From positions 1-64,000 of the IMG/VR virus record IMGVR_UViG_3300036985_003381: a stretch of DNA of 64,000 nt; one strand, 5' to 3'. Of this stretch, positions 1 to 64,000 are shown piece after piece. Both the position numbers and the translations under genes were made by a program. The notes beneath the pieces were generated by a model. That model searched no databases. It saw only the letters and a program-made list of their open reading frames with translations, and was not told where the DNA came from. This stretch comes from a virus. The first letter of the stretch is position 1. Every line of letters starts with the position of its first letter.

Positions 1-311
1 AATATTTACAATTTACAATTGGTGCTGCAAATGCATTGCCAAAGACTCTGATCTCTGCTAATGCAGATTACTTTATTACAATGCCTTCAACAAGCACTGT
101 ATTGCTTCACTCTTATTCAGCTCATGCTGGGTCTGATGTAATTACAATTACATTCACTACCGCTGATGCTACTTATCAGTCTCACTACGCAGTAATTGAT
201 GCCTTAGCTCTTGCTAACAGTGCTGCATCTAACCCAGACTCAATTATTGTGCCAGTATTACCATTGGTTGGAGCAACTCAACAACTTATTACTTCTGTCG
301 CAATAGCCTAA
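1..311 (+). CDS. 3' end of an unrecognised beta-rich protein
   Basis: The reading frame is open from the left edge, so the gene is cut by the window and its start is not visible; about 102 residues remain. They are rich in Thr, Ser, Ala, Val and Ile, as in beta-rich virion or decoration proteins, but no family is recognised. The gene is followed 25 bp after its stop by a strong terminator, so it closes an operon. It lies on the plus strand, opposite to the main virion module. Confidence 0.6.
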   Translation, partial: YLQFTIGAANALPKTLISANADYFITMPSTSTVLLHSYSAHAGSDVITITFTTADATYQSHYAVIDALALANSAASNPDSIIVPVLPLVGATQQLITSVAIA

Positions 312-335
312 GAAGTTTAAAACCTTAAACAAATT

Positions 336-362
336 AGCACCTTAACCGGGTGCTTTTTTTTT
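336..362 (+). terminator. Rho-independent terminator
   Basis: AGCACC (336-341) pairs with GGTGCT (349-354) over a 7-nt loop and is followed by a run of T. It sits just after the stop of the left-edge gene and closes that transcription unit before the iteron region. Confidence 0.85.
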
Positions 363-368
363 GCCCTT

Positions 369-682
369 ATGTCGAATGTCAATTTTTTTTTCTATATACT
401 AATATATATAAATATATATTATTATTATTTTCTTCTCTTATAATTAAGATTATTAATTGACATAATCGACATATAGTTTAAAATCAAATTGTTACAAATT
501 TAAAATCGACAAGAATCGACATATAATCGGGTATTTATGTCGTTTTTTAATTAAATTTTCCAAAACTCAAAAAAGAAATAGTCCGAAAACTTATATAAAA
601 CCACAACCAGGTACACCCATACTCCCAACATGTCGATTTTTTATAACCCCAATTCTCGATTTTTGAAAGAATTATGTCGATT
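369..682. repeat. Iteron cluster AATCGACAT/ATGTCGATT with AT-rich tract; candidate origin or control region
   Basis: The core CGACAT occurs in both orientations: AATCGACAT at 464-472 and 514-522, a variant ending CGACAA at 504-512, and ATGTCG copies at 369-374, 537-542, 630-638 and 674-682, the last two extended to ATGTCGATT. An almost pure A/T tract (about 392-460) separates the first copy from the rest. The combination resembles iteron-type origins with an unwinding element, or an operator array. A similar tract plus CGACAT copies is found at 12249-12416. Confidence 0.55.
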
Positions 683-955
683 TTTTTTAGTTATATAATA
701 GTAGTATTTTGGTTATATAGCATTATGCGAAGCCGTACCCGAAAAGAAAAGCCAAGATCCATTCAAGGGGGGGGTTGTTGAATTTCGGATTTCGAAAACC
801 GATTTTTCAAATTTCTATAGCATCCTATCCGATGCCTAGGTATGTTGGACATCCACACACACACACACATTCCATAGTACACATTGGCATCCATTGGGCA
901 GTTCACCTTGGCTGATGCCTTGGGTTTTCGGCAGTCTCCACAAAGTCTTCACAAA

Positions 956-972
956 GTCTACTCCGAGTAGAC
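956..972. repeat. 17-bp inverted repeat, copy 1
   Basis: GTCTACTCCGAGTAGAC: two 8-base arms around one central C. This copy lies in the gene-poor block upstream of the early operon. As RNA it can form a 6-bp stem with a 5-nt loop; as DNA it has the symmetry of a dimeric-protein operator. Confidence 0.7.
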
Positions 973-1130
973 TCGGTAAAATCAGCGCAAACCGTTGGTA
1001 TCAGTGGGTTTAGCCATCCCTTTACCCATCCCCAATTTCGCCATTCCAAAACGTCACCAAACTTTTTAAAATCTTTCTCGCTGATTATCAAGCAGTTACG
1101 CTAAGTTAGTGAAAAACTTTGTGAAAAGAC

Positions 1131-1161
1131 TTGATTGGTAATTTAATTTAGTCGTATTTTG
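1131..1161 (+). promoter_or_regulatory. Candidate Bacteroidota-type promoter of the early operon
   Basis: TTG at 1131-1133 is followed after 21 bp by TATTTTG (1155-1161), close to the Bacteroidota TTTG/TANNTTTG pattern. The expected start site would leave a leader of roughly 25 nt before the ATG at 1195. The -7 element is imperfect by one base. Confidence 0.4.
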
Positions 1162-1194
1162 CTCTTGTATTAATCACATATATAAAATCAAATT

Positions 1195-1908
1195 ATGAAA
1201 GTATCAGAAAATCAAATCGAAGAAAAGAAGGTTGCAAACCTTGTCGTATCAACAAGTAAGCCACAGTTAGTTAAACAATGGTTGGCCAATCCCAAAGTGT
1301 CGAGAGCAATCAATCTCGATGCTATCAAGCAAGTCAACAAAGACTTCAAGAGTGCTAATGAAGTGATGTTCGAACATTCAATCACTATGTCACGAATTGT
1401 TGCATCAGCGACAGAATGGTATAAGAGTGATGTTGGGCAGTCATCACTCAAGGATGCTCAACTTGAATTGAGTCAATTGGACTTCGCAATGTATGTATTT
1501 GGAAAAGCCAAGGCACATTATTACAGACTGCTACAAGTATCCAAGGTAACGGATGAGCAGTTGACTGAATACAGAGGGATGGTGAGCAAATCCAAGGGTG
1601 ACAGTCTTAGTGTGATGGGAGTGCTTGACTTCGTCAATCCTAAACCAATCAAGGTGAAGGAGGAGAAGGAAATCTCGGATGTTGAGATTGGTGAGGATGG
1701 CATCGTATCGGCTAAGGAAGACAAGCCAAAAGCATTGCCCACTGCTAAGGTAGTTTGTTCCTTCACCTTTGGTGAACTTAGTGTGATGTTGGATGATACG
1801 GATGGATGTGATGTGATTGGTGACTATGAGGATATTGCCAAGGCAATCAAATTCCTTACCAATCGCTTGAGTCGTTCTAAGTCTGAGTCTAAGGCAGTAA
1901 TAGGATAG
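1195..1908 (+). CDS. Hypothetical early protein (237 aa)
   Basis: First gene of the early operon. The product is not recognised. It has a Lys-rich start, a largely helical N-terminal half, a charged Glu/Lys linker near residues 150-180 and a compact-looking C-terminal segment. The ATG follows an A-rich leader with no Shine-Dalgarno sequence. The last base of its TAG stop is the first base of a 17-bp palindrome. As the promoter-proximal gene it could be an abundant early or DNA-associated protein; that is inference from position only. Confidence 0.75.
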   Translation: MKVSENQIEEKKVANLVVSTSKPQLVKQWLANPKVSRAINLDAIKQVNKDFKSANEVMFEHSITMSRIVASATEWYKSDVGQSSLKDAQLELSQLDFAMYVFGKAKAHYYRLLQVSKVTDEQLTEYRGMVSKSKGDSLSVMGVLDFVNPKPIKVKEEKEISDVEIGEDGIVSAKEDKPKALPTAKVVCSFTFGELSVMLDDTDGCDVIGDYEDIAKAIKFLTNRLSRSKSESKAVIG

Positions 1909-1924
1909 TCTACTCCGAGTAGAC
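1908..1924. repeat. 17-bp inverted repeat, copy 2
   Basis: Identical to the copy at 956-972. It begins on the last base of the preceding TAG stop and is followed by five T, so at this position it could act as a weak terminator or mRNA 3' hairpin. Confidence 0.75.
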
Positions 1925-1980
1925 TTTTTAACCACTAACCCATCCTAAATTTGGATGGGTTAGTTTAATTTAAAAATAAA

Positions 1981-2133
1981 ATGAAATTAATCAAATCACT
2001 TGTGTTTGCAAAGCAATCACCAATTTTTAGGCTAAAGCCATCAACCGTAGATGCAGAGTTACTGCTATGTATTATTTGGGTTACATCTATTGTAATCATC
2101 GTGTTAACCTTAGAAATTATAAGTTTATGGTAG
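1981..2133 (+). CDS. Small single-span membrane protein (50 aa)
   Basis: An ATG-initiated frame encodes a basic N-terminus of about 25 residues and then a hydrophobic segment (roughly residues 28-50) rich in Leu, Ile and Val that would span the membrane once. It overlaps the next start by 7 bp (ATGGTAG), which supports translation of both. Family unknown; small phage early membrane proteins often act on host envelope functions, but nothing here shows that. Confidence 0.55.
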   Translation: MKLIKSLVFAKQSPIFRLKPSTVDAELLLCIIWVTSIVIIVLTLEIISLW

Positions 2134-2429
2134 TTAAATGTGCATTATGCCCAAAGGATGACATCACAATATTGTCACGTTCAGAAATGATGCGAGCAAT
2201 CGCAAAAAAATATGACTTAAACTGGATTAGGTCAACCGAGGATTTTTATGGGCATTCTCGTGGAATCCAAGGGATTTGGTTAGGCAGTGCATCCAAGGTA
2301 GCAGACTATTTTGCATTAGGTGATAAGTACGAGATTGGCGTTTTAAAGTCATTCGAGAAGTATATCAACAAATGTGGATGGTATAGTGAGTGGTATGACT
2401 GTGGCACATTAATGTTATATCCACTTTAA
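2127..2429 (+). CDS. Hypothetical protein (100 aa)
   Basis: The ATG at 2127 is preferred over an upstream in-frame TTG because it overlaps the preceding stop. The short protein is rich in Tyr, Trp and Cys, with CALC near the N-terminus and a segment around residues 50-65 (SRGIQGIWLGSASKVADYF) that looks like a helix-turn-helix or small-domain core. No family recognised. The third 17-bp palindrome follows its stop after 2 bp. Confidence 0.65.
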   Translation: MVVKCALCPKDDITILSRSEMMRAIAKKYDLNWIRSTEDFYGHSRGIQGIWLGSASKVADYFALGDKYEIGVLKSFEKYINKCGWYSEWYDCGTLMLYPL

Positions 2430-2431
2430 AA

Positions 2432-2448
2432 GTCTACTCCGAGTAGAC
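2432..2448. repeat. 17-bp inverted repeat, copy 3
   Basis: Identical 17-bp sequence between the stop at 2429 and the ATG at 2455; no T-run follows, so here a terminator role is unlikely. Confidence 0.75.
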
Positions 2449-2454
2449 AATATT

Positions 2455-2673
2455 ATGGCAAGATTATCAACGATAAAAAAAGGCACAAGGTTTAGATTCG
2501 ATGCAAATGGATTCGAATATGTATACCTTGGCAAGAAACGATTATATGACTATAATGATAAGTTCATTAGATGGGCATATTCATTTAAAAGGCAATACTA
2601 TGTAAACCAAAGTGGTTACAGTAGCATAGACAAGGAAGTTATAACAAAATTAAAAAAGTATTACGAAATATAA
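2455..2673 (+). CDS. Hypothetical small basic protein (72 aa)
   Basis: Starts 6 bp after the third palindrome. The product is Lys/Arg- and Tyr-rich (predicted strongly basic), with a beta-like pattern such as TRFRFDANGFEYVYLGKK resembling small SH3-like or regulatory phage proteins. No family can be named. Confidence 0.6.
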   Translation: MARLSTIKKGTRFRFDANGFEYVYLGKKRLYDYNDKFIRWAYSFKRQYYVNQSGYSSIDKEVITKLKKYYEI

Positions 2674-2678
2674 ATCAA

Positions 2679-3014
2679 ATGGAAAAGATAGAATTAAATT
2701 TAATGGAAAGGTTACAAACCTTAGAGTTTACAAAGATTGTAGACAATTGTATGGTAACGGACGATGGGATATCATTAAAGTATCACATCAAGTTACAAGG
2801 TGAACAATGGGAAAGTGTTTATCTGCAAATTATACTTAGACTGATATACAAAGAACAGGTCATATGGACTTGGGGATGTGTCAGTGATGAAGAGCAGAGG
2901 GAATTTGTCACTTGGTATATGAGTGAAATTTCAAGAGTAAAAAACTTGAAATATGACAGACAAGATGCGGATAAATTAGAAGGATTGAAACTACTTAATA
3001 ATAAAATCAAATGA
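2679..3014 (+). CDS. Hypothetical protein (111 aa)
   Basis: The ATG lies in the recurrent junction ATCAAATG. The product is mixed alpha/beta, with a central hydrophobic strand and two Trp-containing segments. Its TGA overlaps the next ATG (ATCAAATGA at 3006-3014), so translation of the two genes is probably coupled. Not recognised. Confidence 0.65.
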   Translation: MEKIELNLMERLQTLEFTKIVDNCMVTDDGISLKYHIKLQGEQWESVYLQIILRLIYKEQVIWTWGCVSDEEQREFVTWYMSEISRVKNLKYDRQDADKLEGLKLLNNKIK

Positions 3015-3496
3015 AGACTCAACAATGGTACGAGATAACTCGTAAAGACGGCACAAAGCAATATGCTACAATGCATAATGGTAACTATTTTATTGATGGA
3101 TCGGGATTCGGATACAAGACATTGGATTGTGTCTCGATTAAGCCAATAGATGAAGTCCCCACAATTTTCAAAAGTGGTAAGTTTCACTTTGATGATGAGT
3201 TTGCGGGTAATGGGATATGCGACATCAACACATCGTGGAATGGATGGGCATTGCCATTCATACATATAAAAAGTGTAAAAAGACTATGCAAAATGTTGTC
3301 TTGGCAAGATGGCGATGACTTCCAAACGTATACACTATTCAATAAAGATGGCGAGACTCCATATGTATTATTTCAAGAGTGCGATGGAAGTTCGGGTATG
3401 ATTGAGAGACTTGAGTCAACAGTCATAGATGGTGAGACATATATATATTTCGGTAACCAAGGGTTATGTTTTCAATTCACAAAAGATGGAGAATAA
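3011..3496 (+). CDS. Hypothetical protein (161 aa)
   Basis: Overlaps the preceding gene by 4 bp. The protein is rich in Gly, Asp and aromatic residues and looks all-beta, with an early repeated element (DGTKQYATMHNGNYFIDGSG). Its end overlaps the next start by 11 bp. No known family is recognised. Confidence 0.65.
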   Translation: MKTQQWYEITRKDGTKQYATMHNGNYFIDGSGFGYKTLDCVSIKPIDEVPTIFKSGKFHFDDEFAGNGICDINTSWNGWALPFIHIKSVKRLCKMLSWQDGDDFQTYTLFNKDGETPYVLFQECDGSSGMIERLESTVIDGETYIYFGNQGLCFQFTKDGE

Positions 3497-3671
3497 ATTT
3501 ATAGAATTAACGGCAAGTGATGGCACATGTTTAAAAATGCTTGTAAATGTAAGCCATATTAAAAGGATAGATTATTCATATGGAGTTTGTGTAATAGGCA
3601 TATCAAACAATGGTGGAATATTCGTAGAAGAAACAATTGAAGAAATTAAACAATTAATTAAAAACAAATAA
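3486..3671 (+). CDS. Hypothetical small protein (61 aa)
   Basis: The ATG at 3486 is inside the last codons of the preceding gene and is preferred over a farther upstream non-ATG start. The small beta-type product ends in a short charged helix. Function unknown. Confidence 0.55.
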   Translation: MENKFIELTASDGTCLKMLVNVSHIKRIDYSYGVCVIGISNNGGIFVEETIEEIKQLIKNK

Positions 3672-3673
3672 TT

Positions 3674-3919
3674 ATGACAAAAGTAAAATCAACAATTTTA
3701 GAGCAATGGACTAACCAAGCAAAGAAAGTCCTTCAAGGTAAAACAATTACCGAAGTTCGTTATCTTAACGATAAGGAAATGGAAATGATGGGTTGGTATA
3801 AACGACCTGTTTGTTTCTTTTTAAACGATGGAACAAGTTGTATCCTCTCTTGTGATGATGAGGGTAATGATGGTGGAGTTTTATTTTATGGTAAAGACGG
3901 CACATTACCAACCTTATAA
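3674..3919 (+). CDS. Hypothetical protein (81 aa)
   Basis: A short acidic/aromatic protein beginning 2 bp after the preceding stop. It contains EVRYLNDKEMEMMGWYKRPVC followed by a beta-like CILSCDDEGNDGG, a pattern seen in small host-takeover or metadata-type phage proteins of unknown role. No catalytic motif is visible. Confidence 0.6.
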   Translation: MTKVKSTILEQWTNQAKKVLQGKTITEVRYLNDKEMEMMGWYKRPVCFFLNDGTSCILSCDDEGNDGGVLFYGKDGTLPTL

Positions 3920-3922
3920 ATT

Positions 3923-4636
3923 ATGACTATGAAACTATTAAAGTTCGGTAATGGCAATGCCAAGTTAGGCACAAAGATTAAAACATTCAGTTTACCCGCT
4001 GGACATTCGTGTCCATTTGCTAAAGATTGCCTTAGCAAGTCTGATAAAGACACAGGTAAAATTACGGATGGATTACATACAGAGTTCAGATGTTTTGCTG
4101 CATCTTCTGAGGCAGTGTATACAAATACACGACTTGCGAGATGGCATAACTTTGACTTACTAAGAGGATTGGGAGCATTAGATAGTGCGAATTTAATTCA
4201 AGCATCTATACCAAAGGGTACATTGTATATGAGGATACACGTTAGTGGGGATTTCTTCAGTCAAGCATACTTTGATGCTTGGGTAATTATTGCCAAAAGT
4301 AATCCAAAGATTCTATTCTATGCATACACAAAGTCGATAGGGTATTGGATTAATAGGCAAAATGATATCCCTTCAAATCTAGTGCTGACCGCATCAATTG
4401 GAGGTAAACTTGACTTGATTGCAGAAATCAATAATCTAAAGACTGCAAGGGTAGTGTACTCAGTTGAAGAGGCAGATGCCTTGGGACTTGAGATTGACCA
4501 CGATGACAGTCACGCAATGATTGGAGGTAAGAGTTTTGCTCTGCTGATACACGGCACACAACCGCCATCATCTAAAGGTGCAATTGCGATGAAACAAATG
4601 AAGAAAGAAGGTGTGAAATTTAGTTATTCAAAATAG
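3923..4636 (+). CDS. GP88/DUF7227-type phage protein (237 aa)
   Basis: The sequence matches my memory of a phage family (Gp88/DUF7227-like): FSLPAGHSCPFAKDCLS near residue 25, TEFRCFAASSEA near 54, RIHVSGDFFSQAYFDAW near 105, FYAYTKS near 132 and LEIDHDDSHAM near 190, ending in ALLIHGTQPP. The conserved Cys, His and Asp suggest metal binding or an enzyme, but the biochemical role is not established. A second ATG two codons in (3929) could be the true start. The fourth palindrome begins on the last base of its TAG stop. Confidence 0.75.
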   Translation: MTMKLLKFGNGNAKLGTKIKTFSLPAGHSCPFAKDCLSKSDKDTGKITDGLHTEFRCFAASSEAVYTNTRLARWHNFDLLRGLGALDSANLIQASIPKGTLYMRIHVSGDFFSQAYFDAWVIIAKSNPKILFYAYTKSIGYWINRQNDIPSNLVLTASIGGKLDLIAEINNLKTARVVYSVEEADALGLEIDHDDSHAMIGGKSFALLIHGTQPPSSKGAIAMKQMKKEGVKFSYSK

Positions 4637-4652
4637 TCTACTCCGAGTAGAC
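4636..4652. repeat. 17-bp inverted repeat, copy 4
   Basis: Identical 17-bp sequence, again starting on the G of a TAG stop codon, as in copy 2. The next gene starts 17 bp later. Confidence 0.75.
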
Positions 4653-4669
4653 TTCTAAAACCAGATAAA

Positions 4670-4975
4670 ATGATAAAAGAAATTAAGACAATCAAAAATG
4701 TTCTGACGTATGCAAGGCAGTTACGTTCAGAAGGATGTGCATTCCACCCCGATGATGACTTCAATGATTATGTCAATATTAAGACGGATGCCAAGAGTTA
4801 TACTGAGATTCAAGCAGACTTGCGTAACAAATTAATGGATCAGTGTTTTGATGTGTGTGATAGTGAGGGTGTAGACATATACCATACAATGCGAGATGTT
4901 AACTTTGATGAGGAGGAATGGACAGAAGTAAGCGAAGGCGTTGCTGATATACCTAAATCTTTTTGGAATGAGTAA
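4670..4975 (+). CDS. Hypothetical acidic protein (101 aa)
   Basis: Encodes a mostly helical, Asp/Glu-rich protein (for example DDDFNDYVNIKTDAKSY), ending in FWNE. The strong negative charge is compatible with a DNA-mimic or inhibitor type of small early protein, but nothing specific supports that. It overlaps the next gene by 8 bp. Confidence 0.6.
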   Translation: MIKEIKTIKNVLTYARQLRSEGCAFHPDDDFNDYVNIKTDAKSYTEIQADLRNKLMDQCFDVCDSEGVDIYHTMRDVNFDEEEWTEVSEGVADIPKSFWNE

Positions 4976-5201
4976 GGCAGATATAGATATAAGAGTAGTC
5001 AGTCAGCATATGTCGGTAAACTATCAGATAGTTATTGACGGCAAGACGATAGAGATTGAGGGCAGTTTAATACCATACCATACGGGGAGGTGTACTGAAT
5101 TTAATTTTGAGCCATCGGAATTTGTAGATGCTGAATCGAGTATGTATTGGGATGCCAATTGGGAACAAATAGAACAAGAAATATTAAATCAAATCAAATA
5201 A
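4968..5201 (+). CDS. Hypothetical protein (77 aa)
   Basis: The ATG at 4968 overlaps the preceding stop (ATGAGTAA) and is preferred over an in-frame upstream non-ATG start. The product is beta-rich, with DGKTIEIEGSLIPYHTGRCTEF and an acidic C-terminus. Unrecognised. Confidence 0.55.
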   Translation: MSKADIDIRVVSQHMSVNYQIVIDGKTIEIEGSLIPYHTGRCTEFNFEPSEFVDAESSMYWDANWEQIEQEILNQIK

Positions 5202-5204
5202 AAA

Positions 5205-5468
5205 ATGGAAAATCAAGTACAAGTGGTTCTAACACCACAAGAAGAAAAAGAGCAGTTCATTTTAAATCTAATGAACAGGCTAGAGAGTCAACTAGGTGGA
5301 GGCTATCTAACGACAAAGTTTGAGACGTGCAGTTCAGCACCCTCCTTTGGTTGGTCAGTCGAGGAGTATATGTATATGCCACAAGTCGCATCAAGGCTAA
5401 GGAGCAAAGGATATACTGTATCGTCAAGTGTTAATTGGGGAGTAACTGATTGGTTAATCGCAGTTTAA
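5205..5468 (+). CDS. Hypothetical protein (87 aa)
   Basis: Begins 3 bp after the preceding stop in an A-rich leader. Starts with a charged helix (TPQEEKEQFILNLMNRLES), followed by a Gly/Ser/Trp-rich segment with SFGWSVEEYMYMPQVASRLR. No family recognised. Confidence 0.6.
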   Translation: MENQVQVVLTPQEEKEQFILNLMNRLESQLGGGYLTTKFETCSSAPSFGWSVEEYMYMPQVASRLRSKGYTVSSSVNWGVTDWLIAV

Positions 5469-5470
5469 AT

Positions 5471-5650
5471 ATGGAAAAGTATAGGGTAACGAGTAACAAA
5501 AGGAATAGGACATTTACTATTTATAAAAATGGCAGTAAATATAGAACCTATAGGTTTAGTGTTGATGAATTTCGTGAGAACGAATTTAACACCAAAAACG
5601 ATTGGAATGATTTTTTAAGGCACACAGAATTTTACGAAATAATCAAATGA
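5471..5650 (+). CDS. Hypothetical small basic protein (59 aa)
   Basis: The ATG at 5471 follows the preceding stop by 2 bp. The product begins with a beta hairpin-like RVTSNKRNRTFTIYKNGSKY and resembles small nucleic-acid-associated or regulatory phage proteins. Its end forms the junction ATCAAATGA with the next start. Confidence 0.5.
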   Translation: MEKYRVTSNKRNRTFTIYKNGSKYRTYRFSVDEFRENEFNTKNDWNDFLRHTEFYEIIK

Positions 5651-6414
5651 TAGAAATCAACAAACAAGCAGAGGCGTTAGCCATTAGACAAGCGGTAAGC
5701 GATGTTCTAAGAAAAGGTCAAGAGGCAGGAGCAAGAGGCCAGCATAACTATAAGGCAACATTTAAATTGCCAAATTCAGCGTATGATGTACTTGAATTTT
5801 TAAGGTACGAGGGGATTAATTGTCAAGATAAAGGATTAAGTACAACTCGATTAAGTGATGGCTCATATAGTTATGAGGTAAGTTTACTTCTTGTCAGAAA
5901 TGTATCATTAGAGTATAGGTGCAAAGCTTTCTTCAATAGACTAATTAGGATGACCAATACATACTTCCTTTCAGACTATGTAGAAGAGATTGTAGGATAT
6001 ATTACAAGTGATGGTCAAGATTATATTGCTGAGAGAGATATGCTGCGGAGTATGTGCAAATTGGAGGGGTTAGATTTTCACGCAATATCTTGTGATGTCG
6101 CATCTAAGTTTATGTCCGACAATGGACTTGAAGATTATATCCCCTATCCACTTGATAAATTGCCTAAGGAAATTAAGAATACTAATTCTGGTCGAGCGAT
6201 AATAAAGTGGCGAACCAAAGTAAATGGCGAGTGGGCTACAATGTATCATAGCGATATAATTAAGTCGAAGGATTTAGGGCAAAATAATATCTATAGCGAG
6301 TCAATATACTTAGATAGAGATAAGGCAGCAGTATTTTATGACAAAGACGAGGCACTGAGGGTAATTGATATGTTTATGAATGAATTTCACATAGGACAAA
6401 TAATAAAAAAATAA
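5647..6414 (+). CDS. Hypothetical protein (255 aa)
   Basis: One of the larger early genes. The N-terminal half has Arg/Lys- and Tyr-rich segments; the region near residues 110-160 is acidic and helical. The C-terminal part (about 180-250) contains a KWRTKVNGEWATMYHSDIIK pattern. No catalytic motif is recognised. It overlaps its upstream neighbour by 4 bp and its downstream neighbour by 1 bp. Confidence 0.65.
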   Translation: MIEINKQAEALAIRQAVSDVLRKGQEAGARGQHNYKATFKLPNSAYDVLEFLRYEGINCQDKGLSTTRLSDGSYSYEVSLLLVRNVSLEYRCKAFFNRLIRMTNTYFLSDYVEEIVGYITSDGQDYIAERDMLRSMCKLEGLDFHAISCDVASKFMSDNGLEDYIPYPLDKLPKEIKNTNSGRAIIKWRTKVNGEWATMYHSDIIKSKDLGQNNIYSESIYLDRDKAAVFYDKDEALRVIDMFMNEFHIGQIIKK

Positions 6415-6902
6415 TGAGAACAGTAACAACAAAAACAGAGAAGACTATCGTTCAGAGAGATCACGATAGAATTGTATTCGTTTGGTATGAGAACGATGAA
6501 GTGGTTGGTATAAATTACCACCAAGGTATTGATTCAATTGATTTGGCTTTTCAAGAACCTGATGCTGAAATTATGGCTATGTACCGATTAGCGCATAGAC
6601 ATAAACCTGAATTATCTGATATTGAATTGGTAAATTTAGGGATTCGTATTCATCAAGATGCTTGGATGAGTTTTGATTCTAAAAGTTATACTATAGACAC
6701 TTATTCTAGGGGATTAATACGGGAGGCATTACAATACTATATTATGTCTATGCATTCGTTCTTTGGTTCACATATAGGTGCAGATTATTTTGAGTCTATA
6801 GATGAGTTTAAGGCATTATCAAAACTTATGGAGTACAATGTAACCTTTACAACGGACTTGGGAGCAGTAGTAGACTTAGATTTAAGTAAGTATGAGCGAT
6901 AG
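6414..6902 (+). CDS. Hypothetical protein (162 aa)
   Basis: Mixed alpha/beta protein with an early DHDRIVFVWYENDEVVGINY strand pair and a helical middle that includes RLAHRHKPELSDIELV and HQDAW. It ends near residue 162 with DLDLSKYER and overlaps the next gene by 11 bp. Not recognised. Confidence 0.6.
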   Translation: MRTVTTKTEKTIVQRDHDRIVFVWYENDEVVGINYHQGIDSIDLAFQEPDAEIMAMYRLAHRHKPELSDIELVNLGIRIHQDAWMSFDSKSYTIDTYSRGLIREALQYYIMSMHSFFGSHIGADYFESIDEFKALSKLMEYNVTFTTDLGAVVDLDLSKYER

Positions 6903-7125
6903 AACTATAAGCAAAATAGCAGCTGAGATTAAAAAGGATTGGGTTAATGTGTACTTCGGTGCTGTCCCATACTTAAATGCTATGCATCATTTGGATAGTA
7001 TAAATGATTCTTATTATTTAGATTCAGCAAAGTCAATAGTAGCATATTTCTTGTCAAATGCTGCTACTTGGAGAGGTGATAAGGCAAGAGAAATTAAATT
7101 AGAACTAAAAAAAATAATCAAATGA
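6892..7125 (+). CDS. Hypothetical small protein (77 aa)
   Basis: Overlaps the preceding gene by 11 bp and the next by 4 bp. Predicted helical, with DWVNVYFGAVPYLNAM and SYYLDSAKSIVAYFLSNAA, ending in ELKKIIK. Family unknown; the sequence reads like a small helical phage early protein. Confidence 0.6.
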   Translation: MSDRTISKIAAEIKKDWVNVYFGAVPYLNAMHHLDSINDSYYLDSAKSIVAYFLSNAATWRGDKAREIKLELKKIIK

Positions 7126-7397
7126 AAGTAAAAGTAAAACAACAAGAAGTGTTAGAAATTGATGTAAATTTCCCGTTAAGTTTTAAGGATGTGTTAGGCG
7201 TGTTTCATCATTGTTTTGATGAATATAAATCAATGATTATATATAGTGACCATTTCTGGATGTGCAGTACATCTGTTGCTCTAGGTAGTTATAGTCCTTC
7301 ATTAGAATGCACTCAAGAAGAGGTATTTGAAAAATTTAATCAAGTAGTTACAGATGCAAGAAATGTGTTTATTGAGTATAACTTAAATAATGTCTGA
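7122..7397 (+). CDS. Hypothetical protein (91 aa)
   Basis: Starts at the ATCAAATGA junction (7117-7125). The product is alpha/beta with a SLECTQEEVFEKFNQV helix near residue 66. Its stop lies inside the start of a 30-residue membrane peptide. Confidence 0.6.
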   Translation: MKVKVKQQEVLEIDVNFPLSFKDVLGVFHHCFDEYKSMIIYSDHFWMCSTSVALGSYSPSLECTQEEVFEKFNQVVTDARNVFIEYNLNNV

Positions 7398-7482
7398 GAT
7401 TTTAAAAATTATATGGTGGTTGCTAGTAGCGGTAACCACCATAATATTAACATTTTATTTATTAATAACATCAATCAAATGA
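7390..7482 (+). CDS. 30-residue membrane peptide
   Basis: A very short ATG frame coding for one hydrophobic span (IIWWLLVAVTTIILTFYLLI) with few charges. It overlaps the stop of the preceding gene by 8 bp and its own stop forms the ATCAAATGA junction (7474-7482) with the next gene. That tight packing on both sides is the main support. Function unknown. Confidence 0.5.
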   Translation: MSEILKIIWWLLVAVTTIILTFYLLITSIK

Positions 7483-7721
7483 AAATTAATTCAAAAAGAA
7501 AGTATTGGGTATCTTTCATAGAAAATTCTATGCCAATCAATGTAAAGTTAAGTATTGGAGAGGTGCTTAACTATAAAGATAGTGTCGCTCCTGAGTTTAT
7601 TTTGGCAATAAAATCTAAAATAGATGAAGTGTTAGACTTACAAAGAGGTCAATTTTATTATATGAAATTTGACATGCGTGATAATAATTTAGGGTATGGA
7701 TATATAACTAGAGTAGAGTAA
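7479..7721 (+). CDS. Hypothetical protein (80 aa)
   Basis: The ATG at 7479 (MKINSKRKYWVSF) overlaps the stop of the membrane peptide; a non-ATG start farther upstream is rejected. Small alpha/beta protein of unknown family. Confidence 0.6.
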   Translation: MKINSKRKYWVSFIENSMPINVKLSIGEVLNYKDSVAPEFILAIKSKIDEVLDLQRGQFYYMKFDMRDNNLGYGYITRVE

Positions 7722-7897
7722 TGCCAAAATCAAATATTGAAAATAGTCTTGAGATGATTCAGGATGTTATAGACAGGGTTTTATATTTAGATATTGAATC
7801 TAAAAATTCATTTTCAAGTGATATAAATGCATTGCTAAGTAAATATCCAATAAACTATGAGACAGTAGATGGCGTAAGAGTTTATAGCCAGACATAG
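7721..7897 (+). CDS. Hypothetical small protein (58 aa)
   Basis: ATG overlaps the preceding stop by one base (TAATG). The product is an acidic helical protein (MIQDVIDRVLYLDIESK). It fills what would otherwise be a 190-bp gap in a tightly packed operon. Family unknown. Confidence 0.5.
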   Translation: MPKSNIENSLEMIQDVIDRVLYLDIESKNSFSSDINALLSKYPINYETVDGVRVYSQT

Positions 7898-7913
7898 CAT
7901 AAAAAGTATTATT

Positions 7914-8420
7914 ATGAAGAGAAAAAGCAAAATACAAATATCAAAAGAAGTATTAAAAATAGTCAACAGAGTTGAGATTGAACTTAATTATGTAATGGGA
8001 AGACCTATATCACTTATTGTTGTTGATACAAATGAAACGGCTAAGTTAAAAATAGATAAAAATGCAATGTTATTTTTATTTAAGAGAACGATTGAAGAGA
8101 TATTTGATATATTACCAAATACAATTGAGTCATATACTAGATTGCCTCCATATCCAGAATGCAGATATGCATATATGTTCTTGTATAAAAAATATTTCCC
8201 AAATGATAAATTATTACTTATTTCGCAAAGCATAGGTTTGAAAGATCATACTATGGCAGTATATGGTCTTACTAGACACAATGAATTGTATACATACGAC
8301 TTAGGATATAAGAGATTATTTAATAAGTTATTAGATAAAATTAGTGAGATTATAGATAATAATTACATAGAAGAAGAAATAAGTTATGAAAGCAAAAAAG
8401 AATATAGTGAGTTTATTTGA
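7914..8420 (+). CDS. Hypothetical protein (168 aa)
   Basis: Begins with a basic helical segment (RKSKIQISKEVLKIVNRVEIEL) and has Pro/Cys/Tyr-rich ESYTRLPPYPECRYAYMF near residue 72. It overlaps the methyltransferase gene by 35 bp, so the two are probably cotranslated. No family recognised. Confidence 0.6.
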   Translation: MKRKSKIQISKEVLKIVNRVEIELNYVMGRPISLIVVDTNETAKLKIDKNAMLFLFKRTIEEIFDILPNTIESYTRLPPYPECRYAYMFLYKKYFPNDKLLLISQSIGLKDHTMAVYGLTRHNELYTYDLGYKRLFNKLLDKISEIIDNNYIEEEISYESKKEYSEFI

Positions 8421-9912
8421 TGGTATATCTTGCGCTAGACAAAGTTTAGAGCGTTCGAATATTGATGTGGGTACATATTATGCAAGTGAGATAGATAAGT
8501 ATGCTATACAAGTAACTATGGCAAACTATCCAGATACTATTCAGTTAGGTTCAGTTGTAAATGTTAATGCAAAGGAGTTGCCTAAGATTGATATGTTATT
8601 TGGTGGTTCCCCTTGTCAAAGTTTTTCATTTGCAGGAAAGCGTAAGGGTATGTCAACAAAATGCGAGACAGAGATATTAACCCTTGAACATTACTTGGAA
8701 TTAAAAAATGATGGTTTTGAGTTTGAAGGTCAATCGTATTTGTTTTGGGAGTATTGTAGAGTTTTATCGGAACTTAGAATAAAAAATCCGGATATATTAT
8801 TTCTGCTTGAGAATGTAGAGATGGGAGAGAAGTGGGAAAAAGTATTAAGCAAGGCTATTGGAGTGAATGGTATCCATATAAACTCCTCACTAGTATCTGC
8901 TCAGAATCGTAAGCGTATCTATTGGACAAATATTGGATTAGAACCAGCAGGATTATTTGGAGACTTAGCAAGTATAATTAAACAACCTAAAGATAGGGGT
9001 ATCTTTCTAAAAGATATACTTGAAAGTGAAGTTGATGATAAATACTATTTAAGCGACAAGTTAATTGCAGGGTTTGAGAGGCACAAGGTAAGGCACGATG
9101 GCAAGGGGACAGGCTTTGCATTTAAGCCAAAGACAGAGAGCGATAGCAAGGGGAACTCTCTTAGGGCAAATGCAGCATTAGCTCCTACGGACAATATGCT
9201 AATAGTTCATAATACTCAGAGACGTGATCCAAATAGACCTGCAATTAAAAAGAATAAAAATGCTGGTGGTAGTGGTCATTTAACACGAACTGATGGTAAG
9301 ACTTACTGCTTAGATAGTGGCAATACAAACGCAATAGAATTAGTTGGATGTATCAAATTTGGCAGAACTGATGAAGCAAAGAAAATACGAAAAGAAAGTA
9401 TGAAAAATGGAAAAGATTATACGCCATTTCAAGCCAAAGAAATAACTAGTATTGATTACGATAAAATGAATACGCTTACTACTGCGATAAGTAAAGATAA
9501 CCTATTAATGCAATTAAAATATCAAAAAGAGATTGAAAAATCATTATCCAATGAAAAAGCAACAACAATAGATGCAAGTTATTATAAAGGTTTTGGAGTT
9601 AGAAATGGAGCTTGTAGGCAAGTCGTTCAAGTAAGCAACAACAATAAATCTAACGGAGGAACTCAACCATACCAACAGGATAGGATTTATGACGTAAACG
9701 GTATAAGTCCTGCATTACAAGCTCAATTGCCAAATGGAAGTAATATGATAAATACCTCACGAATTAGAAGATTAACGCCATTAGAATGTATGCGACTACA
9801 GACTATGTCAGATACCTATTTGATGCCCGTTAGCGACAGTCAAAGGTACAAGCAACTAGGTAATGGATGGACAATAGAAGTAATTTCACACATATTAAAT
9901 TATATAAAATGA
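8386..9912 (+). CDS. DNA (cytosine-5) methyltransferase
   Basis: Transfers methyl groups from S-adenosylmethionine to C5 of cytosine in phage DNA. The motifs run in order: SLFDGISCARQSL (motif I, residues 9-21), GGSPCQSFSFAG (motif IV, catalytic Cys77), LLENVEMG (motif VI), QNRKRIYW (motif VIII), a target-recognition region of nearly 300 residues, RRLTPLECMRLQ (motif IX) and QLGNGWT (motif X). The single-polypeptide order is Dcm-like. No partner endonuclease is nearby, so it is more likely for protection from host restriction than part of an R-M system. Sequence specificity cannot be read from the sequence. Confidence 0.93.
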   Translation: MKAKKNIVSLFDGISCARQSLERSNIDVGTYYASEIDKYAIQVTMANYPDTIQLGSVVNVNAKELPKIDMLFGGSPCQSFSFAGKRKGMSTKCETEILTLEHYLELKNDGFEFEGQSYLFWEYCRVLSELRIKNPDILFLLENVEMGEKWEKVLSKAIGVNGIHINSSLVSAQNRKRIYWTNIGLEPAGLFGDLASIIKQPKDRGIFLKDILESEVDDKYYLSDKLIAGFERHKVRHDGKGTGFAFKPKTESDSKGNSLRANAALAPTDNMLIVHNTQRRDPNRPAIKKNKNAGGSGHLTRTDGKTYCLDSGNTNAIELVGCIKFGRTDEAKKIRKESMKNGKDYTPFQAKEITSIDYDKMNTLTTAISKDNLLMQLKYQKEIEKSLSNEKATTIDASYYKGFGVRNGACRQVVQVSNNNKSNGGTQPYQQDRIYDVNGISPALQAQLPNGSNMINTSRIRRLTPLECMRLQTMSDTYLMPVSDSQRYKQLGNGWTIEVISHILNYIK

Positions 9913-10235
9913 ACAAAAGAGAAAAAGTTATTAAAAAATTATCTCGCAATGGATTAATTTATCCACAGGATTTATTAAATACAATGCAATTCTATGACAA
10001 GAAGGATTACAAAAAAGCGTTTCCACAAATAAAGTTACATAAAGACTGTGTCTATGTAGAGGATTATTTATTCCATATAAATATTCAGATGTTATCTGAT
10101 GGTACATACTACTGCGAATTGAATGATGCAACCGAGTCTGATGAAATGAATACAACTGTCAGAACACGAGATCGGGATAGTGCAATATATTTTATGATTA
10201 TTAATTCTACAATTGTTAAATATAAACAAATTTAA
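9909..10235 (+). CDS. Hypothetical protein (108 aa)
   Basis: Starts in the stop of the methyltransferase gene (ATGA overlap). Basic N-terminus (NKREKVIKKLSRNG), then Asp/Tyr/Cys-rich beta segments. No family recognised; its position suggests co-expression with the methyltransferase. Confidence 0.6.
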   Translation: MNKREKVIKKLSRNGLIYPQDLLNTMQFYDKKDYKKAFPQIKLHKDCVYVEDYLFHINIQMLSDGTYYCELNDATESDEMNTTVRTRDRDSAIYFMIINSTIVKYKQI

Positions 10236-10252
10236 GACTATATTCGCACTAT

Positions 10253-10549
10253 ATGAAGAGTAAAATATTTGACAATTATGCAGATAATGTGGCTAACGCT
10301 TTTAGCATTACAAGGGAAGAATTGTTTTCAAAAAATAAGGACAGGGAGATATGTACTGCAAGATTTATGTTGTATTATCTGTGTTATAATAGGCAGATGA
10401 TATTATCATATATAGAAAAGCATATGCTAAAGAATGGGTACCATGTATATCACTCAACAGTTGCCTATGGTATTCGAACCATTAAAGAAAAGTTAGGTAT
10501 CGATCCGGACTATGTGACATTAATAAAAAAACTTGAACAATTAAATTAA
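10253..10549 (+). CDS. DnaA domain-IV-like DNA-binding protein
   Basis: The whole protein (98 aa) resembles only the C-terminal DNA-binding domain of DnaA: an N-terminal helix with FSITREELFSKNKDREI, AR at residues 36-37 and a helical segment reading HSTVAYGIRTIKEKL, matching the usual signature region V/T-[VI]-x-x-A. There is no AAA+ domain. Phages and plasmids use such stand-alone domains as origin or transcription factors. The CGACAT iterons in the window are candidate targets, which is inference. Confidence 0.65.
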   Translation: MKSKIFDNYADNVANAFSITREELFSKNKDREICTARFMLYYLCYNRQMILSYIEKHMLKNGYHVYHSTVAYGIRTIKEKLGIDPDYVTLIKKLEQLN

Positions 10550-10554
10550 ATTAT

Positions 10555-11184
10555 ATGACAAATCAGAGATTTTATGACAAATTAAAGAATCCTCCAGCAG
10601 GTGTATTGAAAAAGATTACAGGTGGAAGATTATCGGGAATGACAGACATTAAGCCACAATGGAGAATTGAGGTGATGACAGATGTGTTTGGTCCAATAGG
10701 AATTGGATGGTACTATGACGATGTAAAGTTTGAATACATCAATTGTGCAAATGGTGAGGTAGTATGCAACTGCCACCTTAGTGTTTACATCAAAGATGGC
10801 GAGGTGTGGTCTAAGGCAATATTTGGTACAGGCGGTAGTAAGTTAGTATCTAATGAGAAGTCTGGTCCATATGTAAGCGATGAGGCTGAAAAAATGGCAA
10901 TGACTGACGCACTAAGTGTAGCCCTCAAGGCTATAGGAGTTGCTGCAAATGTTTATATGGGTCATTCATTTCCTGCGGATAAAAAAACTGAGTCTCCAAT
11001 CGAGAATATTTCTAAAGAATTGATTTTAAAAAGTGATGATTGGGAAAAAGTTAAATCCTATATAGAATCTAACAAAAGTTTAGGTCTAGATTTAATTACT
11101 AATCAGCTTAGTCGCAAGTACACCCTCAGTCCAAATATTATTAAAGAAATAAAATTAATTATAGATGGAGCAGATTCTAAATAG
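10555..11184 (+). CDS. Rad52-like single-strand annealing protein
   Basis: Single-strand annealing recombinase of the phage Rad52/22 type. The core contains KPQWRIEVMTDVFGPIGIGW (about 33-52), a beta-sheet with conserved Tyr/Asp and then EKMAMTDALSVALKAIGVAA (about 104-123), the typical Rad52-family helix, followed by a charged C-terminal tail. It is immediately followed by an exonuclease and an SSB-like protein, the usual partners of an annealase in phage recombination and concatemer processing. It overlaps the exonuclease gene by 20 bp. Confidence 0.8.
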   Translation: MTNQRFYDKLKNPPAGVLKKITGGRLSGMTDIKPQWRIEVMTDVFGPIGIGWYYDDVKFEYINCANGEVVCNCHLSVYIKDGEVWSKAIFGTGGSKLVSNEKSGPYVSDEAEKMAMTDALSVALKAIGVAANVYMGHSFPADKKTESPIENISKELILKSDDWEKVKSYIESNKSLGLDLITNQLSRKYTLSPNIIKEIKLIIDGADSK

Positions 11185-11902
11185 ATTAAAAAATGATGAT
11201 GAGTACTACAAAGGGGAGGGCAAACTTTTTTTATCTAACTCTGATATAAATGCTTTATTAAATAACCCAAAGGAGTTTAAGGCTCAGGGAGAAGAAACTC
11301 GTCCTATGATAGATGGCAGATATATTCACCAATATTTATTAGAACCTGAAAAATGTGTTGATACATTATTTATTGATACAGCCACTAGAAATAATAAGGA
11401 GTACAAGACGTTCATTCAAGATAATGGAGTGGAGTTTTGTTTCTTGGCTCACGAAATTCAGAACTTACAATATTTGGCTAATACAATGAAGTCTAATCTA
11501 ATGTTCTATGAATATCTATATGCGCCAGGGAACACCTATGAAGTCCCTGCAATAGGACAAATAAAGGGTGAGATGTGGAAAGGTAAGGCAGATGTTGTTA
11601 TGGCTAATGATTTTATTATTGACGTTAAAACAACCTCTGATATTAATAAGTTTAGATATAGTGCTAAGACATATAATTATGATAGTCAAGCTTACATATA
11701 TGAGCAGTTGTTTGGTAAGAGGTTAATATTTCTAGTTATTGACAAGGAGACCTCACAGTTAGGTAAATTTGATGTAAGTGACTCATTCTTGTTATCCGGG
11801 GAGTTAAAGGTTGAGGCGGCAATAAAGGTATTTAATAAATATTATGGTATCAATCCAACTGATGATATTTTACACCACCACATTGCAGAACTATTAGTAT
11901 AA
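11165..11902 (+). CDS. PD-(D/E)XK exonuclease (RecE/YqaJ-like)
   Basis: Predicted 5'-3' resection nuclease acting with the upstream annealase. It starts with FLSNSDINALLNNPKEF (a typical front element of this family), has G-x-x-x-H near residue 54 (DGRYIHQYLLE), the metal-binding segment GKADVV (140-145) and IIDVKTTSD (151-159) with Asp153 and Lys155 in the PD-(D/E)XK position. Length (245 aa) suits the compact phage exonucleases. Overlap with the upstream gene implies coupled expression. Confidence 0.85.
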   Translation: MEQILNRLKNDDEYYKGEGKLFLSNSDINALLNNPKEFKAQGEETRPMIDGRYIHQYLLEPEKCVDTLFIDTATRNNKEYKTFIQDNGVEFCFLAHEIQNLQYLANTMKSNLMFYEYLYAPGNTYEVPAIGQIKGEMWKGKADVVMANDFIIDVKTTSDINKFRYSAKTYNYDSQAYIYEQLFGKRLIFLVIDKETSQLGKFDVSDSFLLSGELKVEAAIKVFNKYYGINPTDDILHHHIAELLV

Positions 11903-11920
11903 AAAATAACAAATTATAAA

Positions 11921-12184
11921 ATGCCAAAAGAAAAAGTATTCGCCAATGGATTTATCTTTAAACGTAAAGAGTCCGCACCAGAATTTGTAGTAGGTAGATT
12001 ATCATTAAAAGTTGATGAGGCTATTGCATTTATGAAACAACACACTAAAGACGGATGGGTTAACCTAAGTGTTATGAAAGCACGAACAGGTAACTTCTAT
12101 GTCGAATTAGATACATTTGAAAGCAAGGAGAGTGTAGCTAAACCTGAATACAAGTTAGATGATGATAACGACTTGCCATTCTAG
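11921..12184 (+). CDS. Small SSB-like protein
   Basis: 87 residues ending in the acidic tip DDDNDLPF, the hallmark of SSB C-termini that recruit other replication proteins. The body is small and basic with beta-type segments (NGFIFKRKESAPEFVVGRL; WVNLSVMKARTGNFYVELD). It is shorter than a typical cellular SSB. The preceding annealase and exonuclease fit a complete recombination module. The following terminator ends the early operon. Confidence 0.75.
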   Translation: MPKEKVFANGFIFKRKESAPEFVVGRLSLKVDEAIAFMKQHTKDGWVNLSVMKARTGNFYVELDTFESKESVAKPEYKLDDDNDLPF

Positions 12185-12197
12185 AAAAAAACAATTG

Positions 12198-12225
12198 GGG
12201 GCAGTATTCTTCTGCCCCTATTTTT
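12198..12225 (+). terminator. Rho-independent terminator of the early operon
   Basis: GGGGCAG (12198-12204) and CTGCCCC (12212-12218) form a 7-bp stem with a 7-nt loop, followed by TATTTTT. It closes the operon just after the SSB-like gene. Confidence 0.85.
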
Positions 12226-12248
12226 AATACCAAAAAAACCAATTTATT

Positions 12249-12416
12249 CCCCTATTACTACTACTATATATAAATATATATAATATATATTATTTTTATA
12301 ATTATAATTAGGTTAATTAATTAACATAATCGACATTAGTTCATCAAATCAGATAGTTAAGCAAAAAAAACGTACATAAAATCGACATAAAAACGACATG
12401 CAATGACATACGACAT
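12249..12416. repeat. Second AT tract and iteron cluster; possible origin or operator
   Basis: Resembles 392-475: an A/T tract (about 12249-12325) followed by CGACAT cores at 12331-12336, 12383-12388, 12394-12399 and 12411-12416, with a TGACAT variant at 12404-12409. The shared order is A/T tract, ATTAATT[GA]ACATAATCGACAT and further CGACAT copies. The last copies run into the first codons of the primase-helicase gene (ATG at 12403). This could be an origin or an autoregulatory operator over the start codon. Confidence 0.55.
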
Positions 12417-14805
12417 TACAATATTTAAAACAATAAGGGATATAGATGCTCCATTCCATAGGGATGTGATGGTTATATTAGAGAGAATCAAAAACGGAAC
12501 ATCAAAAGAAATAATTAAGAAAATACGATTAGAAAAAAATAAAAATGAAAGAAATGAAATAAAAAAACAGTTGGTTGCTATTTGTTTTAGCGGAAAATTT
12601 AATAAGAGGGCTGACAGTTCTATTATATCGCATTCCGGTTTAATATGTTTAGATTTTGATGGATATGTAAAGCAAAAGGATTTGCTAGTAGACAAAGAAA
12701 TTCTATCTAAAAACAAGTTTGTATTTAGTGTATTTATTTCTCCGTCAGGTAATGGGTTAAAGGTGTTAGTAAAAATACCACCAATAACAGATAACCATGT
12801 AAATTATTTTAATTCATTAGAGAAATATTTTGATTCTCCATATTTTGATAAGACGAGCAAAAATATAAGCAGAGTTTGTTATGAGTCTTATGATCCATTA
12901 ATTTATATAAACAGTGATTCAGAGGTGTGGGAAAAGATTGAAGAGTATAATCATGTTGAGATTAATAAATTTAAAGATAAGCCAACAATCCCAATTAGTG
13001 ACGAGAATAAGATTGTAGATATACTTATTAGTTGGTGGACTAAGAAGTATCCAATGGTTGAAGGCTCAAGAAACCAAAATGCATACATCTTGGCTATGGC
13101 ACTAAATGACTTTGGAATTAATAAGAGTTTGGCAATGTTTGTACTAACCCAGTATGCGACAGATACATTTAATGAATTTGAGGTTAAGACAGTAATTGAC
13201 TCAGCATACAAGAACACGCAAAATTTTGGCACCAAGTATTACGAGGATGAGCAGAGGATTAACTCTATTAAAGAGAAACTGAAGAGAGGTGTGCCAAAAA
13301 AGGATATCCGCATCCAACTGCAAGATTCCAATTTGGATAGCGATGTAATAGAGGCAGTTTTAAATAGGGTTGATGAAGAAAACCAAAAACTAACCTTTTG
13401 GAATAAGAATGAGAAGGGTGCCGTATCAATGGTACACATCCAATTCAAATCATTTTTAGAGTACAATGGATTCTATAAGTACTGCCCTGAAGGTAGTAAG
13501 AGTTATGTATTTGTAAGAGTTACTAATAATTTGATTGACCATACAAGCGAAAAAGAGATAAAGGACTTCGTTTTAAGCTACCTAATCGAGTTAGATGACG
13601 TTAAGGTATATAATTACTTCGCTGACCAAACAAGGTTCTTTAAAGAGGAGTTTATGTCGTTAATTTCTACAGTAGATATTTACTTCATGGAGGACACTCA
13701 ACATACAGCTTACTTGTACTATAGAAATTGTGCAGTAAAGATTACCAAGGATAGTATTGTTACCATAGATTATATTAACCTTGGAGGATTTGTCTGGAAA
13801 GACCACATAATAGATAGGATATTTAATATATGTGCTGTTACAGGTCGTTGTGACTATAAAACATTCATTGCTAATATTTGCTACAAGGATGAGGATAGGA
13901 TTAAGACAATGGAGAGTACAATTGGGTATTTGCTACATGCACATAAGAACCTATCGTTTTGTCCTGCGGTTATACTAAATGATGAGATTATTAGCGATAA
14001 TCCTAATGGTGGGACAGGTAAGGGGTTATTTATGAATGCACTAAGTAAAATGAAGAAACTTGTTGTTATTGATGGGAAGTCGTTCCTATTCGAAAGGTCG
14101 TTTGCATACCAACTAGTTTCAGCAGATACACAAATTCTATGTTTTGATGATGTTAAAAAATACTTTGATTTTGAAAGACTATTTAGTATTGTAACCGAAG
14201 GTCTTACATTAGAAAAAAAGAATAAGGATGCTATCAAGATACCATTTAGCAAGTCACCTAAGATTGCTATAACTACAAACTATGCTATCAAAGGGTCAGG
14301 TAATTCATTCGCACGAAGGAAATGGGAACTTGAACTACACCAGCATTATAATGAGAACTATAGCCCTCTCGATGAATTTAAGAAACTAATGTTTAGCGAT
14401 TGGTCAGATATTGATTGGTGCGAATTTGATAACTATATGATTCAGTGCTTAACCGGATATTTAAATACAGGTCTTGTTAAGTCTAAATTTGTTAACTTAA
14501 ATATCAGACAATTATCAGCTGAAACTTGCCATGAGTTTATTGAATGGTGCGGATTACTAGATAATCAAGAGCAAAATCAAATGCTAGAGGTAGAGACAAG
14601 GTTATATAAAAATGATCTATATGCTGCTTTTATTGAAGAATATCCAGACTATGGTCCAAAGTCAAAAATGACCATAAGTAGAACTAGGTTTTATAAGTGG
14701 TTAATATCTTACTCAATGTATAAAGAAAATACAATGCCTGAAGAAGGGAGAGACTTAACAGGTCGTTGGATGATTATTAGAAGAAAAAAGGATGCAGTTG
14801 ATTGA
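12403..14805 (+). CDS. Primase-helicase with VirE-N/BT4734-like N-terminus
   Basis: Replicative primase-helicase fusion of 800 residues. The N-terminus (about 1-150) resembles the VirE-N/BT4734 domain common in Bacteroidota mobile elements, with LICLDFDGY near residue 80 and FISPSGNGLKVLVKI near 110 as in archaeo-eukaryotic-type primases. A PriCT-like helical segment follows (GSRNQNAYILAMALNDF, about 222). The C-terminal part has a superfamily-3 helicase core: GGTGKGLF (Walker A, about 536), ILCFDDVKKYF (Walker B, about 580) and IAITTNYAIKG. The ATG lies in the iteron array. It overlaps the next gene by 14 bp. Confidence 0.85.
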   Translation: MTYDITIFKTIRDIDAPFHRDVMVILERIKNGTSKEIIKKIRLEKNKNERNEIKKQLVAICFSGKFNKRADSSIISHSGLICLDFDGYVKQKDLLVDKEILSKNKFVFSVFISPSGNGLKVLVKIPPITDNHVNYFNSLEKYFDSPYFDKTSKNISRVCYESYDPLIYINSDSEVWEKIEEYNHVEINKFKDKPTIPISDENKIVDILISWWTKKYPMVEGSRNQNAYILAMALNDFGINKSLAMFVLTQYATDTFNEFEVKTVIDSAYKNTQNFGTKYYEDEQRINSIKEKLKRGVPKKDIRIQLQDSNLDSDVIEAVLNRVDEENQKLTFWNKNEKGAVSMVHIQFKSFLEYNGFYKYCPEGSKSYVFVRVTNNLIDHTSEKEIKDFVLSYLIELDDVKVYNYFADQTRFFKEEFMSLISTVDIYFMEDTQHTAYLYYRNCAVKITKDSIVTIDYINLGGFVWKDHIIDRIFNICAVTGRCDYKTFIANICYKDEDRIKTMESTIGYLLHAHKNLSFCPAVILNDEIISDNPNGGTGKGLFMNALSKMKKLVVIDGKSFLFERSFAYQLVSADTQILCFDDVKKYFDFERLFSIVTEGLTLEKKNKDAIKIPFSKSPKIAITTNYAIKGSGNSFARRKWELELHQHYNENYSPLDEFKKLMFSDWSDIDWCEFDNYMIQCLTGYLNTGLVKSKFVNLNIRQLSAETCHEFIEWCGLLDNQEQNQMLEVETRLYKNDLYAAFIEEYPDYGPKSKMTISRTRFYKWLISYSMYKENTMPEEGRDLTGRWMIIRRKKDAVD

Positions 14806-16237
14806 AAGAGATTACGGACATAATAACCAAATGATGTATGAGTCTTGTCTTAGGTTGCAGAGAGTTATTAATATTAGCACAACTGAGACAAAACGTGGTA
14901 AGATAGAAATAAAATTAAAACATAAGACAGACATCGAAACAGTAAATAAAATTAATATGAGTTGTGAGCATTATAGATTACTGTCGGAGCGTGACCTGAA
15001 AAGACATTCTGAGTTAATTCTTAGAGACTATCAAATTGATATAACTAATAAGGCAATTGATATAATTAATAGGCATGGATTTGTTTACTTAGCTATGGAA
15101 GTTAGGACAGGAAAAACTTTTACTTCACTATCTATAGCAGAGGATTTAATGGTTAAAAATGTATTGTTTATTACTAAGAAGAAAGCGATATCAGGTATTA
15201 AAAAAGATATAAATCATTTTTTACCAATCTATAACATAGAGGTAATAAATTATGAGAGTTTGCATACTGTTGAAAACAATCATATATGGGATTTAGTAAT
15301 ATGCGATGAAGCTCACAGTATGGGAGCATTTCCTAAGCCAAGTATAAGAGCGGTTTCTGTAAAAAATATTTTAAAAAAAACAGGATGCAAGACAATATTC
15401 CTTTCAGGAACGCCAACTCCAGAATCATACTCACAGATATATCATCAAGTATATGGTGTTGCATTAAATCCATTTAGAGGATTTTCTAATTTCTATAAAT
15501 TTGCAAATGAATATGTCAATGTAGTACAAAGAAATATTGCTGGAAATAAAGTAAATGACTATTCAAATGCATTGAAATCCATAATTGATGTAATGAATCC
15601 ATATACTATTAGTTATACTCAAAAAGAAGCAGGATTTTTAAGTGAAATAAAAGAAGAGATATTGTATATAAAACTAAAAGAGTCTACCTATAATATAATA
15701 AATAAATTAAAAAAAGATTTAGTTGTTAAAGGGAAAGATGAAGTCATACTAGCAGATACATCCGTAAAACTTATGACTAAAATACACCAACTATGCTCAG
15801 GAACAGTAAAGTTTGAGAGCGGCAATTCAATAGTACTAGATACAAGTAAGGCAGAGTTTATTAAAAATAATTTTTTGGGATGTAAGATTGGAATATTTTA
15901 TAAGTTTAAGGAAGAACTAAACGCATTAGAAGAAATATTCGGTGATGAACTTACTACCGATCTTGAAGAGTTTGATAATACAAATAAGAACATAGCCCTA
16001 CAGATTGTATCCGGGAGAGAAGGTATATCACTAAAGAATGCTGACTATTTGGTTTACTATAACATCGATTTTAGTGCTACAAGTTATTGGCAATCTAAGG
16101 ATAGAATGACTACCAAGGAAAGACCTGCTAACCAAGTCTATTGGATATTTTCTATTGGTGGTATTGAAAAAGATATTTACAAGCAAGTATTAAATAAAAA
16201 AGATTATACATTAAACCATTTCAAAGAATCATTATGA
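14792..16237 (+). CDS. SF2 (SNF2/DEAD-like) helicase
   Basis: A 481-residue superfamily-2 ATPase: LRDYQIDITNKA (Q-motif-like, 78-89), RTGKT (Walker A, 105-109), CDEAHS (Walker B, 171-176), LSGTPTPE (motif III, 204-211), and in the second RecA domain VSGREGISLKNADYLVYYN and SYWQSKDRM (motifs V and VI). This compact SNF2-like type is common in phages next to primase genes. Translation is probably coupled with the primase-helicase through a 14-bp overlap. Confidence 0.88.
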   Translation: MQLIERDYGHNNQMMYESCLRLQRVINISTTETKRGKIEIKLKHKTDIETVNKINMSCEHYRLLSERDLKRHSELILRDYQIDITNKAIDIINRHGFVYLAMEVRTGKTFTSLSIAEDLMVKNVLFITKKKAISGIKKDINHFLPIYNIEVINYESLHTVENNHIWDLVICDEAHSMGAFPKPSIRAVSVKNILKKTGCKTIFLSGTPTPESYSQIYHQVYGVALNPFRGFSNFYKFANEYVNVVQRNIAGNKVNDYSNALKSIIDVMNPYTISYTQKEAGFLSEIKEEILYIKLKESTYNIINKLKKDLVVKGKDEVILADTSVKLMTKIHQLCSGTVKFESGNSIVLDTSKAEFIKNNFLGCKIGIFYKFKEELNALEEIFGDELTTDLEEFDNTNKNIALQIVSGREGISLKNADYLVYYNIDFSATSYWQSKDRMTTKERPANQVYWIFSIGGIEKDIYKQVLNKKDYTLNHFKESL

Positions 16238-16572
16238 CATTAAAGCCAATAAATAAAGAATTTATTTTGACACATGGATTTTCTGATCCTGTTAGATATT
16301 TTGATGAAGAGATGCAGCAATTTCGTGTCTATTACGAAATAGAAGGATATTCATCTCCAATACTTATAAGTCCAGTCCCTCGTATATATCGCAATATATC
16401 TATAGAGAGTCAAATTGATAGATTTTCAGATATTAAGACTATAGAGAAAAATAGTGATGAACAATGGAATATTTTTGTAAAGTCATTAGACAACCATTTA
16501 ACAACATTTCATTACCAAGAAGAATTATTAAATTTAATGATGATTTGTGGAAGACCATTAAACGTATTTTGA
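16234..16572 (+). CDS. Hypothetical protein (112 aa)
   Basis: Begins with a 4-bp overlap after the helicase. Contains Tyr/Phe-rich FRVYYEIEGYSSPILISPVPRIYR and a helical C-terminal half. No family recognised. Its position suggests a replication accessory role, but that is only context. Confidence 0.6.
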   Translation: MTLKPINKEFILTHGFSDPVRYFDEEMQQFRVYYEIEGYSSPILISPVPRIYRNISIESQIDRFSDIKTIEKNSDEQWNIFVKSLDNHLTTFHYQEELLNLMMICGRPLNVF

Positions 16573-16618
16573 ACCAACAATTAAACAAAAAAATTAAATT
16601 AATTATAAAACAAAAAAA

Positions 16619-16873
16619 ATGGAAAACATTAACAGAATTATCGAAACGTTTAAAGACGAGAAAGAAATTATTATTATTTGTAGTAAAGAATTAGCTTTAA
16701 AACTCAATCAGGAGATAGCTGATTTTACTACAAATATAGATGGTCAAGCAGGATTGTTTAAAAACCAAAACAAAATAGATTTAGGATTTAATTCTATTTT
16801 TAAAAATGGAGTAACACTACATTATACAAGTGATTTTCCAAAGTTCATTGAAGGCATTAAAAATATGGACTAA
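16619..16873 (+). CDS. Hypothetical small protein (84 aa)
   Basis: Follows an A-rich leader. The product has an N-terminal charged helix (FKDEKEIIIICSKELALKLNQ) and GVTLHYTSDFPKFIEGI near the end. Unrecognised. It is the last replication-module gene before the cassette-like array, whose first inverted repeat begins 13 bp downstream. Confidence 0.6.
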   Translation: MENINRIIETFKDEKEIIIICSKELALKLNQEIADFTTNIDGQAGLFKNQNKIDLGFNSIFKNGVTLHYTSDFPKFIEGIKNMD

Positions 16874-16886
16874 TACAAGAACTAAA

Positions 16887-16934
16887 GTAGGGGCAAAATA
16901 CTATTTTAAAATGTAACGTAGTATTTGCCCTAAC
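16887..16934. repeat. Gene-less cassette-like unit with inverted ends
   Basis: GTAGGGGCAAAATACTA (16887-16903) pairs with TAGTATTTGCCCTAAC (16919-16934), with one bulged A and a weak GTTA end on the left. The unit is only about 50 bp and has no gene between its arms. Its right end (CCCTAAC) is the R''-like box of the next hairpin. It may be a degenerate unit or a former terminator at which the array was inserted; no T-run follows. Confidence 0.5.
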
Positions 16935-17059
16935 GTATGGTGCTATAAGAAATAGCGGATTTTGAAAACGAAAATTTGAATTATGCAGATAAGTTTATTT
17001 GAAAACGAAATGTTGAATATAGCACAGAACCCGCTATTTCTTATAGCACATGTTAGCGG
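16928..17059. repeat. attC-like hairpin before the methyltransferase-like cassette
   Basis: CCCTAAC (16928-16934) is followed by GTGCTATAAGAAATAGCGG (16940-16958). A perfect inverted copy lies at 17031-17049, then GTTAGCGG (17052-17059). The order (YYYAAC box, long arm, loop, arm, GTTRRR box) is the architecture of integron attC sites, including a short unpaired spacer. The loop holds two copies of TTTGAAAACGAAA (16961-16973 and 16998-17010) and the ATG of the next frame. Confidence 0.6.
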
Positions 17060-17684
17060 TTGTTCTTTTCCAAAGATTATCCTTCACTTATGTGCTGATT
17101 TAGGTAGCGATAGTTTGTTTTATCAATTATCTGATGAATACGAAGTAATAATGATAGGCGAAGAAATAGGCGTTGAAAATTACAATCCACCGCCTAATGT
17201 TTGGGGAATAATTGCAAACCCTGTATGCACCGAATTTTCAACAGCAAACGGATTTCATAAAGAAAATGATTTAGAAAAAGGAATGTTTTTAGTAAACCAC
17301 TGTTTGAGAATTATTGAAGCTGCAAAGCCTAAATGGTGGGTAATTGAAAACCCTGCAAATGGTAGATTAAAAGAGTTTTTAGGCAAACCAAAACTTGTTT
17401 ATCAACCTTGGGAATATGGAAGCCCTTGGACTAAAAAAACAGGATTGTGGGGTGAATTTAAGATACCTACAAAGAAATATACTGATTGGAATAAAGTGCC
17501 TAAAAACGATAAACTTTATATAAGACCAGGACGCCCAAAACCTGCACTTGCATTTTTACATAAATCAGCAGTTGATTTAATACCCGAAATGCAATGGGCA
17601 AAAGATAAAATAAAATGTGATGCTGATATTCGTTCAATGTGTTCTGCTGGATTTGCAGAGGCGTTCTTTCAGAATAACCGCTAA
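16983..17684 (+). CDS. Atypical cytosine methyltransferase-like protein
   Basis: Class-I SAM-enzyme-like protein (233 aa from the ATG). The family core begins near residue 30: HLCADLGSDS (SAM loop), IIGVENY-like segment, WGIIANPVCTEFSTA (in place of GPPCQ) and WWVIENPANGRL (motif VI-like ENP), then PWEYGSPWTKKTGLWG. It has no large target-recognition domain, unlike the gene at 8386. The family normally starts just before HLCADLG, but there is no ATG or GTG there. The visible ATG lies in the attC-like loop, so the first 20-28 residues are translated from the recombination-site-like DNA. The TAA stop sits in the CCGCTAAC box. Confidence 0.7.
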   Translation: MQISLFENEMLNIAQNPLFLIAHVSGCSFPKIILHLCADLGSDSLFYQLSDEYEVIMIGEEIGVENYNPPPNVWGIIANPVCTEFSTANGFHKENDLEKGMFLVNHCLRIIEAAKPKWWVIENPANGRLKEFLGKPKLVYQPWEYGSPWTKKTGLWGEFKIPTKKYTDWNKVPKNDKLYIRPGRPKPALAFLHKSAVDLIPEMQWAKDKIKCDADIRSMCSAGFAEAFFQNNR

Positions 17685-17775
17685 CGGTTGGGTGTATGAG
17701 AAGGTTTGCTTAGACGAACTTTCAAATTAACACTACTGTTAATAGCAAACTTTCTTATACACCTTGTTATGTGTA
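17671..17775. repeat. attC-like hairpin between the two cassette-like genes
   Basis: CCGCTAAC ends at 17685. GGTGTATGAGAAGGTTTGCT (17691-17710) pairs with AGCAAACTTTCTTATACACC (17744-17763); the only two differences give G-U pairs. GTTATGTG (17766-17773) follows after TT. The outer boxes are not complementary to each other, but each matches the opposite end of its own unit, as expected at a junction between two different cassettes. Confidence 0.65.
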
Positions 17776-17840
17776 GTAATTTTGTGGGTAGGAGTTGGAT
17801 TAAAATACAATTTTAAATATTTATATATAAAAATAAAACC

Positions 17841-18086
17841 ATGAGTAAAGAAATGAGAGAACAAATAAATAAAGTAAAGAACTTCGAACAGTTCTTGAAT
17901 GAAAATATTGAACAAAATAAATGTGTTTGTATAAAAAACATTAAATTTAAAAATGGTATGAATTATTTTAAAGACTTTACTTATACTTGTGAAATGAATA
18001 TAGATAAAGTGTCTGTTGCTTATGAAGATGGTAGATTTACAACAATGGGTAATGATGTTTTTGATATTCATTTTCAAGTAATCTAA
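17841..18086 (+). CDS. Orphan cassette-borne protein (81 aa)
   Basis: Only gene of the second unit, which runs from GTTATGTG (17766) to CACATAAC (18112-18119). It follows a 55-bp AT-rich leader. The product is a charged helix (SKEMREQINKVKNFEQFLNE) followed by beta segments with two cysteines (CVCIKNIKFKNG). Unrecognised, as are many cassette genes. Its A/T-rich codon use is like its neighbours. Confidence 0.6.
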   Translation: MSKEMREQINKVKNFEQFLNENIEQNKCVCIKNIKFKNGMNYFKDFTYTCEMNIDKVSVAYEDGRFTTMGNDVFDIHFQVI

Positions 18087-18101
18087 TTGTGGGTTGATAA
18101 A

Positions 18102-18157
18102 AAAATTATTACACATAACTAATCGGTGAGTATTAAATAACTAAATACTAATTATGC
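18102..18157. repeat. Right end of the second unit and a degenerate attC-like site
   Basis: AAAATTATTACACATAAC (18102-18119) is the inverted partner of GTTATGTGTAGTAATTTT (17766-17783), 17 of 18 pairs. It is followed by GAGTATT (18128-18134), AATACT (18144-18149) and TTATGC (18152-18157), a shorter, partly decayed version of the arms and right box. The last bases include the ATG of the next phage gene. Confidence 0.5.
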
Positions 18158-18354
18158 AAATAACAGTTAATTACAATTTAAAATGGCAGCTAAAATCAGC
18201 CCCGAATTACCAGTTTACAGACAATGGAATTTGCATCAATACATTAAGAGGCAAACAAGTAAGAAAAGTAGTTGTAAGCGGAACTAAAGGTTATTGTATC
18301 AACGGTAAATTTAGAAGTGTATTGCAGTTAAGAAAAGAATTAATTAAGATTTAA
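18154..18354 (+). CDS. Small phage early protein (66 aa)
   Basis: The frame starts at the ATG within TTATGCA at the edge of the last inverted repeat. The product pattern KWQLKSAPNYQFTDNGICINTLRGKQ...GTKGYCINGKFRSVLQLRKEL resembles small proteins seen in phages and prophages of Bacteroidota; function unknown. Two Cys in a beta-type body and a basic C-terminus suggest a compact domain. Confidence 0.65.
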   Translation: MQITVNYNLKWQLKSAPNYQFTDNGICINTLRGKQVRKVVVSGTKGYCINGKFRSVLQLRKELIKI

Positions 18355-18370
18355 AAAGAAATATTACCAT

Positions 18371-18387
18371 TTTAGAACGTTTCTAAA
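18371..18387. promoter_or_regulatory. Operator-like inverted repeat
   Basis: TTTAGAA (18371-18377) and TTCTAAA (18381-18387) flank a 3-bp centre in the gap before the next gene. The short spacing is typical of a dimer-binding site rather than a terminator. Single copy; role not shown. Confidence 0.3.
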
Positions 18388-18434
18388 TTACTTAAACCAA
18401 CAAATAATTAAAACAATATCTCTTAATTTGAATT

Positions 18435-18581
18435 ATGAAATTTAAAGCACTTAGGAAGTTTAGCAGGCAACAGGTGGTGGGACATCTGAGTAAAATGGGT
18501 AAAGTAAGAATTTATACCATTGAGGGGATTGATTATACAATAACTGAATTTAAAAAACATTTTAATAAATTTGAACTATGA
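18435..18581 (+). CDS. Small basic protein (48 aa)
   Basis: ATG frame with many Lys and Arg (KFKALRKFSRQQVVGHLSK...YTIEGIDYTITEFKKHFNKF). Its stop overlaps the next ATG by 4 bp. The FSRQQVVGHLSK / EGIDYTITEFKKHF pattern suggests a small helical DNA-binding protein; family not recognised. Confidence 0.5.
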   Translation: MKFKALRKFSRQQVVGHLSKMGKVRIYTIEGIDYTITEFKKHFNKFEL

Positions 18582-18829
18582 ACATACAAAACATTTTTAA
18601 ACCAAAACCAAAATTTAAGACATGTACCCTAGCAATAGCCGACCACTTTAAAAGAAACGGTAGTTTAAGCCAGTTGGAGTGTTGCCAGTTATTCCTTAAT
18701 TGGAATCTTCACAAAGTTGTGGACCGTTTAAATCGACACCACAATATGAATTTTGAAAAAACTAAAAAACTTATCAAGACCAGGTACGGTAAAACAACTG
18801 AAATCGTAACATATCATTTAATAAGATGA
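18578..18829 (+). CDS. Helix-turn-helix-like protein (83 aa)
   Basis: ALAIADHFKRNGSLSQLECCQLFLNWNLHKVVDRLNRHHNM (split by turns) fits a winged-helix arrangement used by small phage regulators that read 'switch by complexity' DNA sites. It is flanked by small basic genes. The assignment rests on the helix pattern, not on a named family match. Confidence 0.5.
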   Translation: MNIQNIFKPKPKFKTCTLAIADHFKRNGSLSQLECCQLFLNWNLHKVVDRLNRHHNMNFEKTKKLIKTRYGKTTEIVTYHLIR

Positions 18830-18862
18830 TTGAAGTTTATAAAAAAGCAAACAAATAACAAC

Positions 18863-19099
18863 ATGATACAACCAACAAAACAAGAACTAAAAACAAAGAT
18901 TATCGAACTAAATGAACTACTTCGTAGAGAGATTAAAAACATTATATATCACCAAGAGTTGACTGAGAATATGAGGGATAAGATGATTAGGGGAGACAAG
19001 TTAAACCAAATCCTTATGATAAAAATTAGTTCTTTAGAATATGCAATTAAAGAATGTAATAAATCCTGGTGGAAGAAAATGTTTTCTAAATTATTCTAA
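18863..19099 (+). CDS. Hypothetical helical protein (78 aa)
   Basis: The ATG at 18863 is chosen over an upstream TTG frame extension. The product is an almost continuous charged helix ending in SWWKKMFSKLF, an amphipathic tail that could contact membrane or partner protein. Its last base overlaps the next ATG. Unrecognised. Confidence 0.55.
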   Translation: MIQPTKQELKTKIIELNELLRREIKNIIYHQELTENMRDKMIRGDKLNQILMIKISSLEYAIKECNKSWWKKMFSKLF

Positions 19100-19338
19100 T
19101 GACTGAGCAGCAAATACAATCTAAGCATATAAAGAAATTAGAGGCTGAAGGATACTATGTTATAAAGCTTATTAAAACAAATAAGAATGGTATACCTGAT
19201 TTAATCGCAATACCAAGGAATGCTGATGTCTTATTTGTGGAGGTAAAAACGCCAACAGGAGTGCTTTCTAAGTTGCAGGAGTATAGATTAGAGGAACTTA
19301 AATTGCATGGTCTTAAAACAGACGTTTATAGGGGATGA
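19099..19338 (+). CDS. VRR-NUC domain nuclease
   Basis: Stand-alone VRR-NUC endonuclease of the phage type (79 aa). The motif string GIPDLIAIP (Asp34), FVEVKTPTG (Glu48, Lys50) and SKLQEYRL (Gln60) matches the PD-(D/E)XK active site. Such proteins cleave branched or flap DNA during replication and recombination. It follows the charged helical gene by a one-base overlap and overlaps the next by 4 bp. Confidence 0.9.
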   Translation: MTEQQIQSKHIKKLEAEGYYVIKLIKTNKNGIPDLIAIPRNADVLFVEVKTPTGVLSKLQEYRLEELKLHGLKTDVYRG

Positions 19339-19724
19339 TACAATTTGAATCTAAAGAAAATATAGCAAGGAAAAATAAGTCAATGGATGTATTCATTAAT
19401 ACATTCGGTGGAATTTATAAGAAATCTGAATCCTTAGAATATAAAATACTGAATATAAATGGGGACCTAATTGCTTATTCAGAAGTAATTATATCCCCAA
19501 ATGTTATAAGATACGCTTATCCATTATCAATTACCATTACCAGGTTTAACAAGTTGATATCTAAGCGGCTTAATCCGGTACTCATTTGGTCGTGTGACGA
19601 TGGTATTATATACGCTAAAGCTATGAACCTAATTGGTACAATAAAATATGATAAACTTTTATCTGACTTTGTAATATACTTTGACAAACAAAAGGAGTTC
19701 AAATATATTAGGTATATAAATTAA
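19335..19724 (+). CDS. Hypothetical protein next to VRR-NUC (129 aa)
   Basis: Last plus-strand gene of this block. Contains a beta pattern with LIWSCDDGIIYAKAMNLIG near residue 82 that resembles a small nuclease-like or DNA-metabolism fold, but no complete motif is visible. Its stop codon overlaps, tail to tail, the stop of the giant minus-strand gene (shared 19722-19723). Confidence 0.55.
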   Translation: MIQFESKENIARKNKSMDVFINTFGGIYKKSESLEYKILNINGDLIAYSEVIISPNVIRYAYPLSITITRFNKLISKRLNPVLIWSCDDGIIYAKAMNLIGTIKYDKLLSDFVIYFDKQKEFKYIRYIN

Positions 19725-22700
19725 AAATTTTCATTAATTGCATCATCTATTTCTTTATCAATATTTTCAATTTCTTTATAAATTTCTTTATCAATATCTT
19801 CAATGCTACTGCTTTTAGAAGATGTCTTTTTCGTTAATTGTTTTTCTGTTTTCCCTTGTTTTTTGATAATTGCAAGTTCTCTTTTGGATATAGTTTTAAC
19901 ATCCGTTGGGACTAATTTTAGCATTGAAACAGAATTTAACAATAAAAGTAATGGCAATTTATTTACATCTTCATCTGATAATGTTTTAGTATTACCATAA
20001 TCATCTACAAATTGTTTAGTATAAATCATTTTAGACAATTTATATAATCCCATAGCATCTTCTGCTGCTATACCCAATATCCCTGCTTGTTTAACAAAGT
20101 CTTTTGGCTTTGCTTCAAACAACAATAATCTTTCTTTTTCTGGCTTGTCCATTTGCAACATATTTGCAATATAATTTATTCCAAATGTTACAGCAGGGTC
20201 TGTTAAAGGAACAGGAGAAAGCATATCGGCTGCAAGATTTGTAATTTGCCCTTTATAAATATTATTTAATCTTTTTTGTTTTTCTTCTTCATCGTCATCT
20301 CCACCCCATATTGAATTAGTGATTGAATCTAGTAATGCAGTTGTACCTATCGACACCAATCTAAATGCAGCAGCTTCTACTGCAAATCCTGCTAATGACT
20401 TTGCTGCTATTGCCTTGTCTTGTTTAGATGAAGTAAAACTTGTAAGTGTAGTTACATCATTTATCAATCGTATAGACTGATTTATTCTGAAATTAGCAAA
20501 AGCAAATATTGTTTTTACTACAATCGTTCTGTATGCATCATTTTTAGTAAATAGCATTCCTCCCAAGTCCGGATCGGATATGTTCTGTTGTCTGTTAACC
20601 ATTCTTGTAGCATAATTTTTAGCATCCTCGTTATATACATTAAAATCAAATTTTATTTTATTTTTACTCAAATAATCTTTGTAGTATGTAAACCACGATG
20701 CCCTAGCAATAAATACATCAGGTTTTTCAAGCAACCATTTAAGTTGAAATTCTCCCAATTTTTTTATATATTCTAATTGCTTTATTCCAGATGAATTATT
20801 TATTAAATCTTCTAACTTATTTGATTTAGTTATTTGAGCCTCAGATGCCATTGACCTATTTGCAACTGTTGTACCTGAATTATCAATAAAATCTCTAATT
20901 TGTTTATTCCAAATATTTCTAATGTCTAACCCATTTGCATTAATTATTGTATTAAATGCCAATGGCACTACTTGTTTAACAGGTTGAGATAAACTTGTAA
21001 GTGCGGATGCAACTCCTATAGATGTAATACTATTTAATTTATTTATTGCTCTTGATAACTGTTCATTATTTATATTATTTTTATTTCTTGTAAGTTTCAC
21101 ATAATGATTTACTCTTGATTTTAATAAATTTCTATCATTTTTATTTGGTATAATATTAGACATATTTTCCATAAAAGCTTGAAGTTGTCTTATAGGACCA
21201 GCCGTTTTTATATCTATCAATGCATCATACATTGAATTTACATTATTTGTATCAAACGATAAATTTATATATGAACCTTTTGGTAGAGGTTTATGTTGTG
21301 CTTTTTTAAGTGACCCTGACTCCTCTTTATATAATGTCCCAGGTCTAAAATTATTTGTATTAAATACTGACTGAGTTTGTTCGATATCTAATTCTTTTTT
21401 TAATTCTGTATTTAGATATCTCGCAGGGGTATAATTAGATTCTCTCTCTAATATTTCATTGTAAATACTCTTAGAAACATCGTTCATTTCATCAAACTTG
21501 CTGTCCCATTTGTTTACCCAAAAAAGTACAGCCTCCCCATTTATTGAACTAACTTTACCTTCAATATCTTCAATGCTTTCGGCATCTTTAAGTATCTTAT
21601 TATATACCTTTTTATATAGCTCCCCTAATCTGTTTTCTTCTTCTGAACTTTTATCATTTGTAAGATATTCTATAGAGTCTATTATATCGTTTTTGCTTCT
21701 TATAAAATCATCTTCCATTTGCTCATTTGTGCCAATAATTGTTCTTAGCATATGTGCATACATACCACGTTCTACAATATTTTCTTCATCAAAAAAATCT
21801 TTCCCATTTGGTTTTGTGTCTCCAAACTCTTTAGTATACTCTACAGCAAACTTTTTTACTTCACTTGTCGCTTCAGCCTTCCCATTTACAACGCTTGAAA
21901 TACCGCTCTTATCTTCAAAAATACCCCCCCTTATAACCCCTTTAAACATTTTCTCTATTAAAGATGGTAGAGAGGAAAGTTGTTCATATGCCGCCCCTCC
22001 TATAACCCCGGAGAAATATAATTTAATTTTACTAGATATTAATTTGTTTTTTTCAAGTTCCAACGAATTTTTCAATCCTGTATATTCATAAAAAACAGAC
22101 CCTATTTTTGCAATAGACTTATTCTGTATAAAGTTCTGCAATGCATCCACCGCATCAATAACTGTCTTTAAATCCAATAAAGACAAATCCATACTCATAA
22201 ATTTCTTTATAGTTTGCTCTTCAGAAGCTGTCAGTTCAAATATATCACCACTAATAGGTTCTGTTCCAGTACTAATTATCTTATTTATTATTGCTGAAAA
22301 AGAATCAAATCTACCTTTAGCCTTTTTTCTAAATAAGCCTTCATCTTCTTTCTTTATAATTAATTTATCTTCTTTAATTAATTTGATTATTTGATTATAT
22401 GTCATACCAGAAGTATCATCAATTCCAAATAATTCTTCTAATTGTTCTGATGCTCTATTAAATAATATTCTATCCTGAATTTTTTTTACTGTTTCAATAT
22501 ATTTTAAAGTAGGTACAATATCTATAATATCAACAAAATTATCTGATGATTTTGTTCCGGTTATAGACTCTTTTAGTTGCGTTGCGATACTATTATACCT
22601 GTCTATATCCTCTACTAACGATGTGTCTAGTTCTAAGAACTTTTTTGCTAATGCCCTTAAATCAGCATTTTTAGATTTATTAGCAGCTAGTTTTGCTATT

Positions 22701-25700
22701 TGTTTTTTTATTTTATTGGCAGCAATTAGTTTATTTTGATAGTCTACATCTTTAAAAACATTAGACATATAGTCTAAAAACGTATTTATAGAGTCATCAT
22801 TAAACATATTTATTTTACTAAATTTATTTAAAATGGCTGTTAACTGAGATGTACTTATTTTCCCGTTTATCTTTAATGCTCTGACTGACTTTATAACCTC
22901 AGCGGATATCTTTAACCAAGCTGCCTTGGTATCCCTTGATGATTTTGCCATGTCTCTTATTCTTTGCTTTAGAAGTTGAGTGTCTGTCATCGTAATATTT
23001 TTGATATCCTTGATAGTATCAAATAATTTACCTGGAGATGGGGCAGACTTTTCTCTAACACCTAATTTCTTATTCAGCATCCTTACCAATGCCTCACGCT
23101 GTACATCTGTGGCATTCTCGTACACCAAGGAACTCTGTAAGTATGCTAAAGCAGATGTGTATACCCTTTTCTTAGTAGAGTCAATCTTATTGGATGTTTC
23201 GTCAATAATTTTATCTAATTTCTTTATCATTGCATCGTACCCGGGCAGATTACTCTCGGATAGATCACCCTTCTGAGACTTGGATACAGGTTGGTTTAGA
23301 CCTTTGAATAATGGTATTCCGCTTTCAACTGACTCTTTTAGTTCGGGTGTTATGTCTATGGAGTTTTGAGTGGTTGTTATATTATTGCTTTTTGATTTTA
23401 ATTTTAATTTTTTAAATTCTTTATATAAATCAGAGTTTTCATTTATTTCTAATTTAACTGCGTCTACATTATAAATACCTTCTCCAGCATTTTCAAGGAA
23501 GTCTTGAAAAAATCTTATTTCTTGTTGATTCCCATCATATATTTTCTTTATAATTTCAGTTGTCTTCGGCTCTTGCTTAAATAAACTCTTAGCTACATTA
23601 CCTACTATGCCTAAACTTCCTTCTTTTGGTGAACCATAAAAACCTTTCATCCCTTTGCCACCAATTTTTAAGTAGTCCCCTTTTAACACTTTATGCTCCC
23701 TTGGTTGCCCACTATAATAATCATTCCCAATTACAGAATGATATTCTTCACTTACATTACCTTCATTATTAATAATTTTATTAGAAATTTCTTTACCTAA
23801 TACTCCTTCAAGTTGTGATTCAGAATAAACACCACTTGAAATAGATTGATTATTCTTATCAGCACTAATAATATATTTACCATTATCTAATTTACTATAT
23901 AAAATTTCATCAACCTGCTTGCTCAGATCATACCTGTCATTCTGTTGTTCCCCAGTAGTCCAAGCAATCTTATCAGCACCTTGTTTTACTGCTTCTTTAA
24001 GAGCTACTTTTAAACCTAATTTTGCCCAAGCGTTTGTGTCCATTACGAAAGGAGCTTGAGGGGTTGATGCGTTAGCGTTGTCTATACTACGTTCAGCAAT
24101 ATTAATTTTTTCATTTTCTATTTCAATCCCATTAAAAGCTGATAATATTTCTTTTCTTATTGTTATTTTTTCCGTTTCGTATTTCTCAATTTCTTTATTT
24201 GCAGCATCCCAATCTCTGTTATTTCTTACGGTATCTTTATATTTTTCTAATCTAGCAATCGCTTTATTTATTTCAGATGTTCTTTCTGTTTTGCCTTGTT
24301 TAAATTCTGCAATTTCGGATGTAGATGAATTTGGTAGTAAACCTAATTTTTTAAGCGATTTATTGTATTCAGATATTTTTTCTTTTGATTTATTAATAAT
24401 ACTTTCTTGCTCCGAAGTATCTTTAAACCCTTCCTTCTTACCTTTCTGTCCCCAATCGCTTTGTACTTCTTCTAAGAATAAAACCTTGTTGCCTTCTACA
24501 TCTGTTCGGGTATTCATTCTTAAATGAACAAGAATGTTTGGTTCGTCAAAGTGGGATGATTGGAATGATGTTTGGGCTTTTCTGTTTGCTGCTATTCTTT
24601 CTTTCTCTGACCTATTAAATTCTTCGTAAACCTTATTAAATTCTTTGTCCGTTAGGTCTGCAAACTTTGGTGCTTTTATTCCTTCTTGCCCTCTGTATTT
24701 ACTCATATTGCCCTCATACCAATCTCTTAATAAGAGCGGTTTTTCTTTACTCGGCAATGTAACCAATATCTCTTTGTAGTTTTCTTTTTGTCCTTCTAAT
24801 TGGTATTGAGAGAATTTAGTTCTACTATTTTCTACATAGTCATTTCTAAGATACTCAATAGCATCATCTCTTGACATATCTTCACCTACTTCATCATTCA
24901 TTAAGGTATCTATATCATCTTCGGTTGGTTCTTCTTTCACAACCTCAACTATTTCAATACGATTGGTTTTAAAGTAATCAAGTAAATCGTTTTTATAAAT
25001 TACTTTATCCGAATTTTCAGTTAAATAATCGGCAACACCAGTCCATTTAAGCTCATCTCCCTCTGTTTCTCCTATTAATCGTTTTAACCATTCTTTCCCT
25101 GTGGCTTTATCAAGTTTAGACTTGTTTATTCCCCTTTCAAGTGGACTATAAAACCCATTAATTAATTCGGCAGTAGGTTTAGAATTATCTACTTCAACTT
25201 CTACTTCTTTTCCGTTGAGTGTAACTTTGTATTTGTCGTTTAGGTGTTTGGCAAATAATCCTTTATTCCATTTGGCATTATTTATTTTGCTATCTATCCA
25301 CTGAATTGCTTTATTAATAGCATTACCAAGTTTAGACCCTTTTTCTACTTCTCTTGCCGCTATTTCTAATGCACCGTTATAAATAGTTTTACTTATACCG
25401 AAATCTACATGTACGCCTAATCCGCTAAGTTTCTTAGACCTTATTTTTGAGGCTAAGTCTTTTATATCCTGTCCCTTCTGAGACTTGGATACGGGTTGGG
25501 GTGTTGCTTGAGAGTTTTTTTCTTTAATATCAAGAGCTTGTTCATTTAATGTAGGGCTATCGCTATAAAACTGACCCCCAATAGATTGTAAATTACCTAG
25601 TGATTCTATTTTAGAACGTCCAAAATCAGCATTACCCCCAATAGACTGTAAATTACCTAGTGATTCTACTTTAGAACCCTCAAAATAAGCATTACCCCCA

Positions 25701-28700
25701 ATAGACTGTAAATTACCTAAGTCTTTTACTATAGAGTCATTAAACTCAGCATAACCGCCAATAGATTGTAAATTACCTAGTGATTCTACTTTAGAACCCT
25801 CAAAATAAGCATTACCCCCAATAGACTGTAAATTACCTAGTGATTCTACTTTAGAACCCTCAAAAGTAGCATAACCCCCAATAGACTGTAAATTACCTAA
25901 GTCTTTTACTATAGAGTCATTAAACTCAGCATAACCGCCAATAGATTGTAAATTACCTAGTGATTCTACTTTAGAACCCTCAAAATTAGCATAACCCCCA
26001 ATAGACTGTAAATTACCTAAGTCTTTTACTATAGAACCATTAAAAGTAGCATAACCCCCAATAGACTGTAAATTACCTAAGTCTTTTACTATAGAATTAG
26101 TAAAATTAGCAGTACCCCCAATAGATTGTAAATTACCTAGTGATTCTATTTTAGAACGTCCAAAATCAGCAGTACCCCCAATAGATTGTAAATTACCTAG
26201 TGATTCTACTTTAGAACGTTCAAAATCAGCATTACCACTAATATATTTTAAATTTTTTGGGAATACAACTGAACTACTATCATAATAATCATTAATCAAT
26301 ATTTCAGTATTTGATTCAATACCACTACTATATAATGCAATTTTTCCTCTTAAATCCTCAGCAACATCACCATACCTTACTTTTACTTTAATATTTTCAG
26401 TTAATTTGCTTACTAACCCATTTTCACCATAATCAACAGAATATTTTTTAGCATCTTTTATTATATCAAAATATTCTAATATGTCATCCATAGACATATC
26501 CTTATCTTCAATGTTCTTAGTAAAGTCTTTTACTTTATTATTATAAGCAATAGAATCTAACCACTTCTTACCACTATCGTTTGGTATACTTTCTTTTAAG
26601 AACTTATCTGCGACAGGTAGCATATCGGGTTCTAAATCTTGCTTAGAAGAAGCATTCCCTCTTACCTCACCAACCTTATCACCATCCATCCTTACAGCAA
26701 TCCTAGGAACGTATTCTCCCTTTTCATCATCTGTAACATAAACATAAAAATCACCTCCCTTTAATTGGTTTAGTGCATTTGTTTTTGTACACCAATAAGT
26801 ATTTTGTACTAACTGAGATAATTTATTTGCTGTATTACTTAAATCTTGTGCATTATTTCCACCATCAAACTTCAACCATTTGCCTTCTTTAGTAGATACC
26901 ATAGAATTAGCACCAACAATATTATTTACATTATTTGCTTGTACTTCTACATAATCTTTTAATAGTGCCTTGCTCTCGCTATCATAGATAGATGCAAGTG
27001 TCCCTGCATCAAATGGTGTAAAGTTTCTAATTGTTTTATTACTTCGCTTGGTATATGATCCTGTCTTAAAATCATAGTTATGAGTAAGAACAGCATCTAA
27101 TATTATATATTTAAACGCATCACTGTAATCAGATTGGTTTAGATAGTCCTTCCATTGACTTAATGTTTCTGATTGCGCTCTTGCATACTCTTTAATATAA
27201 TTAGCTCTCATAGGAGAGTTTTCATCAAGAGCAGACCTGGCACTTTCTATCCTACTTAAAGATGCACCTTCGTCTTCTAATGTGGTAATCTCAGCTTTTA
27301 TGGCTTGTGTAATTGCAGGGCTATCTTCATTAATTATATATTTATTAATATCTTTTATAAGTTTATTAAACTCTTCAGATATTTTTTTACCTACCTCTTC
27401 CTTGGTGAACTTTACTCCAGATAAACCAATTTGATTCATTGCCTGAGCAGTTCTCTTATCTTGTATACCAACCCTATTATATTTAAGAACATCGTTTTCA
27501 GTAAGATTTATTAATCCTTTCTGAGACTTGGATTTTATAGTTGACCTTTTAACCCTTGAACCATATTTATTTACAATATAATGAGACCCTCCGGTACCAT
27601 ATATATTTGGTAAAGTTTTAATTGCCTTATATCCTAATCCTAGTTTATTTAATTCTTGTGTTATTCTTGGACCTTCAATAATTTTATCTATATATCCATT
27701 CTTATCCATTTTAAACCTGTCAGCAAATGCATCAAAGTCTTTCTGAGACTTAGAAATAGGGAATTCCTTATTCATCTTATCAACCTCAGATTGTACCTTA
27801 TCAGATACTACAGGAACACGCTCAAAGAAGTTATTCTCAGCTGCTCTATTTTTACTTAAAGTATCTTTACTAATTTTTGTGAATCCGTTTTTCTTGTAGA
27901 ATTCATTTAATTGCTTTTGATTTAATCCTTTCTTAGTACCTGCACGTCTTTCTGATTGAGCTAATGGCTCTCCAATAAGAGTTATATTGTTCTTATCTGC
28001 AAAATTAGTTAGTGTCTTTAAAGACTCACTTCCCCTTCCTTGACCTAACTTGTCGGGATTTACTTGGAAGTCATCGATAGTCACATAACCATCATTACTT
28101 TCTGATAACCAAAATGTAGCTCCGTCGAACATCATCGCTACATCAGAGCGACTATCTCCACGCATCTGTGCAACACTCGATAGGTCAGTAAAGAACAGTC
28201 TATTTTTGTTGGCATCTAATCCACCAAAGAATGTGTCTTTTATCTCTTCATATTTACCTTCTGTAGAGACCTGTGATTTAGATACCACAGGATTTCTCTC
28301 CATCATATTATTTTTAGTGCTCTTCTCGAAACCGAATTTTGAGTAAAACTCTTTCAACTTCTGAGGAGTCTCAAATCCCTTGGCTTTAATTTCACCAATA
28401 AGATTTGGAGTGAGTATCATTTTTACGTTATTCTCATCAGCAACCTTAGTAACGATGTTCATTATTTTTGAACCATTACTGGTACGCTCACCTTTGTTTT
28501 TACTTACAATCTCATCAATCTTAACAGTGTTGTCATCAATCTGAGTCATCTTGATTCTTCCGAGAAGATTTCCATTTTCGTCTGTAGCTGCATACCCTCC
28601 ACCTAAGTGGTCATTTGGGAATACCACATCCATCTTATCAAAGAAATTATCAGATTTTGTTGCTAATTGTGACTTGGATACAGCATTTGTAACTTCAAAA

Positions 28701-31700
28701 ACTGCTACTTTTGGTATTGCTCCTGCACTTGATGCTACATTTTTCTGTTCAAATTTTGGCTCTTGTGCTTTCCTTGAAGTCTCTGATCCTGACTTATTAT
28801 ATTTTATATAAGATTCAGTTACATTACTTGATTTATAAAAATCAGTAGGTTGATATATACCATTTATTTTAGCCAAAAGAGACCACCCAAAAGATGGATG
28901 ATGGTCTACAGCATCAGGTTTAGTTTCAACAATTTTAAATGTATTTGGGTCAAATTTAATTACATTAATTATTTCACCTCCTTCAACACCCTTGTTAAGT
29001 GGGTCCATTATTCTATTAAAAAACTCTTCTTTATTTTTTACTCCTATTGCTTTTTGAAAAATCTTATTTGCAGCGATTGCATTGTTTAATGCTTTCCTTA
29101 AATCAGGAGAATAATTATTTTTAATATCTAATAGTTCTACAATCTTTTTAGGATTACTTTTAAATGAACTAAAATTTTTAATATTCTTGCCATACTTATC
29201 TTTAAATGCTTTAAATGCTGCTTTATTTTCAGAATTAGATTCAATAGTTTTATTAAATGTATCTATCAATTCTGATTCACTCATTATCCCTTTATCTGTA
29301 ATTAAGTTAATAAGTTCTGCAAATGTATGTTGTTGGAATTGCCAAGAATTAGATAATGTTCCTGAATGCGGAGCAAATAAAGATGCCTTTCCCTCTTTTG
29401 CATTTCTTATAAATGATTCTGCTTGAGCTTGTGAATTAAATGCCGCCAAATTAGACACGTCTCCAAGTTTTTTATTTTTTAAAGACATCATATATGGGAC
29501 ATAATTTTTCCCACCAAGCATATTTATTTTAAATCCATTCCCTAAATCTGTTTCACCTACGGTTGTATAATCATACATATTTGTTACAAAAGGCATTCCG
29601 TTAAATTCCTTTATATCAATATCTTCAACTAGGTTTTTAATAAATGATCTGCTGTCATCTGAAACACTAGGAGCTTTCTTTGTATCCTTACTACTTTTAG
29701 ACCCAAAGTTAAATATTCCTATTTCACCACCACTATTAAGTTCTTTTAAATAATCACCATTAATCTCCTCACCTTGTCTTATTGATTTAGATACCGTATT
29801 TAAAAAATCTATTAGCTCTTTAGTGTTTTTTGTATCTTCAAATACAGTTATTTTACCACCTGTTATTTTAGATACGGTTTGATTAATTACAGCAGCAATT
29901 TTTTGAAGTATTGTCGGTGATATATTAACATATTCTTGCTCTAATATAGCAGCCAATTCAACAATATATTCCTCATATTTAACATCTCCTTTATAATTAT
30001 TTGCAAAATCTACTAAATATTTATTTGCAGTGCTATTTAGTATTGGTTGCATTTTATCTACAAATGTTTTAAATATTTGCTCGTTTTCACCAAACACTTT
30101 TAACATTATACCATGAGCAACCTCATGTGCTACCGTAAGTTTATTTGCTTTATTTAAATTTATATCTATACTACCAGAAAAAGACCCATCACTTTGTTTA
30201 GTATAACTAAAATTTCCTGCTGACCCCTTTTCTCCGTTTACTTTTTCAACTGCTGTATTATAGCTTTCTTCGGTATCATGTATAACTATATCAAAATTAG
30301 GTAGAACTGATTTTAATGTTTTTATAGCCTTTTGAGCTTTATTAATTATACTAGAATGTAACTCAGAACCCTTTGCCTTTAAAGCATTTATTTTTTCTGC
30401 ATTTGTTATTGATATACCACTATCTACTGGTGTTTGTGGTTGTCGATACATTGAGTCTTTAGTAGAAAAATCTTTATTCTTTCCCTTATTTTCTACAAAT
30501 CCAAACTTCTTATAAAATTCTTTTAATCTATTTACAGAAGTACCACCAAAATCAATTGATGGTGTTAATACTATTCTTCTACCAATACTATCTGCATATT
30601 TTATAATAGCCTCCATTGCCTTAGAACCAACACCTGTGCTTCTTTCATCTTTTGGTACCTCTATCCTTGACAATGTTAAATCACCTTTGTCAGAATTACC
30701 CGTCAAGTCAACAATAACCCCATATTCATTTTCAATTTGTTTTGAAAATTCTATTGGTTCTAGTACTTGGGCTTCATCGGTTTTGGTTTGGTTTTTGGTT
30801 TTGCTTTCATCTGTTGTTTCGTTTAATGGTTTAACTTGTTGTGTGGTTTGAGCCAACGCATCTAATTCTTTTTGAGCCTCCGCTATTGGCACTGCTATAT
30901 CTCCTATAGTTACAGTGCCTGTAGTGGTGTCTGGTGACTGAAGTGCTTCCTCAAGGATTACTTTCCTTTTTTGCTCTTCATCAGTAAGGACTTTTTTGGT
31001 CCCTGTGGTAGTTTCTTGAAGTTGGGTGTCTCCTTCTCCCATGCCTTGCAATCCCATTTCGGGCTGTTCATTGCGTAACATGCTTTCACTTGTTGTTTGT
31101 TCTTGAATGGCATTTTTTGTTATATTAGTAAGTTTTTCATCTATTGCATCAATTTGATCTTTATATGGCTTAACTAAACTTGGGTCTTTATCTTTTATTT
31201 TTTCAGTTAATTCTTGTTTTTGTTTTAATAAATCTAGAGATTCTTTAGTTTGATCCAAAGATAACCCCGGGGGTATTTGATTAAATAATTGTTCTGCCTT
31301 TTGGTAGTTTACCAATTCCTGTTTAGCCTCATCAAGACTTAGTTCACCTAAGTTTACTTTTAATTTCAAGTCTGCAACATATGCTTTTTGTATTTTTTCA
31401 TTGTTTGCAGTAAGACCAAATACTTTAAGCGTATTATCGCTCAAGTCTTTGAATGCACCTGCCTTATACGCACTACCAACTGTACTTACACCTGTTATTA
31501 CAAATCCTCCTAACCCCTCTAAAAAACCTGCCTTGCCCACTTGGCTCATATACTCACCTATGGTTTCTGGCGTAGTAAATAATTGCTTGTCTTGCATATC
31601 ATTATATACTTGCTTTATGGTTATATCCGCAATTTCTTGAGCTACACCAGTTTCAGCCTCAGCCAAGAATCCTCCTACCAGCTTTAATGCTCCTTTTTGT

Positions 31701-33454
31701 ATTTCGCCTTTTACAACATTATCTATTAACTCCTTACTTGATACCGCCTGTATTGCTGCGCCAGGTTTATATTGACCTATTACCTTTAATGCTAAATTAT
31801 TCAATAACCCTTTACTTTCAATAGCATTTCTAAAACCAGCCTTCTCTAATGCTGACCCAATGCCTCCAGTAATAACTTTTAATGCTAATTTATCATTTTC
31901 AGGTATTTTGCTTAGTTCAGGATCGTCTTCAATTTCCTTAGTCATACCATCATATATCTGTGAGAACATAGATATGGCTCTAATAGGCGCACCGCCTAAC
32001 ATAGAAAGAGATGAAGTTGCTAACCCATAGCTCGCTTGTGATAAATATGACCTCTTATCAGATGATATATATTGTTCTGTAGAAGAATCTTCAGATTTCA
32101 ATAAATTACTCCAACCATCTCTTAATAGTGGGTCTGTAACTGATCTTATTTCTTTTTTTATTGTTTTTTTTACTTCATCTGTTAGGTAAGGGTTAGACAT
32201 TAATACTACATCTGTTAATGTATTTACTATCCCTGAAGGTATACTGCCAGCACTCTTAGCTACCCCCTGTAGTAACATATCTCCATATGTGCCTTTGTCT
32301 TCAAGCATTCCCACATATTTACCTACATTGTAATCTAAGTCTTTTTTATGTGCTTTATACAGTGGTATTGACTTATCTAATACTTCTTTTTGTCCTTTAA
32401 GATTATCATATACTCTGGTTATTTCATCATATAGACTTTTAACCTCCGGAGTATTTCTTTGATCCTCAGGATAAGAATTGTACATCCTAGTTAAATCATC
32501 ATAGTTTTTAGAAGTTTTTATATAATCATACTTATTTTTTTCTATATTATTTGCTTCTATGTTTATATTAGTTATTGCTCCAATATAATTTTTTTCATTT
32601 AATATCTGATTATTATATTTATCTACCTCCTTTTGAACACGAATAATAGGGTCTTTAACATAATTGGTAGAGGTCTTAATGTAATCCTTTAATTCTTCCG
32701 CAGTTTTTGTTTTTTTAGAATCAAAGAATATATCTAAAGGGAAATCTCTTTTTCCTTCAGGTGTTGTAACTGTTACATAATCACCACTTATACCTGTCTT
32801 TTCGAATGTAACCCCATTACCTTTAAATAGATAATTTAAATATGGTACAGCATTTTCCTCTCTCTGAGACATTAACTCAGGGGTAATTTGCTCTAACTTC
32901 TTACCAATATCCTCAGTTTGTGTTATTTCGGCTTGTTTTTCTTTCGGAGCTTTAAATAACTTTTTTGATTCATCTTCATATGAAGGTGCCTTGGCAACAT
33001 CAATACCACCTTTTTCAGTAGGTCTAACTAATTTACCCTTAAATGGGTCAAATGGTGGAGCAGAAAGTTTTTTTGATGGTGTATCTAATACTTGCTCGTC
33101 TTCAACAGTACGTCCGTAATTTTCGTGTCCACTTGATATAGTTGGAGGCAATTGTCTCCTCCAGCTTTCGTCTTCAGGTTTTTCTGAATCCAAAGAACCA
33201 CCCGTTGAAGGTAATCCCATAATTCGTCCTTTTTTTTTTACTTCCGGAGTAGCAATAGATTCTGGCTCCCCTATACCTAAAAGTGTTTTAAAATCAGAAA
33301 TATCTCCATTATATCCGTCCTTAACGAATAACTTATGGGAGACATCTAATGCCTTTGGGTTTGTAGATACGAGTGTTTTAAAATCAGAAATATCTCCATT
33401 ATATCCGTCCTTAACGAATAACTTATGCGCTACCTGTAATGATTTTTCGTCCAT
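19721..33454 (-). CDS. Giant polyvalent virion/ejection-type protein (4577 aa)
   Basis: The longest gene of the window. Visible parts, in order: duplicated 25-residue N-terminal motif (5-63); a hydrophobic stretch (about 390-700); a GNAT-like domain (900-1005) with STGVGSK; a zinc-metalloprotease motif AHEVAHG (about 1105-1115); two further GNAT-like domains (about 1591-1720 and 1728-1884); a segment with YWCTKTNALNQLKGGDFYVYV (about 2190-2290); eleven 20-residue LGNLQSIGG repeats (about 2395-2637); polyvalent-protein signatures KVIYKNDLLDYFKTNRIEIV (about 2815), EEVQSDWGQ (about 2998), AWTTGEQQ (about 3160), GGKGMKGFY (about 3265); a long helical C-terminal part with a Gly/Ala-rich segment and WGGDDDEEEKQK. 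Six SKSQ linkers lie between parts. Its position next to ejection proteins suggests delivery into the host with the DNA (T7 gp16-like role), inferred from context. Confidence 0.85.
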   Translation of the reverse strand: MDEKSLQVAHKLFVKDGYNGDISDFKTLVSTNPKALDVSHKLFVKDGYNGDISDFKTLLGIGEPESIATPEVKKKGRIMGLPSTGGSLDSEKPEDESWRRQLPPTISSGHENYGRTVEDEQVLDTPSKKLSAPPFDPFKGKLVRPTEKGGIDVAKAPSYEDESKKLFKAPKEKQAEITQTEDIGKKLEQITPELMSQREENAVPYLNYLFKGNGVTFEKTGISGDYVTVTTPEGKRDFPLDIFFDSKKTKTAEELKDYIKTSTNYVKDPIIRVQKEVDKYNNQILNEKNYIGAITNINIEANNIEKNKYDYIKTSKNYDDLTRMYNSYPEDQRNTPEVKSLYDEITRVYDNLKGQKEVLDKSIPLYKAHKKDLDYNVGKYVGMLEDKGTYGDMLLQGVAKSAGSIPSGIVNTLTDVVLMSNPYLTDEVKKTIKKEIRSVTDPLLRDGWSNLLKSEDSSTEQYISSDKRSYLSQASYGLATSSLSMLGGAPIRAISMFSQIYDGMTKEIEDDPELSKIPENDKLALKVITGGIGSALEKAGFRNAIESKGLLNNLALKVIGQYKPGAAIQAVSSKELIDNVVKGEIQKGALKLVGGFLAEAETGVAQEIADITIKQVYNDMQDKQLFTTPETIGEYMSQVGKAGFLEGLGGFVITGVSTVGSAYKAGAFKDLSDNTLKVFGLTANNEKIQKAYVADLKLKVNLGELSLDEAKQELVNYQKAEQLFNQIPPGLSLDQTKESLDLLKQKQELTEKIKDKDPSLVKPYKDQIDAIDEKLTNITKNAIQEQTTSESMLRNEQPEMGLQGMGEGDTQLQETTTGTKKVLTDEEQKRKVILEEALQSPDTTTGTVTIGDIAVPIAEAQKELDALAQTTQQVKPLNETTDESKTKNQTKTDEAQVLEPIEFSKQIENEYGVIVDLTGNSDKGDLTLSRIEVPKDERSTGVGSKAMEAIIKYADSIGRRIVLTPSIDFGGTSVNRLKEFYKKFGFVENKGKNKDFSTKDSMYRQPQTPVDSGISITNAEKINALKAKGSELHSSIINKAQKAIKTLKSVLPNFDIVIHDTEESYNTAVEKVNGEKGSAGNFSYTKQSDGSFSGSIDINLNKANKLTVAHEVAHGIMLKVFGENEQIFKTFVDKMQPILNSTANKYLVDFANNYKGDVKYEEYIVELAAILEQEYVNISPTILQKIAAVINQTVSKITGGKITVFEDTKNTKELIDFLNTVSKSIRQGEEINGDYLKELNSGGEIGIFNFGSKSSKDTKKAPSVSDDSRSFIKNLVEDIDIKEFNGMPFVTNMYDYTTVGETDLGNGFKINMLGGKNYVPYMMSLKNKKLGDVSNLAAFNSQAQAESFIRNAKEGKASLFAPHSGTLSNSWQFQQHTFAELINLITDKGIMSESELIDTFNKTIESNSENKAAFKAFKDKYGKNIKNFSSFKSNPKKIVELLDIKNNYSPDLRKALNNAIAANKIFQKAIGVKNKEEFFNRIMDPLNKGVEGGEIINVIKFDPNTFKIVETKPDAVDHHPSFGWSLLAKINGIYQPTDFYKSSNVTESYIKYNKSGSETSRKAQEPKFEQKNVASSAGAIPKVAVFEVTNAVSKSQLATKSDNFFDKMDVVFPNDHLGGGYAATDENGNLLGRIKMTQIDDNTVKIDEIVSKNKGERTSNGSKIMNIVTKVADENNVKMILTPNLIGEIKAKGFETPQKLKEFYSKFGFEKSTKNNMMERNPVVSKSQVSTEGKYEEIKDTFFGGLDANKNRLFFTDLSSVAQMRGDSRSDVAMMFDGATFWLSESNDGYVTIDDFQVNPDKLGQGRGSESLKTLTNFADKNNITLIGEPLAQSERRAGTKKGLNQKQLNEFYKKNGFTKISKDTLSKNRAAENNFFERVPVVSDKVQSEVDKMNKEFPISKSQKDFDAFADRFKMDKNGYIDKIIEGPRITQELNKLGLGYKAIKTLPNIYGTGGSHYIVNKYGSRVKRSTIKSKSQKGLINLTENDVLKYNRVGIQDKRTAQAMNQIGLSGVKFTKEEVGKKISEEFNKLIKDINKYIINEDSPAITQAIKAEITTLEDEGASLSRIESARSALDENSPMRANYIKEYARAQSETLSQWKDYLNQSDYSDAFKYIILDAVLTHNYDFKTGSYTKRSNKTIRNFTPFDAGTLASIYDSESKALLKDYVEVQANNVNNIVGANSMVSTKEGKWLKFDGGNNAQDLSNTANKLSQLVQNTYWCTKTNALNQLKGGDFYVYVTDDEKGEYVPRIAVRMDGDKVGEVRGNASSKQDLEPDMLPVADKFLKESIPNDSGKKWLDSIAYNNKVKDFTKNIEDKDMSMDDILEYFDIIKDAKKYSVDYGENGLVSKLTENIKVKVRYGDVAEDLRGKIALYSSGIESNTEILINDYYDSSSVVFPKNLKYISGNADFERSKVESLGNLQSIGGTADFGRSKIESLGNLQSIGGTANFTNSIVKDLGNLQSIGGYATFNGSIVKDLGNLQSIGGYANFEGSKVESLGNLQSIGGYAEFNDSIVKDLGNLQSIGGYATFEGSKVESLGNLQSIGGNAYFEGSKVESLGNLQSIGGYAEFNDSIVKDLGNLQSIGGNAYFEGSKVESLGNLQSIGGNADFGRSKIESLGNLQSIGGQFYSDSPTLNEQALDIKEKNSQATPQPVSKSQKGQDIKDLASKIRSKKLSGLGVHVDFGISKTIYNGALEIAAREVEKGSKLGNAINKAIQWIDSKINNAKWNKGLFAKHLNDKYKVTLNGKEVEVEVDNSKPTAELINGFYSPLERGINKSKLDKATGKEWLKRLIGETEGDELKWTGVADYLTENSDKVIYKNDLLDYFKTNRIEIVEVVKEEPTEDDIDTLMNDEVGEDMSRDDAIEYLRNDYVENSRTKFSQYQLEGQKENYKEILVTLPSKEKPLLLRDWYEGNMSKYRGQEGIKAPKFADLTDKEFNKVYEEFNRSEKERIAANRKAQTSFQSSHFDEPNILVHLRMNTRTDVEGNKVLFLEEVQSDWGQKGKKEGFKDTSEQESIINKSKEKISEYNKSLKKLGLLPNSSTSEIAEFKQGKTERTSEINKAIARLEKYKDTVRNNRDWDAANKEIEKYETEKITIRKEILSAFNGIEIENEKINIAERSIDNANASTPQAPFVMDTNAWAKLGLKVALKEAVKQGADKIAWTTGEQQNDRYDLSKQVDEILYSKLDNGKYIISADKNNQSISSGVYSESQLEGVLGKEISNKIINNEGNVSEEYHSVIGNDYYSGQPREHKVLKGDYLKIGGKGMKGFYGSPKEGSLGIVGNVAKSLFKQEPKTTEIIKKIYDGNQQEIRFFQDFLENAGEGIYNVDAVKLEINENSDLYKEFKKLKLKSKSNNITTTQNSIDITPELKESVESGIPLFKGLNQPVSKSQKGDLSESNLPGYDAMIKKLDKIIDETSNKIDSTKKRVYTSALAYLQSSLVYENATDVQREALVRMLNKKLGVREKSAPSPGKLFDTIKDIKNITMTDTQLLKQRIRDMAKSSRDTKAAWLKISAEVIKSVRALKINGKISTSQLTAILNKFSKINMFNDDSINTFLDYMSNVFKDVDYQNKLIAANKIKKQIAKLAANKSKNADLRALAKKFLELDTSLVEDIDRYNSIATQLKESITGTKSSDNFVDIIDIVPTLKYIETVKKIQDRILFNRASEQLEELFGIDDTSGMTYNQIIKLIKEDKLIIKKEDEGLFRKKAKGRFDSFSAIINKIISTGTEPISGDIFELTASEEQTIKKFMSMDLSLLDLKTVIDAVDALQNFIQNKSIAKIGSVFYEYTGLKNSLELEKNKLISSKIKLYFSGVIGGAAYEQLSSLPSLIEKMFKGVIRGGIFEDKSGISSVVNGKAEATSEVKKFAVEYTKEFGDTKPNGKDFFDEENIVERGMYAHMLRTIIGTNEQMEDDFIRSKNDIIDSIEYLTNDKSSEEENRLGELYKKVYNKILKDAESIEDIEGKVSSINGEAVLFWVNKWDSKFDEMNDVSKSIYNEILERESNYTPARYLNTELKKELDIEQTQSVFNTNNFRPGTLYKEESGSLKKAQHKPLPKGSYINLSFDTNNVNSMYDALIDIKTAGPIRQLQAFMENMSNIIPNKNDRNLLKSRVNHYVKLTRNKNNINNEQLSRAINKLNSITSIGVASALTSLSQPVKQVVPLAFNTIINANGLDIRNIWNKQIRDFIDNSGTTVANRSMASEAQITKSNKLEDLINNSSGIKQLEYIKKLGEFQLKWLLEKPDVFIARASWFTYYKDYLSKNKIKFDFNVYNEDAKNYATRMVNRQQNISDPDLGGMLFTKNDAYRTIVVKTIFAFANFRINQSIRLINDVTTLTSFTSSKQDKAIAAKSLAGFAVEAAAFRLVSIGTTALLDSITNSIWGGDDDEEEKQKRLNNIYKGQITNLAADMLSPVPLTDPAVTFGINYIANMLQMDKPEKERLLLFEAKPKDFVKQAGILGIAAEDAMGLYKLSKMIYTKQFVDDYGNTKTLSDEDVNKLPLLLLLNSVSMLKLVPTDVKTISKRELAIIKKQGKTEKQLTKKTSSKSSSIEDIDKEIYKEIENIDKEIDDAINENF
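25561..26226 (-). repeat. Eleven tandem 60-bp repeats in the giant gene
   Basis: The period is exactly 60 bp, one 20-residue unit per repeat, with core LGNLQSIGG and variable flanks such as KVES or IVKD and EFNDS, NFEGS or DFGRS. Copies alternate between at least two variants, so it looks like recent unequal exchange. The protein pattern suggests a stacked beta-solenoid (leucine-rich-repeat-like). Confidence 0.85.
33282..33427 (-). repeat. Duplicated 56-bp block at the 5' end of the giant gene
   Basis: A 56-bp sequence at 33282-33337 is repeated identically at 33372-33427, 90 bp apart. It encodes HKLFVKDGYNGDISDFKTL twice (residues about 10-28 and 40-58). Similar short N-terminal repeats occur in virion proteins of Bacteroidota phages; here they could bind another capsid or ejection protein. 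Confidence 0.8.
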
Positions 33455-33457
33455 TTT

Positions 33458-34954
33458 TTATTTTTTTATGTTAAAATCTGATCCTGTTCCTTCATTTAGG
33501 TAATCAAAAATCCCCTTTTTATATAACCCTCCAAAAACTATATTTTCATCTTTAACCCCATCAGAAGGACCATTTCTTAAAGTCCAATCCGCTATTTGAG
33601 CTAGTTGTCCCTGACTTGGGCTTTTTTTCCAATCCATTGTAATTGCTTTTTTATTAGGAGCAGTTATTTTAATTCCTCTCTCCCCATTTGTGACAATTTT
33701 ATAATTTTCAATACCAGGTGTTTTTATTAGATATTGATACATTTGGTCTGAAGTAATATTTTCGCCTGAAATACTTTTCCCTATTTGATTCATTTGGCTT
33801 GCCATATGTCGTTGCCAGTAGTCAGCATAATTAATTGGGATGGGCTCTTTTTTTGCTAGTTTCTCTGCCAATTCCCGTGCTTCCCTAGCAGATATCGCAT
33901 CTTGATCCATACCATACTTTGTTAAGTCTTGAGACACAAATTGACGAATAGTTTCAGAATTTTTTATTTTAGAATAAACATCTCCTTGTAAATATTCAGT
34001 TGCTATTTTCATCTGTCCCTTTGTTAATTCAGGTTCAGGGTAACCCTTTGAATTATTGTAAAATATAACACTTTCTTTTTCATTCTCAGATAATTTACTA
34101 TATGCGGCTTTATCAAACATTGCTTCATACCCTCCTATATCATTAGTTAGTATTGATGTAACATTTAATTTATTTGTTAACTGAGCATCTATTTGCTTAT
34201 CTACCATCGTTTTTGTTGCTGCGTTTGCCAATGCATTGTCAACTGTAGTAATAGTGCCTGGTGTAGATACACTACCCTTTAAAAGGGCGTCTTTTATAAA
34301 TGGAGCTAATCCTTTTGCTATATCTGCTGATGCTTTTTCAGTATCATAGTAATCAAATTTCATAGTAGCACCCTTCCACAAGTCACCTACAGTTATGGAT
34401 TGAGGTAACATTTTGGTTGGATCATTTGGGTCGACCTTACTGACTGTGACATTCCCATTTGTAGGACTTATTACAAGTCTTGAGTTACTTAAATCTCCAA
34501 ATGTTTTTAGGAAATTGTTATAATCAGCTTCTAATTGCTGACTTTTATTGGCAGGGTCATTAGATACTGCTCTTTCCCTTAATGATTTTGCTTGTGCTTG
34601 AAATTCATTTTGTACCTTAAATGCTGTAGTGGTATTACTTGTTATGTTAGCCATATTTGTAGTATACTGCCTAACGTCCATATCCCCTGACTTTAATAAC
34701 TTATTAATCATCAGCATATATTTGGTTGCATCATCCGCATACTGCAATGTAAATGCATTACCATTGGCATCCTCTCCTCTTGGAGCATTTACTAATGTTT
34801 CATTTAATTTATTTGTAGCGGCATCTATTTCTGCTCTCTTATCCTCTCTTAATTTGGATACCTCAGCCAAAGTTTGGGACATGCTCTTACCAATATCCCC
34901 CCAATTTAATTGGCTATTTGCGGTACGTTCTGCGTATTTATAAAATGTTGGCAT
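33458..34954 (-). CDS. Internal/ejection protein, helical (498 aa)
   Basis: Ser/Thr/Lys-rich helical protein with a start region NSQLNWGDIGKSMSQTLAEVSKLREDKRAEIDAA and no catalytic motif. It lies directly upstream of the giant gene (3 bp) and downstream of the Ala-rich ejection protein, so it is probably another internal virion protein. Unrecognised at family level. Confidence 0.6.
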   Translation of the reverse strand: MPTFYKYAERTANSQLNWGDIGKSMSQTLAEVSKLREDKRAEIDAATNKLNETLVNAPRGEDANGNAFTLQYADDATKYMLMINKLLKSGDMDVRQYTTNMANITSNTTTAFKVQNEFQAQAKSLRERAVSNDPANKSQQLEADYNNFLKTFGDLSNSRLVISPTNGNVTVSKVDPNDPTKMLPQSITVGDLWKGATMKFDYYDTEKASADIAKGLAPFIKDALLKGSVSTPGTITTVDNALANAATKTMVDKQIDAQLTNKLNVTSILTNDIGGYEAMFDKAAYSKLSENEKESVIFYNNSKGYPEPELTKGQMKIATEYLQGDVYSKIKNSETIRQFVSQDLTKYGMDQDAISAREARELAEKLAKKEPIPINYADYWQRHMASQMNQIGKSISGENITSDQMYQYLIKTPGIENYKIVTNGERGIKITAPNKKAITMDWKKSPSQGQLAQIADWTLRNGPSDGVKDENIVFGGLYKKGIFDYLNEGTGSDFNIKK

Positions 34955-34988
34955 TCTTTATCGTTATTTAAATAAAAATATTTATCAT

Positions 34989-35810
34989 TTATCCCCCCAA
35001 CTTCTTATTGAGTTTAATCTCATTTGGAGTAAGTGGTTTTTGATTAAATTTAAAATCTGACACTTCTATGGGAGGGAATGTTCCAGTTGGTATAACTTGT
35101 TTTGTAAAATCAAATAAAGCAGAATAATTCCCAGCTATAAAATCCGCATTATTATATAATGTAGGGGCAACATCTTTATATTCCAACTTTGCATATTGCG
35201 GAGGTAATGTGTTTGCTTTTTTAGCAGCATTAAATTCTGCTTCACCTGGACCTAAACCGCTCCCATATAATGAAGACATATTAACCATTTGCCCTCCTGC
35301 ACTTACAAGACCTTGTACAGCAGCTGTATTTGATGCTGCTGCCATTTCCTGATAGTTTTGAGATGCTAACTGTGCGCCCTCGACCTCTTGCAAATCTAAT
35401 CCTATTTTTTGTCGGTTTAAGTTTATGTCTTCACTAGCTACTAACTTATTTAATTCTGTTAAGTCCTTTCCCATTGCTGTAGATATACCTGCCATAGCAT
35501 CGTTTTGTGCCATTTGAATCCGTCCTGCTACAGCTGCTGCACCACGCTCACTTTCCACACCTGCTTGTAGTGCCGCTTGACCTGATGCCAATAGGGCTTG
35601 TTGCTGTAAGTTGTATGGTTCCTTTTGGATTCCTAATTTTTCATAGTAATTTATATCTAACTTAGCTCTTGCTTCATCCATTGCTTTTTGAGCGGCAGCA
35701 TCAGCCTCTCTTTGCTTTTTTTTATTTTGTTCAGCTTGGTAAAACGATACACCTGATGATGCTAAAGTTGTACCAAGACCTATTGCCGCTATTACTGTTC
35801 CTGTTGCCAT
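34989..35810 (-). CDS. Alanine-rich ejection/internal core protein (273 aa)
   Basis: Begins with a short hydrophobic Gly/Ala-rich segment (VIAAIGLGTTLASSGVSFY), then long coiled-coil-like QAEQNKKKQREADAAAQKAMDEARAK and QAALQAGVESERGAAAVAGRIQMAQNDAMAGI. This composition is typical of podovirus internal core/ejection proteins (T7 gp14-like) that form a channel through the envelope. Position next to the giant protein supports this. Confidence 0.75.
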   Translation of the reverse strand: MATGTVIAAIGLGTTLASSGVSFYQAEQNKKKQREADAAAQKAMDEARAKLDINYYEKLGIQKEPYNLQQQALLASGQAALQAGVESERGAAAVAGRIQMAQNDAMAGISTAMGKDLTELNKLVASEDINLNRQKIGLDLQEVEGAQLASQNYQEMAAASNTAAVQGLVSAGGQMVNMSSLYGSGLGPGEAEFNAAKKANTLPPQYAKLEYKDVAPTLYNNADFIAGNYSALFDFTKQVIPTGTFPPIEVSDFKFNQKPLTPNEIKLNKKLGG

Positions 35811-36224
35811 TTAATATAATATTTTAATCATTTCTTGTTTGTATTTAATACCGCTCACATATCCTAACTCTTTAAATATATCAACTAATTTTTCATTATC
35901 CATCAATGAGTAACAATACTTAAATCCTGAATCTTTAGCAATATTAGTTAGAATATTTATGACCATTCTTATAGATTGATTTCTAAAAGGTTTTTTTCTA
36001 TATTTTTTGTTAGATACAATCCAATCTACCCAAGCTATTTTTGAGTTTGTCATATAAATAAACCCTGCACAAACTGGAGTGTCTCCGTCACATATCATTA
36101 TACCACCCTTGCCATCATCAGGCAAAAATTCTTTAGGGACAGGTTCAAACCCCCAATCAGTCCACCACTCTGACAATATATTGTCAAAATCGGTTTCTTT
36201 TAATGTGCGTGCGTTAAGTGACAT
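35811..36224 (-). CDS. GNAT-type acetyltransferase-like virion-module protein (137 aa)
   Basis: GNAT-like fold: KIAWVDWIVSNKKYRKKPFRNQSIRMVINILTNIAKDSG (acetyl-CoA-binding beta4-alpha3 region, with a degenerate R/Q-x-x-G-x-G loop) and YCYSLMDNEKLVDIFKELGY at the end. It lies among ejection-protein genes, where small GNAT-like proteins are known in several podoviruses. Substrate unknown; catalytic competence uncertain because the glycine loop is not canonical. Confidence 0.7.
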   Translation of the reverse strand: MSLNARTLKETDFDNILSEWWTDWGFEPVPKEFLPDDGKGGIMICDGDTPVCAGFIYMTNSKIAWVDWIVSNKKYRKKPFRNQSIRMVINILTNIAKDSGFKYCYSLMDNEKLVDIFKELGYVSGIKYKQEMIKILY

Positions 36225-36235
36225 TGGTTACAAAT

Positions 36236-37090
36236 TTAAGGGAAACTTTTCATAACATCTGTTTCTAATGTAAATAACTCTACTTTATCTGTTGATGTAT
36301 TAGTTAACTCAAACACACAATAATGACCAAGTATACCATACGACTCTGCCATTGTATTTTTCATTATTAAAATATATGGGTCTTGGATTCCCGGAATAGA
36401 TGTAATTAGTATACCGTCCTTATAAAGCAATGTATTTACCACTAATTTATTGTTGCCTGCAACATAATCCACTATAATGTTATCAATTTGCCCTAAAAGT
36501 AAAGGTGATGTATATGGAGGAAGACAGTAATAAACATAATCATAAACGCTTATAATAGATCCTATTGATATTAGGGTTGGAGATATAGCAAATCTTACAT
36601 CTAGTGCAGCCATACTTCCTGTTATGACAGAACTTGTTCCTATACCTGTTAAACTTCTCAAGGCATATTTATCTAACTCCGCTGGCAGAGTAAATGTATT
36701 TCTGATAAATGCAAACCAAGTCCCCTCCTTTTCTGAGAACCAAGCTGAGTCAACTATATAATCGCTTTGTATGTCTGTATATAAATTAGCTCCCCACGAA
36801 GAATCTCCTTGTATGTCAAGCGTTTTAAATAACTTGTTAGTAGTTGGAGCGTCATTGAATACACTAGTTATAGTTGACGGTTCAAATGCCAAATCGGGGG
36901 TTGGGGGTTCGTGCTTGTTCCACCATGGGAGATAAAATGTATTCCTATCTGAATTTGCATTATGACGATATAAGCACCCACCTTTAAATGTGTATAGGTA
37001 GTTATTCATGCCCGTAATACGCTCAGGAAAATATGAGTAAAAAGATACCCACCCGTTTGCTGAATCGCTAAATGTTAAAGTTTTTTCCAT
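36236..37090 (-). CDS. Virion protein of unknown type (284 aa)
   Basis: Beta-rich, aromatic-rich protein (FSDSANGWVSFYSYFPERITGMNNYLYTFKGG near the start). It sits between the 422-residue protein and the GNAT-like protein, so it probably belongs to the tail or needle region. No fold recognised. Confidence 0.55.
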   Translation of the reverse strand: MEKTLTFSDSANGWVSFYSYFPERITGMNNYLYTFKGGCLYRHNANSDRNTFYLPWWNKHEPPTPDLAFEPSTITSVFNDAPTTNKLFKTLDIQGDSSWGANLYTDIQSDYIVDSAWFSEKEGTWFAFIRNTFTLPAELDKYALRSLTGIGTSSVITGSMAALDVRFAISPTLISIGSIISVYDYVYYCLPPYTSPLLLGQIDNIIVDYVAGNNKLVVNTLLYKDGILITSIPGIQDPYILIMKNTMAESYGILGHYCVFELTNTSTDKVELFTLETDVMKSFP

Positions 37091-37091
37091 T

Positions 37092-38360
37092 TTATATACA
37101 ACGTAAAATTCCTGAAAGTAATCCTATACTCGATACTGTAATCGATGTGTTTAATTCATGATAAGCTCCACCCACAGGAATACCAATTGGTAAAGTAGCA
37201 ATTTCAACACCCAAATAAATAATAACCAACTCCATTTCACAGCATGGAATGTATAGCAAATTTTCAAAAGTAAAACTTAATGCTATATCATATACCCCGC
37301 CATCAACAGCAACTACCCCTGCACTTGGTGCTACTGATGTAAATATTGTAGTAACTCCAGATATAGCCGTTAAGGTTAGGTCTATTATATTTAAATCGCA
37401 AGGATTAGGTATATTATTAGCACAATCGTATTCTAAGTTATATGTTGGCGGTGATATACACATTCCAAATTCAACAACTGTTCCGTTTTCTACTCTAAAC
37501 CACTCATATGGGATAGGTATAGCAGATGATTTATAATATCCATTTAATAATATACTTTGTCCAAATGTGTCATTGAATACCCAGTCATATAACCCTAAAG
37601 TAATGCCATCACCATTTACAGATGCACTATAATACGGATATGTGCCTACAGATGCACATGCAATATATAAATCTGATGCCCTAAGACTACCATAAAATGA
37701 AGGTAGTAATACAGGACATGCGATATCTATTCCAAATACCCCAGCAGCAAATGTGTTTATTATTGATATGTCTATTATTGATGGAGTTATTACGGTCTTT
37801 GGTATAACCATTATGCAATCACCGGGGGCTGTTGCAGTTGTTTTTATTTGAGGTGAAGTTACCACAACATTACTTGTAGTCCCTACATCATCAAATGTTG
37901 CCCCATTAAAGTTATAATTCTCTAATGTGTATGGACTTCCTGCTAATAGGGCTGCATTATCAACACCTAAATATGTAACTAAATTTGCAGTAGCTGCTAA
38001 GTAACCAAAGTTCGTAGAACTTACTTTATTGAAATTAACACTATTAAAGTTTGCTATTATCCCATCGGGCGTAGTATTTGGATTGAATGTTATAATTACA
38101 GCACCAATATCAACCCCTGCGTCAATAGGTATATTGTATACCCCCTCTGGTAAACTATCTGTTATGTATAGCCCACACGCAGTAGCACAACTCCTACATG
38201 AAGCTCCGTCAAGTAATATGCAATCTACCATCTGCCTTACTACCCCGTCTTGCTGATACCAACCATCAACTGCACAAATAGTTAAGTTTGCATCTGTAAA
38301 TACTGATGTTGAAGAGGCTAAGGTTAGACCATCTAAATAATATATTGATTCTATTGCCAT
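37092..38360 (-). CDS. Virion protein, beta-rich (422 aa)
   Basis: Starts MAIESIYYLDGLTLASST and is rich in Ala, Thr, Val and Cys (SCRSCATACGLY near residue 55), with a beta-type character throughout and PCCEMELVIIYLGVEIATLP near the C-terminus. The Cys pattern echoes that of the stabilization protein upstream. Probable adsorption-apparatus component; unrecognised family. Confidence 0.6.
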   Translation of the reverse strand: MAIESIYYLDGLTLASSTSVFTDANLTICAVDGWYQQDGVVRQMVDCILLDGASCRSCATACGLYITDSLPEGVYNIPIDAGVDIGAVIITFNPNTTPDGIIANFNSVNFNKVSSTNFGYLAATANLVTYLGVDNAALLAGSPYTLENYNFNGATFDDVGTTSNVVVTSPQIKTTATAPGDCIMVIPKTVITPSIIDISIINTFAAGVFGIDIACPVLLPSFYGSLRASDLYIACASVGTYPYYSASVNGDGITLGLYDWVFNDTFGQSILLNGYYKSSAIPIPYEWFRVENGTVVEFGMCISPPTYNLEYDCANNIPNPCDLNIIDLTLTAISGVTTIFTSVAPSAGVVAVDGGVYDIALSFTFENLLYIPCCEMELVIIYLGVEIATLPIGIPVGGAYHELNTSITVSSIGLLSGILRCI

Positions 38361-38372
38361 TTTTTATTTTTA

Positions 38373-41300
38373 TTATGCACAACCACAGTGCGAGTATGAT
38401 ATTAATATTTTACCTGATGTTGCATAAGGAGATTCCAATGCACAGAAAGGATAAATTCCAGGAGCGAATGTTTGTGTGATTATAGCAGGACCGTCGCAAG
38501 ATGTCCATGTTATACTAGCCTCTTCCATTACTTCTACTGTAAATGTAAAACAATTTGACAAGCATGTATTACAACCACAAGAACTAATAAGTGCAACTGT
38601 AGCCTCCCCTGATGTAATTTGTGCAGGATAGCCGCTATTAGTACATACAAAGTATCCTTTATTGATATCCATAACAATTTCGCTTATTAATCCTGTATCG
38701 CAATCTTCATAAGAAATTGTAGCATTAGGGGTAATTAAACTAACAGAATTTGATACAAAATATTCGCTACAATTTGATTCGCATGGTGTGCAATCACAAC
38801 AAGCATCTACCATACTAATATTGGAAAAACATAAAGTTGCAGCACTCGCTGTAGTGTAATCATAAATTAAGTACAAATAATCTCCTAATGAAGGCATTGT
38901 AAATTCGCCATAATTATTATTACCTGAACCCATATTCGGAACTATTTCAATAGAATTTGATATCAATGCTGAAATCTCTATAGGTGTATTATTGTACAAT
39001 ACATCAGACCTTAAATATCTAAATCCATTATTAAGAGGATCGAAATTAAATGTATCAATACTAGTCTTTCTGCATGTTAGTCTAACTGTACTTCCATCAA
39101 CAGGTATATTCCCTGCCCCTGGATATCCTTGCACCTCATTATAAAATGATACAACAGGAGTATTTGTAGATGTTAAGAATGTTACAAAATCTGATTGTGT
39201 TGGAGATACGAATGTTCCATATGTGTACATACTTTCATTGTGTATATATTCTCCTGCATTGCTATTTGATGTTATGCATAGTTTTATTACATGAATCAAC
39301 TCAGAAACAGGACAAGCTATATTAATTTCTAAATAAATTGTACTCGTTGCCTGTATATCAATAAAAAGAGTCTGAACATCAATTAAGTTTTTATCTATAA
39401 ATATACTGCCACTAGCTTGCACGGGTCCCGATGTAACAGGTATCTCATTATATGTTCCTGTCACGATAAAATCATCAACTATATCTTCAAATGTGACGTT
39501 ATATGATATTTCAACTGAACCAACTAACTGAGAAAGATTAACACAATAACTAACAGGTTTTAAAGCATCTACATATATTGTTTGAATTATACCGCAATCA
39601 ATACATGTTTGTGGGTTTGGAATTTCCCTCTCATTTATTGACAGAACATATTCATTCATATATGGGTCATATCCGCCTACCTTTTGGTTATTTAATGTGT
39701 CTATAAATGTATCCCTAAACCACGTTCTCATACCATTTTCTGATATTACTTTTAACGTATCGTTCGTGTAAGAGTTACCTAATATCTCAATAACTGCACC
39801 TCTTTTAGCATCTGTAAAATAACGATTGTATCCCCAATTTACATAACTTTCGGGATTCATACTTATACCATATTTTTCAGTTCTAGCTATTTGGGTCCCC
39901 AATACTTCAGGCACAGATGTTAATGCACCGCCTCCGGTTGAATCTGAAAGTAAATTTTTACCTGTAAGGACATAAGATACTCTGTCTTCTTGAATGGCTA
40001 AAACATCTGTTTGCCTTCCATCTAATATATATATAGGACCAAAAGCATCTTCAAGTGGCTTGTAATTTAGTAGACCTAAATTAAATTCATTAAATTTATT
40101 AATATTGGACTCATCATTATATACCCCACTATAGGTAATATCAGCAAATCTATCTATTTCTTTATATATCTGAGGAGATATAACCGATACCCGATTGCCA
40201 AGATTAAATGTTTGCCCAATTATTGAGTCCCTAACTTTATAACTTTCTACCCCATTGCCAAATGCGTAACAATTAAAGAAATTTGTATCTATAACGGCAG
40301 GCAAACCTAACGCAATATCTTGATTAGATATATTGCCTTCGTGTTCGTGGTTATCATTTATAGCAAATGATAAATCATTTTCATAAAATATTTCAGGCAA
40401 TGCATCTAATGGTTCTGTTTCAAATATAAAAACATCTAAATTTCTAAATACTTCAATATTAATGCTCAGTTTAGACCTTTTTTTTGGATTATCAAACCCT
40501 CCCCCAGTACAAGAATTGGGTCCTCTTACATATAACTCTGTTAACCCTGGATTAACTGATGGCTCTATAGTAAATATATAACGATTAGACAAATCACAGG
40601 GCCAGCCTAAAGAGCCTGGGAAGGTATGGGTATTTGGATAATATATATTATTTATACTTTGAGATGTATCATTGCCAATATTAGAATACCCCGAGTTTAA
40701 TATACCTGCAACATCATCTCCATTCCACCAATCTTGGAAACTATCGTAATCTTGACTTGATACTAATTTTTTATTTAATTCATAAACTCTTTTTTCGCAT
40801 GCATTGTTTCCATCTCCTGTGCCTAATCTTTCAAATTTAAAATGTAATTTTATAGTAGACCCAGTAGGAATACTATAATCGCCCCATGCCCCTGAAGTAT
40901 CTTGTTTACTTACAGGATAAAAAATCGAAGGACACGCATTAGGGATGGCAGAAGCCGTTTTAGTCCCATAAGTAATAAATGCATCTGGGTCATATACGGT
41001 ATTAAATCCATTTGGATTTATCTTCATATATACTCCAGATGGTATGGGTATATTTACTAATGGGTCTTGAGGGCTTGGTATTTCAATAAAGTTCACTGGC
41101 TTTACATCCTTCTCTAAAACAGTCGCATATGTACAAGTTTGTTGTATGCCTTCAGAATCTGATTTTACAATGTACCTATCCCCGACTTCAACTTTTTGTG
41201 CATTTTCTCCTTCTAATAGAAAATATGCATTAGGGGTAAGTGGGTCTTTAAAAAATATAGAACTATATATAGTCTCATAATTTTCTGTAGTTGCCTTAAT

Positions 41301-43181
41301 TACAAACTTATACCTCTTAGCCCAATATGGTGCTAAGTATGGTATAGTCGCAATTATTGAATTTTTGTTTCCTGAATTATTACAAGGTACATGTATTGTA
41401 TTACTATCTGAAATTAAAGCTGTACTTGCTCTATTAAATTCATCCATATATACAATACCTACCTCATAGTCTCTATTGCTATGTAGACTTTTTGTGTTAG
41501 ATATAAGTTGATAAAAAGCTTCAGCATATGTAACTTTATAGTATTCATATACATTGTCAAATGGTGAGATAGTATTTACATATCTCATTGCAATTAATTG
41601 TAGTTTAATTATGAAATCTCCAGGATTACATACTATTGAAATAGGTTGATTACCATTTGATATACCTGATTCTGTTTTAGTATATGTATCTAGGTTTTGA
41701 GGAAGTAAACAATTCATTCTATCTGTAATAGATACGCCATCACACGATATAGCATTTAAGCTTTGTACTGCATTAATAAATTCCGAACTTATAGAAAACG
41801 CATAAACACTTGAATATGATTGAGATAAGTTTACAGATAAAGTTATAGCTATATTCTCGGTAGTTTCTGTAGGTGTTGCTCCCCCTGAAAATTGGGAATG
41901 CTCAAAATCAAAGTCAACAGTAACATTTGCTCCAGATTCTAATACTACCCCTGTAAAATCTATATTTATAATACTATCGTTTACAGCAACAAATGCAGTT
42001 GGATCAATAGTATAATTTCCAGTTGTTAATGTATCATTTAATTGTGTTACTGCTATTGGTTCTGATAATAAATCTACGCTAAAATCTATATTAACAGGTG
42101 TATTGTTACTATTTACAATATTATACCCCTCAACATAATTCCCATACATTAATCGATTACCCATTAATGTCTGAGCCTTTGCAAGTAATGGCACATTATC
42201 GTATGTTCTTAGTATCTCATATGCAGGCAGAAGTGTATATATCTTGCTGTTTGTAAAAGTATATTGCTCTGTTTGGAAATCTCCAATGCCACTATCTTTT
42301 TTATTGATTTTAGTTATAATTTTAATTATATTGCTCTGAGCCTCTTTAAATAAAAGGTCTATCCCAACAACTAAACTATCTCCTGTATTGTAAGATACAA
42401 TTGCAGTATTAAAATAATTAAGCATCCCTTCATTTAGATAACTTTCTCTACTAAATGAAAATTGATTTGGAACAAATGCTGGGGCAGAAAATTGAGACGT
42501 AGCGGAATACTCATTATCTGCGTATTTATATCTATAAGCAAAACACAAAAACCTATTCTGCATAAAGTTGTTCTCACCTCCAACTAATGTTAGCTCTATT
42601 GTTGGAGACTCTGTAGGTGGTTTCTTTATAACTAATATAGACTCTTTAATTATAGGGTCATCTATGTTTATTGTAGGGGTAGGATAAATTCTTTTTCTAT
42701 TAATAAACCTTGGTTGATTATAGTCATCAGTCCAAAAAACAAGGTCATCAACTATATTTATTCCTGTTATTAAATATGTAGGATTAAAGTTTAATGTAGT
42801 GTCTACATTGTCTCCATCATCAATGCTTACAATATGATATGTAAGAATACTTGTAAAAACATTAAATGATACAATCATATCAAGTTTCCCTGTAGCCCCA
42901 ATAGGGAAGTTAGGGTCGTGTACAAACCATATAATTGTTTCTTTTGCAGTATCTGTTACAACTCCTATTGTTACGGCATCTATACTAAGTTTAATTGAAT
43001 TATAAGACAAGTCAGTAAGCAATATATTACCTTTTGTATTTTCAATAACACCAATTTCAGAGTCCTCTGTGGAACCCATTCTGATATTTAGTGCATCAAT
43101 ATATTCTCCATTAGGGACAAGGCGTTCATCAACTACCTTGTTCATTATGCCTTTTACAAAATTCCTTGTAATTTTTGCCAT
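38373..43181 (-). CDS. Tail/DNA stabilization protein (P22 gp10-like N-terminus), 1602 aa
   Basis: The N-terminus FVKGIMNKVVDERLVPNGEY and ALNIRMGSTEDSEIGVIENTKGN (about 8-52) is the well-known start of phage stabilization proteins (P22 gp10 type), which seal the head-tail junction. The rest is beta-propeller- or beta-sandwich-like. The C-terminus (about 1430-1602) holds two repeated Cys-rich domains (CTPCESNC / CGCNTCLSNC followed by a strand with Asp-Cys-Asp). It overlaps the upstream gene by one base. Confidence 0.85.
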   Translation of the reverse strand: MAKITRNFVKGIMNKVVDERLVPNGEYIDALNIRMGSTEDSEIGVIENTKGNILLTDLSYNSIKLSIDAVTIGVVTDTAKETIIWFVHDPNFPIGATGKLDMIVSFNVFTSILTYHIVSIDDGDNVDTTLNFNPTYLITGINIVDDLVFWTDDYNQPRFINRKRIYPTPTINIDDPIIKESILVIKKPPTESPTIELTLVGGENNFMQNRFLCFAYRYKYADNEYSATSQFSAPAFVPNQFSFSRESYLNEGMLNYFNTAIVSYNTGDSLVVGIDLLFKEAQSNIIKIITKINKKDSGIGDFQTEQYTFTNSKIYTLLPAYEILRTYDNVPLLAKAQTLMGNRLMYGNYVEGYNIVNSNNTPVNIDFSVDLLSEPIAVTQLNDTLTTGNYTIDPTAFVAVNDSIINIDFTGVVLESGANVTVDFDFEHSQFSGGATPTETTENIAITLSVNLSQSYSSVYAFSISSEFINAVQSLNAISCDGVSITDRMNCLLPQNLDTYTKTESGISNGNQPISIVCNPGDFIIKLQLIAMRYVNTISPFDNVYEYYKVTYAEAFYQLISNTKSLHSNRDYEVGIVYMDEFNRASTALISDSNTIHVPCNNSGNKNSIIATIPYLAPYWAKRYKFVIKATTENYETIYSSIFFKDPLTPNAYFLLEGENAQKVEVGDRYIVKSDSEGIQQTCTYATVLEKDVKPVNFIEIPSPQDPLVNIPIPSGVYMKINPNGFNTVYDPDAFITYGTKTASAIPNACPSIFYPVSKQDTSGAWGDYSIPTGSTIKLHFKFERLGTGDGNNACEKRVYELNKKLVSSQDYDSFQDWWNGDDVAGILNSGYSNIGNDTSQSINNIYYPNTHTFPGSLGWPCDLSNRYIFTIEPSVNPGLTELYVRGPNSCTGGGFDNPKKRSKLSINIEVFRNLDVFIFETEPLDALPEIFYENDLSFAINDNHEHEGNISNQDIALGLPAVIDTNFFNCYAFGNGVESYKVRDSIIGQTFNLGNRVSVISPQIYKEIDRFADITYSGVYNDESNINKFNEFNLGLLNYKPLEDAFGPIYILDGRQTDVLAIQEDRVSYVLTGKNLLSDSTGGGALTSVPEVLGTQIARTEKYGISMNPESYVNWGYNRYFTDAKRGAVIEILGNSYTNDTLKVISENGMRTWFRDTFIDTLNNQKVGGYDPYMNEYVLSINEREIPNPQTCIDCGIIQTIYVDALKPVSYCVNLSQLVGSVEISYNVTFEDIVDDFIVTGTYNEIPVTSGPVQASGSIFIDKNLIDVQTLFIDIQATSTIYLEINIACPVSELIHVIKLCITSNSNAGEYIHNESMYTYGTFVSPTQSDFVTFLTSTNTPVVSFYNEVQGYPGAGNIPVDGSTVRLTCRKTSIDTFNFDPLNNGFRYLRSDVLYNNTPIEISALISNSIEIVPNMGSGNNNYGEFTMPSLGDYLYLIYDYTTASAATLCFSNISMVDACCDCTPCESNCSEYFVSNSVSLITPNATISYEDCDTGLISEIVMDINKGYFVCTNSGYPAQITSGEATVALISSCGCNTCLSNCFTFTVEVMEEASITWTSCDGPAIITQTFAPGIYPFCALESPYATSGKILISYSHCGCA

Positions 43182-44104
43182 TATTTTATAATTTTATCCA
43201 TCCCTCTCATATTCATCAATAAACGTCCCGGATGTATATTGCTCATTCTTATTTTAGCATTACGCCATAATGCTGTCTTTTCTTTTCTTGCTCGTCCTAC
43301 AATATATTCTTGTACCCCTAATTTACTATTAAGTATTTCGTATTTAATATAGGCATATACAAAGCTTTCAAATAGTTTGTTTACAGATATAAGTGTATTA
43401 TCTCCACCTTCCATCCCGTCAGTTATATATTCTAGTATACAAGATTGTGCATGCATATCTGATGAAAAATTTATTACTCCTGCTTTATTATCTACCCTAA
43501 ATGTAGGGTTGAAATTTGCTGTCTCAGTATTAATACCAAACCTTGTACCCACACTATAATCAAAATACCAAGCCCCGTCAATATTCCAACCCATTTGATT
43601 GTTAAACTGGTGTCCAGGATTTAAATACATTGACTTTAATGTGCTATCAAGTCGTGCTTGGTCAATTGGGGAGTTTGTTAATGATACAACATTATTGTTA
43701 ATGTCAAATATTATTGCTCCTGTAGCTGACTGAGAGTAGCTTTTTGCGTATGTAATCTGTATATTCTCTGTTAGTGGTCTAACCATACCACCTATAAATA
43801 ATGATACTCTTACCCAATTAACATAGTCTGATGGCAATATAAACCTAAGGTCATCATCTACATTTAGTTCTAACACTTTAAGTTCTTTAAATGCATCGTA
43901 GTTCAACTCCTGTATAGCTCTTTTAGCGTGGAATAATATTTTATATTTTTCCTCATTATTAACTAACGAATGATTACCGTAGTACATCAATTGGAAATTA
44001 TTAACTATATCAAATAAACTAACATACTGATAAGACCCCCAATTTGTATTTGTAGGGGCAACTCCATTATTAGTATAATATTCAAATTGAGATATATATG
44101 ACAT
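43181..44104 (-). CDS. Head-tail connector/tail tubular protein (307 aa)
   Basis: The start FEYYTNNGVAPTNTNWGSYQY and the segment LKVLELNVDDDLRFILPSDYVNW (about 85-107) are typical of phage ring/tail-tubular-type proteins, which attach to the portal and bear the stabilization protein. The gene lies between two other connector-region genes. Assignment rests on position and this pattern. Confidence 0.65.
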   Translation of the reverse strand: MSYISQFEYYTNNGVAPTNTNWGSYQYVSLFDIVNNFQLMYYGNHSLVNNEEKYKILFHAKRAIQELNYDAFKELKVLELNVDDDLRFILPSDYVNWVRVSLFIGGMVRPLTENIQITYAKSYSQSATGAIIFDINNNVVSLTNSPIDQARLDSTLKSMYLNPGHQFNNQMGWNIDGAWYFDYSVGTRFGINTETANFNPTFRVDNKAGVINFSSDMHAQSCILEYITDGMEGGDNTLISVNKLFESFVYAYIKYEILNSKLGVQEYIVGRARKEKTALWRNAKIRMSNIHPGRLLMNMRGMDKIIK

Positions 44105-44130
44105 CTTTATTTATTTTGGCTAAATGTTGA

Positions 44131-45060
44131 TTATTGTTTCTGCTCTTGGTTATTTGCAAATGCGATAACATCATTCTCCCGAATAGATATACCACAATAT
44201 TGCAATATCTTCATAATTAATTTGTATTCATCTTCTTGAGGTAATTCAAAATCTTGGTAATCGGGTTGCGATTGGTTAAATGATGGTTCTCCCCCTGTTA
44301 ATGTACTATAGGTCCACTTAGGCACTTTAGGGTACCTAAAGTAGTTTGCCTGAACTTGACCCTTATAGTCTATGGTTGTAGGGTATACAGTTACATTAAG
44401 CCCATTGCTAACATATGCTGGATAATCAAGCGAAGGGTTTGTAAGTGGCGAATTATTTAATATTGTAATCATACCAGATGAAACCTTTTCTGCTACCCTG
44501 ATAACAGAAGATGACAGTACTGTATAACTTACTGGTGAAGTAGTAAATATATTAGAATCTAAAGTAAGCACCGTATTGCTCAGTACTGTAACTACCGTGC
44601 CAATAACACCCGAAGTTAAGTTAACAACTTTATCTCCAGAAGATATGCCATATGATAAAAATAACGCAGTACTGTCAACTAGTTGACTTGCTACAACAGA
44701 TGTATTGGTACCACTTTTTAATTTTTTAGTATAACATAAAAGTTTAAGCAACATATATGACTCATTCCCTGTAGTAATTAGAGATGGAGCATAAAATGTA
44801 TTTGTAGAAACCTGACTAAGATAGTCTGTAACTAAAAAATATTCAAGTACTTCTGCAATTGGTTTCTCTAAATTAGCATAATCATCGCCTGATTGCCTCA
44901 TATTTTCTGCGTTTACCGTTTTATTATAAGTGCTAAAATAATCTTCAAATAATTCCATCTGAGCATTTGTAGCATATAGATTAAAATCTGATGGCGATAT
45001 ATACCCATAATTATTCTTATTAAGTATGGATAGCACAGAGTTTCTAACTGAATTTATCAT
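44131..45060 (-). CDS. Connector/ring-like protein (309 aa)
   Basis: N-terminal helical part (INSVRNSVLSILNKNNYGY...QMELFEDYFSTYNKTV) as in phage ring proteins, then a beta domain with TSGTNTS-like, VLSNTVLTLDSNIFTTSPVSYTVL, and a C-terminal part with FRYPKVPKW. The beta domain is also found in the 157-residue protein at 61150. The ATG is preceded by a TATATTTG promoter element. Confidence 0.6.
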   Translation of the reverse strand: MINSVRNSVLSILNKNNYGYISPSDFNLYATNAQMELFEDYFSTYNKTVNAENMRQSGDDYANLEKPIAEVLEYFLVTDYLSQVSTNTFYAPSLITTGNESYMLLKLLCYTKKLKSGTNTSVVASQLVDSTALFLSYGISSGDKVVNLTSGVIGTVVTVLSNTVLTLDSNIFTTSPVSYTVLSSSVIRVAEKVSSGMITILNNSPLTNPSLDYPAYVSNGLNVTVYPTTIDYKGQVQANYFRYPKVPKWTYSTLTGGEPSFNQSQPDYQDFELPQEDEYKLIMKILQYCGISIRENDVIAFANNQEQKQ

Positions 45061-45074
45061 CTGTAAGTTTTTTA

Positions 45075-45082
45075 CAAATATA
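45075..45082 (-). promoter_or_regulatory. Bacteroidota -7 element TATATTTG
   Basis: Reads TATATTTG on the minus strand, a full TANNTTTG match, between the terminator (45085-45110) and the ATG at 45060. The best -33 TTG (45098-45100) is in the terminator stem and spaced only 15 bp, so the promoter may be weak or use a different -33. Leader would be very short. Confidence 0.4.
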
Positions 45083-45084
45083 GC

Positions 45085-45110
45085 AAAAAAAAAAGGTCAA
45101 CTTAATGACC
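45085..45110 (-). terminator. Terminator of the 45137-45886 gene
   Basis: GGTCA/TGACC stem (45095-45099 with 45106-45110) with a 6-nt loop; on the minus strand a run of about ten T follows. It is the typical end of the gene whose stop is at 45137. Confidence 0.7.
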
Positions 45111-45136
45111 CTTTTTTTATAAAATTTATTAGAATT

Positions 45137-45886
45137 TTAATCAAAGATATTTTCAAGCATTTTGAGTATCTCTATACCCTCTTCGCTTTTAAGATATGAC
45201 GCAACTGCACTGTACGGCTCTTCTCCATATGGTACGTTCATCATTCTTTTTTTATTTGTTGAAGTGTTTAGCCAAACTTCTTTCATGTTGTTCCTGAAAT
45301 GAAGTAGTTTTTTATCAAAAAACATTCTGATATCTGACTGAAATATCAACATAGGATCACTTACAGTGTTCAAAAATTCATTTGGATATTTTTTAGCAAA
45401 AACTAATATATCTCTTTTAAGTTCAGATGTAGTTAATAATGATGGGTCTTTGCCAAATAATACTCTAGCAACAGTTTCCATTTCCTTTATATCTAGTTTT
45501 TTAGCTGAAATTAAAGCATCTACTTCATTGCTTAATTTTTCCAATTCGTTAGTAGCATCTTTTTCTTTATCTACTTCAACAAAACTTACGTTATTAAGTG
45601 GATGGTAATATAAAAATGCTTGAAGTACTGGATTATTTTTGGGTACATGAAGAAATCCATCTTCAAATATTATAGGCTCTACAATTGCATTGCCATCCTG
45701 TTCATCCTCAAATGGAGATTTTTGGTTAATGGCATAACGTAAAGGTCTATTTACATTGTTTGCTTCGTCAAACCATAATAATGGGAATCTTTTATTATTT
45801 CTTGATGCAAGTGTAAAAGATATTGGAGCTGCACCGCTTTTTAATTTGTAGATTTTATCTACTGGGACTGTTTTTATTGTTGTCAT
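45137..45886 (-). CDS. Capsid-associated protein (249 aa)
   Basis: Follows the capsid gene. Charged, helical protein (FVEVDKEKDATNELEKLSNEVDALISAKKLDIKEMETVARVLFG) with a conserved-looking front VPVDKIYKLKSGAAPISFTL. Probable head component or assembly factor; family not recognised. Confidence 0.6.
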   Translation of the reverse strand: MTTIKTVPVDKIYKLKSGAAPISFTLASRNNKRFPLLWFDEANNVNRPLRYAINQKSPFEDEQDGNAIVEPIIFEDGFLHVPKNNPVLQAFLYYHPLNNVSFVEVDKEKDATNELEKLSNEVDALISAKKLDIKEMETVARVLFGKDPSLLTTSELKRDILVFAKKYPNEFLNTVSDPMLIFQSDIRMFFDKKLLHFRNNMKEVWLNTSTNKKRMMNVPYGEEPYSAVASYLKSEEGIEILKMLENIFD

Positions 45887-45907
45887 TTTATATAATTTAA
45901 TTTAATT

Positions 45908-45942
45908 TAAAAAAAACAAGAGGGGTTTTAAAGCCCCTCTTG
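45908..45942 (-). terminator. Strong terminator after the capsid gene
   Basis: CAAGAGGGG (45917-45925) and CCCCTCTTG (45934-45942) form a 9-bp stem with an 8-nt loop; on the minus strand eight or more T follow (45908-45916). It lies 15 bp after the capsid stop, as expected for a very highly transcribed gene. Confidence 0.88.
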
Positions 45943-45956
45943 CATATTATTTATTT

Positions 45957-47387
45957 TTATGCTCCGTAACGGAACAATACAAAGTTGTTTGCACCTAATG
46001 TACATACACAACGCTCTGAAAGGAAATTCACCTCCATTGCATCTAAATCGCTAGTTGCTGCACCACCTGCTGAACCTGTGATCCAAGTTTTATATCTACG
46101 ATCCTCAGTTTGAGATGCACGGTAACGAACGTGTAAGAACGGGCGTTTTGCATTTTTGCCAAGGATTTGGTCGTAAACAGTAGTTGAACCAGCCGGAACA
46201 AGAAGTCCTGTTACAGTTCCAACAGTTGCAGCAGCACCACCTGCATATAAACCACCACGCATAGTTGGGTCATTAAGATACTTCCAATCAGATTTGTAAA
46301 AATCATACCCTCTACGGAATCCTGTAAAACCAAGATTTAAAGCCATAGTGGGATCATTATCAAACAAACCATAAGATGTACCACCAGCACCATAACTATT
46401 TTGTGCGGCAAGCATATCATCAATATCAAAAGAAAAAGCACGATTAACAAAAATAGCGTTTTCTTCAATTGAACCTTGCTTATCTAAACGGCTAACCATA
46501 GAATCCCAATCAGATAGAGTAGTTGGATTACCACCACCCCATACATTACCACGATTGTTTACAACGTAGAAGATACCTTCAGACCCTGCGGTACCTGCTT
46601 GACCTGCAACGCCTAATACATTTATTGCACCTGAACCTACTTCAGCAGGAACAGCCTCAATCATTGAGGTTTCTAAGTAATCTTCAAAACGCAAACGAGT
46701 TTCGTGTTCTGATTTCATATACCAAAGGTATCCAGTGGCACCATTCTCAGTAGTCACTTCAACCCATCCAATTTGAGCCATATCAGAACCGTTTACAGCA
46801 TATTTATCCTTTAGGATAATTGGTTTATTTTCGAAAAACTCATCTACAGATTCCAAAGAACCAACCATCCCGTTAGTTCCTTTTTTAAATTCAGAACCAT
46901 AAATCCATACTGTAACAGTTGAAGCCACGGCGAATGCTTGTCCACCTGCTTCGTAGTAAGCTACATCAAATGTGTTGAGGGTAGTATCCACAGAGGTTAC
47001 GACACCTTTATTTGATACGCCGTCCGAGTTTTTGGAAATATACACAGTTTGACCTACGCGGATTGCAATGGCGGTAACACCTGCATCACTTACTGTAATA
47101 GTAGCTGTATCAGATGTAATGGCATCACCCGTAGAACAGTTTGTATATTTTGTATGCAAACGCCCTTGTTCTGCCCATTTTATCATGTCAGAGTTAGATG
47201 GCATTTCGGCACCAACCATACGCAAGAAAGATGCTATGGTACGATTGCCATAACGCTCAAATTCTTTTTCGTATGTGTCAGGAAGATACTGATCTAAGAA
47301 ATTGAAATCAGTAATATAGTTTGATTGTAATGGTACTTGTTCAGAACTTGGCTGAAGTTGGTACCCTGGGGTTGCTAAAATTGTCAT
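45957..47387 (-). CDS. Major capsid protein (476 aa)
   Basis: Predicted HK97-fold major capsid protein: SNYITDFNFLDQYLPDTYEKEFERYGNRTIASFLRMVGAEMPS (N-arm region, about 22-64), EDYLETSMIEAVPAEVGSGA (about 245), GLFDNDPTMALNLGFTGFRRGYDFYKSDWKYLNDPTMRGGLYAGG (about 345-390) and a conserved end. It lies downstream of a scaffold-like gene with a terminator immediately after it. Typical length for this gene. Confidence 0.85.
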   Translation of the reverse strand: MTILATPGYQLQPSSEQVPLQSNYITDFNFLDQYLPDTYEKEFERYGNRTIASFLRMVGAEMPSNSDMIKWAEQGRLHTKYTNCSTGDAITSDTATITVSDAGVTAIAIRVGQTVYISKNSDGVSNKGVVTSVDTTLNTFDVAYYEAGGQAFAVASTVTVWIYGSEFKKGTNGMVGSLESVDEFFENKPIILKDKYAVNGSDMAQIGWVEVTTENGATGYLWYMKSEHETRLRFEDYLETSMIEAVPAEVGSGAINVLGVAGQAGTAGSEGIFYVVNNRGNVWGGGNPTTLSDWDSMVSRLDKQGSIEENAIFVNRAFSFDIDDMLAAQNSYGAGGTSYGLFDNDPTMALNLGFTGFRRGYDFYKSDWKYLNDPTMRGGLYAGGAAATVGTVTGLLVPAGSTTVYDQILGKNAKRPFLHVRYRASQTEDRRYKTWITGSAGGAATSDLDAMEVNFLSERCVCTLGANNFVLFRYGA

Positions 47388-47423
47388 AATTTTTTAATTT
47401 TTTTTTAAGTTTTTAATTTTTAT

Positions 47424-48497
47424 TTATTTTACACTGCGAATTTTTAAACCCCTTCCGGAATCATTATTTAACGCCTTTACTTGAAATCCATCTTTTATTG
47501 CTATTTCAGGTGCTTTCCTTTCAGACATATTAATATTTTTAATCTGTTTGGTCACATCTTCAGTAGCATCTGACTTTCCTTGCTCATAAAAGTACTTGGC
47601 AAATTTTTCTGGATTCATTGCTACAGACAACGCTCTATGGTACCCAACTGCATCCTTTATTAGTCCGCTCTCATCTAAGAATTTATTGATAAAATTCATA
47701 GGTGTTGATTGAACTTTTTTAAGTTCTGCTGAATCTAGCGGCAAGTATTTCAATGTTTTACTATCCAAATTAAAATCAAAACCTTTGAAATCACTTGTAA
47801 ATAGTTCGTCTGTTTTTTCATCAAACCATTTGCCCTTGCGGCTATTCTCCTCTTCTAGAGTTTTTGCCTGACTTATATATTGCTTATAAGACTCTAATTC
47901 TGCCTTGTCATCTTCTGAAACAAATCCCTGACTTGACTCAAGAGGGATTTTATACATTTCTTTTTGATTTTCAAAGTATTTCTTAGCTTCTGTAACTGCC
48001 TTTTTCTTAGTAATTTTTTTCTTTTTTATAATAGAATCATCATCATAATCTTCATCATATTGATAATCCTCCATCATCGCATCAATATCTTCTGTATCTA
48101 GTCCATCTTGAGTTGCTATTAAATGTTCTCGTATAAGTTCATCATTATCAACATTACTATAGTCTTTAGATATCTTCATAAAGTCTTCGTAACCCCTTCC
48201 AGTCTCTTTTCTGTATTTTAAATATACAGATATATCTTCAGGCAGTTTCTCGGAGTCTTCCTTTGATGATATTAAATCATCTATTGACTTTAATTCTTTG
48301 TTATATTTTTTACCAAGATAAGAAAGAACGTCCTCTTCCTTTATTTCGTTTTGGATAACTTCCGTTGCTATTACTTCAGGGACTTGTTCTGTAATTGTCT
48401 CTTCTATTTTAGTTTGGTGTTCCTGTAGTAATTGGGCTTCAATCTCTTGAGTGCTTTTTGTGTCTACTACGCCTACTTCTTTTACTGTAAATGCCAT
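47424..48497 (-). CDS. Probable scaffold protein (357 aa)
   Basis: Very charged and helical with many Glu/Lys (LQEHQTKIEETITEQVPEVIATEV; SSKEDSEKLPEDIS; KKKKITKKKAVTEAKKYFENQ), few aromatic residues until the end (SGRGLKIRSVK). The gene lies directly upstream of the capsid gene, the standard position of the scaffold, which is removed or exits during head maturation. A TAAATTTG -7 element lies 22 bp upstream (48519-48526, minus strand). Confidence 0.75.
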   Translation of the reverse strand: MAFTVKEVGVVDTKSTQEIEAQLLQEHQTKIEETITEQVPEVIATEVIQNEIKEEDVLSYLGKKYNKELKSIDDLISSKEDSEKLPEDISVYLKYRKETGRGYEDFMKISKDYSNVDNDELIREHLIATQDGLDTEDIDAMMEDYQYDEDYDDDSIIKKKKITKKKAVTEAKKYFENQKEMYKIPLESSQGFVSEDDKAELESYKQYISQAKTLEEENSRKGKWFDEKTDELFTSDFKGFDFNLDSKTLKYLPLDSAELKKVQSTPMNFINKFLDESGLIKDAVGYHRALSVAMNPEKFAKYFYEQGKSDATEDVTKQIKNINMSERKAPEIAIKDGFQVKALNNDSGRGLKIRSVK

Positions 48498-48518
48498 TAT
48501 ATTTAATTTAATTTATTG

Positions 48519-48526
48519 CAAATTTA
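48519..48526 (-). promoter_or_regulatory. Candidate -7 element before the scaffold-capsid genes
   Basis: Reads TAAATTTG on the minus strand, matching TANNTTTG. The distance to the ATG (22 bp) is suitable for a promoter driving the scaffold and capsid genes, but no good -33 TTTG is spaced correctly. Confidence 0.35.
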
Positions 48527-48535
48527 TATAAAATT

Positions 48536-48814
48536 TTAACAATTCCACTTTTTTAATGAAAGTGCCTTTCTGGTTGGTTTCCCTTTTTCATCTTTCATAG
48601 GTCCAGGCATCCCCGACATTCTAGCGCAAAAACTCTTTCTTCTTTTAGCATCTTTGCTATCAGGGTCAAGTTTTGATGGTTTAGTTGTAACAGCCATCTG
48701 AAGTTTACTGCCAGGGTTTTCTTTCCTATAAGAGGCAACACCTTTGGCGTTTAGACCGCCACTCGCTGACTTTCCCTCTTTTCTAGTCCAAGCTGCTGTT
48801 TTATTATTTGCCAT
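48536..48814 (-). CDS. DUF6321-type small protein (92 aa)
   Basis: The pattern AAWTRKEGKSASGGLNAKGVASYRKENPG then KRRKSFCARMSGMPGPMKD and a KKWNC end is that of a small basic phage protein family (DUF6321-like as I recall). Commonly found near head-assembly genes; probably DNA-binding or head-associated, but its exact function is not known. Confidence 0.75.
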   Translation of the reverse strand: MANNKTAAWTRKEGKSASGGLNAKGVASYRKENPGSKLQMAVTTKPSKLDPDSKDAKRRKSFCARMSGMPGPMKDEKGKPTRKALSLKKWNC

Positions 48815-48830
48815 TATTATCTATATTTTT

Positions 48831-49472
48831 TTATTTTGTTGGTATTGGTGTTCCTACAGGATATGGTGCACCTTCTTTAGCCGCAGTAATTGAAGTCATG
48901 CCTGATTTTACAGGAATGGCTTTATGAAGAGGTACTGCTGCTTCATTTAATGGACCATACACTTTAGCAAGAATAATACCTGTTTCAGTTGTATCAAATA
49001 TAACTCCAGGCATTGCAAACATATTACTTTCACTTGTACTTGGTTGGTTAGTATTTACAGTAAATGATCTATTGTTAGGTGGCATTAATTGCCAAGACTT
49101 TGATGCAGGATTAAATTGTGGAACTACTGTGTTTGTATCATAATACCAATATAAAGACCAAACAGTATTACCCGTTCCATCAGGTGTTTGAAAGTTATTA
49201 ACAACGTTAAAATCTCCCCATGTTCCACCTGAACCATACATAGCTAAATTAGAGATTGAAGGACCTTCTAATACAGGACAAATAGCACAACCTTCATCAT
49301 AGGTTACACCTTGAATAACAATCTTTTTACCTGTTGGCACCGCACCAGAAGCACCACAAAAAGCAAATTTACCTTTGTGGATTCTTAGTACATTGGCTTC
49401 AGAAATTGTTGATTCATTGTTACAGCTAATTAGTAAACTAATTGCAAAGATTAAGAATATTGATTTTTTCAT
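48831..49472 (-). CDS. Lipoprotein with type II signal peptide (213 aa)
   Basis: N-terminus MKKSIFLIFAISLLISC is a lipoprotein signal with lipobox LISC and Cys17 as the lipidated residue; the mature protein would sit in the envelope. The body contains two near Cys in FCGASGAVPTGKK and GCAICPVLEGPS and beta segments. It lies inside the head-gene cluster between DUF6321 and a small portal-adjacent gene. A membrane lipoprotein made late suggests superinfection exclusion or receptor masking, which is inference. Family unknown. Confidence 0.75.
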   Translation of the reverse strand: MKKSIFLIFAISLLISCNNESTISEANVLRIHKGKFAFCGASGAVPTGKKIVIQGVTYDEGCAICPVLEGPSISNLAMYGSGGTWGDFNVVNNFQTPDGTGNTVWSLYWYYDTNTVVPQFNPASKSWQLMPPNNRSFTVNTNQPSTSESNMFAMPGVIFDTTETGIILAKVYGPLNEAAVPLHKAIPVKSGMTSITAAKEGAPYPVGTPIPTK

Positions 49473-49474
49473 AG

Positions 49475-49723
49475 TTATTTTTTTTTAATATTAGAAGGAT
49501 AAGGATTTTCCTTATGCCATTTTTTAACAGAAGACACACCTTGTTTAATAGTTTTAGCATCTGCTTTTTTAGTAAGATTTATGGTATCCCATTTACCTTT
49601 ATCAGTAGTAGGATGATTAACCATAATATTTCCAGGTTTGCCTTGCTTAGTAGTTTTTTTATAGACTATATGCTTTTCTCCATCTGAAGTTATCGTAACT
49701 TTTGCTTTGTTACTTTGTTTCAT
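49475..49723 (-). CDS. Small basic protein next to the portal gene (82 aa)
   Basis: The ATG at 49723 lies 26 bp after the portal stop; an upstream in-frame start would overlap the portal and is rejected. The product is Lys-rich (VKKWHKENPYPSNIKKK at the end) with a small beta-type core (KVTITSDGEKHIVYKKTTKQG). Family unknown. Confidence 0.6.
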   Translation of the reverse strand: MKQSNKAKVTITSDGEKHIVYKKTTKQGKPGNIMVNHPTTDKGKWDTINLTKKADAKTIKQGVSSVKKWHKENPYPSNIKKK

Positions 49724-49748
49724 CTCTCTTTTTATAATATATAAACTA

Positions 49749-52184
49749 TTACCTAGGACCAAATTGGTCAAATGCAAGACCATCTAATGTATCTTCGTTT
49801 GATTCAAAGTTTTTAGGTGGTAAATTATTTTTCTTTTGATTTATTAATTCAGACTGCTCGGTATTTTGTTGGCTTATTCTATTTGATTTTGCGTCTTCCT
49901 TTTGTTGTTCTCTTGTTTGTGTAAAGCTATCTTTATTTGAAGTTAATTGCATATTGTAGTCAAATTCTTGAGCCATAAGCTCCTTTTTAAGGAGAGCCTC
50001 TTTCTCTAATAATTTAATTGAAAATAACGATTTAGCTTCAGCAATTTTTATTTCAGCATCAGATTCCATTTGTATTTTCTGCATTGCTGTTTGTGCTGCC
50101 ATCTGTTGAGATTGCATATTCTGTTGAGATACCATTGCTTGCTGTTGCATTTGCATTTTTTCCTCTCTGTCCATCTTCTTTAATCTTTTCATTTTTAAAA
50201 GTTGGTTAGCAAGTTTCAGGTTTTTTATCTCACGAATATCTATAGCATCTTCAAGATTTATATCGGCTTTTGATAATGCTATTTGAATATTAGCCTCTAA
50301 TTGAGCCTTTTGTTCTTCATCTGGAGATATTTCAATGAATATACCAAAATCATAAATATATAAATCCTTTATATCGTTTAGTATCGACACATTGTATTTA
50401 CCAATTTTATTAGCAAAGTCATCCTTAAAATCTGCATATTGGAGTATGTCTGATATCCTATATGTTAAAGCCTCTGCTAATGTTCTAAACACATATATGC
50501 TTGAATCTAAAATATGTCTTGTTGCTGTATTTGAATTTAATGCTGCTAATTTCTGAACACCAACTAAAGCATTAGGGTCAGGGGTAGAACCATCTCTAGC
50601 CTCATTTAGTCCTGTTACAGAACGAATCATATTTAAGTAGTGGTCATAGTTAGCTAACAACATCTGTGTCTTACTTGCACCTGAGTTAGATGTTAGCTGA
50701 GTTATGGGGACCCTTGCATTATTAAATTCACCATCTTGAGTATATGAGCGACCTATAACACTACCTGTTTGGAAGTAAAGTCTCAATGCGTCTTCCGGGT
50801 TATATGCTGCACCTGTACCTAAGTCTACTTCATTAAGCCCATCTGCATCTATAAAAACTCCATCAGGCACAACTCTTGCCATAACCTGTTGTAATTTTAG
50901 GTGAGTTATTTGAATCATATCAGCAAAAGGTATCATTCTGTTTACTAACGACTCAATACTCCCCTTATACATCCGTGGAGCGCAAGCAACATAGTTTGGT
51001 AATGCATGCTGAGATGAAGATTTCGGTCTAACCATATTCTCCATTTTCTCCCATTTTAAGATAATATTACTACCCATTACCATAATACCTGAATACCACA
51101 CATCAATAGTTTTTTCAAGCTTCTCAAATCTACCCTCCTCCATCATTTCTGCTGGGGGGTTGAATTGGTCATCCTTTTTAACCATCTTAGTGCCACCACT
51201 TTCTAGTAATTTTTTCTTATAAACAACCTTTTCTGTTGTTTTATAATTGTAATATAATAGAGTACAAGTATCATTATGGAATATACTGTTTTCATAAAAT
51301 TGAGAAACATTATAATAGTCGTACCAAGACTGACTATATTGAGATATTGTTTTTAAGTCTTCTGGTGTAAGAGATTGGTCAATTTTCATTAACTCTGTTA
51401 TTGGGAGAGTTTTAATCTCACCCCAATAAAAACAATCTTTAAAGTACGGGTCTTCAGTATAACTATATACTATATTAGCCGGATCGACATATGATATTTG
51501 AACACCTGCTCCAGGAAGAAAATCATGCTTTGCTACTTCTATCCCAATTACAGTGGCATCATAGTCAAGTCTAGTCCTTATTTCATTGAAATGATTTTCA
51601 TCAAACAAAGTATTAATTGCCTCCTCCTCTGCTATTTCTATTGCAGGTTTATATTTTAGCTGCATATATAATGACAATTCCTCGTCAGTATTCGGCAAAT
51701 CTTCGGGCTTAGTCACAAATGGATTTATTCCCGTATTTTCATGTATTATGTTTAGAACATTTTTAGCAATCATTTGACCCTCAATCATATCTTGATATCT
51801 GGTCCTGTTAGTTTGGGACATAGCATCCTGTGCATATGCCTTAACTTTAAATAGCCTATCAGACATACCATTTACTACAATATCCACAAATTTCGGGATA
51901 ATAGGAACAGGTGTCCAGTCTAAGTTTAAATACGATAAGTCACCATTTACGGATAACTCATTTTTATATTTTTGAATTGATTGCTCACCCCTTGCGTATA
52001 GCCTTAATTTCCTAAAATCTTTCCATTGACTGTAATATCTGCATTGAGCTCCATCTTTTCTAAACCACTCATATTGTATTGCCTGACCTATCTGCAAACC
52101 ATACGCATCTGTCCTTTTCTCACTATCAGAAACAAATTGTCCGGGGAATCCAAGTGAGGATATATCTATCGTTACATCTTTCAT
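49749..52184 (-). CDS. Portal protein (811 aa)
   Basis: Portal of the head-tail vertex and DNA channel. The sequence has an N-terminal region with WFRKDGAQCRYYSQWKDFRKLRLYARGEQS, a central VFIDADGLNEVDLG, VPITQLTSNSGASKTQMLLAN and SVTGLNEARDGSTPDPNALVGVQKLAALNSN, as in podovirus-type portals. A Gln/Met-rich coiled-coil tail follows (about 660-770: MQMQQQAMVSQQNMQSQQ). Long for a portal but in range. Its start overlaps the terminase stop by 4 bp. Confidence 0.85.
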   Translation of the reverse strand: MKDVTIDISSLGFPGQFVSDSEKRTDAYGLQIGQAIQYEWFRKDGAQCRYYSQWKDFRKLRLYARGEQSIQKYKNELSVNGDLSYLNLDWTPVPIIPKFVDIVVNGMSDRLFKVKAYAQDAMSQTNRTRYQDMIEGQMIAKNVLNIIHENTGINPFVTKPEDLPNTDEELSLYMQLKYKPAIEIAEEEAINTLFDENHFNEIRTRLDYDATVIGIEVAKHDFLPGAGVQISYVDPANIVYSYTEDPYFKDCFYWGEIKTLPITELMKIDQSLTPEDLKTISQYSQSWYDYYNVSQFYENSIFHNDTCTLLYYNYKTTEKVVYKKKLLESGGTKMVKKDDQFNPPAEMMEEGRFEKLEKTIDVWYSGIMVMGSNIILKWEKMENMVRPKSSSQHALPNYVACAPRMYKGSIESLVNRMIPFADMIQITHLKLQQVMARVVPDGVFIDADGLNEVDLGTGAAYNPEDALRLYFQTGSVIGRSYTQDGEFNNARVPITQLTSNSGASKTQMLLANYDHYLNMIRSVTGLNEARDGSTPDPNALVGVQKLAALNSNTATRHILDSSIYVFRTLAEALTYRISDILQYADFKDDFANKIGKYNVSILNDIKDLYIYDFGIFIEISPDEEQKAQLEANIQIALSKADINLEDAIDIREIKNLKLANQLLKMKRLKKMDREEKMQMQQQAMVSQQNMQSQQMAAQTAMQKIQMESDAEIKIAEAKSLFSIKLLEKEALLKKELMAQEFDYNMQLTSNKDSFTQTREQQKEDAKSNRISQQNTEQSELINQKKNNLPPKNFESNEDTLDGLAFDQFGPR

Positions 52185-55100
52185 TTTATAATTTGACTTG
52201 TGTTTCCACCATTATTATACCTTGCAAAATTAATACTTATTTTACTCTCTTGTTTATTAGGCAAATATAAATGTTTTTGGTTAGCCATTATTACTAATCC
52301 GGAACTAATAGATGCGTCAAATTTTGTTCTATCATTAATATCGAATTTTACCCAATCTTGCAATGTTTTTTGGAATGGCATACACCCTATTTCGTCAGAA
52401 TTTCTATATGTCCCTAGTGAGTCATATCCAATATGTTTTTCTATATATGTTTCAATTGCAGATGCGTGTGATTGTTTAATGTCTTCAGATGAGTTTGGTA
52501 TACCTCCCAATTCACGCTCAGTATTACTTAATTTAGATGATGGTTTATCAGGTCTATTCATAGAATAGCCCCTATATCCTCTATTTTTAAAGTGATAAAG
52601 TAATCGTGGCTTATTGTTTTCTGCAAGTATTGGCATACCATAAAATACACAAGCCATGAGAATATCTTCAAAAAATATCTCTGCCGTTTGAGGTCTTGCT
52701 ATATATTCAAGAAAGAACTCATTTACGGGAGCATCATCCATATGCATTTTTGTCATCCCGTGTAATGAACCATTAGACCCTCCCCCACCCACTACAGCAG
52801 ATATATCGTATGGATCACACCCAAAACTCCCGATATGTTCGTTCCCTGGATATTTCATCCCATTTCTTTGCACTACTCTATTCTGAAGATTTTTCGATGG
52901 CATCCAACCCACTAAAAAATTACCTGTATTGTCGGGGGTCCATATAACTGTTGAATCTTTAACCCCATCCTTCCAGTGAAACCTGCCTTTAGTTGTAATT
53001 TGACTTAGTATTGTAGAGTCGTTGTAATCTATTTGTTCGTATAGTTTTGTAAGATTAAATAGTGACGTTTTACTATCGTCTCTAAATGCGTGACCTTCTG
53101 TTCTAGGAAATTGTCTATAATGTTCATTTAGTGCATTTGAGTCTTTCTTTAATGAATCAATTTCAGCTTCCCAATAATCAATAGCTCCATTAGTAATTTT
53201 ATTACCATCTACACCGAGTATGGCGGTCTTTGGCTTTCGGAATACAGGCATACCGTATCTATCAATAAACCCTTCCATATTCCATTCCATAGGAATAAAC
53301 AATGAATATAATCCTGACTTAGTTTGACCGTTTGCGTTTCTTATTGTTACATTAGAATCATAAAAAAGAGTTTTATAATTATCTCCACCTTTGCTAAGTG
53401 CATTGGATGTTGAACCCATCATACATTTACCAATAATTTTAGACCCTAATCGTAAACAGGTTTTAGTTATACCCCAATTATTTAAAATATTGTTAGGTTT
53501 TAGCCATTTTGCACTATTCATACTTATAGTAAAGTCCGAAAGAATTAATTTTCTTTCATCATCATTATCTGCATCAACTTGAATACCTATATATTCTCCT
53601 TTGTCAAGATACTCTACAGATACTTTATTTCGCCTGCCTGTACTTATTGGTTCGTAATCTTCAAACGATTTCTTTTTTGTTATTAAAGGTATTCTTGATA
53701 ATTCTCCCGATAAACTTATTCTATAAACTTCTGTATTATAATTTGATTTATAATTTTGTATATTCCCACAACTTATCCCACAAGAAAGAGCTAATATCCT
53801 TATTTGTTCTATTAAATCTTTTCTGCTCATTCCAATAGAGATTACATTCTTTTTTTTATCAGAGTATCCATCTGTCTCAATCAATCCTGCTAACAATTGA
53901 AGTCTTGATTCGATTGAAGATTTCATATAGCAATCAGGTATGTGTTTATTGTTATAAACCCCAATGTCCCTTAATTCAGAATTTATTCCTTTAAATGCAA
54001 ATTCAATAATCTTAGCAGAGTCTGATTTCTTTAATTCAAAAGGAATCTTTTTCATTTGAGCAATCATTCCTAAATACTCTAATATTTCAGGTTCTTCTTC
54101 TTTATTTACAAGTATTGTAAAAGATGATGATCTACCATCTCCAAGCCATAAGCCTAAAAGATATGGAGGCATTCCTTCAAATTTATCTGACATTTCAATG
54201 CCCTTAGAAACAACCCTTGTTAGGTGCTTCTTAACATAAGATGATTTACCTAAATATTCTTTAGGCATCATTATAACCTCTTCGTGCCTTTTGCTTTTGT
54301 TTCTTGAGTTAAATATATACCTGTTAAATACTAATCTATGGTTTTCTGTTACAATATAATCTTGACCGTATGGTTGCTTAACTAAGTATCTATTAGTTTG
54401 ACCTGATACTTTTTTCATCACAGTTTTGATTTTTCCTCCTTCAACTATTACTTTATCCCCAATATTAATTTCTTTTATAGGTTTAAATTCAAAATTTTCA
54501 GTAAGAATTAATGTGTCAGGAGCATAACACTCATCATGTGCTAAATAAAGTAGCTTCTCTCCATCATAAGAGTTGTCTTCCGTATTCTTCCAATCTATAG
54601 TAGTATCTAATCCTTGGATTTCATTATCCTCAGTTTCATACATATTATTTTTTGTAATCTTTTTTGCAGGTATTTTGTAAGAGAGTTCTGTTTTAGGTTT
54701 ATCCATACCATCCATAATAGGGGTAAAGAAAAACGGAAGTTTACTGTTTATTGGTACCACCTTGTCGGTAAACATTTTCTTAGCATCAGCACCTGTCTTA
54801 GACAGTATACCAACTCTAGCATTTTTAGCAAGTGTTCCAAGATTTACAGCCTCTGATGAACACATAAATGAGAATCCCGAACGCCTGATTTTTAAATATA
54901 TCATACCGTAAGACCGTATATCTGCTTTACAAGCTTCCCAAAATATATAAAATATTCTATTAGCCTCTCTAAAGTCTGGATATCCAATATCTATACTTGA
55001 CCACTGCATATACATCCAATGAGACCCTGTTATATAGGTAGGCTCACCATTGTTCATAAACCAATAGCCATTTTCACGGTAATCAAACTGAGCCTCTATA

Positions 55101-55474
55101 TAGTCTACCCATTTATTTTTAAATACCGTTGGCATTTCATTCCAATGGAATATAGATTGTATTTTATTTAATTCGCTGTGTGATTTATCTCTTTCCCAAT
55201 ATTGTTCAGATCTAATGTTATTCCTTATTTTTATTGATTTAGGTTCTTCAGGTAGTGCGATTAAAATACCTGATATATTGATTATTTGACCTATTCTGCC
55301 TGTCTTAGATATAATGACCATATCGTATTTATCATTATACCCATATAGCCAAGTGCGTGAGTTATTCTTTTGATATAATATTTTCTTATCTACATAGTCA
55401 TTAACAACACTATATATTTTATTTACCTGCTGATCTTCGTTCTGCGAATCCTTGTTTTGTGTCAATTTTATCAT
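52181..55474 (-). CDS. Terminase large subunit interrupted by an intein
   Basis: Packaging motor ATPase-nuclease (1097 aa with intein; about 759 after removal). N-terminal ATPase: KIRRSGFS (Walker A-like, 195-202) and LLYLAHDE (Walker B plus catalytic Glu, 308-315). The intein (316-653) follows immediately. The C-extein resumes at Ser654 with AKWLKPNNILNNWG and MGSTSNALSKGG (coupling motif); the nuclease region includes GCDPYD near 883. ATG at 55474 is preferred over an upstream TTG. It overlaps the small-terminase-like gene upstream and the portal downstream. Confidence 0.9.
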   Translation of the reverse strand: MIKLTQNKDSQNEDQQVNKIYSVVNDYVDKKILYQKNNSRTWLYGYNDKYDMVIISKTGRIGQIINISGILIALPEEPKSIKIRNNIRSEQYWERDKSHSELNKIQSIFHWNEMPTVFKNKWVDYIEAQFDYRENGYWFMNNGEPTYITGSHWMYMQWSSIDIGYPDFREANRIFYIFWEACKADIRSYGMIYLKIRRSGFSFMCSSEAVNLGTLAKNARVGILSKTGADAKKMFTDKVVPINSKLPFFFTPIMDGMDKPKTELSYKIPAKKITKNNMYETEDNEIQGLDTTIDWKNTEDNSYDGEKLLYLAHDECYAPDTLILTENFEFKPIKEINIGDKVIVEGGKIKTVMKKVSGQTNRYLVKQPYGQDYIVTENHRLVFNRYIFNSRNKSKRHEEVIMMPKEYLGKSSYVKKHLTRVVSKGIEMSDKFEGMPPYLLGLWLGDGRSSSFTILVNKEEEPEILEYLGMIAQMKKIPFELKKSDSAKIIEFAFKGINSELRDIGVYNNKHIPDCYMKSSIESRLQLLAGLIETDGYSDKKKNVISIGMSRKDLIEQIRILALSCGISCGNIQNYKSNYNTEVYRISLSGELSRIPLITKKKSFEDYEPISTGRRNKVSVEYLDKGEYIGIQVDADNDDERKLILSDFTISMNSAKWLKPNNILNNWGITKTCLRLGSKIIGKCMMGSTSNALSKGGDNYKTLFYDSNVTIRNANGQTKSGLYSLFIPMEWNMEGFIDRYGMPVFRKPKTAILGVDGNKITNGAIDYWEAEIDSLKKDSNALNEHYRQFPRTEGHAFRDDSKTSLFNLTKLYEQIDYNDSTILSQITTKGRFHWKDGVKDSTVIWTPDNTGNFLVGWMPSKNLQNRVVQRNGMKYPGNEHIGSFGCDPYDISAVVGGGGSNGSLHGMTKMHMDDAPVNEFFLEYIARPQTAEIFFEDILMACVFYGMPILAENNKPRLLYHFKNRGYRGYSMNRPDKPSSKLSNTERELGGIPNSSEDIKQSHASAIETYIEKHIGYDSLGTYRNSDEIGCMPFQKTLQDWVKFDINDRTKFDASISSGLVIMANQKHLYLPNKQESKISINFARYNNGGNTSQIIK
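53516..54529 (-). other. Intein with LAGLIDADG homing endonuclease in terminase
   Basis: 338-residue intein, residues 316-653 of the terminase. It begins with Cys (CYAPDTLILTENFEFKPIK, block A), has VTENHRL (block B Thr-x-x-His), two endonuclease motifs LLGLWLGDG and LLAGLIETDG, and ends IGIQV...LILSDFTISMN before Ser+1 (block F-like and G). The penultimate residue is Met where His is usual, while the essential terminal Asn and Ser+1 are present. Insertion follows Walker B directly. Splicing removes it to leave ...LAHDE-SAKW. Confidence 0.92.
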
Positions 55475-55709
55475 TTGAATTGTCAATTAAATTCAATGTA
55501 TCTTCTTCCGCTTCTATTCTTGTTAGTATTTCAAATGCATCAAATATCGCCATTTTTTTTGCTGCTGCTGCGTTTTTTAATCTATCTGCTGCTAAGTCTG
55601 TATCGTCACCTGACTTTATTATATCTTCTTTTGCAACTATTATTAATTGCTCTACTGCCGCATGCCCAGCAACTATTATCTCTCTTTTTAGCTCTACTAT
55701 GCTTTTCAT
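55419..55709 (-). CDS. Possible small terminase subunit (96 aa)
   Basis: Short helical protein (KREIIVAGHAAVEQLIIVAKEDI...AADRLKNAAAAKKMAIFDAFEIL) directly upstream of the large subunit with a 56-bp overlap. Small subunits are often in this position and are helical DNA-binding rings. No sequence signature proves it. Confidence 0.5.
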   Translation of the reverse strand: MKSIVELKREIIVAGHAAVEQLIIVAKEDIIKSGDDTDLAADRLKNAAAAKKMAIFDAFEILTRIEAEEDTLNLIDNSNDKIDTKQGFAERRSAGK

Positions 55710-56269
55710 AATTTTATGGTTATTTGATGGTCAAACATTCTATATAATTTTTCTCCATCTATACTAAACTCATACTCACTATCCGGGGTATAACATATAC
55801 TGTCTCCATTATTAACACTATTTAATGAAAGATATTTATTTGTATATTTCATTATGCCCATTAAAGGTTCTTCTGAAAAAGGCTTATCTATATAACTCTT
55901 TATAACGGGCATAGGTTTTACAAAACAGTACCTATCATATGAGAAATACTCGCCATTCCTTTTATACATAAAGAATTGATCTATTTCAATAAAGAACAAA
56001 TTGTCTCTAAAAAAACTCTTGCCACTTTTTCTGTTGCCCTTTATATCATTATAAAATTTAAATACATTATGATGTACTACCAATATGTCCCCTATTATTA
56101 TTTCTCCCATATAATTAATAGGTAGTTCAATAACTTCTGCATATCGATTAGAAAACGTATGATCTTCTTCTGATGTGCTAACTACAATATTTACACCTCC
56201 TATATCTTTGGTGTTATTGTATCTCCTGTCATCAACAGGTTTTGCTATAAAATAAAATGGTGATTTCAT
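55706..56269 (-). CDS. Beta-barrel protein, possibly GroES-like (187 aa)
   Basis: Residues from about 20-100 (GGVNIVVSTSEEDHTFSNRYAEVIELPINYMGEIIIGDILVVHHNVF, then FFIEIDQFFMYK) fit the order of a chaperonin-10 barrel: binding of IVV, a GEI..GD turn, VVHH, and FFIEIDQ. The rest (RNGEYFSYDRYCFVKPMPV) is an added C-terminal part. The normal groES-like gene lies at 62582. If the likeness is real, this could be a second or specialised co-chaperonin. Tentative. Confidence 0.4.
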   Translation of the reverse strand: MKSPFYFIAKPVDDRRYNNTKDIGGVNIVVSTSEEDHTFSNRYAEVIELPINYMGEIIIGDILVVHHNVFKFYNDIKGNRKSGKSFFRDNLFFIEIDQFFMYKRNGEYFSYDRYCFVKPMPVIKSYIDKPFSEEPLMGIMKYTNKYLSLNSVNNGDSICYTPDSEYEFSIDGEKLYRMFDHQITIKL

Positions 56270-56496
56270 TAAAAATTTATATTATATTCAATAGATATTG
56301 GCATATTCTGAGTAAATTCTTTCCATAATAGCACCTCTTCTTTTTCATTAATAATATATATCTTGATAGATTGTGTTTCTATATTATGCTTAATAAGATG
56401 TATTTCATTACTATCACCCAATATTTTTTGACCAACAATATAGTGCATAGCACTTATTTTATAGTCGGGACCAACAGATATTTTTCTAATATCCAT
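56269..56496 (-). CDS. Hypothetical protein (75 aa)
   Basis: Overlaps the previous gene by one base. Beta-type product (HYIVGQKILGDSNEIHLIK; TQSIKIYIINEKEEVLLWKEF). Function unknown. Confidence 0.55.
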   Translation of the reverse strand: MDIRKISVGPDYKISAMHYIVGQKILGDSNEIHLIKHNIETQSIKIYIINEKEEVLLWKEFTQNMPISIEYNINF

Positions 56497-56502
56497 AATA
56501 AA

Positions 56503-56766
56503 TTAAATGGGTTTATGTGTTAATTCACCTGTTTTCATATTCACAATAGTATCTGGTCCATATTTGTGAATAATACTAGTTTCGGTAACCTGGAAATCTT
56601 TTCTTAATTGGTCAATAGACTTTAAAGTCTCATATTTAGACAATTCAAATTCAGAAAGAGCATTTTTTAGTTTGCTGTATTCTTCATTGATGCTAGATAT
56701 TAATTTAAATTCTTCATCAGTTAATCTGTTTGATGCATCATAGGTGCCACCTTTATGTAATTCCAT
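56503..56766 (-). CDS. Hypothetical coiled-coil protein (87 aa)
   Basis: Charged helical protein (TDEEFKLISSINEEYSKLKNALSEFELSKYETLKSIDQLRKDFQV) with a GPDTIVNMKTGELTHKPI end that is typical of small proteins in Bacteroidota phages. It is preceded by a TACATTTG element (56784-56791), so it may begin a transcript. Confidence 0.55.
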   Translation of the reverse strand: MELHKGGTYDASNRLTDEEFKLISSINEEYSKLKNALSEFELSKYETLKSIDQLRKDFQVTETSIIHKYGPDTIVNMKTGELTHKPI

Positions 56767-56783
56767 TGTATTTAATTTTTTTT

Positions 56784-56791
56784 CAAATGTA
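56784..56791 (-). promoter_or_regulatory. Candidate -7 element before 56503-56766
   Basis: Reads TACATTTG on the minus strand (TANNTTTG match), 18 bp upstream of the ATG with an A-rich leader. A matching -33 TTTG is not obvious. Confidence 0.35.
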
Positions 56792-56810
56792 GATATATTT
56801 TAAATAAGAA

Positions 56811-56836
56811 TGTCGGTTATCTCACGACCACCGACA
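56811..56836 (-). terminator. Weak hairpin after the spanin-like gene
   Basis: TGTCGG (about 56811-56816) pairs with CCGACA (about 56831-56836) across a long loop; on the minus strand a TTCTTATTT tract follows. It could end the 57428 transcript; T-run and stem are both weak. Confidence 0.35.
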
Positions 56837-56873
56837 CCCACACAATTAAACTTTTAAACTTAGAGACGCAAAA

Positions 56874-57428
56874 CTACTTTATTAAAACAAAACTAAAAAG
56901 CATTGCCGAAACTATACCTGCAAATAATCTATTACGTTTAACCTTTCGGTCTAACTTTTCATTCTCGTTGGTTAATTCAATATTGTATAATAAAAGTTTT
57001 TCAGCATATCCTTTGTTAAGGTTTACTTGGTTTCGAAGATTATTCACTTGGGATTCACAAGCATCTAATCCTCTTGCCTGAACTCCTATTAATGTGTCTT
57101 GACTTAAAATGATTTGATTCGCCTGATTAACAACCTCGCTGCATTCTTCGGTGGTAACTACACTATCCGCCCAAACTTGAACTATTTTAGTTTTATAAAT
57201 CGTTTTCTTTGTTTTAAGGTTTCCTTTTAATCCTTCGATAGTATCTTCATATCTAAGTATTTTATTTGCGTAGTAGTCTTGTATTCTATCGTGAATAGCA
57301 TTTGTGTCGGCTATCTCATTAACGACAACTTTCTTTTCTATGTATTCGGGATTGCAGCCGTATTTGAACACAACCATAAATAATCCAATTGCTAAAAAAA
57401 CATTCAGGAAATAACTAAATCTTTGCAT
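56874..57428 (-). CDS. Membrane-anchored coiled-coil protein, spanin-like (184 aa)
   Basis: A hydrophobic N-terminal segment (FLNVFLAIGLFMVVFKYG) is followed by a long charged coiled-coil with ERIQDYY..., NNLRNQVNLNKGYAEKLLLYNIELTNENEKL, and a second hydrophobic segment at the C-terminus (LFAGIVSAMLFSFVLIK). This layout resembles an Rz-type spanin of the inner membrane, but a C-terminal span is unusual for that. It sits near the M15 peptidase, supporting a lysis role. Confidence 0.5.
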   Translation of the reverse strand: MQRFSYFLNVFLAIGLFMVVFKYGCNPEYIEKKVVVNEIADTNAIHDRIQDYYANKILRYEDTIEGLKGNLKTKKTIYKTKIVQVWADSVVTTEECSEVVNQANQIILSQDTLIGVQARGLDACESQVNNLRNQVNLNKGYAEKLLLYNIELTNENEKLDRKVKRNRLFAGIVSAMLFSFVLIK

Positions 57429-57552
57429 CTTTTTTCTTTTTATCTTTTTTCAATTTCTCTAATACCGTAGTATTAATATACTTTTCGCCATGAGTAGTAG
57501 TCATCAATACATAACCGCCTTTGGCTTCTTTTGGTATATCTAGGACTGCCAT
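57415..57552 (-). CDS. Small basic protein (45 aa)
   Basis: ATG frame coding for 45 residues ending in LKKDKKKKDAKI. It overlaps the spanin-like gene by 14 bp. Short and lysine-rich. Similar positions in other phages hold tiny uncharacterised genes. Confidence 0.45.
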   Translation of the reverse strand: MAVLDIPKEAKGGYVLMTTTHGEKYINTTVLEKLKKDKKKKDAKI

Positions 57553-57581
57553 ATAACAAAATTACAACTATCTATTTAAAT

Positions 57582-57618
57582 AAAAAAACCCGTAACAGTC
57601 AAGCATCGTTACGGGTTT
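57582..57618 (-). terminator. Terminator after the M15 peptidase gene
   Basis: AAACCCGTAAC (57586-57596) and GTTACGGGTTT (57608-57618) form an 11-bp stem with an 11-nt loop; on the minus strand the T-run is the complement of AAAAAAA (57582-57588). It ends the transcript just after the lysis gene. Confidence 0.88.
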
Positions 57619-57663
57619 TAGTTCTTAAAAGTCATCTGCCGTCAAACAGAACTACAAATATAG

Positions 57664-58128
57664 TTAATCCTTACATTCAAAGTGCATCCAATCGTAATTC
57701 TTTTCTACTCCTAAAGAAATAAAACCTCTCAAATAAAATATATCAATCATTTTTTGATATTCAGGTCGGGCAAATCTTGCCGTTTTACTTGTTTCTTTTA
57801 ATTGGTTTCTTTCAGGGTCTAAGTCTATTGCTATTCCCCAACTGTGTCGGCTATAATCAGAACCTCCACGCATTGCACGAAAATTAAAACAACCTCCAAA
57901 TAAATCAATACCTAATTCTACAATTTTTTCATATCCGTAAGCATTTAGCAAATCTTGGAATACTAACTGAAAACGGTCTGCTGCCGCTTTATGACATCGC
58001 ATAGTTGTAACCTTTGTGTTCTTATCCCACGCCAAACGCATAGGGTAAGGCAACTTAATTGAAACTAAATACGTTCCTTGTTGGTTCGGTTTGCCGTACT
58101 TCTTAATGGCTTGTTCTGTTGTTATCAT
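57664..58128 (-). CDS. M15-type peptidase (endolysin), 154 aa
   Basis: D-Ala-D-Ala/L-Ala-D-Glu-type peptidase that cleaves peptidoglycan. RHSWGIAIDLD (His95 and Asp102) and YDWMHFEC (His149) supply the zinc site of family M15. No signal peptide, so it needs a holin; the small membrane proteins in this cluster fit. The ATG at 58128 is preferred over an upstream TTG. A strong terminator follows the gene. Confidence 0.9.
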   Translation of the reverse strand: MITTEQAIKKYGKPNQQGTYLVSIKLPYPMRLAWDKNTKVTTMRCHKAAADRFQLVFQDLLNAYGYEKIVELGIDLFGGCFNFRAMRGGSDYSRHSWGIAIDLDPERNQLKETSKTARFARPEYQKMIDIFYLRGFISLGVEKNYDWMHFECKD

Positions 58129-58165
58129 ATTGCGTGGTCGGGGAACCAATCGTTATCTTCATCCA

Positions 58166-58417
58166 TTACTTTGCAACTCCGAACATTTTTGACAGGGTAA
58201 AAACAAACATATCTAAACCTTTTAAATATACCCCTAATCTTACTTTGGTGTCATCGTGTAGACTTGGATCGGCTGCTATAATAAACGCTGCAACTGTAGT
58301 CAAAGCGAATACTACTCTAAACGTCCATTTCGCCCAATCGGGGGTTTCTGCTACTATTGCTTTTTTAGTGAAAGGTCTTATTGTTTTATTGTTCGTTTTT
58401 AACTGCATTTTCAACAT
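58166..58417 (-). CDS. Small membrane protein, holin candidate (83 aa)
   Basis: A basic N-terminal half followed by one hydrophobic segment (WTFRVVFALTTVAAFIIAADP) and a C-terminal amphipathic part. It lies just upstream of the M15 peptidase in the transcript and overlaps the preceding gene by 32 bp. ATG at 58417 or 58408 are both possible. Confidence 0.55.
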   Translation of the reverse strand: MLKMQLKTNNKTIRPFTKKAIVAETPDWAKWTFRVVFALTTVAAFIIAADPSLHDDTKVRLGVYLKGLDMFVFTLSKMFGVAK

Positions 58418-58739
58418 GATTACGTTCTATTAAATTTAATATTCCTGCTATTGCTTTCCCCAATGGATAAAGTGTTCCTTTAGCTTTGTTCATACCTAGT
58501 ACATAACTAATTGTTTCATCGGGGTTTCCGCATCTATGACCATTTGGTTTTATCATAAAATCATTCAATAAAAACTGACAAACCGTATTACCTGTTTGGT
58601 CAATACTTAAAGCACATTGCCAAAAATAATAACTTAACCCTTTGTGGAAGATTGAACGAATTAATCCGTACACTAAAGATATTGGCATTAAAATAAACGC
58701 CATTAAACTTGCTACAATCATTAATATTAAATTTATCAT
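58386..58739 (-). CDS. Membrane-associated protein of the lysis cluster (117 aa)
   Basis: One strong N-terminal hydrophobic segment (LILMIVASLMAFILMPISLVYGLI), then a cytoplasmic/periplasmic domain with Trp/Cys (YYFWQCALSIDQTGNTVCQFLLND) and GKAIAGILNLIERNH. Pattern typical of uncharacterised phage membrane proteins in Bacteroidota. Probably part of the lysis cassette. Confidence 0.6.
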   Translation of the reverse strand: MINLILMIVASLMAFILMPISLVYGLIRSIFHKGLSYYFWQCALSIDQTGNTVCQFLLNDFMIKPNGHRCGNPDETISYVLGMNKAKGTLYPLGKAIAGILNLIERNHVENAVKNEQ

Positions 58740-58903
58740 CTGTTACTATTATTCTTTTTTAACCAAGTTATAATTGCCAAAACTGAAACAATTGTCCCAG
58801 CAATAAAACATAAAAATTGAACTATGGGCATTAATGTAGAAGTTAATCCAGCTATGAATAGCAACCAAGAACTAAATACTGATTGATTAAGGTTTTGGTG
58901 CAT
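58736..58903 (-). CDS. Two-span holin-like protein (55 aa)
   Basis: Two hydrophobic segments (SWLLFIAGLTSTLMPIVQF and LCFIAGTIVSVLAIITWL) with a short turn and a basic end (KKNNSNR) give the class II holin layout. It overlaps its neighbours by 4 bp and 17 bp. It is too short for routine ORF cutoffs. It is the best holin candidate in the cluster by topology. Confidence 0.6.
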   Translation of the reverse strand: MHQNLNQSVFSSWLLFIAGLTSTLMPIVQFLCFIAGTIVSVLAIITWLKKNNSNR

Positions 58904-59039
58904 CTGTCGATTCTAAGGCTTGTTTAATGCTTTGTAATGCGTTAATAATAGCTGAGGCATCTGCAAGATTGTAACATCCCTTAGTTGTCGCTAAATTAAG
59001 TGCTTGCTCAATAATTTGTAATGAATTTTCTGCGTCCAT
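58887..59039 (-). CDS. Small helical protein (50 aa)
   Basis: ATG frame (DAENSLQIIEQALNLATTKGCYNLADASAIINALQSIKQALES) of low complexity and strongly helical. It is flanked tightly by the tail-module gene and the holin-like gene. Function unknown. Confidence 0.5.
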   Translation of the reverse strand: MDAENSLQIIEQALNLATTKGCYNLADASAIINALQSIKQALESTDAPKP

Positions 59040-59041
59040 AT

Positions 59042-59380
59042 TTAAAAAGGTAAAGGTGTGTTTACAGGTGCTATTGGTGGGTTAATTTGACTTTCTATAT
59101 TTCCATCAATTGATATATATATATTCTGAATAGCGTAAGTACCAAGTGCTTCTTGTACCCATCCAATAACAATTTCGTTTGTTAATTCATCATATGGAAT
59201 ATAATCAGGTTGGTCATAAATTACCGTTAATTCTTGTGTAAAATATAAAGAGCATTGGTACTTATTATCAGTATCGTTTATGCCTAATACATCGTAATTA
59301 ACTATTACAACGTAATCTGTTTCATTTCCTATAGTTTCGGTTAACAACGATGTGGTTGTCCAAGTATATGTGTTACTCAT
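59042..59380 (-). CDS. Hypothetical protein (112 aa)
   Basis: Beta-type protein (TWTTTSLLTETIGNETDYVVIVNYDVLGINDTD..., ending NTPLPF) directly after the fibre gene with a 1-bp overlap; perhaps a fibre-associated protein or chaperone. Unrecognised. Confidence 0.55.
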   Translation of the reverse strand: MSNTYTWTTTSLLTETIGNETDYVVIVNYDVLGINDTDNKYQCSLYFTQELTVIYDQPDYIPYDELTNEIVIGWVQEALGTYAIQNIYISIDGNIESQINPPIAPVNTPLPF

Positions 59381-61008
59381 TATGCTAATAATATTTTTTG
59401 TGCTACTCCATTAATTACTACATTCCAATATTGTGTTGATGTATTTACTGCTGGGGTTACTGCTCCAGCTACCGTACCAACACTTCCTACAACAAATTGG
59501 TTATTTGCCGTTGCAGTTGCAGAAGCACCAAGTAAGACACAACCACTAAAATTTGTAGCAGTCGTTAAATATCCTAATGCTGAGTTATTTGTTCCACTTG
59601 CATTGGCAAGTAAACTCTGATAACCTATTGCTGTGTTATTAGATGCTGACGTTGTAGAAGATAATGCTTGGTTTCCTACGGCTACGTTATAATTTCCCGA
59701 ATTACAAGCGTTTAGCGAATTACTGCCTATCGCTACATTATACCCTCCAGTATTACAAGCATTCAAACTATAACTACCAACAGATGTGTTATACGTACCA
59801 GCATTTGCACTTATTTGACTTGCTGCACCGAGTGCCGTATTAAAAACACCGCTGGTTAAGTTTCTTAAAGATGCATCTCCAAAAGCACAATTATTGCTTC
59901 CTGTACTATCTCTTAATGAATTTCTCCCAACCGCACAACTTGAGTCTCCACTTGAACTATTAAGCATTGACTGCCAACCTATCGCTACATTACTAGTACC
60001 ATAAGCATTTGTATAATATGCCTGATGCCCTATTGCAGTATTATAGCTATTTTGACAATTATATGCAGCACCCGAACCTACTGCCGTACAACTAAGATTA
60101 CCACCCTGAAAAAGTGCCATAGAACCTAACCCAGTATTATTGCTTCCAGTCGTACCATAGAATTTAGCAAAACATCCAACAGAAGTATTATCTGTACCAG
60201 TTGTTAATGAGCGTTGTGAACTAGAACCTATTGCAGTATTATAATAACCAGTAGTTTGTGTTTTTAATGCACGATACCCAATAGCAGTATTTTCATAACC
60301 TGTCGTGTTTGCATTTAACGCCTCAAAACCAAAGGTAGTATTTGTAGCTATGCTTCCAGTCCCTAACCCAGCAAATAAAGTGTTAATGGTCATATCAGAA
60401 GTTGTAGTCTTTCTACCAGCAAAGCTTTGTGCTGCCGTTGTAACGACACCGCCAAAAGAAACACTCGCTGGTTGCAAATTTAAGGTAGAACCTACAATGG
60501 TCATTCCATTGGCATTTGGAACTGCACCTATTGTAGTTATTGCAGATAATCCTCCTACAACAATGTCTCCACTTCCTAAAAGTGAAATTGAATTTATAGT
60601 CTTTATATTAGTAGCAGATATTAAAGTATCTTGCTTACTTGCCGCCAATCCTGAATATTGTGAATTTGTCGCATTATCCCCAGTATTAGTTCCGCTTGTA
60701 TTCCCTATAATTACTAATTGAGCATCAGTAACATATCTTTTATTGGTAGTGTCGGCTATGTCGGATGTTGTGGCATCTGCCCCAGTAGTTATTAATCCTT
60801 TAACATCATAAGTAATCTTAGTTTTGGTTGCACCGACAATAGCTGCATTCTCATCAACCTTCAAATCTATGCCTAAGCCTATTATTAACTCAGCAGCGCT
60901 TATTTTCTTTGTTTCATTTGCCGAGACATCAACTATTGGCAGGACATCTAAGCTGTCTACATTTACCCCTAATAATGGGGTTAGGTCAGTTATTTTTTGA
61001 TTTGGCAT
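59380..61008 (-). CDS. Tail fibre/spike with YadA-like repeats (542 aa)
   Basis: N-terminal fibre-type head (MPNQKITDLTPLLGVNVDSLDVLPIVD), then a long series of YadA/head-domain-like repeats with NTAIGY, NTSVGC, NTGLGS, NTAIGH and NVAIGW in register (about 220-500), which form left-handed beta-rolls in trimeric adhesins. The end (TPAVNTSTQYWNVVINGVAQKILLA) is typical of a fibre tip or attachment. It likely recognises the host surface; receptor unknown. Confidence 0.85.
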   Translation of the reverse strand: MPNQKITDLTPLLGVNVDSLDVLPIVDVSANETKKISAAELIIGLGIDLKVDENAAIVGATKTKITYDVKGLITTGADATTSDIADTTNKRYVTDAQLVIIGNTSGTNTGDNATNSQYSGLAASKQDTLISATNIKTINSISLLGSGDIVVGGLSAITTIGAVPNANGMTIVGSTLNLQPASVSFGGVVTTAAQSFAGRKTTTSDMTINTLFAGLGTGSIATNTTFGFEALNANTTGYENTAIGYRALKTQTTGYYNTAIGSSSQRSLTTGTDNTSVGCFAKFYGTTGSNNTGLGSMALFQGGNLSCTAVGSGAAYNCQNSYNTAIGHQAYYTNAYGTSNVAIGWQSMLNSSSGDSSCAVGRNSLRDSTGSNNCAFGDASLRNLTSGVFNTALGAASQISANAGTYNTSVGSYSLNACNTGGYNVAIGSNSLNACNSGNYNVAVGNQALSSTTSASNNTAIGYQSLLANASGTNNSALGYLTTATNFSGCVLLGASATATANNQFVVGSVGTVAGAVTPAVNTSTQYWNVVINGVAQKILLA

Positions 61009-61148
61009 TATAGTTCTATTTTAAAATTATTTTGTTGCAACATAAACCCCCCATTTTGGACAAGTAAATAATTTACCCCGGCAGGATTCCCCCCTGAATT
61101 ATCTGACATTCCTATAGCAATACCTATTGCTAGCATAGTACTATTCAT
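61008..61148 (-). CDS. Small hydrophobic protein (46 aa)
   Basis: ATG frame with a Gly/Ala-rich start (TMLAIGIAIGMSD) and QNNFKIEL at the end. Its stop overlaps the start of the fibre gene (TAATG), so it is probably translated. Too short for firm family assignment. Confidence 0.4.
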   Translation of the reverse strand: MNSTMLAIGIAIGMSDNSGGNPAGVNYLLVQNGGFMLQQNNFKIEL

Positions 61149-61149
61149 A

Positions 61150-61623
61150 TTACCAAAGAGCTAAAACTAATGTTGCTGTAGTATTTGTTGAAAGTATTTT
61201 TACGACTTGAACAGGAACAAATGATCCTGCCGAAAGCCCTGTAAATAAAACAGTATCTCCAGCAGCCGTCATTACATTTAGGTTTCCTGCTCCCCCTACA
61301 TATAATACAGAGCCTTCATTTGGGCTTTCTGCATCATAAATAATATACGACTTTGGATCTGCTGTAAATATATTGGCATTAAGCGTAAGCACGGTTTCGC
61401 TATCTACAGTTAATACCGTTGCTGCCGTGGAGTCTGTTATATTATAAACAATATCCTGTGGCTTTACTTTTGAAGTTATAAATGTAGCAGCAGAGTTTAT
61501 CAGCTCCAATGCAGTTGTAGAAGTATTTGTACCTGATGTAACTACAGCAGGATATGGGACATTAGCATTATCTGACGGAATTACAGATAAGGCTCTTGAT
61601 GGTTGTAGTTTTTGACTTGGCAT
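61150..61623 (-). CDS. Small virion protein sharing a beta domain (157 aa)
   Basis: Starts MPSQKLQPSRALSVIPSD and contains TSGTNTSTTALELINSAATF and SETVLTLNANIFTADPKSYIIY, closely alike to part of the 309-residue connector-like protein at 44131. The end, beta-rich and Gly/Ala/Ser-rich, is like decoration proteins. Probably a head-decoration or fibre-associated protein. Confidence 0.6.
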   Translation of the reverse strand: MPSQKLQPSRALSVIPSDNANVPYPAVVTSGTNTSTTALELINSAATFITSKVKPQDIVYNITDSTAATVLTVDSETVLTLNANIFTADPKSYIIYDAESPNEGSVLYVGGAGNLNVMTAAGDTVLFTGLSAGSFVPVQVVKILSTNTTATLVLALW

Positions 61624-61631
61624 TTTATTTT

Positions 61632-61904
61632 TTAATTAATATTTTTTAATTTCATAACCGCATTTGTATCAGGGTTATATTTAAAGTTTTCTCTAGGTTT
61701 ATTATATCTTTTAGAGGCTCTATCAATAGCCCTCTGCTCTGCTGTCATATTGTTCCTTTTCTCTCCCTCAGATGTAAGTGTTTTACCATCTATACCCAAG
61801 TGACCTCTTTTTTGTAATAGTTTTATTGCAAAATCTCTGCTACCAACCTGGACAGATAATCTGTTTACCAACTCCCCAACTCCCATATATTTTTTACTTG
61901 CCAT
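61632..61904 (-). CDS. Basic small phage protein (90 aa)
   Basis: Lys/Arg-rich helical protein (FAIKLLQKRGHLGIDGKTLTSEGEKRNNMTAEQRAIDRASKRYNK) ending in FKYNPDTNAVMKLKNIN. I recall this type as common in phage genomes. The function is unknown; DNA binding is plausible from the charge. Confidence 0.6.
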   Translation of the reverse strand: MASKKYMGVGELVNRLSVQVGSRDFAIKLLQKRGHLGIDGKTLTSEGEKRNNMTAEQRAIDRASKRYNKPRENFKYNPDTNAVMKLKNIN

Positions 61905-62058
61905 ATGGGAAAATCTTATTTAATGTATCTTTCCTTTTATTACATCCACAGTCTTCTACGCCCATAATTTCTGTTGCTTTTTTTACAAGTTTTTTTACTC
62001 CTGTAGAAACAGTTATCATCTCAATTGTATCGCCTAACCCTTTGTGTCTTGTTACCAT
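61894..62058 (-). CDS. Small Cys-containing protein (54 aa)
   Basis: First gene of the minus-strand block after the divergent promoters. The pattern KGLGDTIEMITVSTGVKKLV...EDCGCNKRKDTLNKIFP is typical of a tiny protein that recurs in phages of Bacteroidota. CGCxxRK could bind metal or DNA, but nothing proves it. It overlaps the next gene by 11 bp. Confidence 0.65.
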   Translation of the reverse strand: MVTRHKGLGDTIEMITVSTGVKKLVKKATEIMGVEDCGCNKRKDTLNKIFPYGK

Positions 62059-62064
62059 TAGATA

Positions 62065-62096
62065 TTTGAATGACTGATATTAATTTTATATATTTG
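62065..62096 (+). promoter_or_regulatory. Bacteroidota promoter for the plus-strand regulator
   Basis: TTTG (62065-62068), 20-bp spacer, TATATTTG (62089-62096): both elements and their distance match the Bacteroidota consensus. The start site would be about 20 nt upstream of the ATG at 62124. Best promoter match in the window. Confidence 0.7.
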
Positions 62097-62101
62097 TGAT
62101 A

Positions 62102-62130
62102 CAAAAGTAATAAATTAAATCTAATGCAAA
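62102..62130 (-). promoter_or_regulatory. Divergent Bacteroidota promoter for the virion module
   Basis: On the minus strand TTTG (62130-62127), 17-bp spacer, TACTTTTG (62109-62102). It would drive the minus-strand genes from 62058. It overlaps the start codon of the plus-strand gene, so the two transcripts may exclude each other. Confidence 0.55.
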
Positions 62131-62585
62131 ACATAAAAAATGATTTCTTAAAATATTGGTCAGTAATACGATATTTTGTCCGTGCAAAATACGGGCTAAA
62201 CCAACAACAACTAGACCTTATATTGTTTCTTTATTCTGAAAAATATTTTACATTAAAGAAATTTGAAGAACTAGACAATGTCCTTATGTGGGACAAGAAA
62301 AGACTTGTTAATATGATAAATGATGGATGGATCGATATATTTATAAAAAAAACAGGAACCAATACCATCTATAAACTGTCCTACAAATCTATCAGACTAT
62401 GCATATCCATTTATAATAAAGTTAACGGGGATGAAATCCCTACATCACCTTGCCACAACCCTATGTTTAGAAAAAAAGTAGGATTTAGTGACAAGGTGTA
62501 CAAACATATGATAATAAATATGAACGAAATAATAAAAAAGAAAAAGATGAATCCAAATACAGACCTAGATGGGGTCTATGACTAA
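62124..62585 (+). CDS. Winged-helix-like regulator (153 aa)
   Basis: The only plus-strand gene in the right-hand block. The pattern KYGLNQQQLDLILFLYSEKYFTLKKFEELDNVLMWDKKRLVNMINDGWIDIFIKK (in segments) fits a MarR-type winged helix with recognition helix and wing. I recall this family as common in phages of Bacteroidota. It lies between divergent promoters and is convergent with groES, so it may control the switch to the virion genes; this is inference. Confidence 0.7.
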   Translation: MQNIKNDFLKYWSVIRYFVRAKYGLNQQQLDLILFLYSEKYFTLKKFEELDNVLMWDKKRLVNMINDGWIDIFIKKTGTNTIYKLSYKSIRLCISIYNKVNGDEIPTSPCHNPMFRKKVGFSDKVYKHMIINMNEIIKKKKMNPNTDLDGVYD

Positions 62586-62839
62586 ACTACCACAACAACA
62601 TCTCTTTCTTGTATAATTGTATACTGCTGTCCATCTATCAACATAGTAAATGCACTTGACTTGTCATAGTATATTTTATCTCCAGACACTATGTTATCAA
62701 CTGCGGTACCGCTCTCAATGACATCAGCTCTCTTATAACGCATACTAGCCACATCATCATTAGATAGCAATATACCTGACTGGGTCTTTACCTCCTCAAC
62801 TACGTCCTTTATTACTAAAAATTTTCCTATTGGTTTCAT
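62582..62839 (-). CDS. groES: GroES co-chaperonin (phage)
   Basis: 85-residue chaperonin-10: KPIGKFLVIKDVVEEVKTQSGILLSND covers the first strand and mobile loop, GDKIYYD and IDGQQYTIIQERDVVVVV match the conserved barrel end. It caps the GroEL cavity. The order groEL, membrane protein, groES is reversed from the bacterial operon. It is convergent with the regulator and overlaps it by 4 bp. Confidence 0.85.
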   Translation of the reverse strand: MKPIGKFLVIKDVVEEVKTQSGILLSNDDVASMRYKRADVIESGTAVDNIVSGDKIYYDKSSAFTMLIDGQQYTIIQERDVVVVV

Positions 62840-63069
62840 ATCGCTTTAACTTTAAAATACCCTATACACGAAAACACTCTAACTGCTGTTCTTTCCTTTA
62901 GGTTAATATGGTTAACATATGCAATACTATGCCATGGACCTTTTTTGTAACTAATGTATACATACTTGTACCCCTTAGATGTTAATCTGTCTTTTACTGA
63001 ATTACTATCCGTAGGGATTAATAATATAACTGCTACTATTGCTATTAAAATTAATATTAACTCTGCCAT
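62836..63069 (-). CDS. Small membrane protein between the chaperonin genes (77 aa)
   Basis: An N-terminal span (LILILIAIVAVILLIP) is followed by a basic soluble part with YKYVYISYKKGPWHSIAYVNHI and SCIGYFKVKAI. It overlaps groES by 4 bp and follows groEL directly. Function unknown; a membrane protein inside a phage groEL-groES operon is unusual. Confidence 0.65.
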   Translation of the reverse strand: MAELILILIAIVAVILLIPTDSNSVKDRLTSKGYKYVYISYKKGPWHSIAYVNHINLKERTAVRVFSCIGYFKVKAI

Positions 63070-64000
63070 CTATTTTGTATCGTAAGTTCTAGCCATTGTT
63101 ATCACCGCATTTGTGCTAAGTATAGTTGTAGCTACACTGATAGCATTCTGTAACGCTATTCTCGTTACCTTTAATGGGTCCACTACACCCATCTTTATTA
63201 AATCACCAACCTCCTCAGTCTTTAAATTGTATCCAATGCTGTTTTCTGATTTATTGCGCTTAATTTTATCATAAATAAATCTATAGTCAATGCCAACATT
63301 CAATAGTATTTGCTTTATTGGTGCATGTAATGCCTCGCATATTATTCGTTCCGCTACATTCTCATCAGTTATTTTTTCCGGTATATCTCTAAAACTTTGG
63401 TTGTATAATGCAACACCTCCCCCAGGTAACACGCCCTCCTCTATGGCAGAACGTACTGCACATACCGCATCCTCAACCCTGTCATATAATTCTTTCTGCT
63501 CTAAGTCAGTATTACCACCAACATATATAACCCCTATGCCTCCCATCAACGATGCAATTCTCTCCATAAGAAAGTCCTTGTCGGATTTTTTAGTCGCAAC
63601 ATCATATGCGTTCCTTAGCTGCTCAACCCTTTCTGATATAACACCATTGTTAGACTTCTTGTCTGAACGAACAATAATAGTCTTTGAATTATTTATTATT
63701 GCCCGGGTTGCGTGACCCAAATCCTCAAATGTCATATGACTCAAGTCATCACCAGTCTTCTCGCTGAAATATGTGGCTCCAACACTTACAGCAATGTCTT
63801 GCATTAACTCATGTTGCTTGTATCCGAAATTCGGTGGCTGTATGACGCATAATTTCAAACTGTTCTTCATGACATTTGCAGCCAATGTGTTTACTACATT
63901 CGCCCCACACGGTGATATTATTAGTAACTTATTGCCATTGGTTATTATTGGCTTAAGTATGCTTTCTATCTGAAGTATGTTCGTTATCTCTACATCTGAC
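63070..64000 (-). CDS. groEL: GroEL chaperonin, 5' end beyond the window
   Basis: The frame is open to the right edge, so the N-terminal part is missing; about 310 residues are seen, corresponding to roughly residues 240-525 of E. coli GroEL. Visible family features: ILKPIITNGNKLLIISP in the apical domain, RVEDAVCAVRSAIEEGVLPGGGVALY (ATP-site Gly and the catalytic-type Asp), and MGVVDPLKVTRIALQNAISVA. The GGM-rich tail is absent; it ends ARTYDTK. Phage-encoded GroEL is uncommon. It pairs with the groES gene downstream. Confidence 0.9.
   Translation of the reverse strand, partial: SDVEITNILQIESILKPIITNGNKLLIISPCGANVVNTLAANVMKNSLKLCVIQPPNFGYKQHELMQDIAVSVGATYFSEKTGDDLSHMTFEDLGHATRAIINNSKTIIVRSDKKSNNGVISERVEQLRNAYDVATKKSDKDFLMERIASLMGGIGVIYVGGNTDLEQKELYDRVEDAVCAVRSAIEEGVLPGGGVALYNQSFRDIPEKITDENVAERIICEALHAPIKQILLNVGIDYRFIYDKIKRNKSENSIGYNLKTEEVGDLIKMGVVDPLKVTRIALQNAISVATTILSTNAVITMARTYDTK

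Follow-up and report, generated by a model that had tools for sequence, protein, structure and literature searches.

We find that the window, a stretch of 64,000 nucleotides taken from a 64,324-base IMG/VR virus record (IMGVR_UViG_3300036985_003381) with virion structural genes, very probably contains an array of two cassettes that belong to an integron-like system found in phages of Bacteroidota. The evidence, all of it read from sequences, consists of the structure and covariation of the sites, gain and loss of genes bounded by boxes, polar docking, linkage to a recombinase, and an inverted orientation of the phage genes. It is also likely that the system represents a separate integron lineage, widespread in the chromosomes of Flavobacteriaceae and in their phages, whose recombinase does not have the IntI domain; in the phages the genes would be inverted, with the hairpin providing start codon and leader, and virulent phages would draw on a common pool of anti-restriction genes by means of recombinases acting in trans.

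The array of the window

Two full cassette-like units, which the original prediction had delimited, lie at 17052-17685 and 17766-18119 and, each together with the hairpin before it, make up units A and B; apart from the gene-less unit, the features given here are on the + strand unless stated otherwise. The start box of unit A is GTTAGCGGTTGTTCT (17052-17066), whose position 11 is the G of a G.T wobble, and its end box is AGAATAACCGCTAAC (17671-17685), the two arms pairing at 14 of 15 positions; the putative crossover, TAAC^G, falls at 17685/17686. In unit B, GTTATGTGTAGTAATTTT (17766-17783) pairs with AAAATTATTACACATAAC (18102-18119) at 17 of 18 positions. The window has two instances of a box-matched cassette directly after a hairpin, whereas 100 dinucleotide shuffles have none. 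The two long joining hairpins proposed earlier fold stably as DNA (z = -5.2 and -6.1, with none of 200 shuffles as good). Hairpin 1 (16935-17051), of a 117-nt class, opens unit A and scores 46 bits with our covariance model R1; hairpin 2 (17686-17765), of an 80-nt class, opens unit B and scores 83 bits (E 1e-12).

Unit A carries a DNA methyltransferase-like gene of 233 aa (16983-17684, phrog_757). Its ATG (16983) falls within the hairpin 1 loop, which makes a single unit of hairpin and gene, and its stop codon (17682-17684) lies within the end box, as had been noticed from the sequence. The gene of unit B (17841-18086) encodes 81 aa, with an N-terminus, MSKEMREQINKVKNFEQFLNEN, common to otherwise different cassette proteins. 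The third, gene-less unit that had been proposed (16887-16934) survives in part: it has an inverted repeat (z = -2.6) and the expected CCCTAAC end, in the left box GCCCTAAC (16927-16934), but starts with GTAGGGGC, not GTTA, and is at best a decayed remnant. At the other end of the array, without a hairpin, is a tentative docking (attI-like) sequence (18120-18153), recognized from sequence and unlike the conserved docking sequences of other phages.

The array is flanked on the left by a conserved helicase gene (14792-16237) and on the right by a VRR-NUC-like gene (19099-19338), named from a reading of its sequence and kept in nearly all relatives; the spot between the two is hypervariable in the relatives of the window phage. 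A 66-aa gene past the array proved unrelated to the gene that LMO phages have in this position and was rejected as its counterpart. Adjoining the spot is an ORF of 4,577 aa (19721-33454, - strand) with repeated segments, possibly encoding a giant virion-associated polyprotein.

The absence of an integrase, pointed out in the original prediction, holds for the whole record, in which no tyrosine recombinase (PF00589) was detected. The recombinase must therefore act in trans or have been lost; we infer that the window array was built in trans. With two R1 matches and no integrase in its record, the window fits the description of a CALIN, i.e., at least two attC sites without an integrase.

Structure of the sites

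In 156 distinct cassettes the two ends pair over 15 bp except at position 11, where 81% have G.T and 2% a Watson-Crick pair; the detector favours the first box positions, and neither positions 13-15 nor the wobble. It demands GTTA/TAAC, and box positions 5-8 vary, often breaking RRRY, as opposed to the strict GTTRRRY/RYYYAAC. Among 31 distinct 80-nt hairpins, 12 of the 21 pairs predicted are supported by compensatory changes. One inner pair occurs in 30 of the sequences and is G.T in every one of them. The outer and inner boxes thus appear both to read outward from the crossover, with the G.T at a similar distance. Of 160 reconstituted sites, 154 fold more stably from the G.T strand than from the complementary one, the mean difference being 3.9 kcal/mol. 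The wobble would mark the recombining strand, by analogy with the extrahelical bases of attC. As in attC, one strand carries the R and L boxes with a mispaired marker, a fixed G.T replacing the extrahelical bases. Hairpin lengths cluster near 40, 80, and 117 nt, and no Rfam family matches the hairpins.

The hairpins, which the earlier reader had proposed to seek near unrelated genes, occur in many phages. Pattern scans located the two window types on 16 further IMG/VR contigs, beside different genes, and over 71 bp the hairpin 1 loop shares 93% identity with DNA of cultivated Flavobacterium phages; these carry a leader like that of the window, joined to a methyltransferase of another family (PF01555). 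A detector requiring a hairpin with a matched cassette found runs of at least four consecutive cassettes in several contigs and one cassette in reversed-sequence controls.

The recombinase and the docking site

Five of 18 records tested encode a tyrosine recombinase, in each case at most about 6 kb from cassettes, some of the contigs being 170-362 kb long. Relatives of this recombinase were found at 80 viral loci, 46 of which have cassettes upstream on the same strand. Counted around the recombinase, 150 cassettes are upstream on the same strand vs. two downstream and two on the other strand, and the reversed-sequence control yields one; the cassettes are tandem, and 154 of 161 share one orientation. 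IMG/VR records are predicted viruses; terminase genes are present in eight of 22 virus records tested (seven above the cut-off), large ones among them, so at least those are phages. In the LMO phages, Polaribacter phage P12002L, and the relatives of the window with arrays, no tyrosine recombinase was found, and there it would act in trans.

The recombinase has about 267 aa and resembles both XerA and IntI, its nearest sequence family being NF040815. The IntI model TIGR02249 matches it in two pieces with 150-158 bits against a cut-off of 265. About 48 residues of IntI4, corresponding to the IntI additional domain, are absent, and the AlphaFold model (pLDDT 84, pTM 0.60) has a 17-residue loop at that place; the additional domain around patch III that integrons have is thus missing. 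The solved structures nearest to the model are XerA and IntI4. The earlier fallback suggestion of a different hairpin-recognizing system was partly right, in that the recombinase of related phages does not have the IntI-specific domain. In a tree with 75 chromosomal recombinases, those of phages group in a single separate clade (SH-aLRT 100), which also takes in three MAG contigs.

In the LMO phages, five different last cassettes abut an identical TACAATATTACATG at the array end. Similarly, the arrays of three window relatives end at TAAC|TGYCGTATTGTNGCAG after three different last cassettes. Variable last cassettes at a fixed array-end sequence point to polar insertion at a docking site. At about 45 loci the last TAAC is followed, without a hairpin, by TATnATATA-like DNA and then by the recombinase start, mostly 36-58 bp from the junction. 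The docking sequence is thus attI-like, located beside the recombinase, and would receive the newest cassette. A search with a short exact docking pattern returned known relatives only.

Chromosomal arrays and gene orientation

A restriction of the system to phages was considered and rejected once R1, and then a second model, R2, revealed chromosomal arrays. R1 showed site arrays next to chromosomal relatives of the recombinase, and R2 was built from these. Over 148 Flavobacteriales genomes R1 gave few matches because it models the 80-nt class of phages; one exact phage hairpin was absent from 84,980 GTDB genomes. R2 matches 105 of 120 Flavobacteriaceae genomes vs. one of 60 Pseudomonadota. 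Recombinase and sites co-occur (81/105 vs. 3/15, p = 2.7e-5, an approximate value as the genomes are related), and in 15 genomes among the matches listed the sites are found past the 3' end of the recombinase gene, on the strand opposite to it. The Flavobacteriaceae arrays thus appear linked to a sister of the phage recombinase and are apparently overlooked chromosomal integrons. In the IntegronFinder 2.0 survey, Bacteroidetes proper had only In0 elements and one complete integron, in Salinibacter (PMC9024848).

Large attC-like arrays are present on chromosomes at loci L159, L158, L147, L154, and L164, at G191:C5:409514-445300, and on G209:C1. The contig ends less than 300 bp past the recombinase stop codon at 25 of 80 bacterial loci (L112-L191) vs. 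one of 80 viral loci; cassette arrays seem to break short-read assemblies. The single Pseudomonadota match is a Methylophaga MAG, one contig of which (L113, PAJP01000008) bears both sites and a phage-type recombinase, possibly a misbinned phage or a host jump.

The longest ORF is on the site strand in 154 of 161 phage cassettes vs. two of 20 bacterial ones. The chromosomal sites have the same G.T polarity as the phage sites in 18 of 20 cases, and 18 of 20 chromosomal ORFs are on the strand opposite the site, the classical arrangement. It follows that, with respect to the site, the genes of phage cassettes are inverted. In the Flavobacteriaceae chromosomes the site is 3' of the cassette gene, as attC is, whereas in phages both breakpoints and orientation place the hairpin at the 5' side. 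Of 101 hairpins of the 117-nt class, 61 contain in their loop an ATG whose frame stays open for 40 codons or more into the cassette (reverse control, one); in the 80-nt class none of 69 does.

These data bear on the reading that competes best with ours, in which the arrays are conventional CALINs whose cassettes owe their mobility to an IntI that has the additional domain and comes from a host or plasmid, while the array-adjacent recombinases do something else. Phage CALINs, including that of P12002L, and the activity of IntI1 on phage attC have been published (Qi et al. 2023, PMC9892861). The P12002L sites match R1, and since IntI1 recombined one P12002L attC (PMC9892861), a dedicated enzyme is not strictly required. 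We nevertheless regard this reading as rather unlikely: it leaves unexplained recombinases without the IntI domain beside a conserved docking junction and the inversion of cassette genes relative to the site, and none of nine bacterial genomes holding recombinase relatives has a TIGR02249 match above the cut-off.

Gain and loss of cassettes in related phages

Natural events were sought among near-identical Baltic Sea Flavobacterium phages isolated on strains LMO6 and LMO9. Whole units differ between mumin6-1 and 6-3, sniff9-1 and 9-2, snork9-1 and 6-2, filifjonk and mumin, tooticki and mumin, and hemulen and snork. Simple indels have TAAC, TAACG, or TAACGTT at both ends, so the unit gained or lost comprises the hairpin followed by GTTA, the gene, and TAAC. 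The integron-cassette reading of the original prediction is borne out: where one phage has a gene that another does not, the boundary is exactly at a box. Its expectation of boundaries at GTT needs refinement, since exchange takes place at the TAAC side of the hairpin rather than at the GTT side, which means that the hairpin moves with the downstream gene. Movement with the upstream gene, the classical integron way, was considered and, for fresh events, is ruled out by the breakpoints.

Exchange is not always at TAAC: the inner GTTA box is the junction at which the methyltransferase leader of the window and of mumin meets different genes, and one cassette pair has its break at GTTA. In the window (16983-17051), in L002 (3022-3096), and in L013, leader hairpins have been joined in frame (V-S) to different methyltransferases, precisely at GTT AGC; exchange thus has a further mode, located at the inner box.

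It is most improbable that such events arose by ordinary homologous recombination at repeated hairpins or by mosaicism among phages, the hairpins being terminators. Some hairpin types do recur almost identically, which provides homology, but simple fresh indels share just 6-12 bp, centred on TAAC, between different hairpins. Moreover, insertion is polar at the docking site, the stems diverge yet covary and keep the G.T, and boxes match per cassette, not globally. Another single-strand-DNA element, IS200/IS605-like or a repeat-borne transposon with hairpins that are only attC-like, is hardly credible: folded single-strand sites do serve other elements also, but the recurrent neighbour here is an Xer/IntI-like tyrosine recombinase, and two inverted boxes with a docking site are arranged as in integrons.

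Proposed mechanism and comparison with known systems

In the integron-like mechanism that we favour, one strand of each site would fold into a two-box hairpin. Its outer box would be formed by the cassette's own two ends, 15 bp with a G.T at position 11, and its inner box, bearing the same wobble, would lie in the stem. An Xer/IntI-like tyrosine recombinase that lacks the additional domain of IntI would attach to this folded strand and carry out the exchange at TAAC^G; we infer that it is the array-linked recombinase that acts on these sites, and the intermediate would be a circle with single-strand folding. The circular unit, hairpin plus gene, would enter the array at its docking end or leave it by excision, the enzyme being supplied by other, often large, phages that carry its gene beside the docking site. 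Since the phage genes, unlike those of host arrays, lie on the folded strand, the hairpin would come at the 5' side of the gene, where it is able to carry a start codon and leader.

Xer recombinases resolve chromosome dimers at dif. The archaeal XerA and Xer proteins (PDB 5hxy, 4a8e) are nearest to the phage enzyme by NF040815 and by fold, whereas here the gene is linked to cassette arrays. Like the integrons described by Ghaly et al. 2022 (PMC9668308), the system has single-gene cassettes with end boxes matching per cassette, folded two-box sites, docking beside a tyrosine recombinase with polar insertion, and a crossover equivalent to G^TT on the other strand. It differs from them in the missing IntI-specific domain and in phage genes on the folded strand, with the site before the gene and able to hold the start codon. 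It therefore appears to work like an integron, yet falls outside the published IntI definition. The Bacteroidetes integrons of IntegronFinder 2.0 (PMC9024848) belong to the same phylum; unlike them, the Flavobacteriaceae arrays have a recombinase without the IntI domain. The CALIN of P12002L (PMC9892861) likewise comprises methyltransferase-bearing cassettes in a virulent Bacteroidota phage; in its text we found no dedicated recombinase, gene inversion relative to attC, docking sites, leader hairpins, or natural gain and loss. Our search of the open-access literature brought up no earlier account of a dedicated phage recombinase that lacks the IntI domain, or of inverted cassettes, hairpin start codons, docking, or natural gain and loss.

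The IntI additional domain has been treated as defining and as necessary for integron recombination. A large integron-like system without it would alter how integrons are defined and account for the small number that surveys report from Bacteroidota. To phages it would offer a specialized means of exchanging anti-restriction genes. Direct tests are feasible, as pairs of phage and host are in cultivation.

Cargo of the cassettes

Among 22 scanned cassette proteins there are five methyltransferases of four families, along with an exonuclease, an RNA ligase, YopX, DUF4326, and HAD proteins; the LMO arrays contain several methyltransferases. With a cargo so rich in DNA methyltransferases, the likely benefit would be the exchange of anti-restriction and other host-interaction genes among phages. 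LMO9 phages that plate poorly on LMO6 are reported to lack a specific methyltransferase (Nilsson et al. 2020, PMC7077304), and as methyltransferases are cassette cargo, host range may be shuffled by cassettes. In P12002L, a Mom-family DNA modification gene adjoins cassette sites (L205, 37305-39245).

An N-terminal stretch, MSKEMRxxIDKVKNFxQFxNEN or MKDLKKFIxTTIxEYLNEQ, is seen in the window (17841-18086) and at L018, L017, L038, L090, L056, L016, and L095. A loose form of the motif is present in 19 of 150 cassette proteins vs. 30 of 1345 other ORFs. The stretch resembles capsid-targeting leaders of T4-like phages, and by analogy cassette products might be packaged in virions.
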